Source: Methanolobus vulcani
Lineage (GTDB): Archaea; Halobacteriota; Methanosarcinia; Methanosarcinales; Methanosarcinaceae
NCBI RefSeq assembly: GCF_006546655.1
Contig: NZ_VIAQ01000009.1
Coordinates: forward strand, 1 to 64,000
Length of the DNA: 64,000 nt
Direction of reading: 5' to 3'
Made by a program: the position numbers and the translations under genes
Notes under the pieces: generated by a model
Seen by the model: only the letters and a program-made list of their open reading frames with translations
Databases searched by the model: none
Told to the model about the DNA's origin: nothing
Shown here: piece by piece, positions 1 through 64,000 of the stretch
Numbering within the stretch: position 1 is the first letter of the stretch
Layout of the letters: each line of letters begins with the position of its first letter

Positions 1-1
1 T

Positions 2-130
2 TTCTTTTTTTCAGAGTTTAATATTTATATTTTAGTTATCCTTTGTTTTTTTATTTATATAATATTATTATTGTGTATGAATGCCTTTACGAAAGAGGAT
101 TATTTATTATTTAAGAAAATATTTAAATGA
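2..130 (+). CDS. C-terminal fragment of a membrane protein, probably an oligosaccharide flippase
   Basis: Only the last 42 codons lie in the window: the frame is open from the left edge to a TGA at 128-130. The visible protein is one strongly hydrophobic segment followed by a short charged tail ending TKEDYLLFKKIFK. A last membrane helix followed by a TKED-type amphipathic tail is typical of Wzx/MATE-like polysaccharide flippases, and a flippase would fit at the head of the glycan cluster that follows. That assignment rests on the tail and the context only; another polytopic membrane protein is possible. The base composition is as A/T-rich as the downstream genes. Confidence 0.45.
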   Translation, partial: FFFSEFNIYILVILCFFIYIILLLCMNAFTKEDYLLFKKIFK

Positions 131-201
131 TGTAGTCTTATCTTCTATTAATTGCTATATACTAACGATAGACATGAATGCTTTTTACTGGTTGGTGCAG
201 T

Positions 202-1107
202 ATGTATTTCTTGATGACAAATGATGTGGAGCATCACTCAATTTCACTAAATAAAGAAGATTCAAATATACCATTTCAAATATATCAAACAGGATTACCG
301 AGGCTTCTTGACACACTGAATAAATATGATGTATCATCTACTTTTTATTTCACAGGCATGTTCGCGGAACAATGTCCAGAGTCAGTTGAATTAGTTCACA
401 ACAGTGGTCATGAAGTTGGGTGCCATGGTTATGATCACTCGCCTCTTCGTGCTTTTGATTCTATTAGTTTTGATGATCAAGTAAATGAGTTGAAAAAAGC
501 TAAATCTTTTTTAGAACCTTTAGCAGGTAATGTTTCTTCTTTTAGAGCACCTGCATTAAGATTAAATGATGATACTATTTTAGCTTTGAAAAAAACCGGT
601 TTCAAAACAGATAGTTCTGTTGCATCACAAAGGTTTGATGGTCCTTTTACATTTGGTTCTAAAAACAAATTAAAGTGGTTGAGCGCTCCTAGAAAGCCTT
701 ATACTCTTTCCTATGAATCCCCTACAAAATCAGGTAATTCTGGTATATTAGAAATTCCAATTTCCGCAGTTTTAATTCCTTATATAGGTACAACTATGCG
801 GATATGTCCTTCTCTCTTAAAGTTTATTGAAAAATATATATTTTATGAAGCTTACAAAACTGAAAAACCTGTTGTTTTTCTTTTTCACCCCAATGAATGC
901 CTTGATTATGGTGTCAAGGGTATTTCAACTCGTAGGAGCTCAAACCTTATTGAATATGTTTTTGCAGATGTAATTAGGCATAACTTAAAAATGAGAAATC
1001 TAGGATTAAAATCTATTTCTCTATTGGATGAATTGTTAAAAAAAGCACAGAACTATGGTTTTGAGTTCGTTACAGCTAAGGAATTTGAGCAAATATACAG
1101 GAGATGA
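202..1107 (+). CDS. Polysaccharide deacetylase (NodB family), type 1
   Basis: This is a NodB-fold carbohydrate esterase expected to remove N- or O-acetyl groups from a sugar or lipid-linked glycan. The metal-binding elements are visible: TNDVEHH at the very N-terminus supplies the catalytic Asp, GHEVGCHGYDH around residues 70-80 supplies the two metal His, and FRAP (about residue 115) is the usual RxP motif. The architecture, with the Asp motif within the first ten residues and a long C-terminal half, resembles the deacetylases of bacterial exosortase/EPS loci. I prefer ATG 202 (MYFLMTNDVE) to the earlier in-frame ATG 178, because family members begin just before the Asp motif; ATG 214 is also possible. 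It is the first complete gene of a plus-strand operon-like run and is followed 9 nt later by the PHP gene. Confidence 0.8.
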   Translation: MYFLMTNDVEHHSISLNKEDSNIPFQIYQTGLPRLLDTLNKYDVSSTFYFTGMFAEQCPESVELVHNSGHEVGCHGYDHSPLRAFDSISFDDQVNELKKAKSFLEPLAGNVSSFRAPALRLNDDTILALKKTGFKTDSSVASQRFDGPFTFGSKNKLKWLSAPRKPYTLSYESPTKSGNSGILEIPISAVLIPYIGTTMRICPSLLKFIEKYIFYEAYKTEKPVVFLFHPNECLDYGVKGISTRRSSNLIEYVFADVIRHNLKMRNLGLKSISLLDELLKKAQNYGFEFVTAKEFEQIYRR

Positions 1108-1116
1108 GGGAGCAAT

Positions 1117-1848
1117 ATGGATCAAAATGAACTAGATAATCTATACAAATATGATTTGCATGTACACTCCATTTATTCTTATGATTCATTGTCTACTCTC
1201 AAGAATATATTAAAAAAAGCTAAGTCTTTGGGTTTAGATGGATTAGCAATAACAGATCATGATACAATAAAGGGATCATTGAAGATGTCTGATCTCAACA
1301 AACAATTAGGAAACCCTCTTAATGTAATCATTGGTTCAGAAATCAAAACTAACTTAGGTGACGTAATAGGTTTATTTCTTTCTGATGAGATTGTATCTCG
1401 CAACTTTGAAGATGTTTTGGATGAAATCCATAATCAAAATGGTTTCGCAATACTACCTCATCCATATAAAACTTTTGAGTATATTCCTCAAAATGTACTG
1501 AAGCAAATAGATGCTATTGAAATATTTAACGCAAGAATTCCTGAAATATTGAATAATAAATCTAATGACTTAGTTATGAAGACACATATGTTGTACACTG
1601 GTGGTAGCGATGCGCATATGATTCGACATGTTGGTAAAGGTTTAACAGCATATAGTCAAGATATTGGTCCTTTGTCAGTTGATAACATTAAAATAGCTTT
1701 GAAAAATCCTTGTATCTATGGAGAAGTTTATTCTAGAAAATATCGCTATTATACTGTTGCAGTTGGTAATATCCGCAAAAAGAAAATAGGCCACTTGTCT
1801 AAAATTATATATAATGAATCAAAAAAAATCATAGCTGATAGGAAGTGA
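1117..1848 (+). CDS. PHP-domain metal-dependent phosphoesterase
   Basis: This is a 243-residue single-domain PHP protein. Metal ligands are in order: DLHVHS (H15, H17), ITDHD (D47, H48), HPYK in the middle and GGSDAH near residue 165, the standard set of the PHP phosphoesterase superfamily. These enzymes hydrolyse phosphate mono- or diesters (nucleotides, sugar phosphates); the substrate here cannot be read from the sequence. A good ribosome site (GAGGGAG) precedes ATG 1117. The gene sits between a NodB deacetylase and an ATP-grasp ligase in a glycan operon, so a phosphosugar or lipid-phosphate substrate is plausible, but that is inference. The C-terminus is rich in Lys and Arg, perhaps for membrane or RNA contact. 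Confidence 0.8.
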   Translation: MDQNELDNLYKYDLHVHSIYSYDSLSTLKNILKKAKSLGLDGLAITDHDTIKGSLKMSDLNKQLGNPLNVIIGSEIKTNLGDVIGLFLSDEIVSRNFEDVLDEIHNQNGFAILPHPYKTFEYIPQNVLKQIDAIEIFNARIPEILNNKSNDLVMKTHMLYTGGSDAHMIRHVGKGLTAYSQDIGPLSVDNIKIALKNPCIYGEVYSRKYRYYTVAVGNIRKKKIGHLSKIIYNESKKIIADRK

Positions 1849-1852
1849 ATAT

Positions 1853-3031
1853 TTGTCTAAAGTATTTGTAACTGATGGCCGTTCTCGTGCATCTCTTGCT
1901 ATTGTAAGATCCTTAGGTCATAACAATATTCAAGTCGTTTGCGGTGAATCTTTTGATTGCCCTGCATTTTATTCAAAGTACTGTTCACATAAGTATCTGT
2001 ATTCACCTCCTAATAAGAATCCCGATTTATTTTTGGAATCAATTCTTAAAACTGTAAAAGAAAACAATTATGATACCATCATGCCTGTAAGAGATGACAC
2101 TACTCTTTTATTATCTAAAAACAGATCTCTTTTTGAAGATTATTTTGAGATTCCGATTACTGATTATGATAAACTTATGATTGGTAGGGATAAGTCGAAA
2201 ACGATTAAATTTGCTTTGGCAAATAATATTCCATGTCCACAAACTTATTTTCCAAGTGAGATGGAAGATCTTTTGGACTTAGAGGCAGACTTAAGTTTTC
2301 CTCTAGTCATAAAACCGCATCAAGGTTCCGGTTCACGAGGTATTCAAATAGTAAATTCATACGAAGAACTAATAACTCGATATGATGATGTATGTTGTTC
2401 TTTTGGTCCATCCATGCTGCAAGAATTTATTCCTTACGGGGGTGCTTATGGTGTTTCAATGCTTTTAAAGGAAGGTGAAATTAAAGCAAGTTTTACACAT
2501 AAAAGATTACGAGAATATCCTCAATCGGGAGGTCCGAGTACATTGCGGGAAAGTGTAGAATATCCTCAGATTGAAAAATATGCCTCGACATTATTAAAAA
2601 AATTAAAATGGCATGGTGTTGCTATGGTGGAATTTAGAATTGATGCGCGAAATAACAAACCCATTCTTATGGAAATAAATCCTCGATTTTGGGGTTCATT
2701 GCAATTAGCAATTTCTTCAGGGATAGATTTTCCAAATATGCTTTATACTCTTGCAGTTAAAGGTGATGTCGAGCCTCAATTCTCTTATAAAGTAGGAGTC
2801 AAATCTCGTTGGCTTCTGTTTGGTGATATATTGTGGTATCTAAAATGTGAAAATAAAATTAAACAAGCACCAGCTTTTTTTAGTAAAGAAGGAGCTGTGT
2901 TTGATATTTGTTCAAGAGATGATCCACTCCCTATTTATGGAACCATTAAATATGGTGCATATAAAGTTTTAAGTAAAGAATGGAGATCTCATGTTTTCAA
3001 TAGAGGATGGGGGCTTTCTGGAAATGAATAA
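1853..3031 (+). CDS. ATP-grasp superfamily ligase
   Basis: This is a 392-residue ATP-grasp protein of the carbamoyl-phosphate-synthetase-like branch. The N-terminus (VFVTDGRSRASLAIVRSLG) is the Rossmann-like preATP-grasp domain, the ATP clamp LVIKPHQGSGSRGI lies near residue 155-170, and EINPRFWGS near residue 285 carries the Mg2+-binding Glu and Asn. Such enzymes join a carboxylate to an amine or other nucleophile through an acyl phosphate. The start is TTG 1853, supported by GGAAGTGA just upstream. Genes of this kind in glycan clusters are thought to attach amino acids or other acids to sugars; the nearby deacetylases (which free amines) and FemAB-like transferase make that attractive here, but the substrate is unknown. 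Confidence 0.8.
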   Translation: MSKVFVTDGRSRASLAIVRSLGHNNIQVVCGESFDCPAFYSKYCSHKYLYSPPNKNPDLFLESILKTVKENNYDTIMPVRDDTTLLLSKNRSLFEDYFEIPITDYDKLMIGRDKSKTIKFALANNIPCPQTYFPSEMEDLLDLEADLSFPLVIKPHQGSGSRGIQIVNSYEELITRYDDVCCSFGPSMLQEFIPYGGAYGVSMLLKEGEIKASFTHKRLREYPQSGGPSTLRESVEYPQIEKYASTLLKKLKWHGVAMVEFRIDARNNKPILMEINPRFWGSLQLAISSGIDFPNMLYTLAVKGDVEPQFSYKVGVKSRWLLFGDILWYLKCENKIKQAPAFFSKEGAVFDICSRDDPLPIYGTIKYGAYKVLSKEWRSHVFNRGWGLSGNE

Positions 3032-3812
3032 TCTATTAAATAGGGATTTTACGTTAATGAAATATAACTCTCTATGTAAAGCTTTAATTGATTCTGATTA
3101 TGTACCTTTGACTGTGGTTGATTACTTAAAGTCAAATAATGATAGTTTGAAATCAGTAGTTTTGCGTCATGATGTCGATAAATGGCCTCAAAATGCTTTG
3201 CTTATGGCTCAAATAGAATCTAAATTTAATATTAAATCAACTTATTACTTTCGAGCACAAAATAACGTGTTTAATCCTCAAATTATAAAAAAAATATCAG
3301 ATCTCGGACATGAAATTGGTTATCATTATGAAACGATGCACAAAGCAAAAGGTGATGAAGAGTCTGCTCTGCAGATATTCGAAGCTAACTTATGTAAATT
3401 TAGGGATATATGTAAAATTGAAACAATATGTATGCATGGTAATTCTCTTTCAAAATGGAATAATTTGGATTTGTGGAAACACTACAATTACAAGGATTAC
3501 AATATAATTGGTGAAGCTTATTTGTCGTTTGATTTTTCACAAATACTTTATTTTTCAGATTCTGGTGGTACTTGGGATAATTCAAAAATAAGAATTAAAG
3601 ACATTACTGTAGGAAAGTCAATTTCTTCTCCTAAAGAAGTTAAAAACACGCAGGATTTGATTGAATTAGTTGTGAATGGTTCTGCTAATAACTTGTATCT
3701 GTTATCACATCCTGACCGGTGGAATGATTCCTTATCCATATGGATTTATGAATATATGTGGAAAAAAATCAGAAATACAGGGAAGTTTGTTGTAAAAAAG
3801 ATTATAGGGTGA
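3024..3812 (+). CDS. Polysaccharide deacetylase-like protein (NodB fold), type 2
   Basis: This is a second, divergent NodB-fold protein. It shows RHDVDKWP (catalytic/metal Asp pair) near residue 45, a GHEIGYHYE motif near residue 95-105, and MHG and SHPDRW later, which fit the HxxxH and C-terminal His motifs of the family in altered form. It lacks the TFDDG form of classical chitin deacetylases, so the substrate is likely different. The start is placed at ATG 3024, which overlaps the end of the ATP-grasp gene by 8 nt and follows a G-rich ribosome site; an earlier in-frame ATG at 2991 would overlap more deeply and has no such site. The overlap implies translational coupling with the ligase. 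Confidence 0.7.
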   Translation: MNNLLNRDFTLMKYNSLCKALIDSDYVPLTVVDYLKSNNDSLKSVVLRHDVDKWPQNALLMAQIESKFNIKSTYYFRAQNNVFNPQIIKKISDLGHEIGYHYETMHKAKGDEESALQIFEANLCKFRDICKIETICMHGNSLSKWNNLDLWKHYNYKDYNIIGEAYLSFDFSQILYFSDSGGTWDNSKIRIKDITVGKSISSPKEVKNTQDLIELVVNGSANNLYLLSHPDRWNDSLSIWIYEYMWKKIRNTGKFVVKKIIG

Positions 3813-3818
3813 TTTTTC

Positions 3819-4835
3819 GTGATATCTATAATATCTTCATTTGATGACGACATTTGGAATGATTTTGTTTATAATCATCCACATGGTAATATTTTTCAAA
3901 GTGCTGAAATGGCACATGTTTATAAATCTACTAAAAATCAAGAGTCTATATCATTAATGGCTTTTGATTCTGTAAATAATGATGTACTTGCTGTTATTCA
4001 AGCAGTAGTTATATCTGAATATTCTAGTCCATTTAAATATTTTTCATCCCGTTCAATTATAATGGGCGGACCCTTGTTTATTGATAATGAACAAGGAATT
4101 AAAGCCGTTAATCTTTTACTAAAAAAATATGACGAAATCATTAAAAAAAAAGCAATTTATTCTGAAATCAGAAATTTATGGGATGTTAGCTTTTATCATA
4201 ATGTTTTTAAAACAAATGATTATCAATATTCAGATCATTTGAATTACATAAATTATTTGGATGAGGATTGCGATAAACTGTGGAGTAAATTGAGAAAGTC
4301 AAAACGGAATTCTATTGCAAAAGGAGTCAAATTAGGAACTAAAGTTGAAGAAGTGATAGACTCATCTTTAATTACTGATGTATATAGTTTGTTAGAAGAA
4401 ACATTACATGGAAAAAAACCACTTGCAGATATAAGTTTATTTAATTCCGTAATTAATTATTTAGTTCCAAGAAATATGGCAAAAATATGGATTGCAAAAA
4501 ATGAAGGACAAATTATAGGTGTAGTTATTATTCTAATGTATAAATCAGTACTTTACGATTGGTATGCGGGCTCTTCTAGGGATAATCAATATTTGTATCC
4601 AAATGATATCCTTCCTTGGGAAGTAATAAAATGGGGACATAATAATAGTTATAAAAAATTTGATTTTGGTGGGGCAGGAAGCCCTGATAAAATATATGGG
4701 GTGCGTGATTTCAAAAAAAGATTTGGTGGAGATGAAGTAAATTATGGGCGATATAAAAAGATACATTCAAAATTGCTATGTTTTTTTTTAAAAAAAGTAT
4801 ATCGGGTACATAAGTATATCAGGCATTGGTTGTGA
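3819..4835 (+). CDS. FemAB-like / GNAT-fold acyl or aminoacyl transferase
   Basis: This 338-residue protein resembles the FemAB/peptidyltransferase-like group with two tandem GNAT halves. Features seen are an N-terminal W-ND-V--HP-GN-FQS pattern, typical of these proteins, a basic stretch LRKSKRNSIAKGVK near residue 160, and a C-terminal half with YDWYAG, P-D-LPWE-IKWG and FDFGGAG followed by YGVRDFKKRFGG, which is strongly characteristic. Bacterial relatives move amino acids from aminoacyl-tRNA onto peptidoglycan precursors; archaea have no murein, so the acceptor here is unknown and may be an aminosugar. The start is GTG 3819 after GGTGAT. It overlaps the next gene by a GTGA-type junction. 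Confidence 0.7.
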   Translation: MISIISSFDDDIWNDFVYNHPHGNIFQSAEMAHVYKSTKNQESISLMAFDSVNNDVLAVIQAVVISEYSSPFKYFSSRSIIMGGPLFIDNEQGIKAVNLLLKKYDEIIKKKAIYSEIRNLWDVSFYHNVFKTNDYQYSDHLNYINYLDEDCDKLWSKLRKSKRNSIAKGVKLGTKVEEVIDSSLITDVYSLLEETLHGKKPLADISLFNSVINYLVPRNMAKIWIAKNEGQIIGVVIILMYKSVLYDWYAGSSRDNQYLYPNDILPWEVIKWGHNNSYKKFDFGGAGSPDKIYGVRDFKKRFGGDEVNYGRYKKIHSKLLCFFLKKVYRVHKYIRHWL

Positions 4836-5305
4836 TTCAAGTGCTATGTTTTAAGTTTATTAAAAAAATATTAAAAATACTTGCAAAATATTCTCCTGTC
4901 AATGGCCTTAGAATTCTATTTTTGAGGTTGTCGGGATATTCAATCGGGCATGATGTATATATCGCAGAAGATCTTATAATAACAGAAGAACTAAATAATA
5001 GAAAAAACCTGATTATTGGTGATAGAGTTTCCATTGGTCCAAGAGTCACATTTGTGACATCTTCAAATCCGAATAATTCAAAAATATATCCCTATGTGTC
5101 AGTTAAAAGTGGATGTATTATTATAGAAGATGATGTTTGGATAGGGTCCAATGCTGTTATTTTACCAAATGTTGTGATTGGGAAAGCATCTGTAGTTGGT
5201 GCTTGCGCTTTAGTTACAAAAAGTGTCTCCCCTTTCACAATTGTAGGTGGTGTTCCTGCTAAAGTAATAGGGGAATTAAATGTCAAAAAAAAAGATTTTA
5301 ATTGA
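4832..5305 (+). CDS. Left-handed beta-helix (hexapeptide repeat) acetyltransferase
   Basis: This small acyltransferase of about 157 residues has imperfect hexapeptide repeats: IGHDVYI, IGDRVSIGP, IIEDDVWIGSNAVILPNVVIGKASVVGA, then the usual C-terminal VPAKVIG. WIGSNAVI and GGVPAKVIG are hallmarks of the sugar O- or N-acetyltransferases close to maltose/galactoside acetyltransferase and WbbJ. It would use acetyl-CoA to acetylate a sugar in the glycan made by this cluster. I take GTG 4832, which gives a 4-nt GTGA overlap with the stop of the FemAB-like gene; TTG 4826 is the other choice. The 3' end overlaps the next gene by 26 nt, so the three genes are probably cotranslated. Confidence 0.8.
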   Translation: MIQVLCFKFIKKILKILAKYSPVNGLRILFLRLSGYSIGHDVYIAEDLIITEELNNRKNLIIGDRVSIGPRVTFVTSSNPNNSKIYPYVSVKSGCIIIEDDVWIGSNAVILPNVVIGKASVVGACALVTKSVSPFTIVGGVPAKVIGELNVKKKDFN

Positions 5306-6326
5306 TATACTTCATCCTGCAGATATTAATTTTTTTAAGAATACGATTGAGATTCTTAAAAAAAATAACATTGATGTAGTAATTATTTATCGAGATCGTG
5401 GTAAGTTATCCACTATTTTAAAAAAAGAGTTGCCATCTCAAAATCCAATTCTTATAGGTAAACATTATAATTCTTTCCTTATGAAAACAATAGGATTGCT
5501 TACTAGAAGCATTCATATTAGGCAATTCATTAAAAAAAATAATTTTGATTTGTGTACAAGTTTTGGGTTTTTTGTAGGTACTTCTACAATCATGCAGAGC
5601 ATTCCGTCTATCTTATTTGGAGATGATAGAGAGTATCGATTAGCATACTATATTTCAAAATACAGTGGCAATTACTTTATACTCCCACGTTCTATAGAAG
5701 GAAATGGTAAAAACATCTTGCATTATGCTGGATTTAAAGAATTAGCTTATGTTCATCCTAATTATTTTGTTCCGAATCAAAAATCTCTTCTCTCTTATGG
5801 ATTACAGCCTAATAAATACGTTTTCATAAGGGATGTTTCATCAAATAGTATGAATTACTATAAGTCTAAGGTTATGAATTTTAATTTAATTATAGATAAA
5901 ATATTAGATTTAGGTTTGACTCCCGTTCTATCTAGTGAAAATGATGTAATTCCAACTAATGTTAAAAATAAATGTATTTTATTAAAGGAACCTGTTCACG
6001 ATATTTTTTCAATATTAAGCTTCGCTCTTTTTTCTATATCTTCAGGAGACACTATGGCTAGGGAATCTTGTTTAGTAGGAACACCTTCTATCTATTCTGG
6101 TAAAAGAAATATGCAAGTAAATCAAGATTTTATAAGCAAAAATTGTATGTTTCCAGTTTTTAATGATGATGAGTTAATTAATACAATTGATTTTATATAT
6201 CATGATAATATTAAAGAACATGTAAAGGAATCAATAGATTTGGCATTAAATCTAGAATGGGATGATACAACACAATATATGTCTAGTTTATTATTAGACA
6301 TGATTGATAAAAATAATGTGGGTTAA
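5280..6326 (+). CDS. DUF354 family protein, predicted GT-B-like glycosyltransferase
   Basis: The opening KKILIDILHPADINFFKNTIE, the YRDRGKL stretch and the central SFGFFVGTSTIMQSIPSILFGDD are typical of the archaeal DUF354 family, related in fold to UDP-GlcNAc 2-epimerase and MurG-type GT-B enzymes. Near residue 255 a SSGDTMARESCLVGTPSIY motif is the counterpart of the nucleotide-sugar binding loop that ends GTPxI in that fold. The biochemical role of the family is not settled; glycosyl transfer or nucleotide-sugar processing is the best guess. Length (348 aa) is normal. It starts inside the preceding acetyltransferase gene and is followed 3 nt later by a deacetylase. Confidence 0.7.
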   Translation: MSKKKILIDILHPADINFFKNTIEILKKNNIDVVIIYRDRGKLSTILKKELPSQNPILIGKHYNSFLMKTIGLLTRSIHIRQFIKKNNFDLCTSFGFFVGTSTIMQSIPSILFGDDREYRLAYYISKYSGNYFILPRSIEGNGKNILHYAGFKELAYVHPNYFVPNQKSLLSYGLQPNKYVFIRDVSSNSMNYYKSKVMNFNLIIDKILDLGLTPVLSSENDVIPTNVKNKCILLKEPVHDIFSILSFALFSISSGDTMARESCLVGTPSIYSGKRNMQVNQDFISKNCMFPVFNDDELINTIDFIYHDNIKEHVKESIDLALNLEWDDTTQYMSSLLLDMIDKNNVG

Positions 6327-6329
6327 GAT

Positions 6330-7412
6330 ATGTTGTCTAACAATAGTAGTATAATGCATGATAAATCTCTTGTGAATAAATCATTTACTTCTCATTTATT
6401 AGAAATAATGGCTGTAATTTGTGATTATTTGGGTTTTACATATTTTTTTCGTATAATTGCAACGTTTCGTCGAAACAAGGTTGCAATTTTGATGTATCAT
6501 AGAGTTACTAATCTATCTTTGTTAGATAATGATAATATTGTTTTACCTGATGTTTTTGAGAAACAAATCCAATATTTAGTCAGGCATTATAATGTTATTA
6601 CATTTAATGAAGTAGTTGATTTTGTTTCAGGTAAATTACAAAATATCCCTCGAAATTCGGTGATCCTTACTTTTGATGATGGTTACGAAGATTGTTATTC
6701 AATTGTATATCCTATTTTAAAAAAATACAATATACCATGCACTTTTTTTCTATCAACCGATTACATAGAGTCCAATGACTTTTTTTGGTGGGATAAAATT
6801 AGTTTAATGATAAACAAGACTAAAGGTGATTACTATTTTTCAGAATTTGGTCAAATTCCGCTAAATACACAACATGAAAAAATAAGGGCTAAGTATCTAC
6901 TTTTAAATGCATTAAAAAATATGAGTAACCGTGACAAAGAAAAAGTGATAAAAAAACTAGAACAAGTATTGAATTTTAATACCGATGACTATTCCCCTTG
7001 TTGTTTAAGTAGACAAGAGATAAAGATAATGAGTCAAAACGGAATGGATTTTGGGTCTCATACATGTTCTCATTCTTTACTTACGCGGATTCCACTTAAT
7101 GAAGTTGATGTAGAAGTAAGTCATTCTAAAAAAACAATAGAAGATATAATTGGGAAAAATGTAATTTTGTTTTCTTATCCAGGGGGAACTATTAATGATT
7201 ATAATGACTCTATCAAAAAATCGTTATATAAAAATGGGTATTTTTTGGCTGTCTCTACTATATATGGGCTAGCCAAGATATATAATAATGTGAATATATA
7301 TGAACTACCTCGCTTACCGGTGTATTATCAAACTAATTTTTCATTGTTTAAATTACAACTTACAGGTATTATAGATAAATTGTTTATGTTAAGAAAATTA
7401 GTCAAAAGGTGA
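6330..7412 (+). CDS. Polysaccharide deacetylase (NodB family), type 3
   Basis: This is a classical NodB deacetylase. VAILMYHRV (about residue 52), VILTFDDGYEDCY (about 110-122, with the catalytic base and metal Asp), GSHTCSH (about 235, metal His pair) and FSYPGG (about 285) are all present. The family cleaves N-acetyl groups from polymeric or lipid-linked GlcNAc. There is a short N-terminal extension with one weakly hydrophobic segment and no clear signal peptide, so it probably acts on the cytoplasmic face. ATG 6330 lies 3 nt after the previous stop. It is the third and most canonical deacetylase of the cluster; the three differ enough that they are not recent duplicates. Confidence 0.85.
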   Translation: MLSNNSSIMHDKSLVNKSFTSHLLEIMAVICDYLGFTYFFRIIATFRRNKVAILMYHRVTNLSLLDNDNIVLPDVFEKQIQYLVRHYNVITFNEVVDFVSGKLQNIPRNSVILTFDDGYEDCYSIVYPILKKYNIPCTFFLSTDYIESNDFFWWDKISLMINKTKGDYYFSEFGQIPLNTQHEKIRAKYLLLNALKNMSNRDKEKVIKKLEQVLNFNTDDYSPCCLSRQEIKIMSQNGMDFGSHTCSHSLLTRIPLNEVDVEVSHSKKTIEDIIGKNVILFSYPGGTINDYNDSIKKSLYKNGYFLAVSTIYGLAKIYNNVNIYELPRLPVYYQTNFSLFKLQLTGIIDKLFMLRKLVKR

Positions 7413-7418
7413 TTTTAT

Positions 7419-8252
7419 ATGAACTCAAAACTTGGTCCAAATCAAGAAAAAAAAGTAAAAAATTATTTTTCTAACTATGCAAATGCTTATTATAAAGAAA
7501 ATTATGATGGGAGTCTAAAAAATTGTTATTCATATTCTCATATTGTTCGAAAAAACCATATTATGAGAATGATCGACTTCAACCAAGGTAGAATATTAGA
7601 TATCGGATGTGGTCCTGGTGTAATCACTTATAGTTTGTTATTACAAGGCCATGAAGTATGGGGGGTGGATGTTTCTGAATCGATGATAAAGGAAGCATCA
7701 GAAAGGATAGAACAAACAGAATTTAAACAGAAAGCTCACTTTTCTGTTGGTGATATCACTTCCTTGGATTTTCCTGATAATTACTTTGATGCTGTTATTT
7801 GTTCAGGTGTCTTAGAGTATTTAGAAAATGATGATAAAGCACTTAAAGAAATATATCGTGTCCTCAAGTTTGAAGGTGTCGCTATTTTTGGTGTTCCAAA
7901 GCCAAGAAAAATATATGCCAAATCTATAGAAATAATCCGTAAAATTTTAATGCCATCAGTTCCAACTTTAGTGAGAATAAAAAGAAAAAGAAGCAACCGT
8001 GAATATAGGGGTGATTCTTCAACAAGATATTTTGGACATAATACATATACTTCTTCTACATTAGATAGTATATTAAATGGAGTAGGATTTAAAAAATTGG
8101 ATTATGCTAATTATCATTTCGTATCGTTATTTTTATGTTTGTTAGCTCCTAATTTATCATTAAAAGTTGGAGAAAAACTTGATGAATTATATTATAAATC
8201 TACATGTTTAAGCAGTTTTTCAAAAGGTTATATTGTTAAAGTTCAAAAGTAA
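7419..8252 (+). CDS. SAM-dependent methyltransferase (class I)
   Basis: The central motif I is ILDIGCGPG near residue 60, followed by VWGVDVSESMI (motif II, acidic residue binding the ribose) and VGDITSLDFPDNYFDAVICSGVLEYLEN (motifs III-IV). These define a class I methyltransferase of the UbiE/Coq5-like Methyltransf_11 group. Length is 277 aa, with a basic C-terminal region (VRIKRKRSNREYRG). The acceptor cannot be read from the sequence; in this position a glycan hydroxyl or carboxyl is likely. The start ATG 7419 follows GGTGATTTTAT, overlapping the stop region of the deacetylase gene. Confidence 0.8.
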   Translation: MNSKLGPNQEKKVKNYFSNYANAYYKENYDGSLKNCYSYSHIVRKNHIMRMIDFNQGRILDIGCGPGVITYSLLLQGHEVWGVDVSESMIKEASERIEQTEFKQKAHFSVGDITSLDFPDNYFDAVICSGVLEYLENDDKALKEIYRVLKFEGVAIFGVPKPRKIYAKSIEIIRKILMPSVPTLVRIKRKRSNREYRGDSSTRYFGHNTYTSSTLDSILNGVGFKKLDYANYHFVSLFLCLLAPNLSLKVGEKLDELYYKSTCLSSFSKGYIVKVQK

Positions 8253-8264
8253 AAATTGGTCACT

Positions 8265-9188
8265 ATGAATGCTAATATAGAAACTACTCATAGGAGTTAT
8301 ATATTGATAACTCCTGCGAAAAACGAAGAACTCAATATCGAGAAGTTAATATTTTCTGTCATGAATCAAACTTTAAAACCATTGTTATGGTTGATTATTG
8401 ATGATGGTAGCACAGATTCAACTCCAGAAATAATACATAAAGCTGAACTCGAGCATGAATGGGTTACTAGTATTACATTGAATGAAAAACCACGAGATGT
8501 TCACAAGCATTATGTAGAAATATGCAATAATGGATTTAGGAATATAATAGATATTGCTGCTAGTAGAGGGCTTGATTTTAATTATATTGGGGTAGTAGAT
8601 GCAGATATAATTCTAGAGAATACATTTTTTGAAAATTTAATTACTGAATTTGAAAAAAATTCTTCTTTAGGTATTGCTAGTGGGGCTGTAACATACATTG
8701 ATGAGAATGGAAATGAAGAAATAGAATATGTAAAAAATGATGAGCCTGTGGGTGCTATGCGTCTATGGAATATTGAATGTTTTAATGAGACTAATGGTTA
8801 TTATAGCAGTTATGCACCAGATTCTGTATCTAACGTGCTTGCTCTTTTAAACGGTTGGGAGGTTAAATTATTTTATCACATAAAAGCAATTCATTTAAGA
8901 AAAACAAGGACTGCAGAAGGCGTTTATAATGGCTATAAGTTGATGGCAGTTTCAGATTATTATAGAAATTATCATCCTCTTTTTCTTATATTAAAAAGCT
9001 TATCTATACTTATAAAAAGACCTTTGATCGGAATTTCCTATATACATGGATTAATTTATTGTATTTCCAATCATATTGAAAAGATTGATGATGTTGGTGT
9101 TAAAAATTATTACTATACAAAAACATTATCTGATATAAAAAAGATTGTTTTCTATTCAAAAAGTGTATCTTTGGGGGAAACTAATTGA
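8265..9188 (+). CDS. Glycosyltransferase family 2
   Basis: This is a GT-A fold glycosyltransferase. LITPAKNEELNIEKLI near the N-terminus, WLIIDDGSTDSTPEI and the DAD metal-binding motif in GVVDADIIL (about residue 110) are diagnostic of GT2 enzymes, which use UDP/GDP/dTDP-sugars and a divalent metal. No strong membrane helices are seen, though the C-terminal 70 residues are moderately hydrophobic. I choose ATG 8265; the TTG at 8256 is in frame and possible, and neither has a strong ribosome site. The gene overlaps the next by TTGA. It probably adds one sugar to a lipid-linked glycan. Confidence 0.85.
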   Translation: MNANIETTHRSYILITPAKNEELNIEKLIFSVMNQTLKPLLWLIIDDGSTDSTPEIIHKAELEHEWVTSITLNEKPRDVHKHYVEICNNGFRNIIDIAASRGLDFNYIGVVDADIILENTFFENLITEFEKNSSLGIASGAVTYIDENGNEEIEYVKNDEPVGAMRLWNIECFNETNGYYSSYAPDSVSNVLALLNGWEVKLFYHIKAIHLRKTRTAEGVYNGYKLMAVSDYYRNYHPLFLILKSLSILIKRPLIGISYIHGLIYCISNHIEKIDDVGVKNYYYTKTLSDIKKIVFYSKSVSLGETN

Positions 9189-10774
9189 GTAGCCCTAAAA
9201 AAACAAAAGTACAATTATTTCTTCTTCTCATCGTATTAAATGTAATTTTGCGCATGCCTATTTATTTTTATGAGATTGGATGGGATTCATTTAATATTCA
9301 TATATTAGCTAATGCGATATCTTATTTTGGAAAAGCGAATTACTGGGAATCTGTATATTCTGTTTTTGGGTTTTACCCTTTATCCTATGCAAGCAGTCTG
9401 CCGTTCTTAATATCAGGTTTATCACAATTATCTAATTTAGCTAATTATTATTCAATATTCATCATTAGCGTATTTCTAGGAATATTTTGTATTTTTTCAT
9501 CTTATTCGATGTCTACTTTTATTAGAAAAGATTATCCTTTTATCTTTATATTCACATTATTATTTTCGATATCATCTGGTGTTCTTTTTCTTACTACATA
9601 TACAGCAAGTACAAGAGGTCTTTTCATAGCTTATATTCCTCTTTTAATATATTCAATGATTAAAATCTCTTATGATGTAAAGATAAAATCGATGATTATT
9701 TTTATAATGCTTTTTGTTTTTTTAATGTCAACACATCATTTATTCTTTTTTACAATTCCACTTATTATGTCTTTTATTGTAGCAAATGTTTTATTTTGGA
9801 TAAAAAATAGTCGCCATACTTATTTCTTTAGGGGCTATTCGCTTGAGTTTATTTTTATGGTATTGTTGCTTGCTTCGATAATTTTGCCATTTTTAATGCA
9901 TTTATTTTGGTCATTTGATCCAACCATTCAACGATTAAGTATTGGTGGGTCAAAGTATGCTGTACTGGAAAGTGTTCTCTATCAATATACTCGATATATT
10001 GGTGTTTTAATACCTTTCGTTGTTAGTGGGTATATTTTCGTTTTGTTAAATAAAAATAAAACAACTATTGACTATTTTTTACTCACAATCCCCATATTAT
10101 TACTTCCTTTTATTTATCTCCCAACATATATGGAATGGTTTTTGCTTCCAATAGTTACTATATACATATCTATCGCTCTCTCTAACATATGTAGAAATAT
10201 GTCTTACAAGTTACATTTTAATATATTTTCTATCTTCATTATTTTTTTATTATTAAGTGGATCTTTATTTTCATCTTATTACCAGTTTTCACATTTTGAA
10301 TCAGACGATTCTCGTATAATGAAAGATTCAACATATCATACTGGTGTATGGATAAACAGAAACGTAAATGGCAGTTTCTTTTATACAAATGGTTTGATTG
10401 CTCTCAGAGTGTTTTCCATTTCACAAGTTTCTACTTTGTTTGGTGATAGCATTGGACTTTCATATGGATATTATAATAGTACTCAAGATTTAAATCTCTC
10501 TAAAAATTCACCTTTTTCTGTCAGCTATTATATAGATGGTCCAGTAGTCAAAACTCCAGGTGCAGCGTATATTGAAGGTGATATTAATCAACTTCACTTA
10601 AGTGAATATAATAGCAAATGGGGGCAGTACTTTATATCTAAATATGATATTACTCATGTAATTCAATATAAATTAGGTGCACAAACAACATTTATGCAAT
10701 CTATTTATCCAGTCCACAATGAAATTTATGATAATGGAAAAATTAGTTTATGGAGTTTAACAAATGAAATATAA
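9185..10774 (+). CDS. Polytopic membrane protein, possible GT-C glycosyltransferase
   Basis: This 529-residue protein has about ten to twelve hydrophobic segments covering roughly the first 370 residues, then a soluble C-terminal part of about 160 residues. A short acidic motif, EIGWDSF, sits in the first outer loop after helix 1, where GT-C glycosyltransferases (PMT/Alg/STT3-like) keep their catalytic Asp. That, the topology and the neighbouring GTs suggest a dolichyl-phosphate-sugar-dependent transferase acting on the outer face, but no definitive GT-C signature is visible. The start is TTG 9185 overlapping the previous stop (TTGA), with GGGGG eight nt upstream. A polymerase role (Wzy-like) is the main alternative. 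Confidence 0.55.
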   Translation: MSSPKKTKVQLFLLLIVLNVILRMPIYFYEIGWDSFNIHILANAISYFGKANYWESVYSVFGFYPLSYASSLPFLISGLSQLSNLANYYSIFIISVFLGIFCIFSSYSMSTFIRKDYPFIFIFTLLFSISSGVLFLTTYTASTRGLFIAYIPLLIYSMIKISYDVKIKSMIIFIMLFVFLMSTHHLFFFTIPLIMSFIVANVLFWIKNSRHTYFFRGYSLEFIFMVLLLASIILPFLMHLFWSFDPTIQRLSIGGSKYAVLESVLYQYTRYIGVLIPFVVSGYIFVLLNKNKTTIDYFLLTIPILLLPFIYLPTYMEWFLLPIVTIYISIALSNICRNMSYKLHFNIFSIFIIFLLLSGSLFSSYYQFSHFESDDSRIMKDSTYHTGVWINRNVNGSFFYTNGLIALRVFSISQVSTLFGDSIGLSYGYYNSTQDLNLSKNSPFSVSYYIDGPVVKTPGAAYIEGDINQLHLSEYNSKWGQYFISKYDITHVIQYKLGAQTTFMQSIYPVHNEIYDNGKISLWSLTNEI

Positions 10775-11876
10775 TATATATATGGTTTCAAGTGCAGATT
10801 CAACTATGGAATATGGGTCTACAACAAGGCCTTATTATATATCAACATATTTAGTTCAGAATAAAGATATCAATATATATCATATGTGTGAAAATCCTAC
10901 TAATTTTCAAGATAATTTAATACATTATTATCAAAAAAACAAAAAAAACAAATTTAAAATTATAAATGATCTTATGTTGCTCTATAAAATATCAAGGTCT
11001 GCATCTCCACACATATTATATCCACATCAGCCTGTCAATGCATTGAGACTACTGCCTTTTAAGTTTTTATTTAATTCTCCTTTAATTTATGATGCGCATA
11101 GTGCCTTCTGTATAGAAAACAATAATTTTAAAAATCGTTTAATAGAGAAAATTATATTAAAATACTCTAACATTGTTATTGCACCATCAGCAATGCTAAA
11201 AGAAGTTTTAATTCAGAACTATAATCTTAACCCTGATAAAATAAAAATAGTTGAAAATGGAGTTGATACTACAAAATTATACCCAGAAAGTTCTGATATT
11301 TTGCTAAAAGATACTTTAGGTATAAATGAAGATGATAAAGTAATTGTATTTACCTGTCCTCGCATCGAAACTTTTCCTGCTAACACTATAGCATTAAGAT
11401 ATATATTTGATCTTTTTCCTAAAATTGAAAATAGACTACATAACATTAAGTTAGTTATTATTGGTGGTGGTACTGAAATTGATACGCCATCTGAAAATAT
11501 AATATATGTTGGATATGTACAAAACTTATCTAAGTATATAAATCTTGCAGATGTATGCATAGCACCTTATCCTTCTACTGCTGTTTGTGGAGGCACTCGA
11601 AATAAAGTTGCCGATTATTTCGCATGTGGTAAGGTTGTTGTTTCTACGGAAGAAGGAATTAGTGGGTTTGATGACGCGATGCCCGATGTTCATTTTTTAT
11701 TGGCTCAAAGTGAAGATGATTTTGTTTCAAAAATAGTTCAAGTTTTGACTAGTCCTGATGGTATGTCTAATATTGGTCTTAACGCAAGGGATTTGTGTGT
11801 AAAAAAATATGATTGGAAATTGAAAAGCAACGAAATATGTTCTATAATGAGATATTTACTAAAAAATAAGACCTAA
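10764..11876 (+). CDS. Glycosyltransferase family 4 (GT-B), first
   Basis: This 370-residue GT-B enzyme has a C-terminal nucleotide-sugar domain that is clear: KIKIVENGVDTTKLYP, KLVIIGGGTE, IIYVGYVQNLSKYINLADVCIAPYPST and GGTRNKVADYFACGKVVVST. In place of the usual E-x7-E pair it has the GGTRNKVADYFACGKPVV-type variant common in GT4 group-1 enzymes. The N-terminal acceptor domain is less conserved. ATG 10764 lies within the end of the membrane protein gene (11-nt overlap), so the two are coupled. Together with the next gene it would extend the glycan by retaining transfer from a nucleotide sugar; donor unknown. Confidence 0.8.
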   Translation: MKYNIYMVSSADSTMEYGSTTRPYYISTYLVQNKDINIYHMCENPTNFQDNLIHYYQKNKKNKFKIINDLMLLYKISRSASPHILYPHQPVNALRLLPFKFLFNSPLIYDAHSAFCIENNNFKNRLIEKIILKYSNIVIAPSAMLKEVLIQNYNLNPDKIKIVENGVDTTKLYPESSDILLKDTLGINEDDKVIVFTCPRIETFPANTIALRYIFDLFPKIENRLHNIKLVIIGGGTEIDTPSENIIYVGYVQNLSKYINLADVCIAPYPSTAVCGGTRNKVADYFACGKVVVSTEEGISGFDDAMPDVHFLLAQSEDDFVSKIVQVLTSPDGMSNIGLNARDLCVKKYDWKLKSNEICSIMRYLLKNKT

Positions 11877-11890
11877 GGTGTGATATATAC

Positions 11891-13036
11891 ATGAAAATAA
11901 CATACTTATTACCTCATTCACCTGAAGTCTGCGGATTAAACAATGATGCATTTAAAGAGTCAACTCATTTCTCACTTATTTTTTGTGAAAAACTAAGTGA
12001 ATTAAATAATGATGTAGAATTGCTGTACTTTGGAACAAAATATTCCGTGAATAAAAAAGAATATGAAATAATTGAATTTCCCGTGTCAATTGGAAAATCA
12101 TTTGGACAAGAATTATCCGTTCCTCTTTTAAAGTATTTGTTAACAATGGATTCAGATATTGTCCATATTCATGGTCTTAGACAAGTTAACTTACTACCTA
12201 TTGTTGTGATATTGTACTTAAAAAAAATACCTTTTATTGTTCATCATCATGGTGGATATTTTAATTATTCAAAAAGGAAAGTGCGTTTTTTCTATAAAAT
12301 AATGTCATTTTTTTTAAAATATCCTTGTGTAACTCTTTCTGTAAGTAAAATTGAAATAAAAAACTTACAAAAATCTGGTGTATCTGCAAATAAACTGATT
12401 CATTTTCCTGTTGGAGTAGATTGTTCTCAATTTTATCCAACTGATCAGGCAATATCAAGGACAAAATTATCGCTTAATACTGATGATATATATATTTTAT
12501 TTGTTGGGAGAATGGTTTTTCTAAAAGGGGTTCAATATTTGATTAAAGCAATATCTATATTGCAAAAAAACTATAATAATGTACGCTTGATTCTTGTGGG
12601 GGATGGTCCCCAACATGCTTATTTTAAGTCCGTTGCAGAGTTGGAAAATGTATCAGATGTTGTATCTTTCGTAGGTTTTGTAAATAACTATGAAAAGTTA
12701 CGTACCTACTATAATGCTACAGATATTTGCGTATTTCCTTCTCTATCTGAAGGTTCCGCTATAGTAACTTTAGAAGCCATGGCCTGCAAAAAGCCAATTA
12801 TTTGTACACGAGCTCATCTGGGTGGAGGTATAGTTGAAGATTACACAAATGCTTTGATTGCCGATATTAATCCTTCCTCAATTGCTGAAAAAATAGTTGA
12901 ACTAATAGAAAATAAATCGCTGCAAGATTCAATAAGTAAAAGTGGCTACAATTATGTAACTAATAATCTCTCATGGGAAGTTTTATCAAAAAAACTGAAT
13001 GATATATATATAAGCAATAATTTAACTGTAGATTGA
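11891..13036 (+). CDS. Glycosyltransferase family 4 (GT-B), second
   Basis: This is a canonical GT4 enzyme of 381 residues. It shows HHHGGYF in the N-terminal domain, KLIHFPVGVDCSQFYP at the linker, ILFVGRMVFLKGVQYLIKA, LILVGDGPQ, VSFVGFV and FPSLSEGSAIVTLEAMACKKPII, which contains the E-x7-E nucleotide-sugar motif. It is a retaining transferase using an NDP-sugar. AAGGTGTGAT upstream of ATG 11891 is a good ribosome site. It is the last intact gene of the glycan run; downstream the sequence decays into a transposase remnant, so the cluster may once have continued. Confidence 0.85.
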   Translation: MKITYLLPHSPEVCGLNNDAFKESTHFSLIFCEKLSELNNDVELLYFGTKYSVNKKEYEIIEFPVSIGKSFGQELSVPLLKYLLTMDSDIVHIHGLRQVNLLPIVVILYLKKIPFIVHHHGGYFNYSKRKVRFFYKIMSFFLKYPCVTLSVSKIEIKNLQKSGVSANKLIHFPVGVDCSQFYPTDQAISRTKLSLNTDDIYILFVGRMVFLKGVQYLIKAISILQKNYNNVRLILVGDGPQHAYFKSVAELENVSDVVSFVGFVNNYEKLRTYYNATDICVFPSLSEGSAIVTLEAMACKKPIICTRAHLGGGIVEDYTNALIADINPSSIAEKIVELIENKSLQDSISKSGYNYVTNNLSWEVLSKKLNDIYISNNLTVD

Positions 13037-13534
13037 TTTATTGGAAGTATGCCTATTGATTTTGTAGGGATACTCTATTTTTCAATCTAGCAATTATTTA
13101 TAGCTGCCGTTTTTAGAATTACGTTTAATCCTTTCTGGTTCTATCTAAATTAGGAAGCCTTTCAAAATGGCATTAATTTCTAGCTCAAAAAGCTTTCTTT
13201 TCTTTATTGTAGAATCCACTCAAGTCCCCCTACGTAAAGTACGCCATATTATATGGTTACAATTGGGATCACTGTTGAACAGAGGTAATCTGCATGATCA
13301 GATACATTTCAGGAAAACGTATAGATCAACGGAAGATCGAAACAAGAATCTCTTGTTGTTTTTGATGAGGGGCGCATATCATAGGGAACACTGCTTTAAT
13401 AAGGGTAGATGAGATGAATTACTTAACTGCAAGGAAGCTCAATACAAGTGATGATAATAAATAGTGTAAATTATTTCTATTTTCAAGGAAACGTTGGAAA
13501 GAACAACTTAATTCTAAAGCAAAAAAAGTCATGA
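13037..13534. other. Non-coding, apparently degenerate stretch between glycan cluster and transposase remnant
   Basis: I find no convincing gene in these 498 bases. The longest open frame (13167-13412) gives a protein with no recognisable motif, no ribosome site and an unlikely composition. Because the following segment is the 3' end of a transposase with an in-frame TGA at 13532-13534, this stretch most likely contains the eroded front part of the same insertion sequence. Confidence 0.4.
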
Positions 13535-13873
13535 TATAAAGGATACGATTCTGAAGAGATACATTCACTAGCGAGAGAACAACTAGAAGCAATAGCTATG
13601 ATTCCTTTGAGACAAAGAAAAAGGAAGAGAATTAAAGGATTCTATCGCAGGAAAATGGTGTGGGAATTTGATCGAGAATTGTATAATAACAGAAACCTCG
13701 TTGAAACGATGTTCTCTGTTCTGAAAAGAAAATATGGTGAAGAGGTAAAAGCAAAAAGGTATTGGAATCAACTAAAAGAAGTCAAGTTCAAGCTATTAGT
13801 GCATATCCTTGACAGGTACGTCAAGGTTATACTTGTTGTCAAAATGAGGATTTCTACAAAGCCGCAAATCTAA
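13535..13873 (+). pseudogene. C-terminal remnant of an IS5-like DDE transposase
   Basis: From 13541 the frame reads [15 protein letters not shown], then [17 protein letters not shown], then [18 protein letters not shown] and a basic tail to TAA at 13873. The spacing KGYDS, basic patch, and NLVE-x-FS-LK-K(Y/F)G with the catalytic Glu matches the C-terminal half of IS5-type transposases common in Methanosarcinales. It is broken: a TGA stands at 13532-13534, and no intact N-terminal half carrying the first two catalytic Asp residues is present. I saw no clear terminal inverted repeats. It marks a past insertion at the end of the A/T-rich glycan cluster. Confidence 0.7.
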
Positions 13874-13961
13874 TGTACAAATAACTCATAGCCATGGCCA
13901 TGTCAGTTATGTTTATGTTCATGCGTATCTGAGTACATATACTAACTTTGTGAGTGATTAC

Positions 13962-16900
13962 ATGGTTGCCAAAAAAACAAAACGCTTATTTTCAAAATTT
14001 AGAACTATCAACAACCTTTATGTAATATTGTCTTCTCTTCATTCTTACATAAAGACTCTAAAAATCTCGCGATTAATTATGTTTTTTACCTTCTTTTCCA
14101 GTTTAATGGTAGGAGTTTCAAGTGCCAGTGTAGATTATGATGGCTCAAAAATAATTATTTATGATGGTAGTGAAGATTTATCATCAATATATGAAAGTTT
14201 AATGGATGATTCTATTTTAGAAGAATCGGAACTCGGTGTTTGGATTTTAAAGAAACCAATATTAATTAAAAATACTGGAATATTCGTGATAGATGGCAGT
14301 GATTGCGATTATTTAAAATTGCAAAGTTTAAATGATGAAAACTCTGCATATGTTGAAAATATGGGTAGATTAATTATTTTGGATACAAAAATAACTTCAT
14401 GGAATACCACATCAAATAAAATGGCTACAAATTTCGATACTTCAAGAGCATATATTTATTCTCATGGAATACAAATAAGGATAGATTCAAGTGTGATATC
14501 TGGTTTAGGTATGGCTGGATCTATTAATTCGTGGGGTGTTTCTTTATATGCGGATGAAATAGGTGCAAGTATAAGTAATACATTATTTAGTAATAATTTT
14601 AGGGGTATCTCTATAGATGAAGATAATGTGCGTATGATTAATTGTGAAGTTTACAATTCATCTGATAAAGGAATTACGATTGCGTACGGCCAACCCGTAA
14701 ATAATTTGTGGATGGAAAATGTAGAGTCACATTTATCTCCTTATGGCAATGCGATAAATGTCAAGTATTGGTCTACAGGTGGTTTGAGAAATTCAACATT
14801 AGTCGATGTAACAGCCCATCATGCAAACGGATCATTGATTCATTTAGCTTCCGCAAGAAATGTTAGTTTAATTAGAGTAAAAACATATGATAGCGGCTGG
14901 TATGATGAAGAAGCTGAGTGGCAAAATGGAGCTGGTGTTCCTCCTGCATCAAAACCTATCAATAATGAAGGTGTTCATAGTGGATTAGATTTACATACAG
15001 AAGTTCAAAACATATATGTAGAAGATTTTGAAGCATGGCATGTTGAAAATGCATTGTATGTACACAATACTGGTAAAGATGTTACTGTAAACAATGCATC
15101 CGTTCATGATAGTTTTGGTGGCTTTAATGTTCAAGCTGGAAATAATAATGTCACATTAAATAATTGTGAAGCCTATAATATAGGATTTGGTTCTTATTAC
15201 GATGGTGCTGGTTTTAATATCCACAGCTCTAAGAATATAACCATTTCAAATTCTGAAGTTTTTGGTACAAATCACGGAATAAGGTTGATTCCATATGATT
15301 GGGGGGATTCTCGCTATGGTGATAATGTTGAAAATATAACATTAATTAATAATCACTTCCATGACCAATTAAGTTTGAGCTATATTTCGTTTGTTTTGGT
15401 TCAACCTACTGTGTATTTTGACAATATTGAGATAATAGATCAACAAGAAGCAGAGTACGAATTGCGTCATTTAGTATATGTAACTCCTTTACACCCTATA
15501 AATGTTTTAGTAAAGTATACAAGTGGAAAGGTTTTTGAAATAAACAATATGTGGTCTTCTATATCTAGTGATGGAAGTCTATTATCAATTACTTTATCTG
15601 AGCATTCCCTTGTAACAAGTTATGATTTGTTCGTAAAGCCTACATCGTATGACGTAGATGTTATTGTTAAAGAATTTGACACTTCAAAACCAATTGGAAA
15701 TAATCTTGTAGAGTTTATTGCAAGTTCAACAGAAGGAAATAATGTAGATTTCACTATAGGTGACTTACAACCTTATGCAACATATATGGTAAAAATGGAT
15801 GGGTATGACTTCAGTGAAGTTGTAGCAGATGAAGAAGGGCTCATAAGTTTCAGCAATGATATCTGGTCAGAGCATACTTTTACATTGATACAAACATCAG
15901 AAAGTTCAATTCCTATCTCCTCCAGTACAAGCCTGTCATTCACACCATCCGCAACCTCCCTAACAGCAACATCCGGTGAATCCACAACATTCTCTGTAGA
16001 TACCAGTCAGGAATTTACAAGTGCGGTCTGGTCTTTTGATGATGAAGAGGTTGAGAGTGGTACAACAGAGCATGTAGAAGCATGGGCAACAGCAGGTACT
16101 CACACTGTAACCTTTGAAGGCACTGCAGCAGCAGGAACTATCTCAAGGTCATGGACAGTAGTCGTCTCTGCAGCAGCAGAATCTGAGTATTCATCCATCT
16201 CAATCTCCCCATCAACTACAACTGTAGTTCCAGGAGAATCCTTCAGTCTGGACGTGTACATAGATCCTACCCAGGCTATCACAGGTTCCCAGTTTGACCT
16301 GCAATATAGTCAGCTTGCAAGCATTTCTACTGTAAATGAAGGTGACCTGTTCTCAGCGAGTGGACTTTCAACAACCTTCCAGTATGACAGTATTGATAAT
16401 GCAGCAGGATTTCTGGACAATGTCTATGCAGCTATAGTAGGTAGCGGATCCATTACATCGCCAGATGTAATGGCTACCATTGGGATGGTAGCAGGTAGCA
16501 GTTCCGGTATACTGGATATTGAACTTGCTAATGTCATTCTGAGTGATGCAAACTCCAATCCTGCAGAATATAACGTGTCCAATGCGACAATACTTATCGA
16601 TACAGCTCCACAATTCACATCTCTTTCCTCACAGACAGTAGAGGAAGAACAGAGCCTGAGTTTCACAGCAATTGCAACTGATGCAGATAGTGATGATCTT
16701 ACATACACCGCTACATCACTTCCATCCGGTGCAACTTTCAACGATGGAAGTTTCAGCTGGACTCCATCAGAAGGAGCTGCAGGATCATATGTAGCATCAT
16801 TTGAAGTCACAGACGGATATCTTACAGACACAGTAAATGTGAGCATAACCGTGACATCAATGAATCACATTCCTGAGATAACTCTCTTTGAACCTGCAGA

Positions 16901-17312
16901 TGGCTCAATATTTGAGGAAGGTTCGACTATTGATGTGAATGTAGCTGTAACCGATGTAGATGGAGATTCATTGAGTTACATCATTGAAATTGATGGTGTA
17001 GAGGTTAGCACTTCTGCCAGCTACTCATGGACAACAGACTATGAATCCGCTGGAACACATACTATTAAGGTAACAGTAAGTGATGGTACAGATGATGTCA
17101 GCTCTTCAGGTACAATAACCATTACCGATCTGCAGCCAAGATGGGATGTAAATGAGGATGGAACAGTCAATGTACTTGACATTACTCTTGTAGGTCAGAA
17201 CTATGGTAAGACCTATACAGAAGCTCTTCCTCGCTGGGATGTTAATCAGGATGGTACTGTGAACATCCAGGACCTTTCAATAGTCTCTGGTCACTTCGGT
17301 GAAATAATTTAA
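13962..17312 (+). CDS. Secreted beta-helix surface protein with PKD-like, cohesin, Ig-like and dockerin domains
   Basis: This large (about 1,116 aa) exported protein has an N-terminal hydrophobic segment (LIMFFTFFSSLMVGVSSA) that looks like a signal peptide with a long basic leader. Residues about 90-500 contain many N/D-rich short repeats of the right-handed parallel beta-helix type (for example NITISNSEVFGTNHGI). A PKD/Ig-like domain follows (about 655-740), then a cohesin-like domain (about 745-885: SISISPSTTTVVPGESF, F-L-YS, GILDIELANV), two Ig/cadherin-like domains (885-1055) and a C-terminal dockerin with two Ca2+-binding F-hand repeats (DVNEDGTVNVLDI and DVNQDGTVNIQDL). It probably binds or modifies extracellular polysaccharide, with cohesin and dockerin able to link copies. 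ATG 13962 is preferred because GTGAGTGAT precedes it; GTG 13950 is in frame. Composition shifts near 15,900. Confidence 0.8.
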   Translation: MVAKKTKRLFSKFRTINNLYVILSSLHSYIKTLKISRLIMFFTFFSSLMVGVSSASVDYDGSKIIIYDGSEDLSSIYESLMDDSILEESELGVWILKKPILIKNTGIFVIDGSDCDYLKLQSLNDENSAYVENMGRLIILDTKITSWNTTSNKMATNFDTSRAYIYSHGIQIRIDSSVISGLGMAGSINSWGVSLYADEIGASISNTLFSNNFRGISIDEDNVRMINCEVYNSSDKGITIAYGQPVNNLWMENVESHLSPYGNAINVKYWSTGGLRNSTLVDVTAHHANGSLIHLASARNVSLIRVKTYDSGWYDEEAEWQNGAGVPPASKPINNEGVHSGLDLHTEVQNIYVEDFEAWHVENALYVHNTGKDVTVNNASVHDSFGGFNVQAGNNNVTLNNCEAYNIGFGSYYDGAGFNIHSSKNITISNSEVFGTNHGIRLIPYDWGDSRYGDNVENITLINNHFHDQLSLSYISFVLVQPTVYFDNIEIIDQQEAEYELRHLVYVTPLHPINVLVKYTSGKVFEINNMWSSISSDGSLLSITLSEHSLVTSYDLFVKPTSYDVDVIVKEFDTSKPIGNNLVEFIASSTEGNNVDFTIGDLQPYATYMVKMDGYDFSEVVADEEGLISFSNDIWSEHTFTLIQTSESSIPISSSTSLSFTPSATSLTATSGESTTFSVDTSQEFTSAVWSFDDEEVESGTTEHVEAWATAGTHTVTFEGTAAAGTISRSWTVVVSAAAESEYSSISISPSTTTVVPGESFSLDVYIDPTQAITGSQFDLQYSQLASISTVNEGDLFSASGLSTTFQYDSIDNAAGFLDNVYAAIVGSGSITSPDVMATIGMVAGSSSGILDIELANVILSDANSNPAEYNVSNATILIDTAPQFTSLSSQTVEEEQSLSFTAIATDADSDDLTYTATSLPSGATFNDGSFSWTPSEGAAGSYVASFEVTDGYLTDTVNVSITVTSMNHIPEITLFEPADGSIFEEGSTIDVNVAVTDVDGDSLSYIIEIDGVEVSTSASYSWTTDYESAGTHTIKVTVSDGTDDVSSSGTITITDLQPRWDVNEDGTVNVLDITLVGQNYGKTYTEALPRWDVNQDGTVNIQDLSIVSGHFGEII

Positions 17313-17328
17313 ACAAAATGAATTAATC

Positions 17329-17357
17329 GCCCCGTTCGGGGCACACTTCTTTTTATT
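17329..17357 (+). terminator. Hairpin plus T-rich tract after the dockerin protein gene
   Basis: GCCCC at 17329-17333 and GGGGC at 17338-17342 form a 5-bp G/C stem closed by a GTTC loop, followed by acacTTCTTTTTATT. It lies 17 nt after the stop codon and would end the plus-strand transcript of the surface protein. Confidence 0.6.
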
Positions 17358-17952
17358 GGTCTTGTTTTCTTTTCTGGTTACTGCTCGTCAAATACCTTTT
17401 TTGTTCTACTGGCATGACTCAGAATACAAAACTCGGCTCTGTAGAATTACTATTGATATGAGTAACATAAACTTTACTGGCTTTTCATTTCCACAAAAAC
17501 AATCTGAAATGTAAATACAAAGTAACCATCCCCGCAGGCGGCATATTTCGATGCTGCTATACAGAAGATTTTTCCAAAAATTATCGCATTTATGCTGAGA
17601 CTTATAATAATGGCTGTGAAAGTATTCCATGGTATTATGCAGGTATTTTGTTTTACTTTGTGGGAAAAACGCCGGCTTTGCCGGACCCTTCGGGATTACT
17701 CAAGTTATTCACGAACTACGATACATCAGTTTGCAAACGAATAACAATTCAATTATCCACCGCATATGACACATTTCTGTGCTGCTGTACAGGAGTCCAA
17801 AAAGCAACATGATTGTATAATTGGTCGTAGATAAAGAGATCCGCCGGCAAAGTGTGCCAAGTTGAATAGTTACAAAAAAAGAAGTACGCTGAATCGTAAT
17901 ATCATATATTTAATAGCAGGTAAAAATCCCTTAAGCTTCTATTGTAGTTGCT
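17358..17952. other. Intergenic stretch without a recognisable gene
   Basis: I see no supportable gene in this region of nearly 600 bases. It holds a perfect short inverted repeat, CCGGC (17672-17676) and GCCGG (17680-17684). Read on the minus strand the stem is followed by GTTTTT, so it could terminate the minus-strand transcript of the glycosyl-1-phosphate transferase gene about 270 nt downstream of its stop. Further matches such as GCCGGCAAAG at about 17842 suggest leftover copies of a similar hairpin. Confidence 0.4.
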
Positions 17953-18933
17953 TTAGAATCTTCCTGGTAAAAATATTCCAATTGCACAGAATAGCATTGT
18001 AAGGGCGTACATTGCCCAAGTAGCCTGCTTCTCAGTAACTCTGTAGTAGTAGGGGAGTACCCACTTAAGAGTAAGGGGGTTGGGAACCTCCAGTGTCCCA
18101 TCCTCACGTTCTTTTCCAAATTTAGCCACCGGGAATTTCATAACTCTCCAGTAGGCGTACATGAGGAAGTTGATTGTATGTGGGATGAGCATGACGAATC
18201 CACTGATGATAAAACCCTGGACTACTATAATCGTTCCAATAGCAGCTCCTATGGTGAGCGAACCCACATTTCCCCAAAATATCTTAGAAGGGTACCTGTC
18301 ATACATATAATAACCAAGTGTTGCTCCGGTAACGCTAACAACGGCAAAGATGTTGTCTACATCCCCTATCAATACGGACTTTATAATCAGAGAGATAAGC
18401 ACGATTACAGATAATCCAGAAGCAAGACCGTTGAAACCGGAGTGCATGTTCACAAGATTGGATGCTACAAGGACATATGTAGGTACGATGAACTGCAGGT
18501 AAAGAATTCCCAGTTCAATGCTGCCAATACTTGGAAGTGTGAAAGCCGTATGAGTAGCATACTGGATCAGTGGATATGAACAATAGTACATAAGAAGCAG
18601 TTTTGTTACCCTGCCAATATCAACCATATCATCAAGTATTCCAAATAGTCCGAACATGGCAATAACGATCAGAACAACATAATTTGTTGATGAGAATTTG
18701 AAGAACAATGTATTCAGGGAAAAACACACCATGGCTACAAGGATGATGGCTATGCCTCCTCTCTCTGGAATCATAGTTACTTCTTTCTTATAATAATCCC
18801 TAGCAATGAGGCCTTTATCTGTCAGTTTCCTGATAAAGTATGGCATTGATACATATGTAGCCATGAAAGGCACTAAAAAAGTGCTTCCAAGAATCAAGGC
18901 TAACAGCATAGAAGGTGATTCCAGATCCAGCAT
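17953..18933 (-). CDS. MraY/Alg7-type polyprenyl-phosphate sugar-1-phosphate transferase
   Basis: This is a 326-residue polytopic membrane protein of glycosyltransferase family 4 in the WecA/MraY/Alg7 sense. The motifs ERGGIAI (cytoplasmic loop 1), FGLFGILDDMVDIG (Asp-rich motif), NLVNMHSGFNGLASGLS (the N-x3-GFNGL-G motif) and YDRYPSKIFWGNVGSL are all in the expected order between about ten helices. It would transfer GlcNAc-1-phosphate, or a similar sugar phosphate, from a UDP-sugar to dolichyl phosphate, starting lipid-linked glycan assembly for N-glycosylation (the AglH role). GAGGATTTG precedes ATG 18933. It is monocistronic and has the base composition of the core genome, unlike the cluster at the left end. 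Confidence 0.85.
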   Translation of the reverse strand: MLDLESPSMLLALILGSTFLVPFMATYVSMPYFIRKLTDKGLIARDYYKKEVTMIPERGGIAIILVAMVCFSLNTLFFKFSSTNYVVLIVIAMFGLFGILDDMVDIGRVTKLLLMYYCSYPLIQYATHTAFTLPSIGSIELGILYLQFIVPTYVLVASNLVNMHSGFNGLASGLSVIVLISLIIKSVLIGDVDNIFAVVSVTGATLGYYMYDRYPSKIFWGNVGSLTIGAAIGTIIVVQGFIISGFVMLIPHTINFLMYAYWRVMKFPVAKFGKEREDGTLEVPNPLTLKWVLPYYYRVTEKQATWAMYALTMLFCAIGIFLPGRF

Positions 18934-19180
18934 ATTTCAAATCCTCTGAATTATTTAATATTTAATTTATTTTTATGTTCTGAAGCCAATATCATCCACA
19001 TAATTGAAATCTGGCTCTTAATTATCTTTTTTAGTAATTCATTTATTATATATGTATCTACTGCTATGCATTCTATGTAATTAGAATATGGAATGTTTTC
19101 CAGTCACATTAAGTATTTCCTAAAATATGTTCTGGTTTATATAATAATGTTATCCTTTTTGTAACAGATTGTTTTTTCAT

Positions 19181-19199
19181 AATGATGATGAGCATCATT
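19181..19199. promoter_or_regulatory. Inverted repeat upstream of TATA box
   Basis: AATGATG (19181-19187) and CATCATT (19193-19199) are perfect 7-bp arms around ATGAG. The dyad lies about 20 nt upstream of the probable TATA box (19216-19226) of the small metal-binding protein gene, a position used by archaeal activators near the BRE. No regulator is assigned. Confidence 0.4.
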
Positions 19200-19245
19200 T
19201 ATTGCATTAGATATAACTTTATATAGTATTATCATCCATGTTAAA

Positions 19246-19267
19246 ATGACAATTGGGTTATTGTCAT
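19246..19267. promoter_or_regulatory. 8-bp inverted repeat at the predicted transcription start
   Basis: ATGACAAT (19246-19253) and ATTGTCAT (19260-19267) are perfect 8-bp arms separated by TGGGTT. The dyad starts about 25 nt after the TATA box at 19216-19226, so it covers the expected transcription start, a typical repressor position; as RNA it would also form a hairpin in the leader. Confidence 0.5.
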
Positions 19268-19338
19268 AATGATAGTTAATACTCTGGTGCATGCATTACA
19301 GTATGTCTGCTTCGAAGTTACTTACTATAGGTGGTACG

Positions 19339-19497
19339 ATGAAATTAGTTGAGAAAAAATGCGCAATGTGTGGCAGTCCTATCTATGTTTACGAGAGCTA
19401 TGCTCGTGAGGAAATGTATTGTACTCTTCACTGCATGGAACGTGCAACATTTGGAATTGTTTCGGAGGGTTTAGAGCAGTTAAAAACAGTGTGCTAA
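19339..19497 (+). CDS. Small Cys-rich metal-binding protein (TRASH-like)
   Basis: This is a 52-residue protein with C-x2-C (KCAMCGSP) near the N-terminus and C-x3-C (YCTLHCME) about 20 residues later, the ligand pattern of the TRASH-type zinc/metal-binding fold seen in archaeal metal sensors and chaperones. There is nothing else in the protein, so it is a stand-alone domain that could bind Zn, Cu or Fe, or dock on another protein. The start ATG 19339 follows TAGGTGGT; the longer frame from 19291 lacks a ribosome site. It has its own promoter with two dyads and a T-rich stretch after the stop at about 19505, so it looks monocistronic. Confidence 0.7.
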   Translation: MKLVEKKCAMCGSPIYVYESYAREEMYCTLHCMERATFGIVSEGLEQLKTVC

Positions 19498-19579
19498 GTC
19501 CAAATCATTTTTTTACTATTATTTTTGCTAAATCGTTTTCAATCATATACTCTATATGATTTATGAGTAAGATATACGG

Positions 19580-19589
19580 TTATATATAA
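19580..19589 (+). promoter_or_regulatory. TATA box of a probable leaderless promoter
   Basis: TTATATATAA at 19580-19589 is centred about 25 nt upstream of ATG 19609. With normal archaeal TATA-to-start spacing, transcription would begin at or within a few bases of the start codon, giving a leaderless mRNA for the epimerase gene. Confidence 0.5.
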
Positions 19590-19608
19590 AGTTCACAATT
19601 AAGTGAAT

Positions 19609-20511
19609 ATGAAAAAAGTTCTTATTACCGGTGGAATCGGTCAGGTAGGTAGTTACCTAGTTGATGCTATGCATGATATTTATGAAGTTACGGTACTGGA
19701 CAATCTTTCTTCCGGTAAGGAACCAGATCTTCCTTCAAATGTAAGTTTTGTAAAGGAAGATATAAGGTCTCCTGTTGCCAGGGAACTTGTATCTAAAAAT
19801 GATATCATTATTCATACAGCAGCCCAGATCAGCGTTGCTCGCTCCATGTCTGAGCCTTTATTTGATGCAGACAACAATGTATTTGGTACTCTTAACCTTC
19901 TTGAAGGAGCCAGATCAGGCAACATTGAGCGTTTTGTCTACATAAGCTCTGCTGCAGTTTATGGAAATCCTGAATATGTTCCAATTGATGAGAAGCATCC
20001 CCAAACCCCCATGTCTCCATATGGTGCCAGCAAGCTATGCGGTGAAAAATATTGCAACATGTACTATCATGCATATGGTCTTCCCACAGTCAGCATAAGA
20101 CCTTTTAATATATATAGTCCCAGACAGGATCCTTCAAATCCATATTCTGGTGTAATTTCCAAGTTCATAGGCCGATTAAAGGAAGGTCTTCCTCCTATTA
20201 TTTTTGGTGATGGCTCAAACACCAGGGATTTTGTTTCTGCACATGATGTTGTTGATATGATTACAATGCTTGCAAAAGGAGCTGGTGAGGACGGTGAAGT
20301 CTACAATGTGGGTACAGGTACAGTCACACGTATAGACGAACTGGCGCAGATAGTTCTGGACATATTTGAGAGCTCCTTGGATATAGAGTACAAAGACCAA
20401 ATGCCAGGTGATATCAAGCACAGTTCCTCATGCATTGCAAAGGCTAATAATATTGGTTTTGAACCAAAGGTTGATCTCTATAAGGGTCTTGAAGAGATAA
20501 TAGGGGAATAA
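19609..20511 (+). CDS. NAD-dependent sugar nucleotide epimerase/dehydratase (UDP-glucose 4-epimerase-like)
   Basis: This is an extended short-chain dehydrogenase of about 300 residues. The NAD motif is ITGGIGQVGSYL near the N-terminus, the aspartate that binds ribose is in VLDNLSSG, and the catalytic Tyr-x3-Lys is SPYGASKLCGE (Tyr about residue 138) with the preceding SSAAVYG Ser. The C-terminal substrate domain includes IRPFNIYSPRQDP and FGDGSNTRDFV. This matches archaeal UDP-glucose/UDP-GlcNAc 4-epimerases and related dehydratases; the exact sugar cannot be told. A GTG at 19603 is possible, but TATA spacing favours ATG 19609 and leaderless expression. It is followed 47 nt later by the VanZ-like gene, and both may be one transcript. 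Confidence 0.8.
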   Translation: MKKVLITGGIGQVGSYLVDAMHDIYEVTVLDNLSSGKEPDLPSNVSFVKEDIRSPVARELVSKNDIIIHTAAQISVARSMSEPLFDADNNVFGTLNLLEGARSGNIERFVYISSAAVYGNPEYVPIDEKHPQTPMSPYGASKLCGEKYCNMYYHAYGLPTVSIRPFNIYSPRQDPSNPYSGVISKFIGRLKEGLPPIIFGDGSNTRDFVSAHDVVDMITMLAKGAGEDGEVYNVGTGTVTRIDELAQIVLDIFESSLDIEYKDQMPGDIKHSSSCIAKANNIGFEPKVDLYKGLEEIIGE

Positions 20512-20558
20512 CCGGATAACTATTTTAGCTTTGTACAATATTTATAAAATAGAACTAC

Positions 20559-21170
20559 ATGCAGAATCTTCGCAAAAACAAATATCTTGCATTCATTGCT
20601 CATTATTTACTTCAATTGAAGCAGTTAATCCATAAAGTGGTTTCGTGGATACAGCACTTTGATTACATGAAACACAAAAAGGAAATTCTGATAACTCTGA
20701 CCATTCTTTATGCAGGATTTATTTTTTATTTATCCGCACAGGCCAACCTCGGTGTTCCTCCGTCGGCTTTCAAGATACCTATTATGTATGAACTTGCAGA
20801 TCTCGTCAAAAGCCTGGGTCTTGATTTTATAATTGAAATTGCAGAGTATGCATATGAGCATATGGACAAAGTGGCTCATATGTTCCTGTATTTCGGTTTA
20901 GGTGCACTTCTACATCTGACTTTCAAAAACTCGGATCATGTACTTCTCAGGAAGTATGCAGCTATCTTTGCCGTGATACTTGGTGTTATCTATGGTATCA
21001 CCGATGAGTTCCATCAATCATTTGTACCGGGTCGCTCCTCCAGTGTATATGATCTTCTGGCAGATGGTATAGGCGTGACCATTGCACAGATACTTTTTGT
21101 AGTCCTTATACTGATGAACCTGCGCAGGAAAAAAGAAACCGGCCGGGAAGCAGATCCCGGTGAAAAGTAG
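20559..21170 (+). CDS. VanZ-like integral membrane protein
   Basis: This 203-residue protein has four predicted helices. The motif YGITDEFHQSFVPGRSSSVYDLLADGIG between helices 3 and 4 is the signature of the VanZ/phosphotransbutyrylase-like membrane family; the polar residues there (D, E, H, Q) are strictly conserved in it. An extra N-terminal amphipathic region of about 45 residues precedes the first helix. The molecular function of the family is unknown; in bacteria one member lowers teicoplanin susceptibility. ATG 20559 has no strong ribosome site. The gene ends with TAG, one of only three TAG stops I found in the window, with a TGA five codons later. Confidence 0.75.
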   Translation: MQNLRKNKYLAFIAHYLLQLKQLIHKVVSWIQHFDYMKHKKEILITLTILYAGFIFYLSAQANLGVPPSAFKIPIMYELADLVKSLGLDFIIEIAEYAYEHMDKVAHMFLYFGLGALLHLTFKNSDHVLLRKYAAIFAVILGVIYGITDEFHQSFVPGRSSSVYDLLADGIGVTIAQILFVVLILMNLRRKKETGREADPGEK

Positions 21171-21171
21171 A

Positions 21172-22617
21172 TTACTGATTGGTGATTGAATGACTGTTCT
21201 TGTCTCCGCGTCCAATTCCTTTGTACACAAATCCTGCATTTATGAATATATCAGGATCAATAACATTCCTTCCATCTATGATTACAGTATGTTCCTTGCC
21301 TGTGAGTTTCTTAATGTCCTCTGGTTTCAGGCTGAAATACTCTTTGTGTCCTGTAAAGATAACAACTGCATCTGCTCCTTCTATAGTTTCATTTGAATCT
21401 TTCAGGAGCTCAACATTAGGGTAGCTGAGAACATGCGGATCATGCACTTTAAGTTCTGCACCTGCTTCAAGGATCATGTCCTTGTAAGGTTCTGATGGTG
21501 GATTGCGTGCATCATCTGAGTCATTGATGAAAGCCCAGCCAAGCATGGCAATCTTTGCTCCCTTAATGTCCATGTTTATTCTTTTAAGTGCGGCAACAGT
21601 AAGGTTATACATGTGTACAGGCATGAAGTCGTTGACCCTGCGGGCAAGAACATAGATTGACTCTGCATCCTGTGGGTAATCAAGAGCTTCAGTTCCTAGT
21701 TTTACACCACGTTCAAGGTGATATGTGTCCTTGGTAAGGCAATGTCCACCAACACCGGCACCTGGCCAGAGTATGGCTCTTGTTATGCCTTCCCCTTTCA
21801 GGCTGTCAATGCCAGCTCTGACATCATATACATTGATTCCCATGGCCTCACAGTAAAGAGCAAGCTGGTTAGCTGCTGCTATCTGCAGGTCTCTGAATGT
21901 GTTCTCTGCTGTCTTTGTAACTTCTGCTGCCGTTGCACTCATTGGTATAACCTTGCCCTCTGTGAGTACAGGGGAGTAGAGTTCAACTGCTCTGTCGGTG
22001 CTTGCTTTATCAATACCACCAACGATCCTGTCATGTTCCTGTATATTGCGAAGCAGTCTTCCAACCATTACTCTTTCAGGTGCATGTGCCAGTGCAAAAT
22101 CTTCTCCTGCCTTAAGTCCTGACTCTTCCTCGAGGATCTCTCTAGCCATACTTTCAGTAGTTCTGGGGGTAATGGTAGACTCAAGGACAACAAGCATGCC
22201 TGGTTTAAGGTATTTACCTACATTACGGATACCTTCCTTAAGTGCTCCAAAGTCAGGTTCCAGTGCCTTTGGGTCTGCAAAAGGTGTTTGGATAGCCAGT
22301 GTAATCGCATCAAGTTCTGCTATTCTGGAAAAGTCAGGTGTACATTCAAACTTGCCAGCATCAGTGATCTTTTTCAGGAGCTCTTCCAGTCCGGGTTCTT
22401 CTCCCTTAAGTGGACTTTCACCATTGTTGAGCATATTTATCTTGTAACCTGATGAAGGAGAATCTCTCTGGAATCCAAGTACGTGGTCAAACTTATCGGA
22501 ATCAGCAAAAAGAGCGGCTGCAGGGATACCCACATAACCCATTCCGATAACACCAATTTTCTTTATAGGTCCTTTTTCTTTCAAAATATTCTCGAGTTTA
22601 TGGCTCATGATAATCAT
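21172..22617 (-). CDS. UDP-N-acetyl-sugar 6-dehydrogenase (WbpA/WecC type)
   Basis: This is a 481-residue nucleotide-sugar dehydrogenase. The NAD-binding N-terminus is KKIGVIGMGYVGIPAA, the middle domain contains STITPRTTESM and APERVMVGRL, and the active-site thiol is in GVGGHCLTKDTYHL (Cys about residue 292). It would oxidise C6 of UDP-GlcNAc or UDP-ManNAc to the uronic acid in two NAD steps. It is the last gene of a four-gene minus-strand operon (acetyltransferase, aminotransferase, oxidoreductase, dehydrogenase). The start ATG 22617 overlaps the previous stop as ATGA; ATG 22608 (MSHKLE) is the alternative and has a good upstream AGGAATGAT. Confidence 0.85.
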   Translation of the reverse strand: MIIMSHKLENILKEKGPIKKIGVIGMGYVGIPAAALFADSDKFDHVLGFQRDSPSSGYKINMLNNGESPLKGEEPGLEELLKKITDAGKFECTPDFSRIAELDAITLAIQTPFADPKALEPDFGALKEGIRNVGKYLKPGMLVVLESTITPRTTESMAREILEEESGLKAGEDFALAHAPERVMVGRLLRNIQEHDRIVGGIDKASTDRAVELYSPVLTEGKVIPMSATAAEVTKTAENTFRDLQIAAANQLALYCEAMGINVYDVRAGIDSLKGEGITRAILWPGAGVGGHCLTKDTYHLERGVKLGTEALDYPQDAESIYVLARRVNDFMPVHMYNLTVAALKRINMDIKGAKIAMLGWAFINDSDDARNPPSEPYKDMILEAGAELKVHDPHVLSYPNVELLKDSNETIEGADAVVIFTGHKEYFSLKPEDIKKLTGKEHTVIIDGRNVIDPDIFINAGFVYKGIGRGDKNSHSITNQ

Positions 22618-23552
22618 TCCTTAATCTCTATCATTTTTTCTTCTTTGTATGAACTAATGGCTGCGAGGCTGACTTTCAGTGCATGTTTTCCATCGTTTCC
22701 GGAAGGATTTGGCTGTTTGCCAGTAGTGATACAATCAATGAAATATTCAAGTTCGTTCCTGAGTGGTTCTTTCTGTTCTATTTTTGCTTTCCTTATCCAG
22801 CCACTGTCATGAAGTTCCACTGTCTGGTCAATGTAATCAAGATAGGCAACACCGTCAACGCCTACTGCAGTAAGTTTTCTTATCTTATGTGGTGTGAGCC
22901 AGTTTACTTCAACAAGTCCTGAGAATGAGTGGTCAAGTCTCATGTGAATGGTTGCATGATCCTCAAAGGAGTGGATGTCTGCTCCGGCCACTGCATATAC
23001 CTGATTAATATCACTGCCATATAGATATGATATTACATCTATGTCATGTACGCCGATATCCAGAATAACACCAACGTCTCTTATCCTTGGATTATATGGA
23101 CCGACCCTTGTGGTGGAAATGGAAACTATCTTCCCGAGCAGACCAGAGTCTATTATCTCTTTTAGTTTTATGACCGCAGGATTGAATCTTTCAATGTGTC
23201 CAACCATTACAAGCCGTCCTTTTTTCTTAGCTGCATCGATGATTGCATCAGCATTCTCTACGGTGTCTGCAATAGGTTTTTCTACAAGTACATGTGCACC
23301 TGCTTCTATAGCATCAATAGCAACCTGGCGGTGCATCTTGGTGGGGACTACAATGCTAACTGCATCAATTCCCGATGCCAGCATTTCTTTGTAATCTGTA
23401 AATGCTTTAGTATTATATTGCTGTGCAAGGCTTTCAACAAGGTCTTTATCTATATCAGATATACCTGCAAGTTCCACATCTGGCATCTCACTGTAGATTC
23501 GTATGTGGTTCTTACCCATGGCTCCGGCACCGATTACGCCTACTCTTAACAT
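22614..23552 (-). CDS. Gfo/Idh/MocA oxidoreductase (WbpB-like, UDP-GlcNAcA 3-dehydrogenase)
   Basis: This is a 312-residue two-domain oxidoreductase. N-terminal LRVGVIGAGAMGKNHIRIY is the NAD fold; HVLVEKPIADT holds the EKP motif with the catalytic Lys near residue 90; GVILDIGVHDIDVISYL carries the Asp and His of the C-terminal domain. With the neighbouring WbpA-, WbpE- and WbpD-like genes it is best read as the enzyme oxidising C3 of UDP-N-acetylglucosaminuronic acid to the 3-keto sugar. It overlaps the genes on both sides by a few nt, so the operon is translationally coupled. The general family has many substrates; the specific call depends on context. Confidence 0.8.
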   Translation of the reverse strand: MLRVGVIGAGAMGKNHIRIYSEMPDVELAGISDIDKDLVESLAQQYNTKAFTDYKEMLASGIDAVSIVVPTKMHRQVAIDAIEAGAHVLVEKPIADTVENADAIIDAAKKKGRLVMVGHIERFNPAVIKLKEIIDSGLLGKIVSISTTRVGPYNPRIRDVGVILDIGVHDIDVISYLYGSDINQVYAVAGADIHSFEDHATIHMRLDHSFSGLVEVNWLTPHKIRKLTAVGVDGVAYLDYIDQTVELHDSGWIRKAKIEQKEPLRNELEYFIDCITTGKQPNPSGNDGKHALKVSLAAISSYKEEKMIEIKE

Positions 23553-24640
23553 TGTGATTCACTCCATTGCTTTATTGTAGTACTGATTGTGTTGACGTCA
23601 TCCTCGGTTACAGCAGGATGGACAGGTAGTGAAAGAACTTCCCTTGAGGCTTTTTCGGTAACCAGAAGATTGTCGTTGTATCCAAGTTCTTTATAATAGG
23701 GCTGCTTGTGGATAGGTATTGGGTAGTATATTCCGGAACCAATTCCCTTCTCCTTCAGATAATCAGAAAGCTGATCTCTGTTTCTTGTGCGTATGGTGTA
23801 TTGGTGGAATACGTGTTTGCAGCCTTCCCTGACTGTTGGGCACTCTATTCCTTCTATGCCCTGGAGTTTATCCGTAAGCAGTTTTGCATTTCTTTGCCTT
23901 GCTTCTATATAGGAAGGAAGTCTTTTTAGCTGGACCAATCCAATTGCAGCTGATATATCAGTCATTCGCAGGTTGTATCCTAACATTTCGTGAAGATAAC
24001 GCTGTTTGGAACCGTGTGCACGTATCATACGTGCCCTGTCAGCAACTTCTTTATTATTAGTGGTAATTATGCCGCCTTCACTGGTGGTCATGTTCTTGGT
24101 AGGATAGAAGCTGAATGCGCCTGTGCCAAAGGAACCTGCTTTTTTTTCTTTGTACATTGCACCGTGGGCCTGGCATGCATCTTCAATTAGAATTAGGTTA
24201 TAATCTTCTGCAATGTCACTTATTGCTCCCATGTCGGCAGGCTGTCCATAAAGGTGCACAGGCATGATAGCTTTTGTGGCAGGTGTGATCTTATCTTCTA
24301 TAAGCTGCGGGTCAAGATTGAATGCATCGGACTTGATGTCAGCAAACACAGGTCTGGCACCTGTGAAAAGTACAGAGTTTGCTGTGGCTATGAAACTGAA
24401 AGAGCTTGTGATTACTTCGTCACCCTTGCTGATCCCATGTGCAAGCAAAGCAGCATGCAGAGCCGCAGTTCCAGAATTTACTGCTACTGCATATTCTGCT
24501 CCGGCGTAATCGGCAAATTCCTGTTCAAACTCTGCAACCCGAGGTCCTTCAGCGATTATTCCCGAGCGTATTACTTCAGTTACGGCTTCAATTTCAGCTT
24601 CGTCAAGCTGTGGTTTTGCAATGGGTATCATGATCATCAC
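23546..24640 (-). CDS. DegT/DnrJ/EryC1 aminotransferase (WbpE-like)
   Basis: This is a PLP-dependent sugar aminotransferase of 364 residues. Seen are IPIAKPQLDEAEIEAV, VNSGTAALHAALLA (phosphate-binding Ser/Thr), LIEDACQAHG (Asp pairing with the PLP nitrogen), and AFSFYPTKNMTTSEGG with the Schiff-base Lys near residue 181. It would aminate a 3-keto (WbpE) or 4-keto nucleotide sugar using glutamate. Order and overlap with the 3-dehydrogenase and the acetyltransferase favour the 3-amino step of UDP-GlcNAc(3NAc)A synthesis. The start is ambiguous among closely spaced ATGs at 24640, 24637 and 24631; the family norm (MIPIAKP) fits 24631. Confidence 0.85.
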   Translation of the reverse strand: MMIMIPIAKPQLDEAEIEAVTEVIRSGIIAEGPRVAEFEQEFADYAGAEYAVAVNSGTAALHAALLAHGISKGDEVITSSFSFIATANSVLFTGARPVFADIKSDAFNLDPQLIEDKITPATKAIMPVHLYGQPADMGAISDIAEDYNLILIEDACQAHGAMYKEKKAGSFGTGAFSFYPTKNMTTSEGGIITTNNKEVADRARMIRAHGSKQRYLHEMLGYNLRMTDISAAIGLVQLKRLPSYIEARQRNAKLLTDKLQGIEGIECPTVREGCKHVFHQYTIRTRNRDQLSDYLKEKGIGSGIYYPIPIHKQPYYKELGYNDNLLVTEKASREVLSLPVHPAVTEDDVNTISTTIKQWSESQC

Positions 24641-24691
24641 GAATCTTAAAAATTATTAAAATCATAGTGGAAATATTATCTTAGTAATAGT

Positions 24692-25357
24692 TTACAGGTT
24701 ATTCAAAGTTTTCAGTTTTTCCGGGAGGTCAACTATATTTGCAGGGCATCCAATGGCAAGTTTCCATGCAGGTACATCTTTTGTGACCAGTGCCCCGGCA
24801 GCCACCATGGCTCCCTCGCCAATCTCAACTCCGGGAACAAGCGTAGAATTAGCACCAATGGAAGCACCTTTTCTTATAACCGGGCCTTCAGGATGATATT
24901 CTCCTCTGATGGGGTATTTGTCATTGGCAAGCACAGCACATGGGCCGATAAAGACTTTATCTTCAATGGTAACATGAGTGGGAATGTACACATTACCCTG
25001 GATACTGACATTGTTTCCTATTGTAACAGTGCCGTCGATTATCACATTTGTTCCAATGAGAACATTATTGCCTATCGTGGTGTTCTCTCTTATCATGACA
25101 TTATGCCCTGTCTTGAAATTGTTCCCTGCTTTTACATTGCTGAAAATTGTTGTTCCTGCCCGGATGAATGCATTGTCACCTATCACAGCACCTGGCTGAT
25201 CATAGTTCTCTATTTCAACACCAGTTTTTGTGATTTCTATAAGGATGTTATGCTGAGGATAGCCAAGTATAACATTTTCAAGTACTACTGATTCTTTGCC
25301 TATTCTGCTGGCACCATAAAGTTTAGCAGACTTGTGAACATATGTGTTTTTTTGCAT
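24692..25357 (-). CDS. Left-handed beta-helix N-acetyltransferase (WbpD-like)
   Basis: This is a 221-residue hexapeptide-repeat acyltransferase. At least ten turns are recognisable, such as [51 protein letters not shown] and [19 protein letters not shown], followed by the terminal [14 protein letters not shown]. The H residue in [10 protein letters not shown] fits the catalytic region of sugar N-acetyltransferases. In this operon it would acetylate the 3-amino group of UDP-GlcNAc(3NH2)A with acetyl-CoA, completing the diacetamido sugar. It is the first gene of the minus-strand operon; an A/T-rich promoter with ATATATATAAACAC lies at about 25385-25400, close to the start. Confidence 0.8.
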
Positions 25358-25683
25358 ATTTCCCCACGATGAATATAGTTATGTGTTTATATATATTTAT
25401 TCTGTACTAGTCATTATCAACAATAGTTATTTGGTGCTATTATTAGTATGACATAATATTTAGTTCAATAGATGTTATCATGTCATTCTTTCCAGCAGTT
25501 CAGACAGGAATACAAAACCCATTGTCGGAGTGTATGGATTTTTTGTATCCACCTTCATCGACTCCACCAAAAATAAGAATTTGTAGTCAATGTAAAATGA
25601 CAGCATTAAAATAAAAAATTTCGGAAAAAAGACAACTATTTTCCAGAAAAAGAAAAATAAGAATTAGAGAGTGAAGGTGAACT
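25358..25683. other. Intergenic region between argG and the sugar operon
   Basis: This stretch holds the promoter of the minus-strand sugar operon (TATA-like ATATATATAAAC at about 25385-25400). The rest has no recognisable gene except a weak small frame on the minus strand (25478-25606), listed separately. The remainder is A/T-rich with no clear hairpin. Confidence 0.4.
25478..25606 (-). CDS. Possible 42-residue protein downstream of argG
   Basis: On the minus strand an ATG at 25606 opens 42 codons ending in TGA. The predicted product has a mixed, protein-like composition (for example KVDTKNPYTPTMGFVFLSELLERM) with no known motif. It lies about 80 nt after the argG stop, on the same strand. 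There is no clear ribosome site, and a plus-strand frame of similar length covers the same bases, so it may be a remnant or chance. I do not recognise it. Confidence 0.2.
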   Translation of the reverse strand: MLSFYIDYKFLFLVESMKVDTKNPYTPTMGFVFLSELLERMT

Positions 25684-26865
25684 TCACTTATCAAGAACTT
25701 TCTTATACATCCTTGCCTGGAAACCGTGATACTTAGCAAAGCCCTCGGCATCCTTCTGGTCAATGGTTGCACTGTCAAAGGATACAAGGTCTTCTGAGTA
25801 GAGTGCATATGGGGATGTACGTGCAAGAATGATCACACTGCCCTTGTGCAGTTTCACGGTCACAGTACCGCTTACACGTTCCTGTGTCTTGTTGATAAAA
25901 GCATTGAGGTCTGCGTAGAGTGGCTCGTCAACAAGGCCGTAGTAGGCAAGTTCTGACCACTGATCGTCCACATTTTTCTTGAACTTCAGCTCTGCTCTGG
26001 TGAGCACAAGCTTCTCAAGGTCTTTGTGGGCTGTGAGTAATACTGTGGCTGCAGGGTGTTCGTAGTTCTCACGTGCCTTAAGTCCGAGAACACGATCCTC
26101 TATCATGTCAGTCCTGCCAACACCGTGGGAACCTGCAATCTCGTTAAGCTTTATGATAAGGTCAACACCGTTCATCTCCTTGCCGTCAAGGGATACAGGA
26201 ACACCATTCTCAAAGCCGATAACAAGTGTCTGACCTTCAGGAGCAGATTCAGGGGAAACGGTCCACTGGTAAATCTCTTCAGGTGGAATAAATCCAGGGT
26301 CTTCAAGTTTGCCACCTTCAATACTGCGGCTCCAGATGTTCTCGTCAACACTCCATGGCTTTGCGGTTGTAACACCTACTGGTATGCCGTGTTTCTTAGC
26401 ATACTCGATTTCCCAGTCACGAGTGAGGTTCATGTCTCTCATTGGTGCAATGACATCCATGTCGGTAAGGCGGAAAACTGCCTCGAAACGGAGCTGGTCG
26501 TTACCCTTTCCTGTACAGCCGTGTGCAAGTGCAACCGCACCTTCTTGCTCTGCGATCTCAACAACTTTCTTAGCGATAAGTGGACGTGCAATGGATGTTC
26601 CCATTACATATCCTTCATAGTCACCATTGGCCTTGATAAGAGGGAAAATATAATCGTTGACAAACTCCTCACGCACATCAAGTGTGAAGTGCTTGTTGCT
26701 AATTTTCTGTGCCTTTTCTGTAGCCTGTTTTACATCGGCTTCAGGCTGTCCTACATCAACGGCAACTGTAACTACCTCATCGTAACCGTATTCCTCTTTG
26801 AGCAGCGGGATGCATACTGAAGTGTCAAGCCCGCCTGAATAAGCAAGTACTACTTTCTTTGTCAT
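25684..26865 (-). CDS. argG: Argininosuccinate synthase
   Basis: This is the 393-residue enzyme that condenses citrulline and aspartate with ATP to argininosuccinate in arginine synthesis. The N-terminal PP-loop [17 protein letters not shown], the [17 protein letters not shown] motif near residue 110, and the citrulline/aspartate-binding regions ([35 protein letters not shown]) are intact and the length is standard. ATG 26865 begins [12 protein letters not shown]. It lies 51 nt downstream of carB on the same strand. Carbamoyl phosphate made by CarAB feeds citrulline, so the three genes form a functional arginine/pyrimidine supply group and may be cotranscribed. Confidence 0.95.
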
Positions 26866-26916
26866 AGTATCTGATCCTGAAAAAATATTAAGAAAAACCT
26901 AGGGAGGCCTGAAAAC

Positions 26917-29900
26917 TCAGGCCATCTCCTTGTGATATTCATTGATTGATTTTACCTCGCCCTCACCCTGCTTCATTGTAACAATAGCATTAGCTGCTGC
27001 AATTGCTGCCTGGATGGTGGTGATGTAAGGTACCTTGAAATCGACTGCTGCACGGCGAATCCTTGAACCGTCTTCGCGTGAGAGCTTGTCTTCCGGTGTG
27101 TTAATGACAAGTGCCACTTCGTATCTGCGCATCATGTCAATAACATTCGGGCTGCCGTCATGCACCTTCCTGACGATTCCCATTTCCAGTCCATGTTCTG
27201 AAAGGAAATCTGCTGTACCTTTTGTACCAAGAAGTTCGATGCCTGCGCTTACAAGTTTCTGTGCTACATCAAGAAGTCCGTCCTGATCTTCCTCCTTCAC
27301 GGATAAAAAGACCTTTCCTGTAAGTGGTAAAAGGTTATCAGCACTAAGCTGTGCCTTAAAGAATGCCCTTCCGTAATCGGAATCAACACCCATTACCTCT
27401 CCGGTACTCTTCATTTCCGGACCAAGAAGCGGGTCTGCTCCAGGGAGCTTATCGAATGGCAGGAGGACTTCCTTTACGGAAACATGCTTGACCTTTGGTT
27501 CATCACATGTTGAATAACCCTGCTCTTCAAGTGTTTCTCCCATGATAACACGGGCTGCTATCTTTGCCAGTGGCAGTCCGACAGCTTTGGAAACAAATGG
27601 AATTGTCCTGCTAGAACGTGGATTTGCTTCAAGAACATAGACCTTGTCGCCTTTCTGTGCCATCTGGATGTTCACAAGACCCTTTACATTAAGTGCAAGG
27701 GCGATCTTGCGGGTATAATCACGTACGGTTTCAAGTACTTCATAAGAAAGTGACTGTGGTGGGATCACACATGCAGAGTCACCTGAGTGGACACCTGCTT
27801 CCTCGATGTGTTCCATGATAGCTCCGATAAGAACATCCTTGCCGTCACAGACTGCATCAACATCAATCTCAACCGCTCCCTCAAGGAAATCATCAATAAG
27901 AATTGGATGCTCTGGTGAAACTTTTACAGCCTCACGCATATACCTCTCAAGGTCATTCTGGTCGTAGACTATTTCCATTGCACGTCCGCCAAGAACGTAT
28001 GAAGGACGCACAAGCACAGGATAACCAATTCTTGTGGCAATCTCAATTGCTTGATCCTGTGAGGTTGCATAACCTGCATCAGGCTGATTTATTCCAATCT
28101 TGCTCATCCTGAGGTTGAACTTCTCACGGTCCTCTGCAACATCGATGTCTTCAGGTGATGTTCCAAGAATCACCGTCTTAAGATCGTTGCGTCTCTTAAG
28201 TTCCCTTTCAAGTGGGAGTGCAAGGTTTACTGAAGTCTGCCCTCCAAACTGTACAAGCACTGCACCAGGATTCTCCTTCTCGATTACATTCATCACATCT
28301 TCAAGTGTGAGAGGTTCGAAGAAGAGCTTGTCTGATGTATCGTAGTCAGTGGATACAGTCTCAGGGTTGTTATTGATAATGTGAGCTTCAATTCCTGCCT
28401 CGCGGATAGCAGCTACTGCATGTACTGTACAGTAGTCAAACTCGATTCCCTGTCCGATTCGTATCGGGCCGGAACCCAGGATCACTATCTTCTTGCGGTC
28501 AGATGGATTAGCTTCACACATCTGCTCATAGCATGAGTAATAATAAGGTGTTTCTGCAGCAAATTCTGCTGCACAAGTATCTACCATCTTATAGGTAGAG
28601 ATAATTCCTGCAGCACGCCTCTGGTCATTAATATCCTCGCGGGTTTTGCCAGTGAGTTCAGCAATACGTGCATCAGTAAAACCTGTCTGTTTTGCTTCAC
28701 GGAGAAGATCATCGGATATTGCTCCGGAGAATCCTTCTTCCCTGACCATGTCTTCCATATCAATGATATTCTTAAGCTTCCTAATGAAGAAAATATCAAT
28801 GCCAGTTAGACTGGAAACCTCTTCCACAGAGAAACCATTGCAGAGTGCGTGGTACATTACAAAGAGACGTTCACTTGTAGGAGTTTTGAGCAGCATCCTT
28901 GTTTCATTCTCTGACCATTCTTCTGTACCGAAGTTCATCTTGATGTCAAGAGAACGTACAGCTTTTAGAAGTGATTCTTCAATGGTACGGCCGATTGCCA
29001 TTACCTCACCGGTACTTTTCATAGCTGTTGTCAGTGTCTTGTCAGCATTGACAAACTTGTCAAATGGCCACCTTGGGATTTTGGTAACGATATAGTCAAT
29101 TGTAGGTTCGAATGATGCCGGTGTCTTCTTTGTGACATCGTTGAGGATCTCATCCAATGCCATTCCGATAGCTATCTTTGCTGTAACCTTGGCAATTGGA
29201 TAACCGGTTGCCTTGGAAGCAAGAGCTGATGAACGTGAAACACGTGGGTTTACTTCAACAATACGGTAGTCGCCGTCCTTTGCAGCGAACTGGATGTTAC
29301 ATCCACCTTCGATACCGAAGGTTCTGATAATCTTAATGGCTGCAGTCCTGAGCATCTGATGCTCTTCATCATTGAGGGTTTGTGATGGTGTAACTACAAT
29401 AGATTCACCTGTGTGGACACCCATTGGGTCAAGGTTTTCCATGTTACAGATTACAATACAGGTGTCATTTGCATCACGCATGACCTCATACTCGAATTCC
29501 TTCCAGCCTAGTACACTTTCTTCAATAAGTACTTGGTTGATACGGCTTCGGCGAAGACCTCTTTCTGTGATCTCAAGGAGTTCTTCCTTTGTGTGCGCAA
29601 TTCCGCCACCAGCACCACCAAGAGTGTATGCCGGACGGATAATAAGTGGTAATCCAAGCTCGTCAATAAGCTCTTCAGCTTCCTTAAGTGTGGAGATGGC
29701 CTTGCTTCGTGGGACTTTCTCACCAATGCTCTCCATGGTCTGCTTGAACAGTTCACGGTCCTCGGTGTTCTTGATCGCTTCAAGGTTTGTTCCAAGAAGC
29801 TTTACGTTATATTTCTCAAGGATACCATGCTCAGCAAGTTCACTGGTAATGTTAAGGCCGGTCTGACCTCCGATACCTGCAATGAGGCCGTCCGGTCTTT

Positions 29901-30141
29901 CCTTGGCAATGATCCTCTCGACAGCTTTCACTTCAAGAGGCTCGATGTAAACAGCATCTGCCATTTCAGGGTCGGTCATGATAGTTGCAGGGTTTGAGTT
30001 CACAAGCACAACTTCCAGTCCCTCTTCCTTAAGAGACTTGCATGCCTGGCTTCCTGAGAAGTCGAACTCTGCTGCCTGTCCGATCATAATAGGTCCTGAA
30101 CCTATCAGGAGTATTTTCTTAATGTCGTCACGTTTTGGCAT
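26917..30141 (-). CDS. carB: Carbamoyl-phosphate synthase large subunit
   Basis: This is a full-length (1,074 aa) synthetase chain with two homologous ATP-grasp halves: the N-terminal carboxyphosphate half begins [20 protein letters not shown], the second half [21 protein letters not shown]. Each half has the [12 protein letters not shown] or [11 protein letters not shown] clamp and an EVNPR or EANPR metal site. The C-terminal 130 residues form the MGS-like regulatory domain, ending near [14 protein letters not shown]. With CarA it makes carbamoyl phosphate from bicarbonate, glutamine ammonia and two ATP. It overlaps carA by one base (TAATG), so synthesis of the two subunits is coupled. Confidence 0.97.
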
Positions 30142-31238
30142 TATTTCTTTCCTCCTGCGAGTTTGAGAACCTTACTAAAGAACAGGTTTTCAGTATCCTG
30201 TGGACCGGGATGCGCATCTGGGTGGTACTGCACGCTGAACATGTCCAGATACTTGTGTGCTATACCTTCCACTGTTTTATCATTGGTATTATACTGTGTA
30301 ACTTCCACTTCTGCCTCTTCAAAGGAATTACCATCAACTGCAAAACCGTGGTTCTGGGAAGTGATGTGTACGATTCCGGTCTCAAGGTCCTTTACAGGCT
30401 GGTTTGCTCCCCTGTGCCCGAACTTCAGTTTGTATGTCTCTGCTCCAAGTGCAAGGGACATGATCTGGTGACCAAGACAAATTCCTACAATTGGCAGTTC
30501 ACCTGTGAAGTGCTTTACTGCAGAAATTGCATTCTGTGCCTGCAATGGGTCTCCTGGTCCGTTTGATATGAACAGGAGGTCAGGGTCATAGGACTCTATG
30601 GTTGAAATGGATGAGTTTCCTGGTACTACAGTTACATCCATACCCCTTGCCAGAAGGCTCCTTTCAATACTGAGCTTACGACCGCAGTCAACAAGCACAA
30701 CATTGAGTGGATTGTAAGGGTCCCTGCTTGGGCTTTCAAGCTTGAAAGGCTCTGGACAGCTTACCTGTGAAATAAAATCAATATCAGAAATGCTCTTCTG
30801 TGCACGGGCAATTCTTACTGCCTCCTCCCCATCGTCACTGCCATTGATGAGGGCTGCACGCATAGTTCCATGCTCACGTGTTTTGATGGTGAGCATACGT
30901 GTGTCCACGCCTGCGATGCCGGGCTTGCCTTCTTCCTCCATAAGCTGATAGATAGTCTTTTTTCCTAGGTGGTGAGATGGCTTGGGACATGCCTCCCTGA
31001 CCACAAGACCTTCAGCCTTAACAGCATCGGATTCCATACAGTTGCCACTGACACCGTAATTGCCGATGAGAGGATAAGTAAACATAAGAATCTGGCCTTT
31101 ATATGAAGGGTCTGTTAGAGCCTCCTCATAACCAGTATATTGAGTTGTGAAAACAAGTTCGCCGGAAACGATACCTTCAGCACCGAAGCCGGTGCCTTTT
31201 ATAATTGTCCCATCTTCTAATCCTAATACTGCATTCAT
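30141..31238 (-). CDS. carA: Carbamoyl-phosphate synthase small (glutaminase) subunit
   Basis: This is the class I glutamine amidotransferase subunit that hydrolyses glutamine and passes ammonia to CarB. The N-terminal CarA domain starts [14 protein letters not shown] and includes [11 protein letters not shown]; the catalytic triad is visible as GICLGHQ (Cys about residue 253) and the C-terminal [12 protein letters not shown] start at ATG 31238, which fits the family; ATG 31259 would add seven residues. Length is about 365 aa, normal. A perfect hairpin at 31291-31311 lies 50-70 nt upstream and may belong to its leader or to the end of the previous gene. Confidence 0.95.
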
Positions 31239-31290
31239 CTTTTGAACCTGCGAATACATGTAAGGAATAGGCTATAAGCGTTGCGATGGC

Positions 31291-31311
31291 CTCTCTACTT
31301 TTTGTAGAGAG
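31291..31311. promoter_or_regulatory. Perfect 8-bp hairpin between the propeller gene and carA
   Basis: CTCTCTAC (31291-31298) and GTAGAGAG (31304-31311) are perfect arms around five T. On the minus strand no T-run follows the stem, so it is not a typical intrinsic terminator. It sits in the gap before carAB and could be an operator or an RNA leader element. Confidence 0.4.
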
Positions 31312-31331
31312 TGCCGGTGTATTGTTAAAGA

Positions 31332-32438
31332 TTATGAGATTTTACGCAGGAATGTACCTACTATGAGGACCACAAACAGGAATGATCCCAAAAGAACTAT
31401 ACCAATGAACTCTCTGGGCTTGTTTGCTGCATAGTCACGCAGTTTGAGCATATACTCATTGTCTATGACCTTTTCACTGACTTCCGGAACGTCATCATCA
31501 ACTTCCTCAAGTTCAATACTGTCGTTCTCAACCGTCATAACCCATATATTGAACTCCCCGTCCTTGTTGGATATGTATGCTATTTTTCTTCCGTCAGGAC
31601 TCCATGCGGGTGCTCTTTCATCAGAAAGGTCATTGGTGAGTTTCATGTGTGAACTGCCATCTGCACTTAATATCCAGAGGTCATAATCCCCGCCAACATT
31701 GGATGTGTAAACGATAGAGTTTCCATCAGGACTGTAGGATGGTTCTATATTATTATATGTATCACTTGTAAGTTGTACAGGTTTTACAGCATTTACACCA
31801 ATGGTAAAAATGTCTCCATTTGCAGAATAAACAATGGTGTTTCCATCCGGGTTCCATGAGGGTGAGCTTTCATCCCCCGCTGCATCTGTAAGTCTATTAT
31901 TGTCTGTCCCATTAGGTGACATGGTCCATATGTCATAGTTTCCGGAAACCCTTGAAGAATATACCACTAAATTTCCATCCGGACTTACAGCAGGATTTCG
32001 GGAATCAGCAGTTTCAGTTAGTTTTACCCCTTCACTACCATCACTTTTCATAACATGAATACTGATATAGCGTGCAGAAAACGCTTTTTTACTCTCGGTT
32101 GCAAAATAGATCTTAGAACCATCTTCATTAAAGACCGGTTCTCCTTCCCATGCCATGCCATCATAGAGTTTCTTCTGTCCTGAACCATCGCTGTTCATTA
32201 TCCATATTGCCTGGTTGGCAGCATAAACAATTTTCTTGCTGTCCGGACTCCATGAAGGATGGTTGGCATTAGTTGTATTTGTAAGTTTTACATCACTCTC
32301 AATAACAGGAGCTGCTGATGAATATGAGATGAATAATATCAAAAAAGAGAGCAAGAGGAGTTTTCTTGTTACCCTCTTCCTGCTTATAATTTCCCTGTTT
32401 ATCAATTTCCGGGACTGAATAGTAAAAAGTGACCACAT
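31332..32438 (-). CDS. Membrane-anchored TolB-like beta-propeller protein
   Basis: This 368-residue exported protein has a basic N-terminus and hydrophobic segment (LLLLSFLILFISYSSAAP) as signal peptide. It is followed by six repeats of the TolB/WD40-like type, each with a W(S/N)PDG or SPDGN core (for example SPSWNPDGNTIVYSA, APAWSPDGRKIAYIS). It then has an acidic linker and a C-terminal transmembrane helix (IGIVLLGSFLFVVLIVG) with a short basic tail. It should therefore be a propeller displayed on the outer face and anchored at its C-terminus. Such proteins bind peptides or partner proteins; the partner is unknown. It starts 11 nt after the gatE stop, and no ribosome site is evident, so translation may depend on coupling with gatE. 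Confidence 0.75.
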   Translation of the reverse strand: MWSLFTIQSRKLINREIISRKRVTRKLLLLSFLILFISYSSAAPVIESDVKLTNTTNANHPSWSPDSKKIVYAANQAIWIMNSDGSGQKKLYDGMAWEGEPVFNEDGSKIYFATESKKAFSARYISIHVMKSDGSEGVKLTETADSRNPAVSPDGNLVVYSSRVSGNYDIWTMSPNGTDNNRLTDAAGDESSPSWNPDGNTIVYSANGDIFTIGVNAVKPVQLTSDTYNNIEPSYSPDGNSIVYTSNVGGDYDLWILSADGSSHMKLTNDLSDERAPAWSPDGRKIAYISNKDGEFNIWVMTVENDSIELEEVDDDVPEVSEKVIDNEYMLKLRDYAANKPREFIGIVLLGSFLFVVLIVGTFLRKIS

Positions 32439-32448
32439 CAGAGGTATA

Positions 32449-34350
32449 TTATATATTAAGGTATTTATTAATCTTTTGTTTTAATATTTCACTTATGGTC
32501 TTGCCGTCGACTTTTCCTCTTACCTCAGCCATTACAACTCCCATAAGAGGACCAACGGCTGCCATGCCTTTTTCCTTTACGAAATCCTGACGCTCTTTGA
32601 TTACAGCCTCAACCATGCTTTCAACATCAGACAGGTCAATACTGCCCAGTCCTAATTTCTCAGCCGCATCCTTTGCACAGAGTTGCGGTTCATTTGCAAG
32701 TGCACGGAGCAAAGCATCGATGGCTTCCTTTGCGGCTCCTCCCTCTGCAATCAGGTTACAGACATCAATGAAGTGTTTGTCTTCAAGATTATCAATCTCA
32801 ACCCCGTCACGTTTCAGTTCCGGCAGTGTTCCGGTAAGAGTTCTGACAACAAGTGTCGCATTGACATTCTCGTTGTCTCCAAGAATTTCCATGATCTCTT
32901 CAAACAGTGGAAGGTATGTGGAATAAGCTATCTTTCCAGCAAGTTCTTTGTGAAGTCCGAATTCTGACTCAAAGCGCTTTGCACGCTCTGTGAGTAGTTC
33001 AGGCATTTCAATAGATTCAAAGTATTCCTTTGAGATATTTACCTGTGGCACATCGGTTTCAGGATACATCCTTGCTGCTCCCGGAAGCGGTCTTAGGTAG
33101 GAGTTGTTCCCATCTGGAAGTGACCTGCGTGTTTCTTCAGGAATTCCTTCCAGGGCTTCCTTTGCACGGATTATCACACTTTCCATGGCACCTCTTGCAC
33201 GTACTTCGCGGTCAGCGACCATTACAACAGCATCGTTCTCTTCAGCACCAAGCTCTGTACGCATTGCCTGAACTTCCTCTTCTGAAACACCGTAAGCCGG
33301 AAGTTCGTCTGTGTGGAAGATTCCTCCTACGCCTGATGTTTTTGCACGGTCTGAGAATTCGGTACCAAGACGTCTTCCAGGTTGAACTTCCCTGCCAACA
33401 TATCCGTCAAATCCACGGAGCAGGACGGCATAAACTTTGCCTTTCTTGCTGGTCTTTTTGATGACCTTGGACTGTGTTTCCTTGAAAATATCGGTTACAT
33501 CGAAAATAGTGTCACATACAGATGCATTGCGCTCAAGTAACTCATCTCTAATTGCAAGGAGATTTACCTGGCGCTCTACCTCACGCTCAACAATGGTCTC
33601 TATCATATCGAGTGCCTGCACGCCTTTCAGTTCTACACGTGCACCTTTTGCGATTGAAATATTTACATCCTGACGTATGGTTCCAAGTCCACGCTTTACC
33701 TTTCCTGTGGAACGAAGCAGCATACCTATCTGCTGTGCAGTTTCCTTTGCATGCTGTGGTGAGATTATATCAGGATCGGTTCCGATCTCAACAAGTGGAA
33801 TACCAAGACGGTCAAGAGAGTATATTATAGAATCTCCCTGGTCTTCGATCTTCTGGCATGCCTCTTCCTCAAGACAGAGTACACCGACACCAACAGGGCC
33901 TACTGAAGTGTCAAGATAACCGTCCTTTGCAAGGAAAGCTGTTCTCTGGAAACCGGATGTGTTTGAACCGTCAACTACGATCTTACGCATCATATGTACC
34001 TGATCCACAGGAACCATGTTCAGCAGCTTGGTGATACTCAGAGCGATCTCAAGAGCTTCCTTGTTGACCTCTGTTGGAGGCTCATCGTCATTCTCTACAA
34101 GACAGGTCGTGTCGTATGCCTTGTAAATATACTTACGTTTGAGCTTGGACTGTTCAAGGGCAGCCCTGTCAGTTTCTCCCATTTCACTGGCTGTTGGGCG
34201 GAGATAGCGGAAGAACTCATGGTTTGATTCTTCTATGTTTCTAATCTGTGTCGGGCAATTGCAGAACAACTTACATTTTGAATCAAGTTGCTGGTGAATT
34301 TCAAGCCCGCATTTCAGGCCAAGTTCTCTGTAATCGAATTTATCGCTCAT
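32449..34350 (-). CDS. gatE: Glutamyl-tRNA(Gln) amidotransferase subunit E
   Basis: This is the archaeal-type GatE (about 633 aa) that, with GatD, converts Glu-tRNA(Gln) to Gln-tRNA(Gln). The N-terminal cradle domain begins with [15 protein letters not shown], as in GatB/GatE, and contains [12 protein letters not shown] and [13 protein letters not shown]. The GatE-specific insertion related to aspartyl-tRNA synthetase follows ([18 protein letters not shown]), and the C-terminal helical and YqeY-like tail binds the tRNA D-loop ([17 protein letters not shown]). GGTGAGATC upstream selects ATG 34350 over ATG 34365. GatD is not in the window. A TATA box at about 34410-34420 serves this minus-strand unit. 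Confidence 0.95.
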
Positions 34351-34702
34351 AAGTGATCTCACCAAGTTAGTTTCGCATACGTCGGTTTACACATCAAACA
34401 GCCTCAGGATGTATAAAGTTATTGTTGCGAATTCTGGTGGATACTGGTAAATCCTGCCCAATCCTGATATTTAACGTGCCGCATAATTTGGGGAGTTCAC
34501 GGCGAGATTTCCAAAAATACCTTTTTTTCAATTGAAACTAATTTGAGTATATGGTTCTTAATGATTGATTATGAGAAATAATGAAAACAGCGTGCGAAGC
34601 GTTTATATGTTAAAATTCTATAGAAAAGCATGTTAAAATCAATTATTAATCATGATATATACGAAACAATCATGACAAATCCGAAATACACAGGGATCTA
34701 AA
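34351..34702. other. Divergent promoter region between gatE and the hdr operon
   Basis: This 352-base region contains the gatE promoter on the minus strand (ACTTTATACAT at about 34410) and the hdr promoter on the plus strand (TTTATATG at 34602-34609). The decamer ATGTTAAAAT occurs twice, at 34606-34615 and 34629-34638, spanning the expected hdr start site. There is no gene of its own. Confidence 0.5.
34602..34609 (+). promoter_or_regulatory. Predicted TATA box of the hdrCBA operon
   Basis: TTTATATG lies about 100 nt upstream of hdrC, with transcription expected near 34630 and a leader of about 70 nt. The repeated ATGTTAAAAT (34606 and 34629) overlaps the box and the start, so it may be a regulator site. 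Confidence 0.4.
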
Positions 34703-35248
34703 ATGATATCCAATATAGAACGCTGCTACCAATGTGGTCAATGTACATCTGTCTGTCCGATGGGAGAACAGGAACAAACTTACAGGATCCGCAGGTTCCT
34801 CCAGATGGAAAAGCTGGGTCTTGAAACTGAAGAGAGTATGGTGGTTCCTTTCATCTTTTACTGTACCACCTGCTACAAATGTCAGGACAACTGCCCGCAG
34901 GGTGTGAACCTTGTGGATGCAGTTCTGGCTATCAGGGAAAAAGCCGTTCATAAAGGAAAGATGCTTGAGGCTCATAAGAAAGTAGGTCAGATGCTCATAA
35001 ACTACGGCCACGCTGTACCAACCAACACAGACGCCATGGAAAAGAGGGGACTTCTTGGCCTGGAGGAAAGACCACCTACAGTACAGGCTTCTATCGAAGG
35101 ATTAAGTGAGATCAAGACTCTCATGAGACTTACAGGTTTTGATAAACTCGTTGCAGAATCCGAAGTAGAAGAACAGCTCACTGAGAACGCAGCAATGGTG
35201 CAGCAGGCAGACTTCACCCAGCAGCAGGTAGCTGAGGAGAAAGCATGA
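34703..35248 (+). CDS. hdrC: CoB-CoM heterodisulfide reductase subunit C
   Basis: This is a 181-residue soluble iron-sulfur subunit. Two [4Fe-4S] motifs are seen: CYQCGQCTSVCP at residues 8-19 and CTTCYKCQDNCPQG near residue 54. It carries electrons from HdrA to the catalytic HdrB in the cytoplasmic HdrABC complex. Ribosome site AGGGATC precedes ATG 34703. The C-terminal 60 residues are Glu/Gln-rich. The stop overlaps the start of hdrB as ATGA. It is the HdrC of HdrABC type, not the membrane-linked HdrE partner system. Confidence 0.92.
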   Translation: MISNIERCYQCGQCTSVCPMGEQEQTYRIRRFLQMEKLGLETEESMVVPFIFYCTTCYKCQDNCPQGVNLVDAVLAIREKAVHKGKMLEAHKKVGQMLINYGHAVPTNTDAMEKRGLLGLEERPPTVQASIEGLSEIKTLMRLTGFDKLVAESEVEEQLTENAAMVQQADFTQQQVAEEKA

Positions 35249-36147
35249 GCAACCTGTCCCTTTTCCTCGGTTGTGTGGCACCTAACCGTTATCCTGGTAT
35301 TGAGGCTGCTACAAAAAAGACCTTTTCAAAGCTTGGCATAGAGCTTGACGACCTTGAAGGTGCATCATGTTGTCCGGCTCCGGGAGTGTTCAGGTCTTTT
35401 GATAAAACCACCTGGCTGACACTTGCTTCCAGGAATATAGCTCTCTCTGAGGAAATGGACGACGACCTGCTTACAATATGTAATGGATGTTACAGTACAC
35501 TGAAAGAAGCTGAAACCGAACTGAAAAAGGATTCCGGGCTGAAAAAGGAAGTCAATGAAAAGCTCTTTGAAACCGGTCACGAGTTCAGGGGCCAGCACGA
35601 TGTCCGCCATGTTATTGAGTATCTCTATCAGAACATTGGTGTTGACGGTATCAGGGAAATTGTTTCCAATCAACTGGATCTCAGGGTTGCAGTTCATTAC
35701 GGCTGCCACCTTGTCCAGCCTCTCAAGGAAGCCGGTTCTGGGCTTGTCACAAACGACATCACATTCTTCGATGAACTTGTGGAAGCCACAGGCGCCAAAA
35801 GCATTGATTACGAGGACAAGATGATGTGCTGCGGAGCCGGTGGAGGAGCAAGGGCAGCCGTCCAGGATGCAACTCTCAGGATAACCGAGAAGAAGCTCCA
35901 GAATATGATAGAGGAACAGGTGGATTGCATTGTCAATGCATGTCCGTTCTGTCATCTCCAGTTCGATTCAGGACAGCAGGACATCAACAAGAATTCCGGC
36001 ACAAATTATGAGATCCCGGTACTGCACTACACACAGCTTCTGGGACTTGCAATGGGTTTTTCCCCGGAAGAACTCGGAATTAATCTTAACAGCACAAACA
36101 CTGCTGTGTTCATTCAAAGGATAAAGGAAGGCTTTGTCACGGCCTGA
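35245..36147 (+). CDS. hdrB: CoB-CoM heterodisulfide reductase subunit B
   Basis: This is the catalytic subunit that reduces CoM-S-S-CoB on two noncubane [4Fe-4S] clusters. Both CCG motifs are present: the first from GCVAP through SCCPAPG to CNGCYS, the second HYGCHL, MMCCGAGGGA and CPFCHLQ. Length 300 aa is normal. It starts 4 nt inside hdrC (ATGA). After its stop comes a 131-nt gap with a T-rich stretch and a short GGCG/CGCC dyad (36242-36257) before hdrA, so hdrA may have an additional promoter or the transcript may be processed there. Confidence 0.95.
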   Translation: MSNLSLFLGCVAPNRYPGIEAATKKTFSKLGIELDDLEGASCCPAPGVFRSFDKTTWLTLASRNIALSEEMDDDLLTICNGCYSTLKEAETELKKDSGLKKEVNEKLFETGHEFRGQHDVRHVIEYLYQNIGVDGIREIVSNQLDLRVAVHYGCHLVQPLKEAGSGLVTNDITFFDELVEATGAKSIDYEDKMMCCGAGGGARAAVQDATLRITEKKLQNMIEEQVDCIVNACPFCHLQFDSGQQDINKNSGTNYEIPVLHYTQLLGLAMGFSPEELGINLNSTNTAVFIQRIKEGFVTA

Positions 36148-36278
36148 TTTTATCCTTGATCTTCTTTATGATGATAAAAACGGAAAAAAGAAACTAAAAG
36201 CTGACAACGGAAAAACGTAATTTTTACTTTTATTTTTAAACGGCGATAGTCTACGCCATGAAAAAAGGGTGATGAAAT

Positions 36279-38261
36279 TTGGCTCAGAGTGAAATAAATG
36301 ATGATACTAAAAACACGGATGAACCCAGAATTGGAGTATTTATCTGTGAATGCGGAGTAAACATCGGAGGTGTCATTGACTGCCATGCAGTCGCAGATTA
36401 TGCAGGTACACTTCCTGATGTAATACGCTCCTCGGTAAATAAATACACCTGCAGTGACTCCGGCCAGTCCGAGATCAAGCAGGCAATAAAGGATAATAAC
36501 CTCAACCGTGTGCTTGTTGCAGCATGTACACCGAAAACCCACGAACCGATATTCAGGGCCTGTGTGGAAGAAGCAGGACTCAACCCTTACCTTTTTGAGT
36601 TCGTGAACATCAGGGAACACTGCAGCTGGATTCACATGCAGGAAAAGGAAGCTGCAACAGAGAAAGCATGTGAGCTTGTACGCATGGGAGTTTCCAGGGC
36701 TTCAAAGCTTGAACCACTGCAGTCCAACGAGGTTCCGGTAACAAATACAGCACTGGTCATCGGTGCCGGTGTTGCAGGTATGCAGTCAGCACTTGATATT
36801 GCTGATATGGGTTACAAGGTCTACCTAGTTGAAAAGAATCCATCCATCGGCGGAAAGATGGCCCAGCTTGACAAGACCTTCCCGACAAATGATTGCAGTA
36901 TCTGTATCCTTGGTCCGAAGATGGTAGAGGTTGCAAGAAATAAGAATATTGAGCTTATGACCTACTCCGAAGTTGAGGAAGTGGATGGTTATGTTGGTAA
37001 CTTTAAGGTAAAGGTCAGGCACAAGGCACGCTATGTTGATGTAAACACATGTACTGGCTGTGGACTCTGTGTGGAAAAATGTCCGGTTGAAGTCCCGAAT
37101 ACCGAGTTCAACGAAGGAATAGGAACCCGCAAAGCTATCTACGTACCATTCCCACAGGCTGTTCCACTTAGAGCTGTTATTGATAAGTCAGTATGTATCG
37201 ACTGTGGTGCATGTTCCAGAGCTTGCAGCAGCAATTCTATAATTATGGAACAGGAAGACACATTCTCCGAACTGGATATTGGTGTTATAGTTGTCACAGC
37301 AGGTTTTGATGTTTATGACCCTGAACCAACACACGATTTCGGATACGGACTTTACGATAATGTAATTACAGGTATGGAACTAGAACGTCTGATAAATGCC
37401 AGCGGACCTACAATGGGCAAGGTTGTCAGGCCAAGCGATGTAAAGCCACCTAAGAAGGTTGGTTTTATCCAGTGTGTAGGAAGCAGGGACAAGAAGCGTA
37501 ACAGATATTGTTCCAGTTTCTGTTGCATGTACGCTCTCAAGGATGCTCAGCTTATCAGGGAGAAATACCCGGATTCTGAAGTATATATTATGTACATGGA
37601 CATGAGAACCCCGTTCAGAAACTATGAGGAATTCTACGACAGGGCAAGGGACATGGGAATTCGCTTCATCAGGGGTAAACCCGGAAAGGTCACAGAGAAT
37701 GAGGATAATGGCCTGAAGGTACGTGTTGAGGACACGCTTACAAATGATATAATTGACCTTGACCTTGACCTGCTGGTTCTCAGTGTCGGTGCAGTTTCAA
37801 GTGAAAGCACTGAACGCATACGTCAGATTCTCAAGGTTAGCAGGGCAGCTGATGGTTTCCTGATGGAAGCGCATCCAAAGCTCAAGCCTGTTGATACAAC
37901 ACTGGACGGTATTTTCATAGGCGGTGTCAGTCAGGGGCCAAAGGACATTCCGTATTCAGTTTCACAGGGAAGTGCATGCGCTGCCCGTGCAACTCGTTAT
38001 CTGGCACAGGGTAAGGCAATAACTGAAGGAATCACCGTTGAAGTAAATCCTGACATCTGTGTTGCATGTGGAATTTGTGTGCCAATGTGTCCTTTCCAGG
38101 CTCTTTCAATCGAGGACGGAAAACTGAATATCATCAAAGCACTCTGCAAAGGCTGTGGAACATGTGCTGTAGCCTGTCCGACTGGTGCATTGCAGCAGAA
38201 TCATTTCAGAAATGACCAGCTTCTGGCACAGGTTAAGAATGTATTCACCTTTGAGGAGTAA
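36279..38261 (+). CDS. hdrA: Heterodisulfide reductase subunit A (flavin-bifurcating type, unfused)
   Basis: This is a 660-residue HdrA. The N-terminal domain has the [15 protein letters not shown] cysteines; the FAD-binding motif [13 protein letters not shown] starts near residue 155; ferredoxin motifs are [12 protein letters not shown] (about 257), [12 protein letters not shown] (about 306, with the last proline replaced), [12 protein letters not shown] (about 594) and [12 protein letters not shown] (about 622). HdrA is the site of flavin-based electron bifurcation between a two-electron donor, ferredoxin and HdrB. The start is TTG 36279, five nt after GGGTGATG. It lacks the C-terminal MvhD fusion of the second HdrA in this window; a separate mvhD follows with a one-base overlap. 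Confidence 0.93.
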
Positions 38262-38698
38262 TGAAAATGACAGAGAATAAACAATGGGAACCGAAGATTG
38301 TCGCGTTCTGCTGCAATTGGTGCAGTTACGGTGGAGCTGACACAGCAGGAATGGGAAGATTCCAGCAGCCTGCATCACTCCGTATCATTCGTGTCATGTG
38401 TTCCGGAAGAATTGATCCGTTGCACGTGTTCAATGCATTCCTCGAAGGTGCGGATGCAGTACTTGTAACAGGATGCCACCTTGGTGATTGCCATTATGTT
38501 AATGGAAATTATAAAACACAGGTCAGGTACGATTTCATGGAAGATATGGTAAAAGAACTCGGTCTTGAACCTGAAAGGCTTCACCTGAGCTGGATAAGCG
38601 CCAGTGAAGGTGAGAAATTCGCCAACTTTGTCAGGGAAGTAACTGAACAGGTCAGAAAACTGGGTCCAAGCCCTCTCAAACCAGAAGGAGTGAACTGA
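38261..38698 (+). CDS. mvhD: MvhD-like electron transfer subunit
   Basis: This is a 145-residue protein holding the [2Fe-2S]-type cysteines of the MvhD/FlpD family: [23 protein letters not shown] and [13 protein letters not shown]. It connects the electron-donating module (hydrogenase, formate dehydrogenase or F420 oxidoreductase) to HdrA. Here no hydrogenase genes are adjacent; the next gene is an FdhB/FrhB-like F420 protein, so F420H2 is the likely donor. ATG 38261 overlaps the hdrA stop (TAATG); a good ribosome site AGAAGGAGTGA lies at its own 3' end for the next gene. Confidence 0.9.
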
Positions 38699-38699
38699 A

Positions 38700-39851
38700 A
38701 TGGTCGAAGTCGGAGACAAAGTAATAGGTTATTCAACCGATCCAGGAGTTCGCAACAAGGGAGCTTCCGGTGGTCTTGTTACAGCAATTCTTGCAGCAGC
38801 TCTTGAAAAAGGACTTGTGGAAGAGGTCGTTGTGCTCAAACACATCAACGAGTACGAGGCAATACCAATAATCACAAGTGATGTTGAAGACGTACTTGCA
38901 TCTGCAGGCAGTATGCACACTGTCCCGGTGAACCTTGCAAAGTATGCTATTGGTAAGAATGTTGCTATGCCAGGAAAACCCTGTGATATTAGGGGTGTTA
39001 TCGAGCAGGCAAAGCGCAATGAGGTCAATATTGACAACACATATCTCATTGGTCTTAACTGTGGAGGAACCATGTATCCTGTTCAGACCCGGGAGATGCT
39101 CATTAACATGTATGATATAGACCCTGAGGATGTTACAGGCGAGAACATCGAGAAAGGAAATCTCATCTTCAGGACAAAATCCGGTGAGGAAAAGGGCATT
39201 TCAATTGACGAACTTGAGGAAGCAGGATACGGCAGGCGCCTAAGCTGCCGCTACTGTGATGTCAAGATTCCAGTTAATGCCGACCTTGCATGTGGAAACT
39301 GGGGTGTCATTGGTGAGCTTACAGGAAACGCAACCTTCTGTGAAGTAATGAACGAGAAAGGTGTCCGTCTTCTTGAGAATGCCATTGACGCAGGTTACGT
39401 AGAGATAGAACCTGCAAGTGACAAGGCCATTACCATCAGGGAAAAGGTGAACAATGTCATGCTTTCCATGGGTGAGAAATGGTCTGAGAAGGTATTCACT
39501 GAAATTCCTGACGGGGAACGTACTCAGTATTATATGGAACAGTTTGCAGATTGCATAAATTGTGGAGCCTGTAAGGAAATCTGTCCTGTATGTACCTGCG
39601 GTGAGGATTCAAAGTGCACTATGTATCACAATCTTGAGGATAATTACAGAATGAGCATGTTCCACATGGTCCGCCTGATGCATCTGTCTGACAGTTGTAT
39701 AGGCTGTGGTCAGTGTACCGATGTCTGTCCAGTGGATATACCATTAACAACTATCTTCAGGCGTTTTGCAGACAAGTCACAGAAAAAGTACAATTACAAG
39801 GCTGGAATGACACTTGAGAGACCACCATTCCTGGAGGTGATGCCAAGATGA
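38700..39851 (+). CDS. FrhB/FdhB-like F420 oxidoreductase subunit with two ferredoxin clusters
   Basis: This 383-residue protein has the N-terminal and central FrhB domains ([57 protein letters not shown]) that bind FAD and coenzyme F420. A C-terminal domain carries [14 protein letters not shown] and [14 protein letters not shown], two [4Fe-4S] motifs. The order matches the beta subunit of F420-dependent formate dehydrogenase (FdhB) and FpoF/FqoF. In this operon it would feed F420H2 electrons to MvhD and HdrA. Following ATGA it overlaps the FdhA-like gene, the same arrangement as true fdhA-fdhB pairs though in reverse order. Confidence 0.85.
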
Positions 39852-41308
39852 AGGAAATGATATACCAGACGATCTGCCCGGGATGTGGAATAGGCTGCGG
39901 ACTTTACATCAGGAAAAATGCTGAAGGTAAATTGAGTATCGACCACATGAAGAGCAGTCCTGTTAACCTTGGAAAACTATGCAGGTTCGGGATGAAGCTT
40001 CCATATTACTATGCTAAAGAGAATAATGCTGTAAATCAGGTAAATGCTTCAAATGCCGATGTTGAAACTGCTATCAAGACAGCAGTTGAGATTCTCAAGG
40101 ATGCTGACAGTAGCAGTACTGCTCTGTTATCCGTTGGAAATACTACCAATGAGGAACAGATGGCATTTACAAAACTGGCTGCTACACTTAGTACTGTTGT
40201 TCAGACCGGTGTAAGTTCTGAGTGTCTGAATATGCCGGAGGCATCACTTGCTGAAATTGAAAAGGCAAAAAGAATCGTGCTTTTCATTGACCCTTACGCC
40301 CAGTATCCTCTAATTGTCAGGAGACTGCTTACAGCTAAGAAAAATGGTGCCAGTATAGTGGCTGTTGGAACACAACCGCTAAACCTGGCTGATGAAACAC
40401 TTGACCTGAAACCAGGGCAGTATGATGAACTGAAACTCGATAGAGAGTCATTGATAATTGCCGATATGCATCCAAATTCAGATATAAAACTGGCAAAGAA
40501 TATTCTTGTTCTTGCTCAGAAAACTGGTGCTAAGATACAGTTTATGAGATCTTTCATGAACAGTTTTGGTACCGGACTTTCTGTTAATCAGGAAAATAAA
40601 ATGTTTGGTCTTGCAGAACTGGTTGAGGACATAGAGCTTGGAAACATCAGGACACTTGTAGTTCTGGACAGCGACCCAATAGAACTGATGCCTGATAATG
40701 AAGCTGCTATTGAAGCTTTAAAGAAGCTCGATAAACTCATTGTTATCAGTTCAAGAAGCAGTCCGGTTACTGAGCTTGCAAACATTGTGATAGCTACAGA
40801 ACCTGTTTACAGCAAAGCTGGTACTTTCCTCAATGCCGAAGGCAAGCTTCTGAAAAACAGCGGTACAGGTAAAGCAGGTGTGGATGCACTTTCATTGCTC
40901 AATGCCGGTATCGGTGGAAAGGCTTTCACTTATGATGAGATGAACTATCTTGTGCTCAAAGCAATTGAAGCTCAGAAAGAGAACAGGTCAGTTGCTGCTG
41001 AATGTGCAGCTTCAGACAATGGAATTTCTTCACCTAAAGTCCTGAAAGGCAAGTACGAGTTAAAGTATCTTTATAATCCTTTCATGTGGTTTGACCAGAA
41101 GGACGACAATGATTTTGTTCTCCTTAACAGGAACACTGTCAGGAAACTTGGCCTGAGGAAAGGTGGATATGTGAACATGAAGAGTGACAGAGGCGAGCTT
41201 AAGATGAGATTCAGAGTGGAAGCACTTCCGGACGGTCTTGTGCTTACAGCAAAGAAGCTTCCTGTAGCTACAGGAACATCAACTATCATATCAATGGAGA
41301 GATGCTAA
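39848..41308 (+). CDS. Short FdhA/FwdB-like molybdopterin-oxidoreductase-family subunit
   Basis: The N-terminus has CPGCGIGCGLYI and LCRFG, giving a [4Fe-4S] ligand set C10, C13, C17, C45 as in FdhA and FwdB. The C-terminal 100 residues (VLLNRNTVRKLGLRKGGYVNM) are a molybdopterin-dinucleotide binding beta-barrel. At 486 aa it is much shorter than formate dehydrogenase alpha chains (about 680). At the place where FdhA has the (Sec/Cys)-His of the active site and FwdB has SFCQGP, this protein has SSECLNMP (Cys126 without a following His). Formate oxidation is therefore unlikely; it may be a structural or electron-relay subunit, as NuoG is in complex I, or act on another substrate. Cofactor binding is uncertain. 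Confidence 0.7.
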   Translation: MKEMIYQTICPGCGIGCGLYIRKNAEGKLSIDHMKSSPVNLGKLCRFGMKLPYYYAKENNAVNQVNASNADVETAIKTAVEILKDADSSSTALLSVGNTTNEEQMAFTKLAATLSTVVQTGVSSECLNMPEASLAEIEKAKRIVLFIDPYAQYPLIVRRLLTAKKNGASIVAVGTQPLNLADETLDLKPGQYDELKLDRESLIIADMHPNSDIKLAKNILVLAQKTGAKIQFMRSFMNSFGTGLSVNQENKMFGLAELVEDIELGNIRTLVVLDSDPIELMPDNEAAIEALKKLDKLIVISSRSSPVTELANIVIATEPVYSKAGTFLNAEGKLLKNSGTGKAGVDALSLLNAGIGGKAFTYDEMNYLVLKAIEAQKENRSVAAECAASDNGISSPKVLKGKYELKYLYNPFMWFDQKDDNDFVLLNRNTVRKLGLRKGGYVNMKSDRGELKMRFRVEALPDGLVLTAKKLPVATGTSTIISMERC

Positions 41309-41496
41309 TGCCGGAACTTAATAGCGAACAGCAGAAACAGTTCATTGAGGAAATGATGACAAAGAACGAACTTAAGGGAGCTTCCAAGAAGAGGCTCATA
41401 AGGTTCCTTGCTGAGAAATACCAGTGGGACCAGCAGAGAGTTCAGTTCAAACTTAAAAGGGCAACACTTGCAGAAAGATATGCTCAATCGCATTAA
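41308..41496 (+). CDS. Small protein of the hdr operon
   Basis: This is a 62-residue, highly charged protein with helices predicted by eye (NSEQQKQFIEEMMTKNEL, then SKKRLIRFLAEKYQWD). It has no cysteines and no membrane segment. ATG 41308 overlaps the stop of the FdhA-like gene by one base (TAATG); ATG 41302 is also in frame. Because it is last in a tightly coupled operon of redox subunits, it may be an assembly factor or small subunit of that complex. I do not recognise a family. The region after its stop converges with the polyferredoxin gene 91 nt later. Confidence 0.65.
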   Translation: MPELNSEQQKQFIEEMMTKNELKGASKKRLIRFLAEKYQWDQQRVQFKLKRATLAERYAQSH

Positions 41497-41587
41497 AAAA
41501 TGACTTGAATGGATGAAAGCTATGAATCCTCCAATTTTTGCTTTCTGAAGTTTGAGTTCGTTTTTGACCAAATGGTCCATGAAAAGT

Positions 41588-42892
41588 TCAGTTTAACCTC
41601 TTTTTAATTTCATCACTGAGCTTTTCAGGATTCTCCTTTTCGATCATCATTCGCAGTTTTACATTATCAAGTAATGGTTTTGCTTTTTCTATACGCTCTT
41701 TTGCAAGCTTTAGCAGTGAATCATCAACCTGTGGTAGTTCAACTTCAACATGTTCTTTGTGTGCTTCAGGCTCAACTTCAAGGGTTCTGGAAACATCGGG
41801 ATGTCTTCTCTTTCCGGTAATCATGGAGTCTATTGCATCCTTCCACTGTTCTGCCCACGGAGAATCAGGAATTGATGTATGATTTACCTTTGTTCTGGAA
41901 ACAGTCATGACATCTTTGGGACATGCGTTGACACACGCGCCACAATAGGTACAGTAGTCATACTTTGCTGCTATCTTTGCACCTTCTTCAGGTACGTACC
42001 AGAGGTGGGATGGACAGACATTAAAACATCCATGGCAACCCTGTGGGTCGCATTTGTCAACGTTGGCCTCTATGAGATTTAGCTCACCTTCAAATTGCTT
42101 TTTGATATCTACAGCATCATAGGGGCAGACAACCTGACACCAAGTACAGCGTGTACATTTTTCATTATCGACTGTAACGTTTCCTTCAATCTCTGGTGCT
42201 TCACCTCGTTTCTCACCTTTGACCTTGATGGCATCTTCAGGACAGAGATCCTGGCAGAGCACGCAGTAATCACATTTGTCCTCGTCAACCAGGAGCATAT
42301 CAAATGGCTGCGGGTCAGTTGGAGTTTTCTCTTTTTCTATAAGCAAAAATGCTTCACAGAATTCAGCACAGAGTCCGCAGAAATTACATTTCTCGGTATC
42401 AATCTCTATCTCGCCTTCTGCATCTTCCTTAAAAGGAGTAATCTCCTCTTTTTTCGGGAAAGTGAATTCAACTTCGATGGCTTCCTCAGGACATGCAGCT
42501 TTGCAGAGTGCACATGGGAGACATTTCTCGTTCATCCTGACATATGAATCGAATGTAGGGAACTCTTCTTTCTCAGGAAGGTCACCTTCCTCAGTTATTT
42601 TGAAAGCATGAACCGGACAGAAATTGGCACACATTGAACAGAATGTGCATTTCTCAAGGTCCATCATCACAGGTGGAGCATCCAAACCTGTGGATATTTC
42701 CTGCATGGGTCCGAGTTCCAAGGCTGTGGTTGGGCAGATATCGACACAGATTCCACATCCAACGCATCGTTTGTAATCAAAATCAAGAACCTTTATGGAT
42801 TTGCTGCTTACCTGGCGGTAGATGAAATGTGAGCCATCCATGTCCATGTCCTTCTCGACACAGAGTGAGTTCTCCCTGCATTCCTCGGTCAT
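41588..42892 (-). CDS. Polyferredoxin with eight [4Fe-4S] motifs (FwdF/MvhB-like)
   Basis: This is a 434-residue protein with eight cluster-binding motifs in order: CVGCGICVDICP, CTFCSMCANFCP, CLPCALCKAACP, CNFCGLCAEFCE, CDYCVLCQDLCP, CTRCTWCQVVCP, CDPQGCHGCFNVCP and CTYCGACVNACP. The number and spacing resemble FwdF/FmdF of formylmethanofuran dehydrogenase, the molecular wire of Hdr-Fwd supercomplexes, rather than the twelve-cluster MvhB. A non-cysteine, charged C-terminal extension of about 110 residues may be a docking helix. The start overlaps the end of the HdrA-MvhD fusion gene as ATGA, so the two are made together. It could relay electrons between the fused HdrA and ferredoxin or Fwd. 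Confidence 0.88.
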   Translation of the reverse strand: MTEECRENSLCVEKDMDMDGSHFIYRQVSSKSIKVLDFDYKRCVGCGICVDICPTTALELGPMQEISTGLDAPPVMMDLEKCTFCSMCANFCPVHAFKITEEGDLPEKEEFPTFDSYVRMNEKCLPCALCKAACPEEAIEVEFTFPKKEEITPFKEDAEGEIEIDTEKCNFCGLCAEFCEAFLLIEKEKTPTDPQPFDMLLVDEDKCDYCVLCQDLCPEDAIKVKGEKRGEAPEIEGNVTVDNEKCTRCTWCQVVCPYDAVDIKKQFEGELNLIEANVDKCDPQGCHGCFNVCPSHLWYVPEEGAKIAAKYDYCTYCGACVNACPKDVMTVSRTKVNHTSIPDSPWAEQWKDAIDSMITGKRRHPDVSRTLEVEPEAHKEHVEVELPQVDDSLLKLAKERIEKAKPLLDNVKLRMMIEKENPEKLSDEIKKRLN

Positions 42893-45243
42893 TGTTCCGC
42901 CTCCTTAAGTTCAGAACCTATAGGACCGATCTTCTTCAGGTAATCAACAAAGCCTTCGATGGAATTTGCAAACCTTTCACCTTCGGAAGCCGATATCCAT
43001 TCAACACTGAGTCGTCCGGGGTCAATTCCGACATCTGCAAGGACTTCTTTTAATGCGTCCATTCTTTGTTTTGCATTGTAATTAGCAAAGGTATAGTGGC
43101 ATTCTCCAAGACGACAACCAGCTACAAGTACTCCATCTGCACCATGTTCCAGTGCTTCAAGTACGAAGGATGGGTCAACACGTCCTGCACACATGACACG
43201 GATTGCACGTGTGTTGGTTGGGTACTGTATCCTTGAAGTTCCTGCAAGGTCGGCACAGGTGTAACTGCACCAGTTGCAGAGGAAAGCAACGATAAGTGGT
43301 GATTCTGATTTGACTTCGGTTGCAGCATGTATCTGAGCTATTATCTGTTCATCGGTGCTGTTACGCATCCATATGGCATCAGCAGGACATGATGCACTGC
43401 AAGCTCCGCATCCCATGCATGAGAGTTCGTCAACCACAGCTTTGCGGCCGACCATGGTAATTTTATTGAATTTACATGTGTCAGCACAAATTCCACATCC
43501 AATACACTTGTCAGGATTAACGTGGGCACTGAGTGGGTCCATTTCAAGTTCACCTTTTGAAAGCAATTGCATCGCCTTGGCTGCTGCTGCACTTCCCTGG
43601 GCAATGGATACCTGTATCTCTTTGGGACCGGATGCGCATCCTGCTATATATATTCCTTTTACGTGGGAATCTACCGGTCTCATCTTCGGATGAGCAATGG
43701 AGAAGAAACGGTCTGTACGTCTTGTAAGGTTGAGAACTCTTGATATCTTATCAGCATCTTTGACGTTTTCCATTCCGGTTGCAAGGACAACAAGGTCAGT
43801 GGGTTCTTCGTATAGCTTGCTGCTTAACGTATCTTCATAACGAAGTTTCAGTTTTCCATCGGAATCCTGAAGAATTTCTCCGACTTTTCCACGGATGAAA
43901 TTTATTCCCATTTCCTGACTGCGGATGTAGTATTCCTCGTACATCTCACCGGATGCACGGACATCGATATAATGAATTGTAATATCAACATCAGGGTATC
44001 TTTCCTTGAGTAACTGTGCATTTTTCATGCTTGACATGCAGCATACTCTTGAACAGTATGGATTCCCAACCTGTTCATCTCTGGAACCGACACACTGGAT
44101 GAAGGATACTTTTTCAGGAACCTTAAGTGTTGAAGGTGAAAGAACCCTGCCTTTAGTAGGACCTGCAGCATTGAGCAGGCGTTCCAGTTCCATATTTGTT
44201 ATAACATCAGGATAGATTCCATAACCATATTCCGGTTTTCTGCTCGCATCGAAGTGACTGTAGCCGGTTGAAACTATAATTGCTCCCACGGTGAATTCGA
44301 TTTTTTCTTCTTTTTGGTGATAATCAATAGCATCAGCAGGGCATGCAAGTTTACAGAGTCCACAGCCTACGCAGTATTCATTGTCAATATAGACTACCTG
44401 AGGGACGGCCTGTGGTATTGGCATGTTGATGGCTTTGGTTTTTCCAAGTCCTGAGTCAAATCTGTTAGGAACTTCTACGGGACATACTCGTCCGCATTCG
44501 TCCACGCAGCCTTTGCATTTGTCTTCGTCAATGTATCTTGGCTGTCTGGTTACTGTTACATTGAAATTGCCCACGGGCCCGCTTACTTCTGTTACTTCTG
44601 CAAGTGTTATGAGGTCGATGTTCGGGTGCTGGTTCACGTCCGTCATCTTCGGGGCCAGTACACAGATGGAACAGTCGTTGGTTGGAAAAACCTCATTGAG
44701 CAGTGCCATTTTTCCACCGATGGTTGGTTCCTTTTCAACCATAATTACATGATGGCCTGAATTTGCAAGTGTAAGGGCAGCTTCAATTCCAGCTACACCA
44801 CCACCGATTACCATTACATCTTTTTTGACAGGAATTTTTTTAAGTTGCAATGGGTCCAGCAGTTTGAGTCTGGCAATCCCCATTCTTATAAGATCAAAAG
44901 CTTTCTGGGTTGCCATCTGTGGATCATCCATGTGCACCCAGGAGCACTGCTCACGGATATTGACCATTTCCAGCATGAAAGGATTGAGACCTGCTTTTTC
45001 AAGCACTCTCTTAAAAGTCTGCTCATGCAGATGAGGAGAACAGGCTGCAACAAGTATGTGATTAAGATCAAGGTCGGTTATATCCTGAACTATGGAGTCC
45101 TGTCCCGAATCGGAACACATGAATTGTATGTCCTTGACCAGAGCAACGTTTTTTAGTTCACTAACTTTATCCCTGAGTGATTCGACATTGATTGTGTGTG
45201 CGATATTCAGTCCGCAATGGCAGATATAAACTCCGATTCGCAT
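42889..45243 (-). CDS. hdrA: HdrA-MvhD fusion protein (HdrA2 type)
   Basis: This 784-residue protein is an HdrA fused at its C-terminus to an MvhD domain. The HdrA part has ICHCGLNIAH and CSDSGQD at the N-terminus, FAD motif VIGGGVAGIEAAL near residue 144, and [4Fe-4S] motifs CKGCVDECGRVCP, CVGCGLCKLACP, CIGCGICADTCK and CMGCGACSASCP. From about residue 650 the MvhD part has FLCNWCSYTCAD, VMCAGRVDP and GCRLGECHYTFANYN. This architecture is that of HdrA2 in Methanosarcina, part of an F420H2:CoM-S-S-CoB, ferredoxin-reducing electron-bifurcating HdrA2B2C2. It shares its operon with a polyferredoxin and could use the HdrB/HdrC encoded 8 kb away. AGGGAGCC precedes ATG 45243; a dyad-flanked TATA box lies at 45364-45398. 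Confidence 0.93.
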   Translation of the reverse strand: MRIGVYICHCGLNIAHTINVESLRDKVSELKNVALVKDIQFMCSDSGQDSIVQDITDLDLNHILVAACSPHLHEQTFKRVLEKAGLNPFMLEMVNIREQCSWVHMDDPQMATQKAFDLIRMGIARLKLLDPLQLKKIPVKKDVMVIGGGVAGIEAALTLANSGHHVIMVEKEPTIGGKMALLNEVFPTNDCSICVLAPKMTDVNQHPNIDLITLAEVTEVSGPVGNFNVTVTRQPRYIDEDKCKGCVDECGRVCPVEVPNRFDSGLGKTKAINMPIPQAVPQVVYIDNEYCVGCGLCKLACPADAIDYHQKEEKIEFTVGAIIVSTGYSHFDASRKPEYGYGIYPDVITNMELERLLNAAGPTKGRVLSPSTLKVPEKVSFIQCVGSRDEQVGNPYCSRVCCMSSMKNAQLLKERYPDVDITIHYIDVRASGEMYEEYYIRSQEMGINFIRGKVGEILQDSDGKLKLRYEDTLSSKLYEEPTDLVVLATGMENVKDADKISRVLNLTRRTDRFFSIAHPKMRPVDSHVKGIYIAGCASGPKEIQVSIAQGSAAAAKAMQLLSKGELEMDPLSAHVNPDKCIGCGICADTCKFNKITMVGRKAVVDELSCMGCGACSASCPADAIWMRNSTDEQIIAQIHAATEVKSESPLIVAFLCNWCSYTCADLAGTSRIQYPTNTRAIRVMCAGRVDPSFVLEALEHGADGVLVAGCRLGECHYTFANYNAKQRMDALKEVLADVGIDPGRLSVEWISASEGERFANSIEGFVDYLKKIGPIGSELKEAEQ

Positions 45244-45363
45244 ATTGTTGGCTCCCTATAGCAGGAAATGATGGTCTGGATAAAGATATAGTTTTGCATG
45301 ATCTTCACTATAGCAATAACATTTGAATTGCCTCAGGAATTGATTCGTTTTTAGTTAATTAGT

Positions 45364-45398
45364 GGTAAACTGTTTGGACTATATATAACAGTTTGACC
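45364..45398 (-). promoter_or_regulatory. Dyad flanking the TATA box of the HdrA-MvhD fusion operon
   Basis: GGTAAACTGTT (45364-45374) is matched on the other strand by GGTCAAACTGTT (45387-45398), 11 of 12 positions. Between the arms, read on the minus strand, is ATATATAGT, a strong TATA box about 135 nt before the start codon. A dyad embracing the TATA box is the usual layout of an archaeal repressor operator. Confidence 0.5.
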
Positions 45399-45423
45399 AA
45401 TGGCCATAATGGTTATATTATAA
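45389..45423. repeat. 35-base direct repeat, copy 1
   Basis: The sequence from CAGTTT through ATGGCCATAATGGTT to TATTATAA is repeated at 45662-45696 with only a few differences. The first bases belong to the dyad at the fusion-operon promoter. On the plus strand its end resembles a TATA box. Confidence 0.6.
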
Positions 45424-45661
45424 ATATGCTTATTATTATCTGTTTTACCTTCCTGTGCATATGTGCAGGAAACAACCGGGGATTGGAAAATTAATCATTT
45501 TTCTTTTCCCCTTCATGTTGCTACTTTTTACTTACTGGTTAAACTGTTAGAGTGCAAAATATGGTGTTTTTGAACTAAGGCAGTTCGATTTCAAATAGAA
45601 TGTGAAATGCAGCAAAGAAATTGGTGAGAATTACCTGTTGGTGTATTTATTCAAAAGATTT

Positions 45662-45696
45662 CAGTTTAAACGATGGCCATAATGGTTTTATTATAA
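45662..45696. repeat. 35-base direct repeat, copy 2
   Basis: This is nearly identical to copy 1 over CAGTTT-x6-ATGGCCATAATGGTT-x-TATTATAA (mismatches at about five positions). It lies 273 bases from copy 1, with unrelated sequence between them. Confidence 0.6.
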
Positions 45697-45850
45697 TTCT
45701 TCCTTCTTTGAATTGTTTGAACCCAATCAGCACAAATCTGCGCGGAAGTTGGGGAGTGGGTAGAGGACATTCTTATGTCCTCTCATTTTCTCATTCTACT
45801 TTACATCCAAACACTTCATGATAAAAATTATCATTAAAGTTACTTTTTTT

Positions 45851-45885
45851 TAGTTTAATCAATGGCTAGAAAAGTTATATAGTAC
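45851..45885. repeat. 35-base direct repeat, diverged copy 3 with probable promoter
   Basis: TAGTTTAATCAATGGCTAGA followed by AAAGTTATATAGTA keeps AGTTT, CAATGGC and GTTATAT of the other copies. Its GTTATATAG would be the TATA box of the secreted-protein gene starting at 45935, with transcription near 45905. Confidence 0.45.
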
Positions 45886-45934
45886 TATTTTTTATCTTTT
45901 TGAATAACTAGTGAAAGCTAGTAGGAGTACAATC

Positions 45935-46345
45935 ATGAAAAGAATAGTAATAGCATTTCTTGTATTCTTGCTCTGCGTTTCAGCAGCAGGTGCAAAATCA
46001 TCTGAAACAGCAATCGATGCAGTCTCATCAGGTTCCAATGAGACAATTGGAATAAAATCAGTAACCACTACAATTACACAGGGAGAAGTGAATTGGCATA
46101 CAACATATGTTAGTTCTTCAAATTCTGCTATGATCGTTGATCTAAATTGGGGAGATACTACGGATTCATTACAATTATATGTATATGACCCAAGTGGGAA
46201 CAGTTATGGTCCATACTATGACTCTGCTGATGGTTCCAATAATGGCAGGATCAATTTACTTCTAGATAATACTCCAGAAGTAGGGACGTGGAGATGCAAA
46301 GTTTATGGCTATCATGTTATAGGAACAGAAGATTATTCTATTTAG
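45935..46345 (+). CDS. Small secreted protein with a pre-peptidase C-terminal-like (PPC) domain
   Basis: This 136-residue protein has a signal peptide (KRIVIAFLVFLLCVSAAGA) followed by one beta-sandwich domain. SAMIVDLNWGDTTDSLQLYVYDPSGNSYG, then GRINLLLDN and GTWRCKVYGYHVIGTEDYSI are the marks of the PPC/subtilase-associated domain, which binds surfaces or sugars outside the cell. AGGAG five nt upstream selects ATG 45935 over the earlier frame start. The stop is TAG, unusual in this genome; six sense codons later a TGA overlaps the ATG of the next gene exactly (ATGA). The product may be the extracellular partner of the membrane regulator encoded next. Confidence 0.65.
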   Translation: MKRIVIAFLVFLLCVSAAGAKSSETAIDAVSSGSNETIGIKSVTTTITQGEVNWHTTYVSSSNSAMIVDLNWGDTTDSLQLYVYDPSGNSYGPYYDSADGSNNGRINLLLDNTPEVGTWRCKVYGYHVIGTEDYSI

Positions 46346-46362
46346 AGTTCTTTTTCAATATC

Positions 46363-47070
46363 ATGAAAAAATATACAATCTTACTCATTTCCTTTTTTTT
46401 AGTCATATGTTCCTGCTCGATTTCTTCAGCATTCAGAACATATACTTCAGACGAAATAACTGATTCCACATATACTCAAGGGTGGATGAGTGAAGACTCA
46501 TTCTGGGATATTCCACTATACTTCAAAATTATAACAATAGGTACAATTGTTTTTGGCCTTGGATGGAAGCTCGTTGCTATTCTCACAGCATGGGCTAAAA
46601 AAGATCCCAATAACGAGAATCGCCAGAAAATACTTGATTTTATTGAACAAAATCCCGGCAGCACAGTCAATGCGATAGAGACGGATCTGGGTATCAAGCG
46701 TGGAACTGTAAGGTATCATGTGACTAATCTTAAGGATGCAGGCAAGATTCTCATGTTCAGGATCGGAAACCATCTGAGCCTGTTCAAAAATGAGAGCGCT
46801 TTGTGGAATAAAAATCACAAAGGTATTGAAGTTCATCTGCCAGGTGCAACCTGCAAGAAAGTCTGCCGAACAATATATGATAATCCGGGAATAACTAATA
46901 TGGAACTTTGTAAGGAGCTTGGGCTTTCCAAAGGGTCGGTGAGTTTCCATATAAAAACACTTGAAAATATAGATTGTCTTGAAGTTGAAACCAATGGCAG
47001 GTTTAAGAATTACTTTTTAAGGGAAGGCTACCACCCGGATGAGGTTCCGTTGTTTGAGATGATAAGGTAA
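46363..47070 (+). CDS. Membrane-anchored transcription regulator with two winged-helix domains
   Basis: This 235-residue protein has an N-terminal signal-like helix (YTILLISFFLVICSCSISSA), a short outside loop of about 35 residues and a second helix (FKIITIGTIVFGLGWKLVAIL). Two cytoplasmic winged helix-turn-helix domains follow: RQKILDFIEQNPGSTVNAIE with KRGTVRYHVTNLKDAG, and ICRTIYDNPG-like KVCRTIYDNPGITNMELC with KGSVSFHIKTLEN. Archaea, and Methanosarcinaceae in particular, have many such membrane-bound regulators. The small outer loop could sense the secreted protein encoded just before. ATG 46363 (MKKYTILL) is chosen; the longer upstream frame overlaps the previous gene out of frame and lacks a ribosome site. 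Confidence 0.75.
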   Translation: MKKYTILLISFFLVICSCSISSAFRTYTSDEITDSTYTQGWMSEDSFWDIPLYFKIITIGTIVFGLGWKLVAILTAWAKKDPNNENRQKILDFIEQNPGSTVNAIETDLGIKRGTVRYHVTNLKDAGKILMFRIGNHLSLFKNESALWNKNHKGIEVHLPGATCKKVCRTIYDNPGITNMELCKELGLSKGSVSFHIKTLENIDCLEVETNGRFKNYFLREGYHPDEVPLFEMIR

Positions 47071-47200
47071 AAGCAATTGTTTATAGCTATGTAACTTTCT
47101 CTATTTTCTGTCAATTTTATCACTTCTATTACAGTTCTGTTCACACCCGTTTTATTCAAGATAAATTTATAAAGCTCAAGTTCCAACTTTATATGGGTAT

Positions 47201-47359
47201 ATGTATGGGAATGAAGAGTGGCACCACTGGTTATGGAACGCATTTTTAGTTATTGCAATATTTTGCCTCATATCAGTTTATGAGAATATTTCTTATGCAG
47301 TATCCAACTGGGAACTGTCTTTCTTATATGCAAGTATCCCTAATATATCAGTATATTAA
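47201..47359 (+). CDS. Predicted 52-residue single-pass membrane protein
   Basis: ATG 47201 opens 52 codons ending in TAA at 47357-47359. The product begins with a short, aromatic and His-rich segment (MYGNEEWHHWLWN), then one clear membrane helix (AFLVIAIFCLISVY), then an aromatic C-terminus. ATTTATAAAG at 47163-47172 is a TATA box at the right distance for transcription to start at or just before the ATG, so it would be read as a leaderless mRNA, which explains the missing ribosome site. No family is recognised. Its last codons overlap the palindrome in front of hcp, so the two genes may be coregulated or mutually exclusive. Confidence 0.5.
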   Translation: MYGNEEWHHWLWNAFLVIAIFCLISVYENISYAVSNWELSFLYASIPNISVY

Positions 47360-47366
47360 ATATACT
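47350..47366. promoter_or_regulatory. Perfect palindrome covering the TATA box of hcp
   Basis: AGTATAT, TAA, ATATACT is a perfect 17-bp dyad. Its centre is about 40 nt upstream of the hcp start region and includes the only TATA-like sequence there, so a bound regulator would block transcription factor TBP. Redox- or nitrosative-stress control is plausible for hcp but not shown. Confidence 0.5.
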
Positions 47367-47407
47367 ATGTCAGAAAGATCCTAGCATTAGGAAGCATGGG
47401 GAATAAT

Positions 47408-49027
47408 ATGTTCTGTTATCAATGTGAAGAAACTATGAATGGTACCGGCTGTACAAAGAACGGTGTATGTGGAAAAAAAGGAGAGGTTGCTGACCTTCAG
47501 GATGATCTTATCTTTGTCCTGAAAAGTATTGCATTCTACAACTCAAAGGCAAGAGCAAACAACCTTAATGATGCAAAGATTGATGAGTTCATTCTTGACG
47601 GGTTGTTTGCAACCATCACAAATACCAATTTTAATAAAGCTGATATTGAAAGATTAATCAAAGAAGGATTTGAAATAAAAGATGGGATCAAGGAGAAACT
47701 CCCAGGTGCTGCTCCAAATGCTGGTGATGACCTGACTGTCATGGCAAAGGTCAAACCTGAAACACTGGCCAATATCAACACCAGTGTTCTGGCAACGGAA
47801 AATGAAGATATTCGCTCTCTCAGGGAACTTTTGATGTATGGTCTCAAAGGCATGGCAGCCTATGCACACCATGCAAATGTTCTTGGATACAAAGATGACA
47901 ACATCATGTCATTTATTGAAAAGGCACTTCTTGCTACATTGGATGATGGCATGGGTGTTGATGAACTCATTTCACTGGTACTGGAATGTGGTTCAGTTGG
48001 TGTTAATACACTCGCTCTGCTTGATAAGGCAAACACTACAACCTACGGAAACCCAGAGCCTACTGCAGTTAACATTGGTGTAGGTAGCAATCCGGGGATC
48101 CTCATAAGCGGACACGACTTGCATGATCTGGAACAGCTCCTTGATCAAACAAGAGGTACAGGTGTTGATGTTTACACCCACGGTGAAATGCTTCCTGCAA
48201 ACTCCTATCCTGCCTTTAAGAAATATGATAACTTCGTGGGTAACTATGGAGGTTCATGGTGGAGACAGAAAGAAGAGTTCGACAAGTTTAATGGTCCGAT
48301 ACTTATGACCACCAACTGTATCGTTCCTCCTAAAGAGTCATACATCAATAGGATCTACACCACCGGAATTGTCGGCTTTGATGGTGTAACTCATATCATT
48401 GCCAATGAAGACGGAGGAAAGGATTTCTCTACCATCATTGAGCAGGCAAAGACATGCCAGCCACCGCAGCAGCTTGAGGAAGGCACCATCATGGGTGGTT
48501 TTGCTCATGTATCGGCACTTTCCGTTGCCGACAAGATAATTGAGGCTGTAAAAGGCGGCCAGATTAAGAAGTTCGTTGTAATGGCAGGCTGTGACGGAAG
48601 GCACAAGGAGAGAAGCTACTACACAGACTTTGCAGAAGCACTGCCGGATGATACTGTAATCCTTACAGCAGGCTGTGCAAAATACCGCTACAACAAGCTT
48701 GATCTAGGAAATATTGGCGGAATTCCAAGAGTAATTGATGCAGGTCAGTGTAATGATTCATATTCACTTGTTGTTATTGCACAGGCTCTAGCAGAGGCTT
48801 TTGGTATAGAGGATATTAACGACCTGCCGGTTGCATATAATATTGCATGGTATGAGCAGAAAGCATGTCTTGTACTGCTGGCACTGCTAAGCCTTGGTGT
48901 CAAGAACATCATGCTTGGTCCGAAACTTCCGGCATTTGTCTCACCAAATGTCCTGAATGTGCTGGTTGAGAACTTCAACATCATGCCTAACACAACAGTA
49001 GATGAGGATCTTAAGACCCTCATTTAA
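47408..49027 (+). CDS. hcp: Hybrid cluster protein (hydroxylamine reductase)
   Basis: This is a 539-residue Hcp. The N-terminal cysteine cluster [15 protein letters not shown]...GVCGK binds a [4Fe-4S] (class III-like spacing). Later motifs bind the hybrid 4Fe-2S-2O cluster: [57 protein letters not shown] and [15 protein letters not shown]. The enzyme reduces hydroxylamine and, as now accepted for bacteria, NO to N2O, protecting against nitrosative stress; it can also act in protein S-nitrosylation. ATG 47408 fits the family and has GGGGAA upstream; ATG 47396 is in frame. It is followed by a cupin and an FTR-like protein, also redox-related. Confidence 0.95.
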
Positions 49028-49098
49028 ATTTTTAATAGCAGTTTCTAGGAATATTATAACTAAGTCCTTATTTCCATTTTACTTTAGGAAGTGTATTC

Positions 49099-49437
49099 AT
49101 GAAAATAACAAGCTACAGCAATGCAGAAAAGAAAGAAAACCCTCATGGAGTCACAGTTCATAAGCTCTATGATACTGAACACGCTCAAGTTATGCACATG
49201 CAGCTCAAACCAGGAGAAGCTCTTAAAAAGCATTCAACACCTGTTGATGTATTTTTCTATGTGCTAGAAGGTGAGGGCATAGTAGAGATTGGTGATGAGC
49301 AGCAGACTATCACAAAGGATATGTTGATAGACAGTCCTGCAAAGATCCCTCACAGGCTTATGAATGAAAGCGATAGTCTGTTTCGTTTCCTTGTGGTAAA
49401 AGTACCACGTCAGACTGAACAGACAAAAATGATGTAA
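49099..49437 (+). CDS. Small cupin-domain protein
   Basis: This is a 112-residue single cupin. Motif 1 is in MQLKPGEALKKHSTPVDVFFYVLEGEG (G-x5-H-x-H region with one His replaced; the glutamate EGEG is kept) and motif 2 is in DSPAKIPHRLMNESD (G/P-x3-H-x3-N). It could bind a divalent metal and act as a dioxygenase, isomerase or sensor; many stand-alone cupins have no known activity. AGGAAG precedes ATG 49099. It lies 72 nt after hcp on the same strand and ends at a hairpin with a T-rich tail, so hcp and this gene may form one transcript. Confidence 0.75.
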   Translation: MKITSYSNAEKKENPHGVTVHKLYDTEHAQVMHMQLKPGEALKKHSTPVDVFFYVLEGEGIVEIGDEQQTITKDMLIDSPAKIPHRLMNESDSLFRFLVVKVPRQTEQTKMM

Positions 49438-49479
49438 ACCGGACAATTTTAAGATTTCCCGGTATCCTTTTCTTTTTTC
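49438..49479 (+). terminator. Hairpin and T-rich tract after the cupin gene
   Basis: ACCGG (49438-49442) pairs with CCGGT (49459-49463), followed by a T-rich run (TCCTTTTCTTTTTT) at 49465-49478. It starts directly after the stop codon. Confidence 0.55.
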
Positions 49480-49778
49480 TGTTCTTCTCCTGAAAGCATT
49501 CATTATTTGGATAGCCTGACAATGTTCATGGAATGTGACTGTCCGGCGTACTTAATCAGGCTTAGGAAATACAGTTTGATTTATTTTCTTTCCACACTGT
49601 GAAAAACAAAGGTTGTTTTACATTTTTTTATATCTTTGTTTATAATATAGTGTTTTAATCCTATACTTCTAATTAAAAATCTATTGAGCAACTGTAGATT
49701 CCATTTAGTCGAAGGCGTTAAATAATGATATCCTGAATATACCAATCATACTGTAATTGACTTTATCGGAGATTATCA
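49480..49778. other. Intergenic region upstream of the FTR-like gene
   Basis: This holds a TATA-like TTTATAATATAG at about 49639-49650 and a long A/T-rich leader of about 100 nt. I see no gene, and only a chance 26-codon frame near 49522. Confidence 0.4.
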
Positions 49779-50057
49779 ATGACAGATCTAGCACCAATAA
49801 TGGAAAAAACGCATGAATGGGCATCAAAATATGCAAAGAAAAAGGGTTTTATTCTAAACCCTGATGAAGAAATGCTGATGATGGTAATCGAAGGTCTTTC
49901 TAAAAATAAACATGAACATGGGAAGCAGTATTGTCCATGCCGTCTTAGAACCGGTGATGAGGAAGAAGACCGTAAGATTATCTGTCCATGTGTTTATCAT
50001 GAAGAGGAAATAGAGAATGAAGGTAATTGCCACTGTTCTTTGTTCTTCAAAGTCTGA
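49779..50057 (+). CDS. Ferredoxin-thioredoxin reductase catalytic (beta) chain
   Basis: This 92-residue protein has the FTR cysteine pattern QYCPCR, IICPCVYH and NCHCSLFF, which provides a [4Fe-4S] cluster next to a redox-active disulfide, with the conserved His after the second CPC. FTR passes electrons from reduced ferredoxin to thioredoxins. Methanogens have several FTR-like proteins without the plant-type variable subunit; they are thought to adjust enzyme thiols to the redox state. CGGAGATT precedes ATG 49779. It lies just before the formylmethanofuran dehydrogenase genes and after the Hcp/cupin pair. Confidence 0.88.
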   Translation: MTDLAPIMEKTHEWASKYAKKKGFILNPDEEMLMMVIEGLSKNKHEHGKQYCPCRLRTGDEEEDRKIICPCVYHEEEIENEGNCHCSLFFKV

Positions 50058-50119
50058 TATTTTTAATAACAATAAAATCTGATCAATAATTCTACTCAGC
50101 ATAAATGGGCGGAGATAAA

Positions 50120-50581
50120 ATGGCAAATGTAATGGAAATATATCAGTTGCTTCCAAAAACTAACTGTAAGGAATGTGGAAAAAGTACATGCATGGCATTT
50201 GCCGTTGATCTGCTGGCACGTAAGGTCAGTGTGGATGATTGTCCTCCACTTGTAAACGATGCTAAGTATAAGGCAGGTTATGAGAAGCTCTCTGAAATGA
50301 TAGCTCCTGTAAGTGGCGTAACCGATACAGGTCTCATAGTTCATGAGGACAAATGTATAGGATGCGGTAATTGTGTTGTCGCATGTCCTGTTAATGTTGC
50401 TAATGACCCGCTGGGTGCAGGTAGTGGAAAAGCGCCGACATCTGAGAAAGTAATCTTTAAGGTTGAAGATGGTGTTGTTAAAGCCCGCAATGTTAAGGAA
50501 TGCCGCCGTTTTGGTGAGAACCGGATTCTCTGTGTTGCCTGCATAGATACATGTCCTACAAAGGCCATTGAGTTCGTATGA
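50120..50581 (+). CDS. Iron-sulfur protein of the formylmethanofuran dehydrogenase cluster (FwdG-like)
   Basis: This 153-residue protein has two parts. The N-terminal 55 residues are an FeS domain (LPKTNCKECGKSTCMAF and DDCPPL, ligand pattern C-x2-C-x4-C-x(n)-C) as in CdhE/AcsC and RnfB. The rest is a ferredoxin with CIGCGNCVVACPV and CVACIDTCPT. GGCGGAG upstream favours ATG 50120 over 50105. It precedes fwdB and fwdD, so it is probably an electron-transfer subunit of that enzyme, analogous to FwdG but larger because of the extra domain. A role in shuttling electrons to other ferredoxin enzymes is also possible. Confidence 0.75.
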   Translation: MANVMEIYQLLPKTNCKECGKSTCMAFAVDLLARKVSVDDCPPLVNDAKYKAGYEKLSEMIAPVSGVTDTGLIVHEDKCIGCGNCVVACPVNVANDPLGAGSGKAPTSEKVIFKVEDGVVKARNVKECRRFGENRILCVACIDTCPTKAIEFV

Positions 50582-50617
50582 ACTCTTATTCTTCTTATTT
50601 TAGAGTGTGGTGATGAT

Positions 50618-51868
50618 TTGAGTGAATATTATGTTTGTACGGGATGTGCACTTCTCTGTGATGACATAGAAGTTGAAACAGAAAATAGTAAAGTAAAGAC
50701 TGTTCATGCTGCATGTCGCAAGGGCGTTGCACGCATGAAAGGCTGCAGTGACCATCTGGAATGTACTATTGATGGTGAAAAAACAGATGTAGATTCTGCA
50801 ATTGCAAAAGCTGCTGAGATTCTTAGGAACGCAGACAAACCTTTGATTTTCGGACATGGAAACTCAAGTTCGCAAGCTCAGAAAATGTCAATCGGTCTTG
50901 CAAAAAAGATTGGTGCATATCTTGATGATACTTCCTCCTTCTGCCAGGGTCCGGTAATAGAGGCAATACTTCAGGATAAACTCAAAACATGCACATTGGA
51001 TGATATCAGACACAAAGCTGATGTAATTATGTTCTGGGGTGCAGACCCTTCAAATTCACATCCACGTCATCTTTCACGATATTCATATTTCCCAAGAGGC
51101 AAGGAACGTCAGAGAGGGTGGGAAGAGGACAGAACAGCTATTTGTGTTGATGTCAGGAAATCCGAGACGGCAGTTATTTGTGGAGATAACCGTTTCTACC
51201 AGATACCAGTGGGTGGAGATGCAGAGTTTATGGACGCACTGGTAAGTGCTCTCTCCAGTAAGGTTCCAAAGACATCATTCGGATTTGATGCAAAGAGAAT
51301 ACTTGAACTTGCAAATGTGCTGAAAAAGGCAAAGTTCGGTGTAATCTGTGTCGGACTTGGACTCATATATTCTCTTGAAGACCTCAACCCATTATTCAGA
51401 TTAATGGACAAATTAAACGAAGTTTCTGATTTCAATCTCATGCCAATGGTTGGACAATATAATATGCGAGGTTTTAACCAGAATCTTTACGAGGAAACCG
51501 GATACATCAACCGTGTGAAATTTAACTCGGAAACAGGTGTTGCAGAACATGGTCCTGAGTTTTCCGTTGTTGAAGCCCTCAGGAATAAAACCGTTGATGC
51601 TGCACTGATTATAGGCTCAGATCCACTGTCAAGTCTTCCATTATCAGTTTCGCGATATCTTGCAGAGATTCCATTGATTACTATTGACCCATGCAGGAAC
51701 CTCACATCTTCAAAGGCAAAGGTAACTATTCCCTGTGCTCTTGGAGGTGTGGAGTCTGGTGGAACTGCCGTTCGCATGGATGGTGTTGAGGTTGAGCTTA
51801 AGAAGATACTCGAAACTGAAAATCTCCCCGATGCTGAGATTCTCAGGAAAATCATGGAGGCGATCTGA
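50618..51868 (+). CDS. fwdB: Formylmethanofuran dehydrogenase subunit B
   Basis: This is the catalytic Mo/W-bispterin subunit (416 aa). The N-terminus CTGCALLCDD with a later AACRKG binds a [4Fe-4S] cluster (C7, C10, C14, C33); the metal-ligand cysteine is in DDTSSFCQGPV (about C109), preceding WGADPSNSHPRHLSRYS. It reduces CO2 to formate with ferredoxin, the first step of CO2 reduction (or the last of methyl-group oxidation); formate is then attached to methanofuran by FwdA. The start is TTG 50618 directly after GGTGATGAT. It overlaps fwdD by one base. Cys at the metal position means the non-selenium form. Confidence 0.93.
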   Translation: MSEYYVCTGCALLCDDIEVETENSKVKTVHAACRKGVARMKGCSDHLECTIDGEKTDVDSAIAKAAEILRNADKPLIFGHGNSSSQAQKMSIGLAKKIGAYLDDTSSFCQGPVIEAILQDKLKTCTLDDIRHKADVIMFWGADPSNSHPRHLSRYSYFPRGKERQRGWEEDRTAICVDVRKSETAVICGDNRFYQIPVGGDAEFMDALVSALSSKVPKTSFGFDAKRILELANVLKKAKFGVICVGLGLIYSLEDLNPLFRLMDKLNEVSDFNLMPMVGQYNMRGFNQNLYEETGYINRVKFNSETGVAEHGPEFSVVEALRNKTVDAALIIGSDPLSSLPLSVSRYLAEIPLITIDPCRNLTSSKAKVTIPCALGGVESGGTAVRMDGVEVELKKILETENLPDAEILRKIMEAI

Positions 51869-52272
51869 TGGGATTTGGACAATTCCTTGCAGCACCTGAA
51901 ATTAAACTGAAGGTTGTTACATACAGAGATGTGTTCCAGAATACTGCACAGGAAACCTCTCGTTTTGGAGAGGAATATGAGAATTCTTCTGCTGTCATTA
52001 AACTTGACCAGAAGGACATTGCAAAACTTGCTATCAAAGACGGAGAGACTGTGATTGTTAAAAACAGCTTCGGAAAAGTTGTTGTCGCAGCCAGGAAATC
52101 GGACTATGAAGAGTCACATGCAGGTATTGCTTACATGGTAAACAGTCCATGGTCAAATTCCCTTGTACCGGATGAGACAGGAGGCACCGGAGTTCCGAAA
52201 TTCAAGGATTTCGAGGTCACAGTTCAGGGTGCCAAGGGAGAAAAGGCTACCGGAATCAGTGAGATATTCTGA
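51868..52272 (+). CDS. fwdD: Formylmethanofuran dehydrogenase subunit D
   Basis: This is a 134-residue molybdopterin-dinucleotide-binding domain that completes the pterin site of FwdB. It shows a DQKDIAKLAIKDGETVIVKNS stretch in the beta-barrel (split here as LDQKDIAKLAI, then GETVIVK), KVVVAARKSD and SPWSNSLVP. ATG 51868 overlaps the fwdB stop (TGATG). FwdA and FwdC, needed for the full enzyme, are not in the window, so this is a partial GBD set that must combine with subunits encoded elsewhere. Confidence 0.9.
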   Translation: MGFGQFLAAPEIKLKVVTYRDVFQNTAQETSRFGEEYENSSAVIKLDQKDIAKLAIKDGETVIVKNSFGKVVVAARKSDYEESHAGIAYMVNSPWSNSLVPDETGGTGVPKFKDFEVTVQGAKGEKATGISEIF

Positions 52273-52304
52273 TTTCTGAAATCCTGATCTTTCTGTAAAT
52301 CACA

Positions 52305-52511
52305 CTAATTATTGTATGCGTCGTAGATCTGCCAGACCCATACGATAAATCCTATTAAGTAACCTATCAGGATGATTTGCAGTAAAAAGCAGATTCCAAG
52401 CACGACCCATATACCAATTGCTTTGAATAGTTCTCCTTTTATTAACTGTCCAAGTCCAGGGATAAAGAAAGATAATAGTGCCGGAACCCCATGTTTTTGT
52501 GTTTGACTCAT
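52305..52511 (-). CDS. Small two-helix membrane protein (TM2-like)
   Basis: This 68-residue protein shows KHGVPALLSFFIPGLGQLIKGE, then a helix, then a polar loop and a second helix ending VWVWQIYDAYNN. The PALLSFFIPGLGQ start and W-x-I-x-D-A-Y end are typical of short prokaryotic TM2/DUF-type proteins of unknown role. GGTAGTGA precedes ATG 52511. The stop is TAG, one of three in the window. The gene is convergent with fwdD, whose stop is only 32 nt away, and has its own promoter with a long-range inverted repeat (52552-52607). Confidence 0.65.
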   Translation of the reverse strand: MSQTQKHGVPALLSFFIPGLGQLIKGELFKAIGIWVVLGICFLLQIILIGYLIGFIVWVWQIYDAYNN

Positions 52512-52859
52512 GTTCACTACCTTTTTACTTTAATTATCCATTCAATGAATCTTTGCGTATAAAAAAGTTGAGATTGCAGGCATTGATTTTTAATTCAAAT
52601 ACGCAAAACATAGCAAGGCTTTTAAATCATGTGTGCTAATAGCGGACATAGGCGACTATAAAATGTTTACAACTAAATTCCATATTTGCTCCTTTTTATT
52701 ACGTAGGTGATATTGTAAATTATGCAGCAGATTTCCATATCATCTAAAATTATATATTTCATTGGCGCCAAAACGGTTGATAATTAATACAGGTAATTAG
52801 TGTGAACAATCTATTATTTTATTCTTATTTTGTCCCTTTTATCGGAGGTTATCCTCACA
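52512..52859. other. Divergent intergenic region
   Basis: These 348 bases contain the minus-strand promoter of the small membrane protein (TTTTTTATACG at about 52556-52566) and a plus-strand TATA-like AAAATTATATATTT at about 52746-52759 for the SRPBCC gene. A 9-bp inverted repeat (52552-52607) lies at the first promoter. No further gene is visible. Confidence 0.45.
52552..52607. promoter_or_regulatory. Spaced inverted repeat TTTGCGTAT / ATACGCAAA
   Basis: The arms at 52552-52560 and 52599-52607 are perfect 9-mers separated by 38 bases. The first arm overlaps the minus-strand TATA box, so a dimeric or looped regulator could act here. Confidence 0.35.
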
Positions 52860-53330
52860 ATGCATAAGATATGTACTGATATAGTAATTGAAACTCCTAT
52901 CAATGAGGTCTGGGACCTCCTGACAGATTTTGACAATTTTGAAATGTGGAATCCTTTTATAACTAAAATAAGAGGTGAACTTGAGATTGGTTCTAAGCTT
53001 GATGTTCATCTCCAGCCACCCGGGACAAAAGGATTAGATATAACTCCGGTTATTACTAAACTGGAACCAGTTAATGAATTCAGGTGGAAAGGTAATCTCT
53101 GGGTCAAAGGCATCTTTGACGGAGAACATGCTTTCAGGCTTGAAGAACTTGAAAATGACCGTACAAGGTTAATTCAGTGTGAAAGATTCAAAGGTATACT
53201 TGCTCCTCTGATTCTATATGTGGTGGGTGAAAAAACCCGTGCAGGTTTTGAGAAAATGAATGCAAGTCTTAAAAATGAATGTGAAAAAAGAAACAGACAG
53301 GGGCTTACACAGTGTGCGCCCTTGGCCTGA
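52860..53330 (+). CDS. SRPBCC/START-like small-ligand-binding protein
   Basis: This is a 156-residue helix-grip (polyketide cyclase/START) protein. The N-terminal pattern IVIETPINEVWDLLTDFDNFEMWNPF, with the P-x2-VW and WNPF elements, and later RWKGNLWVKGIFDGEHAFRLEEL and a C-terminal helix, fit the SRPBCC group that binds hydrophobic ligands. No catalytic residues are evident. CGGAGG selects ATG 52860 over the TTG at 52830. The 3' end overlaps the convergent citrate synthase gene by 26 bases. Function is unknown. Confidence 0.75.
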   Translation: MHKICTDIVIETPINEVWDLLTDFDNFEMWNPFITKIRGELEIGSKLDVHLQPPGTKGLDITPVITKLEPVNEFRWKGNLWVKGIFDGEHAFRLEELENDRTRLIQCERFKGILAPLILYVVGEKTRAGFEKMNASLKNECEKRNRQGLTQCAPLA

Positions 53331-54402
53331 TAACTCTGTTATCTGAGTATTGTTCCATGCAGTGTGCAATCCAGCCTGAAACCCTTCCCATTGCAAAAAT
53401 GGAAGTTGCAAGTTCGGCAGGAATATCAAGATATTTGTATACCACTGCAGAATAGAAATCCACGTTTGGATAAATTGGCTTTCCTTTAATCTCTACAAAT
53501 TCATGGTAGAGAATATGTTCAAGTTCTTCTGCCATGTCGAACCATGATGTGTCACCATTTTCTTCGGCAAGTCTTCTGGCAACATCCTTGTATATCCTTG
53601 CTCTTGGGTCGAGCGTTTTATACACGCGGTGACCAAATCCCATGATCTTTTCCTTGCGTTCAAGTTTTCCAAGTGCATAATCCCTTGCGTTCTCAATGCT
53701 GCCTATTTCATCAAGCATATCCATTACACCTTTTCTGGCACCACCATGGAGTGGTCCTTTCAGTGTGCAAAGACCGCATATGACTGCGGAATACATGTCT
53801 GATAGTGTTGATGAAGCTATTCTTAATGAGAATGTGGAAGGGTTAAGTTCATGCTCAGCACTGAGTATGAGATCCTTTTCCATTGCTTCAGCTTCCAAAT
53901 CAGTAGGAATTTTTCCACTTAGCATGTAAAGGAAATTTGCTCCATGGGAAAGGTTATCCATGGGTTTGATAGGTTCATCACCATAACTGGCTCTGTGCAG
54001 GGCTGCAACGATTGTTGGGAATTCAGCAACAAGTTTTATGGCTTTATTCTTGTTTGCTTCAGGAGTATGCTGATTGTTCTCTTCATCAAAATGTGCTGTA
54101 CAGGATATGGCGGTTCGAAGGCCATCCAGTGCTTCTACGCCAAACTCAAAATGCTTAAGCACTTCGATAAGCTTTCCATTAATGCCCCGATTTGCTACAA
54201 GCATCCGGGAATATTCAGATAATTCTGCTTCATCGGGCATCTTTCCAGTGATGAGCAGATAGGAAACAGCATCATAAGAGAGATCAGCCAGATCCTCTAT
54301 ATTGATACCCCTATATTTCAGGATTCCCTGGATACCATCAATATAGGAAATTTTGGTATCCAAAGCTACTACGCCTTCCAGGCCTTTTTTCATCTCTTTC
54401 AT
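53305..54402 (-). CDS. gltA: Citrate synthase
   Basis: This is a 365-residue archaeal/short-form citrate synthase. Catalytic residues are in GPLHGGAR (His about 219), GFGHRVYK (His about 258) and PNVDFYSA (Asp about 312); AEHELNPSTF and the terminal IRPRA are also typical. It condenses oxaloacetate and acetyl-CoA to citrate. With the aconitase encoded just upstream it supplies the oxidative branch from citrate toward isocitrate and 2-oxoglutarate used for glutamate in Methanosarcinales. A TATA box (TTTTATAAATCG, minus strand, about 54510) gives it its own promoter. No isocitrate dehydrogenase gene is in the window. Confidence 0.93.
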   Translation of the reverse strand: MKEMKKGLEGVVALDTKISYIDGIQGILKYRGINIEDLADLSYDAVSYLLITGKMPDEAELSEYSRMLVANRGINGKLIEVLKHFEFGVEALDGLRTAISCTAHFDEENNQHTPEANKNKAIKLVAEFPTIVAALHRASYGDEPIKPMDNLSHGANFLYMLSGKIPTDLEAEAMEKDLILSAEHELNPSTFSLRIASSTLSDMYSAVICGLCTLKGPLHGGARKGVMDMLDEIGSIENARDYALGKLERKEKIMGFGHRVYKTLDPRARIYKDVARRLAEENGDTSWFDMAEELEHILYHEFVEIKGKPIYPNVDFYSAVVYKYLDIPAELATSIFAMGRVSGWIAHCMEQYSDNRVIRPRAHTV

Positions 54403-54565
54403 TTAAAAATCCCCGATAGGTAAAATGTAAGTTTTGATAGAATATGTTCAATGAAAAAATATGTACTAATACCTTCCAATTATCCATATATTAAAGTTTG
54501 CTTGAATTCAAAGCGATTTATAAAATCATTAGTTATATCAAGCAAAATTATCAAAACAAGGATAG

Positions 54566-54585
54566 GGGTGAATTTTTATTCACCC
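54566..54585 (-). terminator. Hairpin overlapping the aconitase stop codon
   Basis: GGGTGAA (54566-54572) and TTCACCC (54579-54585) are perfect 7-bp arms around TTTTTA. On the minus strand the stem contains the last codons and stop of aconitase and is followed by a modest T-rich run. Confidence 0.4.
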
Positions 54586-57359
54586 TTTACTCTGTCTCTG
54601 AGGAATTTATGAAGAATTCCTCCATTCATATAGTATTCGATCTCAATTTCTGAGTTAAGACGGACATCTACTTTGAAATTCTTTTCCTTACCATCATCTG
54701 ACTTTGCTATGACTGTAAGTTCTCCAAATGGTTTGAGTCCTTCAATCCCGGTTATATCATATGTCTCTTTCCCGGTAAGTCCAATGGTTTCAGCAGATTC
54801 ACCACTCTTAAACTGAAGTGGCAGTACACCCATACCTACAAGGTTGCTGCGGTGTATCCTTTCAAATGATTCTGCAATAACAGCTTTAATTCCAAGAAGC
54901 TGGGTTCCTTTTGCTGCCCAGTCACGTGAACTTCCTGTGCCGTATTCTTTTCCTGCCACAACTATCAATGGAATCTTCTGATCCATATATTTCATTGCAG
55001 CATCATAGATCGGCATTTCCTTTTCTTCAGGAATGTACATTGTCCATGAGCCTTCCTTGCTTCCGACAAGTTTGTTCTTAAGACGTACATTTCCAAAAGT
55101 TCCTCTCATCATTACTTCGTGGTTACCACGCCTGGAACCATATGAGTTGAAGTTCTTTTCATCTACACCCTTTGCAATAAGGTACTGGCCTGCAGGATAT
55201 GATGCCGGGATTGAGCCCGCAGGTGAAATGTGATCAGTGGTAATACTGTCTCCGACATATGCCAGGGCTTTTGCACCTTTAATATCAGCAAGTTCCTCTA
55301 CTTCCAGTGGGAAATCCTTGAAGAAAGGTGGTTCCTGTATATATGTGGAGTCTGCATCCCAATCATAGAGCAGACCTTTTGGTGCATCAAGTTTTCTCCA
55401 GAGTTCTGTTCCTTCATACACATTGGAGTATTCTTCTTTGAACATCTCAGGTGTGACTGCATTGAGGATACATTCATTAAGTTCTTCTTTTCCTGGCCAG
55501 ATATCTTTCAGGTAAACAGGGTGTCCGTTCGGATCACAGGCGATTGGCTCATTTACGAGGTCAATGTCAACTGTTCCTGCAAGTGCATATGCTACAACAA
55601 GCATTGGGGATGCAAGATAGTTTGCTTTGATCTGGGAGTTAATTCTGCCTTCAAAGTTCCTGTTACCACTGAGTACGGCTGCAACGGTAAGGTCTTTGTC
55701 TTCTATTTCCTTTGAAACTGCTTCTCTTAAGGGGCCACTGTTACCAATGCATGTGAGACATCCGTAACCGACAAGATGGAATCCCAGTGCATCAAGGTAT
55801 GGCATAAGATCGGCTTTTTCAAGGTAGTCAGTAACTACACGGGAACCAGGTGCAAGGCTTGTCTTGACAAATGGTTTGACCTTAAGTCCTTTCTCAACAG
55901 CCTTTTTAGCAACCAGTCCTGCACCTATCATAAGTGCCGGGCTGGATGTGTTAGTACATGATGTGATGGAGGCAATAACAACTGAACCATGTGTTACAGC
56001 AACAACGTCGTCTGCACATTTTATCTTTGTAATGCCAGTATGATGTGGATGTGTGATCTCGGAAACACTATAGCCGCCTTCGTTCAGCCAGCGTCCGTAA
56101 TCAGGGTCTGTTTCGCATGCTTCCTTTCCGCTCTTTGCAGCGAACACTTCTTTCATTGTCTGGTGGAATGCCCTTGACATTTCTGGAATTGGTATGCGGT
56201 CCTGTGGTCTTTTAGGTCCTGCAAGTGACGGTTCTACAGTGCTGATATCAAGTTCAAGTGTAGATGTGAATTCAGGTTCAGGTGCTTCATTTTCAAGGAA
56301 AAGTCCCTGTTCTTTACAATACTGTCTGACAAGGTCAACCTGTTCTTCACTTCTACCTGTCATGGTCATGTATTCAAGAGTTACTTCATCTACAGGGCAG
56401 AATCCCATAGTTGCACCGTATTCCGGAGCCATGTTCGCAAGTACAGCTCTTTCTGTGAGTTCGATAGCCTTGTATCCCGGTCCGTAGAATTCCACGAACT
56501 TTCCGACAACTCCATGTTCCCTGAGCATCTGTACAACTGTGAGTACAAGGTCAGTGGCTGAAACGCCTTCCCTGAGTTCTCCGGTGAGCTTGAATCCGAC
56601 AACTTCAGGTATTGGCATATAGTATGGCTGTCCGAGCATTACAGCTTCAGCCTCAATACCACCGACTCCCCAACCAAGCACGCCAAGTCCGTTGATCATG
56701 GTAGTGTGGGAGTCTGTACCTACAAGTGTATCAGGGTATGCAACAAGTTCGCCACATTTTTCATTTAAATGAACAACAGACGCAAGGTACTCAAGGTTGA
56801 CCTGGTGGATAATACCGCTTGCAGGTGGAACAACCTTCAGGTTATCAAAAGCATTCTGTGCCCAGTGAAGCAGTTCATATCTTTCCTTGTTGCGGTGGAA
56901 CTCATATTTCTCATTGCAGTTACGTGCATATGATGTACCGTAATAGTCTACCTGAATTGAGTGATCGATAACAAGATTTGCAGGAATGACTGGATTTATT
57001 GCTGAAGGATCTCCTCCCAATCTTTCCATGGCAGATCTTATGGCTGCGATGTCTACTACTGCAGGAACACCTGTAAAGTCCTGCATTAAAACCCTTGAAG
57101 GAATGAACGGGATGTCAACTGCAAGCACTCCTTTTGGACTCCAGCTTGCAAGATTTTTGACGTCATCTTCTGTGATAACTTTTCCATCAACGTTTCTCAG
57201 AATATCTTCAAGCAGTACTCTGATTGAGTAAGGTAATTTGGAAATGTCGGCAATACCTGCCTCTTCAAGCTTTTTTAAGCTATAGAATGTTACCTCTTTG
57301 TTAGCAATAGTAATAGTTTGTTTGGATTCAAAAGGATCTTTAAGATCATCACATTTCAT
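54576..57359 (-). CDS. Aconitate hydratase (AcnA type)
   Basis: This is a full-length (927 aa) aconitase of the AcnA/IRP group, interconverting citrate and isocitrate. Cluster ligands are ASITSCTNTSSPA (Cys about 468) and GCLTCIGNSG (Cys about 534 and 537). The substrate-binding GTDSHTTMINGLG, PGSRVVT and the C-terminal swivel domain SYGSRRGNHEVMMRGTF, KEYGTGSSRDWAAKG are intact. A long leader of about 150 nt runs from a minus-strand TATA box at about 57530. It is paired with citrate synthase downstream on the same strand; a bacterial origin of the AcnA type is likely, as in other Methanosarcinaceae, but this is family knowledge. Confidence 0.93.
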   Translation of the reverse strand: MKCDDLKDPFESKQTITIANKEVTFYSLKKLEEAGIADISKLPYSIRVLLEDILRNVDGKVITEDDVKNLASWSPKGVLAVDIPFIPSRVLMQDFTGVPAVVDIAAIRSAMERLGGDPSAINPVIPANLVIDHSIQVDYYGTSYARNCNEKYEFHRNKERYELLHWAQNAFDNLKVVPPASGIIHQVNLEYLASVVHLNEKCGELVAYPDTLVGTDSHTTMINGLGVLGWGVGGIEAEAVMLGQPYYMPIPEVVGFKLTGELREGVSATDLVLTVVQMLREHGVVGKFVEFYGPGYKAIELTERAVLANMAPEYGATMGFCPVDEVTLEYMTMTGRSEEQVDLVRQYCKEQGLFLENEAPEPEFTSTLELDISTVEPSLAGPKRPQDRIPIPEMSRAFHQTMKEVFAAKSGKEACETDPDYGRWLNEGGYSVSEITHPHHTGITKIKCADDVVAVTHGSVVIASITSCTNTSSPALMIGAGLVAKKAVEKGLKVKPFVKTSLAPGSRVVTDYLEKADLMPYLDALGFHLVGYGCLTCIGNSGPLREAVSKEIEDKDLTVAAVLSGNRNFEGRINSQIKANYLASPMLVVAYALAGTVDIDLVNEPIACDPNGHPVYLKDIWPGKEELNECILNAVTPEMFKEEYSNVYEGTELWRKLDAPKGLLYDWDADSTYIQEPPFFKDFPLEVEELADIKGAKALAYVGDSITTDHISPAGSIPASYPAGQYLIAKGVDEKNFNSYGSRRGNHEVMMRGTFGNVRLKNKLVGSKEGSWTMYIPEEKEMPIYDAAMKYMDQKIPLIVVAGKEYGTGSSRDWAAKGTQLLGIKAVIAESFERIHRSNLVGMGVLPLQFKSGESAETIGLTGKETYDITGIEGLKPFGELTVIAKSDDGKEKNFKVDVRLNSEIEIEYYMNGGILHKFLRDRVKGE

Positions 57360-57705
57360 AATGTCACCTATTCAAATGTAATTTTAGTTAAGCGATTATC
57401 TGCAAAGTTAAAACCGGTGTTGATTCCGGATGATGATATAGTAGTATGTTTTAGTGGAAGTCCTATGCATTGTAGGTCGCTGCATCTGTAAACTTTTTGA
57501 AACTTGTTTGCAGGACTATCAAACTAGAGTATAAAAACCTGCATTGGAATAAATAACTTTGCCTGATTCATAAGTCATATTTAATTTTTTCAAATAGCAG
57601 ATGGCCTGTAATTTGTTAACAATTTTGATTAATAATTTAAAAACGGAGGAGAAAAAGAAGGAGGGATTGTTTTGTCAGGAACAAAACAATTGGTGTAAAA
57701 TGCGC
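57360..57705. other. Intergenic region with aconitase promoter
   Basis: This contains the minus-strand aconitase promoter (TTTTTATACTC at about 57527-57538), its leader, and the perfect 10-bp hairpin of the corrinoid-fragment gene (57666-57690). I see no gene. Confidence 0.45.
57666..57690 (-). terminator. Perfect 10-bp hairpin followed by a pyrimidine-rich tract
   Basis: ATTGTTTTGT (57666-57675) and ACAAAACAAT (57681-57690) are perfect arms around a 5-base loop. On the minus strand the stem is followed by CCCTCCTTCTTTTTCTCC. It stands 15 bases after the stop of the truncated corrinoid gene, so it probably ends that transcript. Confidence 0.6.
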
Positions 57706-58014
57706 TCACATCCCGACAACCAGGTTGCCAAAGAGGCATACATTATTTTTGGAACCCATAATTGCAGGTCTGAGTACATTGATACCTGACTCTACAATGT
57801 GTGAAGCTTCAAATATTTCTGCAAGCTGTGATTTGCCTTCCTCAAAAAGATCTCCCACGGCTTTCATGCCTTCCACAAACCCGAGTTCTATTAGTTCTAC
57901 CGGACTAACTCCTGCTTCCAGGGCTTCATAGGCTATCTTTTCGACGGCAATTTCATCGAGATCCATTACAGCATGCTTTGCCTTGTCAAAGATCTCTTCC
58001 TTTGTTGGGTTCAT
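57706..58014 (-). CDS. Stand-alone or truncated corrinoid-protein cap (B12-binding N-terminal) domain
   Basis: This 102-residue protein matches the helical N-terminal cap of methyltransferase-cognate corrinoid proteins (MtaC/MtbC/MtmC type): EEIFDKAKHAVMDLDEIAVEK, EALEAGVSPVELIELGFVEGMK and VGDLFEEGKSQLAEIFEASHI, the last being the signature G-x-LF-x-G-x4-PE-like stretch. A complete corrinoid protein (about 210-220 aa) continues with the Rossmann domain containing the D-x-H-x2-G cobalt-ligand motif. Here the chain ends at NLVVGM, just where that domain would begin, so it cannot bind cobalt in the normal way. AAGGTGATATAT precedes ATG 58014. The tidy terminator suggests it is expressed rather than simply broken; decayed gene is the alternative. 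Confidence 0.7.
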   Translation of the reverse strand: MNPTKEEIFDKAKHAVMDLDEIAVEKIAYEALEAGVSPVELIELGFVEGMKAVGDLFEEGKSQLAEIFEASHIVESGINVLRPAIMGSKNNVCLFGNLVVGM

Positions 58015-58082
58015 ATATATCACCTTGTTGTTTGGTGTTTTTCGTTTTATGAGGTCATTTTTCTGATATTTTTCTTTGTTCT

Positions 58083-58505
58083 TCAAACAATACCCAGGTC
58101 AAGTGCCAATGATAATACAATTGCTATTACCGAGAAGGCAAAGATTACCAGGTAATTCATTCGTTCCTTTGAAACTGAAAGGCTCCACATAATATACTGT
58201 AATCCGCGGTAATCCTCTTCAGTTAAAGAAGTTCTATTCTCTATCTTACTGAGCAGTTCAAGATTTCTTAAAACTCCAACCCTGCGTGTTGCAACGTGAT
58301 ATCTGTGTGCGAAGAATATCAGATATCCAATTACTCCCAGGTAGAACAGAGCTTTTGACAATATCCCGTTGTAATAATCTGCAATTATTATCAACCTCAG
58401 GAATACAGCAGAAAACATTCCTAACCAGAAATAGAACTGTATCCTCTTGAGGCTGTAGCCCTCCGGGACATGTATTGTGTTCAAATTTGTAACAGTTTCC
58501 GTCAT
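58083..58505 (-). CDS. Predicted membrane protein of unknown function
   Basis: This 140-residue protein has three hydrophobic segments: FYFWLGMFSAVFLRLIIIA, ALFYLGVIGYLIFFAH and YLVIFAFSVIAIVLSLALD. Between the second and third is a basic, then acidic cytoplasmic-looking stretch (RYHVATRRVGVLRNLELLSK, then TSLTEEDYRGL). No conserved family motif is recognised. ATATAAATATAC at about 58545 on the minus strand is a likely TATA box. It is followed 68 nt later by the corrinoid cap gene on the same strand, so the two may be cotranscribed. Confidence 0.6.
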   Translation of the reverse strand: MTETVTNLNTIHVPEGYSLKRIQFYFWLGMFSAVFLRLIIIADYYNGILSKALFYLGVIGYLIFFAHRYHVATRRVGVLRNLELLSKIENRTSLTEEDYRGLQYIMWSLSVSKERMNYLVIFAFSVIAIVLSLALDLGIV

Positions 58506-58936
58506 TATATCTTTCTACCTGTTTTATTTATGCTGTCTAGAGGTATATTTATATTTATCCTCAGGCAGAAGCTCATTACCGTTGTTATCATATTTAAATA
58601 TTTTGCAATAAGTCCTTCGACACAATTTGCATATTTTTCAGTATTGTATACAAAACATCATAAACATTCTCAATAATGCTATCAGTAAACCCATAAGTTT
58701 GTAATGTTTGTGGGCTCAGTTTGAATAGGTAATGTGTGTAAGGTGAGAGTGCTAGTCGCGAAAATGGGAAAATTACAGAAAAAATAACAAAATTTTAGGT
58801 CTATCCAATGAATATTGCCGTGAATGTTGTGATATTTCAAGAACCTGCTTAATAGCTGTAAAATCCTGTTAGCAGATACATCAATAAAACAAGTTAAATT
58901 TATGACATCAATTGCAGAATAAAAGAAAGAAAAGGA
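58506..58936. other. Intergenic region
   Basis: I see the promoter for the minus-strand membrane protein (about 58535-58560) and, near 58688-58712, an imperfect CCCATAA/TTGTGGG hairpin. The remaining 200 bases up to the DUF4177-like gene show no gene or clear repeat. Confidence 0.35.
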
Positions 58937-59116
58937 TTAGACTTCAAGGCAGTCAACAGGCCTTTTAAAGAATGCTTTAATCATTCCATTGTCATCGACA
59001 TCATCTGAGAAGCGGATAAGCTCCCAACCTTCTATGCCGATCCTGTTCAAGTCTTCCTTTGTGCTGTCCCACTCACCGTAGCGAACAGCTTTGATATCAT
59101 ATTCCCATGGTGCCAT
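58937..59116 (-). CDS. Small DUF4177-like protein
   Basis: This 59-residue protein has the pattern WEYDIKAVRYGEWD, then LNRIGIEGWELI and MIKAFFKRP at the end. The (Y/W)EY-x4-V start, GxEGWEL(V/I) core and A(I)FKRP end are the recognisable outline of the DUF4177 family of small alpha/beta proteins; its role is unknown. AGAGGTTAAAAAT upstream of ATG 59116 gives a ribosome site. It has its own promoter with a dyad (59157-59185) around the TATA box. Confidence 0.7.
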   Translation of the reverse strand: MAPWEYDIKAVRYGEWDSTKEDLNRIGIEGWELIRFSDDVDDNGMIKAFFKRPVDCLEV

Positions 59117-59156
59117 ATTTTTAACCTCTTTAGAGTCATTTAGTTGAGTATATAAT

Positions 59157-59185
59157 AAGGTATTATCGCGTTGTATAAATACCTT
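59157..59185. promoter_or_regulatory. Dyad at the promoter of the DUF4177-like gene
   Basis: AAGGTATT (59157-59164) and AATACCTT (59178-59185) are perfect 8-bp arms. The minus-strand TATA box GTATTTATAC overlaps the second arm, so binding would interfere with TBP. Confidence 0.45.
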
Positions 59186-59209
59186 GTCAAAAAATATGCT
59201 TGCCTATAA

Positions 59210-59225
59210 ATCAAGCTGGCTTGAT
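59210..59225. promoter_or_regulatory. Palindrome directly after a plus-strand TATA box
   Basis: ATCAAGC, TG, GCTTGAT is a perfect 16-bp dyad. CCTATAAA at 59203-59210 precedes it immediately, and a 26-codon frame with a strong ribosome site follows (59257-59337). Confidence 0.4.
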
Positions 59226-59256
59226 ATACTTATGCCAGCATAAGAGGTGAAGGAAA

Positions 59257-59337
59257 TTGAAAATTTTTCCCTCTGCAAAACCAGATTATTATGAAAAAGG
59301 GAAAGACGGGTTTAAGATAAGTTTCAGATACGTTTAA
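59257..59337 (+). CDS. Possible 26-residue protein
   Basis: TTG 59257 is preceded by AGAGGTGAAGG at ideal spacing and opens 26 codons ending TAA. The product is polar and protein-like (FPSAKPDYYEKGKDGFKI, ending SFRYV). A TATA box (59203-59210) and palindrome lie upstream. The stop overlaps the end of the convergent 87-residue gene by four bases. Such a length is near the limit of what can be judged; no family is known. Confidence 0.35.
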   Translation: MKIFPSAKPDYYEKGKDGFKISFRYV

Positions 59338-59597
59338 AGACCTGACATCTTCCTGAGTTTATCAATGTCTTTCTGGTCTCTTACACCTTCAAAGAGTCTG
59401 TTCTTATCAATCCACATGTCAGATGCACTTTGCAGGCCTGCAGATTTGTGTTGTGTAAATTCAATTTTAAAACCCGGTGTTGAAGGAGCTTCAGCATCGA
59501 ATGATTTGTAGAATGTATTTTCAAGTAACAGTCTTGAGGAATTATTTGCTTCCGTATCTTCTGTTAATTTAGCTTCATCTTTCTTGTTCTCGGTCAT
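59334..59597 (-). CDS. Conserved-looking hypothetical protein, 87 residues
   Basis: This is a soluble, charged protein starting MTENKKDEAKLTEDTEANN, with a low-complexity, probably disordered, acidic N-terminus. A more ordered part follows: LLLENTFYKSFDAEAPSTPG, then GLQSASDMWIDKNRLFEG and a C-terminal helix DIDKLRKMSGL. There are no Cys and no membrane segment. The start ATG 59597 has a modest upstream GGGTATGAC. I do not recognise a family. It lies between two promoter regions and seems monocistronic. Confidence 0.55.
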   Translation of the reverse strand: MTENKKDEAKLTEDTEANNSSRLLLENTFYKSFDAEAPSTPGFKIEFTQHKSAGLQSASDMWIDKNRLFEGVRDQKDIDKLRKMSGL

Positions 59598-59796
59598 ACC
59601 CTAACTAATTGAATTCATGAGTATTAAAGGATTCTGATGATTAAAAGAAAATGCTATTTTTATGGATTCAACCACACATAGATTTATTAATGTGTAACAC
59701 TATCACTCTTTATACTATCATGTTCAGACTGTTTTGCAAGTTTTGCATATTTAGTTCGTCCGGTTTAATTTATAGCTATTCAAAAGGTTGACATCG

Positions 59797-60612
59797 ATGA
59801 ATGAAAAAAACTTTCCGTGCAGGGGATGGAAGAATACCGACTGTGAAATCGAAGCTTGTATTAAACTTGAGAATGATCTCCTGAAAGCAAAGAATGAGGC
59901 AGAACGGGCCAGAAATACAATGGGCAAATTTCTTGTTGACATGAGTCATGAACTACGCACGCCCCTCAATTCAATTATTGGTTTTTCTGATATGCTTTTT
60001 GATGATATGACCGGTGAGTTAAATGAAATACAAAAAGATTATGTTGACAGCATATCCAAAAGTGGAACACATCTTCTGCATCTCATAAACCAGTTGCTTG
60101 ACCTGGCAAAAATTGAATCCGGCAAGGTTGAATTGAATATTGAGGAATTTGAGTTGCAGGACCTCATTGGTGAGGTAAACTCCATAATTGTAGCTCTTGC
60201 AAAAAAGAAGTGTATAGCTATTTCTTACAAAGTAGACACAGATATTGGTTCACTGAACGCTGACAGACTCAAAATCAAGCAGATACTTTTCAATCTGGCA
60301 AGCAATGCAATTAAGTTCACTCCTGAAAAGGGATCTGTAACTATTGTGGCTGAAAAGCTCTCTGCTGATAAGATGTTGTTGAGAGTATCGGACACCGGTC
60401 CCGGAATAGAACCAGATGATCTGGAAAAGATATTTCATCCCTTCGAGCAGCTTGGTAATGTGGAGGAAACGGGCTATAAAGGAACAGGTCTTGGTTTGAG
60501 TATTGTTCAGGATCTTGTGTTGATGCATCAGGGAAACGTATGGGTTGAAAGTGAGCCTGGTAAAGGGTCTGTATTTTATGTGGAGCTTCCTTTAAGTTTA
60601 AGCAATGTTTAA
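59797..60612 (+). CDS. Soluble sensor histidine kinase without a sensing domain
   Basis: This 271-residue kinase core has an N-terminal segment of about 45 residues with three cysteines (C-x8-C-x4-C pattern: PCRGWKNTDCEIEACIK), then a short coiled coil. A HisKA domain follows with the phospho-acceptor in VDMSHELRTPLNSIIGFSD, and a HATPase domain (N box NLASNAIKF, G1 DTGPGIEP, F box FHPFEQL, G2 GTGLGLSIV). No PAS, GAF or membrane helix is present. AAAGGTTGA upstream selects ATG 59797. It probably responds to a partner protein or through the Cys segment. Its core closely resembles the second kinase at the window's right end. Confidence 0.85.
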   Translation: MNEKNFPCRGWKNTDCEIEACIKLENDLLKAKNEAERARNTMGKFLVDMSHELRTPLNSIIGFSDMLFDDMTGELNEIQKDYVDSISKSGTHLLHLINQLLDLAKIESGKVELNIEEFELQDLIGEVNSIIVALAKKKCIAISYKVDTDIGSLNADRLKIKQILFNLASNAIKFTPEKGSVTIVAEKLSADKMLLRVSDTGPGIEPDDLEKIFHPFEQLGNVEETGYKGTGLGLSIVQDLVLMHQGNVWVESEPGKGSVFYVELPLSLSNV

Positions 60613-60654
60613 TGAACACCTTTTTACAGTGTATTTCTCACATTACATCTTTCA

Positions 60655-61236
60655 TTATAACATCGGTAGTATTAGTAATACGAGTTCTGCAACAGAAGCC
60701 GAGAATATAGGAATTGCTAGGTTATCATCTATCTTCACGAATGTGGTCTCAACATAGGTTGCAGTAAACGCCATGAGAAGTGAAATAAAAGGATTTCCAA
60801 GTAACAGGATAGCTAGTATAAGATCGACTATAAATTCAGCTATACAACCTTCAAGACTTTTACCGTTACTAATTCTTATCCTGCCAAATCTTTTTCCAAC
60901 CAGTGCAGCACTCATGTCTCCGAATGTTGTCATAAGGATTGCCGCAAATGCAACATTTTTACTGAAAACTGATATGACTATCAGCGCACCTATTGTGAAA
61001 TAGACATATGAACCAATTGCATTTTTCTCTTTCTGGCGCAAAACAACATGCAAAACAGGAAGCTTGAATCCTCTGTCAAGTCTTAAGTGTTCAATGCCCA
61101 GTATCAGCACGAGATATGTTATCAGGAGTAGCTGAGAAGCCTGTTTTCCCATGAACGCATAAACAAGTATTATGAGTATCGAAGTAAAATGAACTCCTTT
61201 TCTTAATAGTTCGTTGGCAAAAGAAATACTGGTCAT
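60655..61236 (-). CDS. Dolichol kinase / phosphatidate cytidylyltransferase-like membrane protein
   Basis: This is a polytopic protein of about 193 residues with roughly seven helices. The cytoplasmic motif TFGDMSAALVGKRFGRIRISNGKSLEG is typical of the SEC59/DGK1/VTE5 group of CTP-dependent lipid and polyprenol kinases (GD-x2-A-x2-G-x3-G and KS-EG). N-terminal NELLRKGVHF is also characteristic of them (RKxxH). It likely phosphorylates an isoprenoid lipid or carries a related step of lipid-carrier synthesis. ATG 61236 (MTSISFANELLRKG) fits the family; the frame opens earlier at 61278. Its role might connect with the dolichyl-phosphate glycan pathway elsewhere in the window. Confidence 0.75.
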   Translation of the reverse strand: MTSISFANELLRKGVHFTSILIILVYAFMGKQASQLLLITYLVLILGIEHLRLDRGFKLPVLHVVLRQKEKNAIGSYVYFTIGALIVISVFSKNVAFAAILMTTFGDMSAALVGKRFGRIRISNGKSLEGCIAEFIVDLILAILLLGNPFISLLMAFTATYVETTFVKIDDNLAIPIFSASVAELVLLILPML

Positions 61237-61413
61237 TTGCACTACTTTAGTGTATACACATATAAAAGAGTTCATCAAGTTAAAAAATCAGATAAATAAC
61301 ATTCTTCTCCTCTTCCTTTTTTGTAAAATCATTATCATCAGGTATCATCTAGAATAAGCTAATATTCTACTGATGAAAAGATTTAATATATATCAGGACT
61401 TGAAGCCCATTTC

Positions 61414-62595
61414 ATGGTTACTATATTTGCTGACAGGATGGAGAACAGCAAAAAGTCCTTCATCAGGGAGATATTGAAAGTCACGCAGCAGCCGGAAATT
61501 ATTTCATTCGCCGGTGGACTGCCGAATCCTGCACTATTCCCTGCAGAGGAACTTGCAGCAGCAGCTGCAAAGGTCATGTCAGAGGACGCTTCAAATGTCC
61601 TGCAATATAGTACTACAGAGGGTTACCTGCCTTTACGTGAGTTCATTGCGCAGAGGTATCTTGAAAAGAGCGGACTTAAGATCGATCCTTCTGAGATCCT
61701 TATAACAAATGGTTCACAGCAGAGCCTGGACTTAATAGGCAAGGTTTTCCTGAACAAAGGAGACAGGGTTGTCATAGAGAGTCCCGGTTATCTCGGTGCT
61801 ATCCAGTCTTTCTCAATATTTGAACCGGAGTTCAGGGAAGTACCTCTTATGGATGATGGAATAGATATTGATGCTCTTGATAATACCCTGGAAGAAAGCG
61901 ATGCAAAGCTTTTCTACACGGTTCCTACATTCCAGAACCCTTCCGGTGTTACATACTCACAAGAGAAAAGAGAGGCAACAGCCAGGGTTCTTGATAAACA
62001 TGGAGTTGTTTGTGTTGAGGATAATGCCTACGGTGAACTGAGGTTTGCAGGTGAGGACGTACCTACTATCAGGAATTATCTGGAAAATACAATTCTGATG
62101 GGTTCCTTCTCAAAGATAATTGCCCCGGGACTCCGGCTTGGATGGATATGCGCAAATAAAGACATCATGGAAAGACTTCTTGTTGTAAAACAGGCTGCTG
62201 ACCTTCACTCCAATTACCTGTCCCAGAGAATAATCTGCCAGTATCTTATGGATAATGATATTGATAGTCATATCTCCAGAATTAAGGGTGCGTATGGTTC
62301 TAGGCGAGACTATATGGTAAACATGATGTCCCGATATTTCCCTGAAGGTATCAGCTACACTAAGCCGGAAGGCGGTATGTTTGTCTGGGTAACATTGCCG
62401 GAAGGTGTTTCTTCTATGGATTTGTTTGACCTGGCAATAAAAGAGAATGTTGCTTTTGTTCCAGGTAGTCCGTTCTATACTATCGAGGGAGCAGGTTCTA
62501 ACACGCTGAGACTGAACTATTCCAATTCTGATCCTGATGACATCGAAGAGGGAATCAAAAGACTTGCAGCTTGTATGGAAAAACTGAGCTGTTAA
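61414..62595 (+). CDS. PLP-dependent aminotransferase, class I (LysN/Aro8-like)
   Basis: This is a 393-residue fold-type I aminotransferase. ISFAGGLPNPALFP near the N-terminus, YSTTEGYLPLREFIA, TNGSQQSLDLIGKVFLNKGD, PTFQNPSGV, EDNAYGELRF and the PLP-lysine motif LMGSFSKIIAPGLRLGW (Lys about 234) place it in the group of 2-aminoadipate, aromatic and branched-chain aminotransferases. The exact amino acid is not readable. TATA sequence ATTTAATATATATC at about 61382-61395 lies close enough to ATG 61414 that the mRNA could be leaderless or nearly so. Confidence 0.87.
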   Translation: MVTIFADRMENSKKSFIREILKVTQQPEIISFAGGLPNPALFPAEELAAAAAKVMSEDASNVLQYSTTEGYLPLREFIAQRYLEKSGLKIDPSEILITNGSQQSLDLIGKVFLNKGDRVVIESPGYLGAIQSFSIFEPEFREVPLMDDGIDIDALDNTLEESDAKLFYTVPTFQNPSGVTYSQEKREATARVLDKHGVVCVEDNAYGELRFAGEDVPTIRNYLENTILMGSFSKIIAPGLRLGWICANKDIMERLLVVKQAADLHSNYLSQRIICQYLMDNDIDSHISRIKGAYGSRRDYMVNMMSRYFPEGISYTKPEGGMFVWVTLPEGVSSMDLFDLAIKENVAFVPGSPFYTIEGAGSNTLRLNYSNSDPDDIEEGIKRLAACMEKLSC

Positions 62596-62644
62596 AAAAC
62601 AGAGCAAAATAGTAATTCATTTCAGGATAAAAAAGAAAAAAGCA

Positions 62645-62818
62645 TCACTCTAATGTGATTGCTTCTACCGGACAGACGTCAACGCAGTCTCCACAATCGA
62701 CACATTCGTTTGTGTCAACGACTGCAACGTCACTGTTCATAGAAATAGCTTCTACCGGGCAGGAATTTACACACTGCTCGCATCCTGTACATGTATTTTT
62801 ATCAATAACCGCTGGCAT
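62645..62818 (-). CDS. 2[4Fe-4S] ferredoxin
   Basis: This is a 57-residue clostridial-type ferredoxin with two complete motifs, CTGCEQCVNSCPVEA and CVDCGDCVDVCPVEA, each C-x2-C-x2-C-x3-CP, in a symmetric protein of two half repeats. It is a low-potential carrier for the energy enzymes of methanogens. The start ATG 62818 follows AGGGAGTGAAAT. It is convergent with the aminotransferase gene and lies 104 nt upstream (in the minus direction after) the truncated kinase gene. It is below the length cutoff often used for gene calls. Confidence 0.88.
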   Translation of the reverse strand: MPAVIDKNTCTGCEQCVNSCPVEAISMNSDVAVVDTNECVDCGDCVDVCPVEAITLE

Positions 62819-62922
62819 TTTATTTCACTCCCTTTGTATCATTTAACAATACTTATGATACTACAATTCCAATCTGGAATAATGAAATAAATATCTATCG
62901 TAATTACAAGGAATCGATTTTA

Positions 62923-64000
62923 TTATTTTAGTGGTATTGATATTGTAAACGTACTACCTTTATTAAGTTCACTTTCAACAGTCACTGTACCGCCATGCAT
63001 TTCGGTTAGTTTTTGCACAAGGGATAAACCAAGTCCTGTTCCATCATACTTTCTACTTAATGCAGAGTCCAGTTGTTTGAAAGGCTCGAAAAGTTTTTTC
63101 ATATCCTCAGATGATATGCCAATTCCTGTGTCTTTGACACAAATATTAACCATGCTATCTTTTGTGACAGAATATATCTCAATAAGCCCTCCATTGGGTG
63201 TAAATTTAATAGAATTTCCAACAAGATTTAATAGTATCTGTCTGATTTTGTTTCTATCAGCAATAGTTATCGTATTTTCCATTTTAGATGTGTTTAATGT
63301 CAGGTTATTTTTATAGAGTAATGGATTAATAGTTTCTGCGACCTCATCAACCACATCTTTGAATGATATATTTTTACAATTAAGTTCCATTTCACCTGCT
63401 TCTATCTTTGACAGATCGAGTATGTCATTTATTATGGTAAGCAAATGTTTACCGCTAGTAGCTATGTTACATGTGTAATGTTTTTGCTTTTCATTGAGTT
63501 CTCCGGCAATTTCTTCCAGCATCAAGTCTGAAAAACCGATTATAGAATTAAGTGGAGTACGCAGTTCGTGGCTCATAATGGCAAGGAACTCACTTTTTGC
63601 ACGATTGGATGATTCAGCATGAATTCTCGCTTCAAATTCCCTGTTCTTTTCTTCCATTTCCCAGAGTGCTCTTTTGTGAATAAGGCATGCTTCTATGGAA
63701 AATGCAAATTTGGATATTACTTTACTTAGTTGGTTGGCTATAATTTCAGGATTTTTGAGTTCCTTCACCCAGTAAAGTTCCAGTACTCCAAAATCCTTCA
63801 AGGGAAATAACATGCAAGAGCCATTTGTGAATTTATCCTCTACAATATATTCTTTAAAATTGTCATCTCTTGAGTTAAGCAAAAGGGCATCTTTCTGTAA
63901 AAGAACTGATATCATTGGATGAGAATCAGGAAGTTTCTTCTGGCTACTATAATATTCAGGATGAGAATACACAAGACTTGCAAAATTGCTTTTATGAAAG
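62923..64000 (-). CDS. Sensor histidine kinase, truncated by the window edge
   Basis: The frame is open to the right edge, so the start lies outside the window; the visible 358 or so residues include an N-terminal region that looks like the end of a GAF-type domain (SCMLFPLKDFGVLELYWV). A coiled coil (WEMEEKNREFEARIHAESSNR), HisKA (IMSHELRTPLNSIIGFSD) and HATPase (NLVGNSIKFTPNGG, DTGIGISSEDM, FEPFKQL, GTGLGLSLV) follow. It is a soluble, GAF- or PAS-linked sensor kinase. Its core matches the kinase at 59797 closely (GELNE-x-QK-x-Y linker in both), so they are paralogues. No response regulator is nearby. Confidence 0.85.
   Translation of the reverse strand, partial: FHKSNFASLVYSHPEYYSSQKKLPDSHPMISVLLQKDALLLNSRDDNFKEYIVEDKFTNGSCMLFPLKDFGVLELYWVKELKNPEIIANQLSKVISKFAFSIEACLIHKRALWEMEEKNREFEARIHAESSNRAKSEFLAIMSHELRTPLNSIIGFSDLMLEEIAGELNEKQKHYTCNIATSGKHLLTIINDILDLSKIEAGEMELNCKNISFKDVVDEVAETINPLLYKNNLTLNTSKMENTITIADRNKIRQILLNLVGNSIKFTPNGGLIEIYSVTKDSMVNICVKDTGIGISSEDMKKLFEPFKQLDSALSRKYDGTGLGLSLVQKLTEMHGGTVTVESELNKGSTFTISIPLK

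Follow-up and report, generated by a model that had tools for sequence, protein, structure and literature searches.

Bacterial exosortase (XrtA)/PEP-CTERM exopolysaccharide (EPS) loci carry a FemAB-type protein (TIGR03019) and a deacetylase (TIGR03006). Sortase A joins proteins to glycine bridges made by Fem enzymes, and archaeosortase C (ArtC) is a sortase-like enzyme for PEF-CTERM proteins. Porphyromonas gingivalis and Tannerella forsythia make a linking sugar by the Wbp/Vim pathway: serine or glycine is placed on a diamino-uronic sugar by the combination of a deacetylase with a FemAB-like enzyme, and T9SS-sorted proteins are joined to this sugar (Veith et al., 2020, PMC7468200). The FemAB-like enzyme VimA matches TIGR03019, and its exchange in P. 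gingivalis changes the amino acid (PMC7468200). The exosortase acceptor compound is called unidentified in the same work, and among archaeosortases the literature consulted offers a proposed acceptor for ArtA only, namely an ethanolamine lipid, to which the synteny of the amine-acceptor genes pssA and pssD with artA in Methanosarcina had pointed (PMC7157517). An amino acid in amide linkage on an archaeal glycan has a precedent in Methanococcus, where threonine forms an amide on a uronic acid by an enzyme which was unidentified in a 2010 review (PMC2952790).

The window analyzed here, the first 64,000 nucleotides of contig NZ_VIAQ01000009.1 of Methanolobus vulcani, shares with the Wbp/Vim pathway a gene for a probable CE4-type deacetylase beside a FemAB/VimA-like gene as well as the WbpA/B/E/D role set for a 2,3-diamino-uronic acid. 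The tie to sortase-type C-terminal protein attachment is also shared, with ArtC adjacent in relatives and, in this genome, located across a contig junction. The archaeal operon differs in having ArtC as its neighbor instead of the T9SS sortase, in its additional ATP-grasp and PHP genes and two further deacetylases, and in that no WbpS-like asparagine synthase gene was seen in it. Its FemAB-like protein and deacetylase B would take the roles of VimA and VimE. With the XrtA/PEP-CTERM EPS loci it has in common the association of FemAB, deacetylase, glycosyltransferases and an exosortase-superfamily enzyme; however, the sorting enzyme is ArtC, the signal is PEF-CTERM, and the FemAB-like protein and deacetylase A are remote from the bacterial families (59.1 bits, E 3.8e-16, below the curated cut-off of 260.35 bits for TIGR03019; 75.4 bits against 276.2 for TIGR03006). 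The initial annotation knew of no described archaeal pathway with this gene set, but the Wbp/Vim pathway is a close bacterial counterpart (PMC7468200), and the window also contains genes for the enzymes of its upstream part. We consider it about an even chance (roughly 0.5) that the operon builds a surface glycan with an amino-acid-bearing amino sugar, as an archaeal counterpart of Wbp/Vim which includes the role of ArtC acceptor.

Gene order and the Wbp-type precursor operon

Three unlike NodB/CE4-type deacetylases had been read at 202–7,412 together with PHP, ATP-grasp and FemAB-like enzymes, and this gene content is confirmed: all eight open reading frames are open at the coordinates in Table 1, lie on the forward strand and are separated by gaps of at most 9 bases or overlap, and deacetylase B carries CE4-like motifs. 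The extent was set too short, as the region forms the front part of a 13-gene operon of a Methanolobus-type methanogen which continues unbroken to 13,036 with genes for a methyltransferase, a GT2, a GT-C-like membrane protein and two GT4 enzymes. Pfam cut-offs are passed by the PHP, ATP-grasp, FemAB/Acetyltransf_6, Hexapep and DUF354 proteins and by deacetylases A and C, while the GT-C-like protein has no Pfam match. The GC content of the operon is 29.6%, compared to 42% at 21–64 kb.

Table 1. Features of the glycan operon and of the Wbp-type operon in the window; roles are predicted.
Feature	Coordinates	Strand	Evidence or remark
Flippase C-terminal end, Wzx-like	2..127	+	remainder at end of contig C18
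Deacetylase A, NodB/CE4	202..1107	+	PF01522 68.5 bits
PHP-domain metal-dependent phosphoesterase-like enzyme	1117..1848	+	PF02811 52 bits, PF13263 29.7 bits, both above cut-off
ATP-grasp ligase, PRK12767/ATP-grasp_3 type	1853..3031	+	PF02655 41.8 bits, above cut-off
Deacetylase B, FemAB partner, VimE-like role	3024..3812	+	CE4-like motifs; weak structure matches
FemAB-like aminoacyltransferase (predicted), VimA-like role	3819..4835	+	PF02388 45.5 bits; AF2 model
Hexapeptide acetyltransferase, left-handed beta-helix	4826..5305	+	PF00132 57.4 bits
DUF354 protein, probably GT-B type glycosyltransferase or epimerase	5280..6326	+	PF04007 62.4 bits
Deacetylase C, IcaB/PgaB-like, accessory	6330..7412	+	PF01522 90.2 bits; TIGR03938 70 bits, under cut-off
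SAM-dependent methyltransferase	7419..8252	+	PF08241 93.4 bits
GT2 glycosyltransferase, conserved core gene	8256..9188	+	PF00535 51.9 bits
GT-C-like polytopic membrane protein, conserved core gene	9185..10774	+	10 hydrophobic segments
GT4 glycosyltransferase	10764..11876	+	PF13692 57.3 bits
GT4 glycosyltransferase, final operon gene	11891..13036	+	PF00534 132.4 bits
Nucleotide-sugar dehydrogenase, WbpA role	21172..22617	-	TIGR03026 314.7 bits, cut-off 189.8
UDP-GlcNAc 3-dehydrogenase, WbpB role	22614..23552	-	NF040723 525.2 bits, cut-off 450
DegT sugar aminotransferase, WbpE role	23546..24640	-	PF01041 444.9 bits; PDB WbpE 3nyu E 2.3e-72
Hexapeptide N-acetyltransferase, WbpD role	24692..25357	-	PF00132 109.8 bits; PDB 3mqg LPS acetyltransferase E 8.5e-23

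The second operon, at 21,172–25,357, is predicted from its sequence to encode the enzymes for UDP-GlcNAc(3NAc)A, a 2,3-diamino-uronic acid. Against the linking-sugar reading, this sugar may simply belong to ordinary N-glycans, as is the case in Methanococcus.

The FemAB-like enzyme and the deacetylases

In archaea without peptidoglycan, the setting of a FemAB-like enzyme is unlike that of the FemABX enzymes, and the protein in the window further differs from FemABX and the Orf11/Sba18/Sbb17 group in its aminosugar glycan operon context, while the double-GNAT fold and the catalytic lysine are shared. Its AF2 model (pLDDT 91.9) exhibits two GNAT domains in a FemX-like fold and is matched by Foldseek to FemX and Sba18/Sbb17 (6snr, 3.5e-19; 9wqy, TM 0.70/0.81) at 14–18% sequence identity. 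Lys299 aligns with the catalytic Lys305 of FemX, the equivalent of Lys329 in DhpH-C, and is kept in 75 of 76 relatives. Sba18 and Sbb17 are aminoacyl-tRNA-dependent, with a structure solved in the presence of streptothrisamine, an aminosugar antibiotic substrate, and the key lysine of these transferases is covered in a review together with one tRNA-dependent aminosugar aminoacylator (PMC12945691). Fold and catalytic lysine point to the use of aminoacyl-tRNA by the modeled enzyme. The protein also has a hit to the GNAT profile Acetyltransf_6, and acetyltransferases of the GNAT fold are ranked further down among its Foldseek matches, so it could instead be an acyl-CoA-dependent acyltransferase placing a short acyl chain in place of an amino acid on the sugar amine. 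This is very unlikely, as the best matches in both sequence and structure are aminoacyl-tRNA users whose catalytic lysine is the most conserved residue among the FemAB relatives, and as the VimA exchange in P. gingivalis alters the amino acid (PMC7468200).

Deacetylase B stays below the PF01522 cut-off (17.2 versus 23.1 bits), and its top structure matches include CE4 enzymes, weakly and with low TM scores. Nevertheless, at least 98% of the 108 relatives compared retain its motifs RHDxD and GHExGxHYE and His229. Relatives were recovered from the genome contigs by an alignment-based scan, whereas a single-sequence scan gave none. The gene lies beside femAB in 38 of 85 loci from several phyla, and the deacetylase B–FemAB pair (3,024–4,835) is a conserved module of archaea and bacteria. 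A DUF354 gene is present in nearly all operons with this pair, and a hexapeptide acetyltransferase recurs downstream of FemAB in ArtC loci. In many loci without ArtC, a DPM-like GT2 is located directly upstream of deacetylase B, and formyltransferase genes occur as well; an ArnC/ArnD-like function in the deformylation of lipid-linked sugars was therefore considered and is kept only as an option for the group removed. Bordetella WbmS, a candidate for the closest deacetylase, was set aside, as the paper examined gave nothing on its function.

The label “DUF3473-type” was too loose for deacetylase A (PF11959, 16.7 bits against a cut-off of 29.6). This protein shares 68.6% identity with a gene directly adjoining archaeosortase C in genome G098 and 66.7% with a gene in the ArtC locus of G001. 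The best relatives of the PHP protein adjoin ATP-grasp relatives, and both are found together in seven genomes (G002, G049, G052, G057, G058, G066, and G098), while deacetylase C has a single relative among the loci studied. The earlier picture of a glycan decorated with amide-linked amino acids is retained for amine exposure and for amide-bond addition of an amino acid on a surface glycan, but the three deacetylases do not form a single module: B belongs with FemAB, A with PHP and ATP-grasp, and C is accessory.

Synteny with archaeosortase C

An exosortase had been reported missing, which is correct within the window but is an effect of the assembly, because the contig ends and one flippase gene crosses the join. 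The same genome encodes an ArtC (TIGR03762, 334.5 bits, cut-off 100; G000:C18:194234-195043) with the invariant residues C226, R271, and H291; its gene lies on contig C18, about 2.4 kb before the contig ends, and ArtC is adjacent in almost all relatives. The end of C18 and the start of the window share a 24-nt overlap containing 1 mismatch; the C18 part of the flippase corresponds to residues 0–437 of a 474-aa relative and window positions 2–127 to residues 432–472, the latter with an alignment score of 78 versus 63 for the best of 500 shuffles. Six PEF-CTERM proteins above the TIGR03024 cut-off are encoded in this genome, one of them near artC.

ArtC is present in 28 of 31 genomes with FemAB as opposed to 26 of 118 others, and in 24 cases lies within 10 kb, in genomes whose relatedness means that the Fisher p overstates independence. 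Either FemAB or ATP-grasp occurs in 32 of the 33 assessable Methanosarcinaceae ArtC loci, and relatives of the GT2 (approximately 37–49% identity) and of the GT-C-like protein are found in ArtC loci, the latter in the same place. The ArtC-linked FemAB of G098 scores above the TIGR03019 cut-off of 260 (292.3 bits). Against this link, the operon and ArtC are on different contigs in G113, and Methanoperedenaceae contain many ArtC genes without such an operon neighbor. A 905-aa neighbor in relatives would have named the amino acid had it been an alanyl-tRNA synthetase, but this idea was rejected, as it is a DUF1616 protein.

The operon could alternatively produce an amino-acid-decorated exopolysaccharide or S-layer glycan without any anchoring role, placed beside ArtC only by the clustering of surface genes. 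The low GC content, the strong variation of gene content outside the core between species in the manner of surface-polysaccharide islands, and deacetylase B–FemAB pairs in archaeal and bacterial genomes and loci without ArtC (for example G104 and G130) are in line with this, and we regard it as a serious but somewhat doubtful explanation: the place beside ArtC persists across nearly all Methanosarcinaceae even though the remaining genes differ, it is filled by FemABs from at least three distinct clades or by ATP-grasp instead, and the bacterial Vim precedent connects deacetylase–FemAB chemistry with protein attachment.

The replacement of FemAB by ATP-grasp in the ArtC loci of G001, G002, and G006, along with the known threonine amide on a Methanococcus uronic acid (PMC2952790), could also mean that the key amide is made by ATP-grasp on a uronic acid carboxylate, with FemAB and the deacetylases as side modifications only. 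This is unlikely, as most ArtC loci contain FemAB without ATP-grasp and a sortase-type step needs a free amine and not a blocked carboxylate.

Proposed mechanism and significance

In the proposed anchoring pathway, the Wbp-type operon, whose enzymes are recognized from sequence, would supply UDP-2,3-diacetamido-glucuronate. Cytosolic deacetylase B, judged by its family and partner, would strip one N-acetyl (or formyl) group, and FemAB would load the exposed amine with an amino acid taken from aminoacyl-tRNA. ATP-grasp, together with PHP and deacetylase A, might conceivably supply a further or substitute amide. The glycosyltransferases, the GT-C-like protein and the flippase would then assemble and export the glycan. 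Finally, ArtC, whose gene lies just upstream, would cleave PEF-CTERM proteins and couple the C-terminus created in this way to the amino acid through its free amine, a step suggested by synteny and modeled on sortase A and on the attachment of T9SS cargo to the Vim sugar.

By synteny and analogy, the operon product is probably the ArtC acceptor. An aminoacyl sugar is proposed because the deacetylase–FemAB module is syntenic with artC, following the same logic that led from artA to the ethanolamine lipid; the haloarchaeal ArtA with PssA/PssD likewise combines an archaeosortase with a proposed amine acceptor from syntenic genes, which is archaetidylethanolamine in that case (PMC7157517). The precise linkage, in which ArtC would join the PEF-CTERM C-terminus to the amino group of a FemAB-placed amino acid on a deacetylated diamino-uronic sugar, is put forward tentatively, at slightly less than even odds.

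If true, PEF-CTERM proteins would have one specific acceptor that is open to testing, and a bacterial protein-anchoring chemistry would extend into archaea. Archaea without peptidoglycan would then spend aminoacyl-tRNA on a cell-surface polymer, and an archaeal FemAB–sortase axis would exist in analogy to Fem/sortase A of Gram-positive bacteria and Vim/T9SS of Bacteroidota.

Extent of the operon and the contig junction

The initial annotation described a glycan operon with three unlike deacetylases at 202-7412. The eight genes there are all real and tightly packed; those for a hexapeptide acetyltransferase and for a DUF354 protein go unmentioned in its title. Past 7412 the gene run goes on unbroken as far as 13036, encoding a methyltransferase, a GT2 enzyme, a polytopic membrane protein that matches no Pfam family and, finally, two GT4 enzymes. 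The GC content of the operon is 29.6%, as opposed to 42% at 21-64 kb of the window.

Relatives carry, divergent from the operon, a PF09721 gene that scores 320-414 bits against TIGR03762 (cut-off 100 bits), the model for archaeosortase C (ArtC), a sortase-like enzyme for PEF-CTERM proteins. The organism's own artC (334.5 bits) lies on a second contig, C18, at 194234-195043, 2.4 kb from the contig end, and its product has retained the three invariant residues Cys, Arg and His. The window covers bases 1-64000 of the 75,828 in its own contig (C9) and, starting at base 1, begins at a contig end. The end of C18 and the start of the window share a 24-nt overlap with one mismatch, and a flippase gene is split between them: in an alignment with a 474-aa relative, the C18 part covers residues 0-437 and window positions 2-127 correspond to residues 432-472. 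It follows that the window operon is the artC locus, interrupted by the contig end. The earlier remark that no exosortase is in the window holds for the window, artC being on C18, but not for the locus, to which artC belongs. Six PEF-CTERM proteins over the cut-off are encoded in this genome, one of them within the artC region.

Downstream of the operon, a dockerin protein also carries a cohesin-like stretch by eye; to our knowledge, cohesin and dockerin in one archaeal protein would be unusual.

Features of the window, with position, strand and remarks
Feature	Position	Strand	Remarks
Deacetylase A (NodB/CE4-type)	202-1107	+
PHP enzyme	1117-1848	+
ATP-grasp ligase	1853-3031	+
Deacetylase B (CE4-like)	3024-3812	+
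FemAB-like protein (FemAB)	3819-4835	+
DUF354 protein	5280-6326	+
Deacetylase C (NodB/CE4-type)	6330-7412	+
91-aa ORF	13598-13873		between operon and dockerin protein; transposase-fragment-like by eye; no Pfam match
Large secreted-looking protein	13950-17312		directly after operon; dockerin type I and Big/PKD domains
MraY/WecA-type glycosyltransferase, LegB/GalE-like epimerase, VanZ-family gene	17953-21170		between glycan operon and Wbp-type operon
Wbp-type operon	21172-25357		four enzymes below
Nucleotide-sugar dehydrogenase	within 21172-25357
UDP-GlcNAc 3-dehydrogenase	within 21172-25357		NF040723, 525 bits (cut-off 450)
WbpE-like aminotransferase	within 21172-25357
WbpD-like acetyltransferase	within 21172-25357
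CCG-domain protein	35245-36147		grouped with genes at 39848-45243; electron-bifurcation-like cluster
Molybdopterin oxidoreductase domain protein, polyferredoxin, fused oxidoreductase/FlpD protein	39848-45243

Conserved pair and rarer module

Candidate relatives of deacetylase B number more than 500 across archaea and bacteria, and the recurring gene order among relatives is deacetylase B, FemAB, optional genes (hexapeptide acetyltransferase, ATP-grasp, PHP or aminotransferase), DUF354, GT2, membrane protein and GT4 genes. In 38 of the 85 loci where a deacetylase B was recognised, FemAB lies on the same strand and either adjoins it or stands no more than one gene farther downstream; these 38 include loci of Chloroflexota, Desulfobacteraceae, TA06 and Bacteroidota. 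Deacetylase B and FemAB are a cross-domain pair and not a peculiarity of this genome. A second, rarer module consists of deacetylase A, PHP and ATP-grasp. Deacetylase C has a single relative across the entire locus set. The top PHP relatives adjoin the top ATP-grasp relatives, in the order ATP-grasp, deacetylase A-type, PHP (genomes G049 and G057), deacetylase B, PHP, ATP-grasp (G002, G058 and G066) or, beside artC, deacetylase A, FemAB, PHP, ATP-grasp (G098). A single run on CABMCA010000067.1 (locus L103 = G058:C67) holds deacetylase types A and B, FemAB, PHP, ATP-grasp, DUF354, GT2 and the membrane protein.

Genes of the WbqC family and a PIG-L deacetylase recur just before GT2 in seven operons (L026, L030, L035, L072, L096, L139 and L184), joined there in several by formyltransferase genes; this suggests an extra N-acyl exchange step that the window lacks. 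Where ArtC is missing from a locus, a DPM-like GT2 is often found directly upstream of deacetylase B (L078, L087, L089, L098, L101, L112 and L115), an arrangement which recalls ArnC/ArnD.

Linkage of FemAB and ArtC

Across 149 genomes of the order, a close FemAB relative (>250 bits) is present in 31, and ArtC occurs in 28 of these versus 26 of the 118 others (Fisher p 2.7e-12, relatedness of genomes uncorrected). The two genes lie at most 10 kb apart in 24 genomes, usually about 2 kb. Methanosarcinaceae ArtC loci of sufficient length were counted by hand, with the own genome included via the contig junction: in 32/33, FemAB or ATP-grasp is no more than about 9 kb away, G113 being the sole exception; ATP-grasp occupies the artC-adjacent place in G001, G002 and G006. 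When 86 FemAB proteins are placed on a tree, the label "ArtC near" takes 7 changes versus 26.6 in shuffles. ArtC-linked FemABs spread over at least three separate clades, so different FemABs have come to occupy the artC-adjacent place on more than one occasion. Against the link stand the many Methanoperedenaceae ArtC genes that have no neighbours of this kind, as well as G104 and G130, which carry the deacetylase B-FemAB pair without ArtC. Far from ArtC, three distant FemAB-like genes alternate with genes of about 630 aa in locus L041 (G006:C5, 6494-14129) and form their own clade together with a Thermosipho sequence.

Predicted FemAB activity and the Wbp/Vim precedent

The confident AlphaFold2 model of FemAB (pLDDT 91.9) is closest to the solved structures of FemX enzymes and of Sba18/Sbb17, aminoacyl-tRNA-dependent enzymes crystallized with streptothrisamine, an aminosugar antibiotic core; sequence profiles point to the same families. 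Lys299 aligns exactly with the catalytic Lys305 of FemX and is the top conserved residue of the FemAB group (75/76). Deacetylase A, deacetylase B and FemAB contain no strongly hydrophobic segment, which would fit action in the cytosol, where aminoacyl-tRNA is available. FemAB probably uses aminoacyl-tRNA on a deacetylated sugar, a reading to which we give roughly three chances in four.

A precedent comes from sorted T9SS cargo of Porphyromonas gingivalis and Tannerella forsythia, whose C-terminus is amide-bonded to 2-N-seryl-3-N-acetylglucuronamide or 2-N-glycyl-3-N-acetylmannuronic acid (Veith et al., 2020, PMC7468200). There, a diamino-uronic acid was proposed to arise from the Wbp pathway, to lose its C-2 acetyl to the deacetylase VimE and then to receive an amino acid from VimA, which matches TIGR03019 and whose exchange replaces serine by glycine. 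Related sugars in exosortase bacteria were raised as speculation, in a part of that paper where archaea are unmentioned (PMC7468200).

The window system works like the Wbp/Vim pathway; outright membership in that pathway is not claimed. The chances that its sugar is a diamino-uronic acid are about even. In Methanosarcina, artA is syntenic with the genes (PssA, PssD) for the amine acceptor proposed for ArtA (PMC7157517). If the same reasoning carries over to artC, ArtC might, more tentatively, take the resulting amine as its acceptor.
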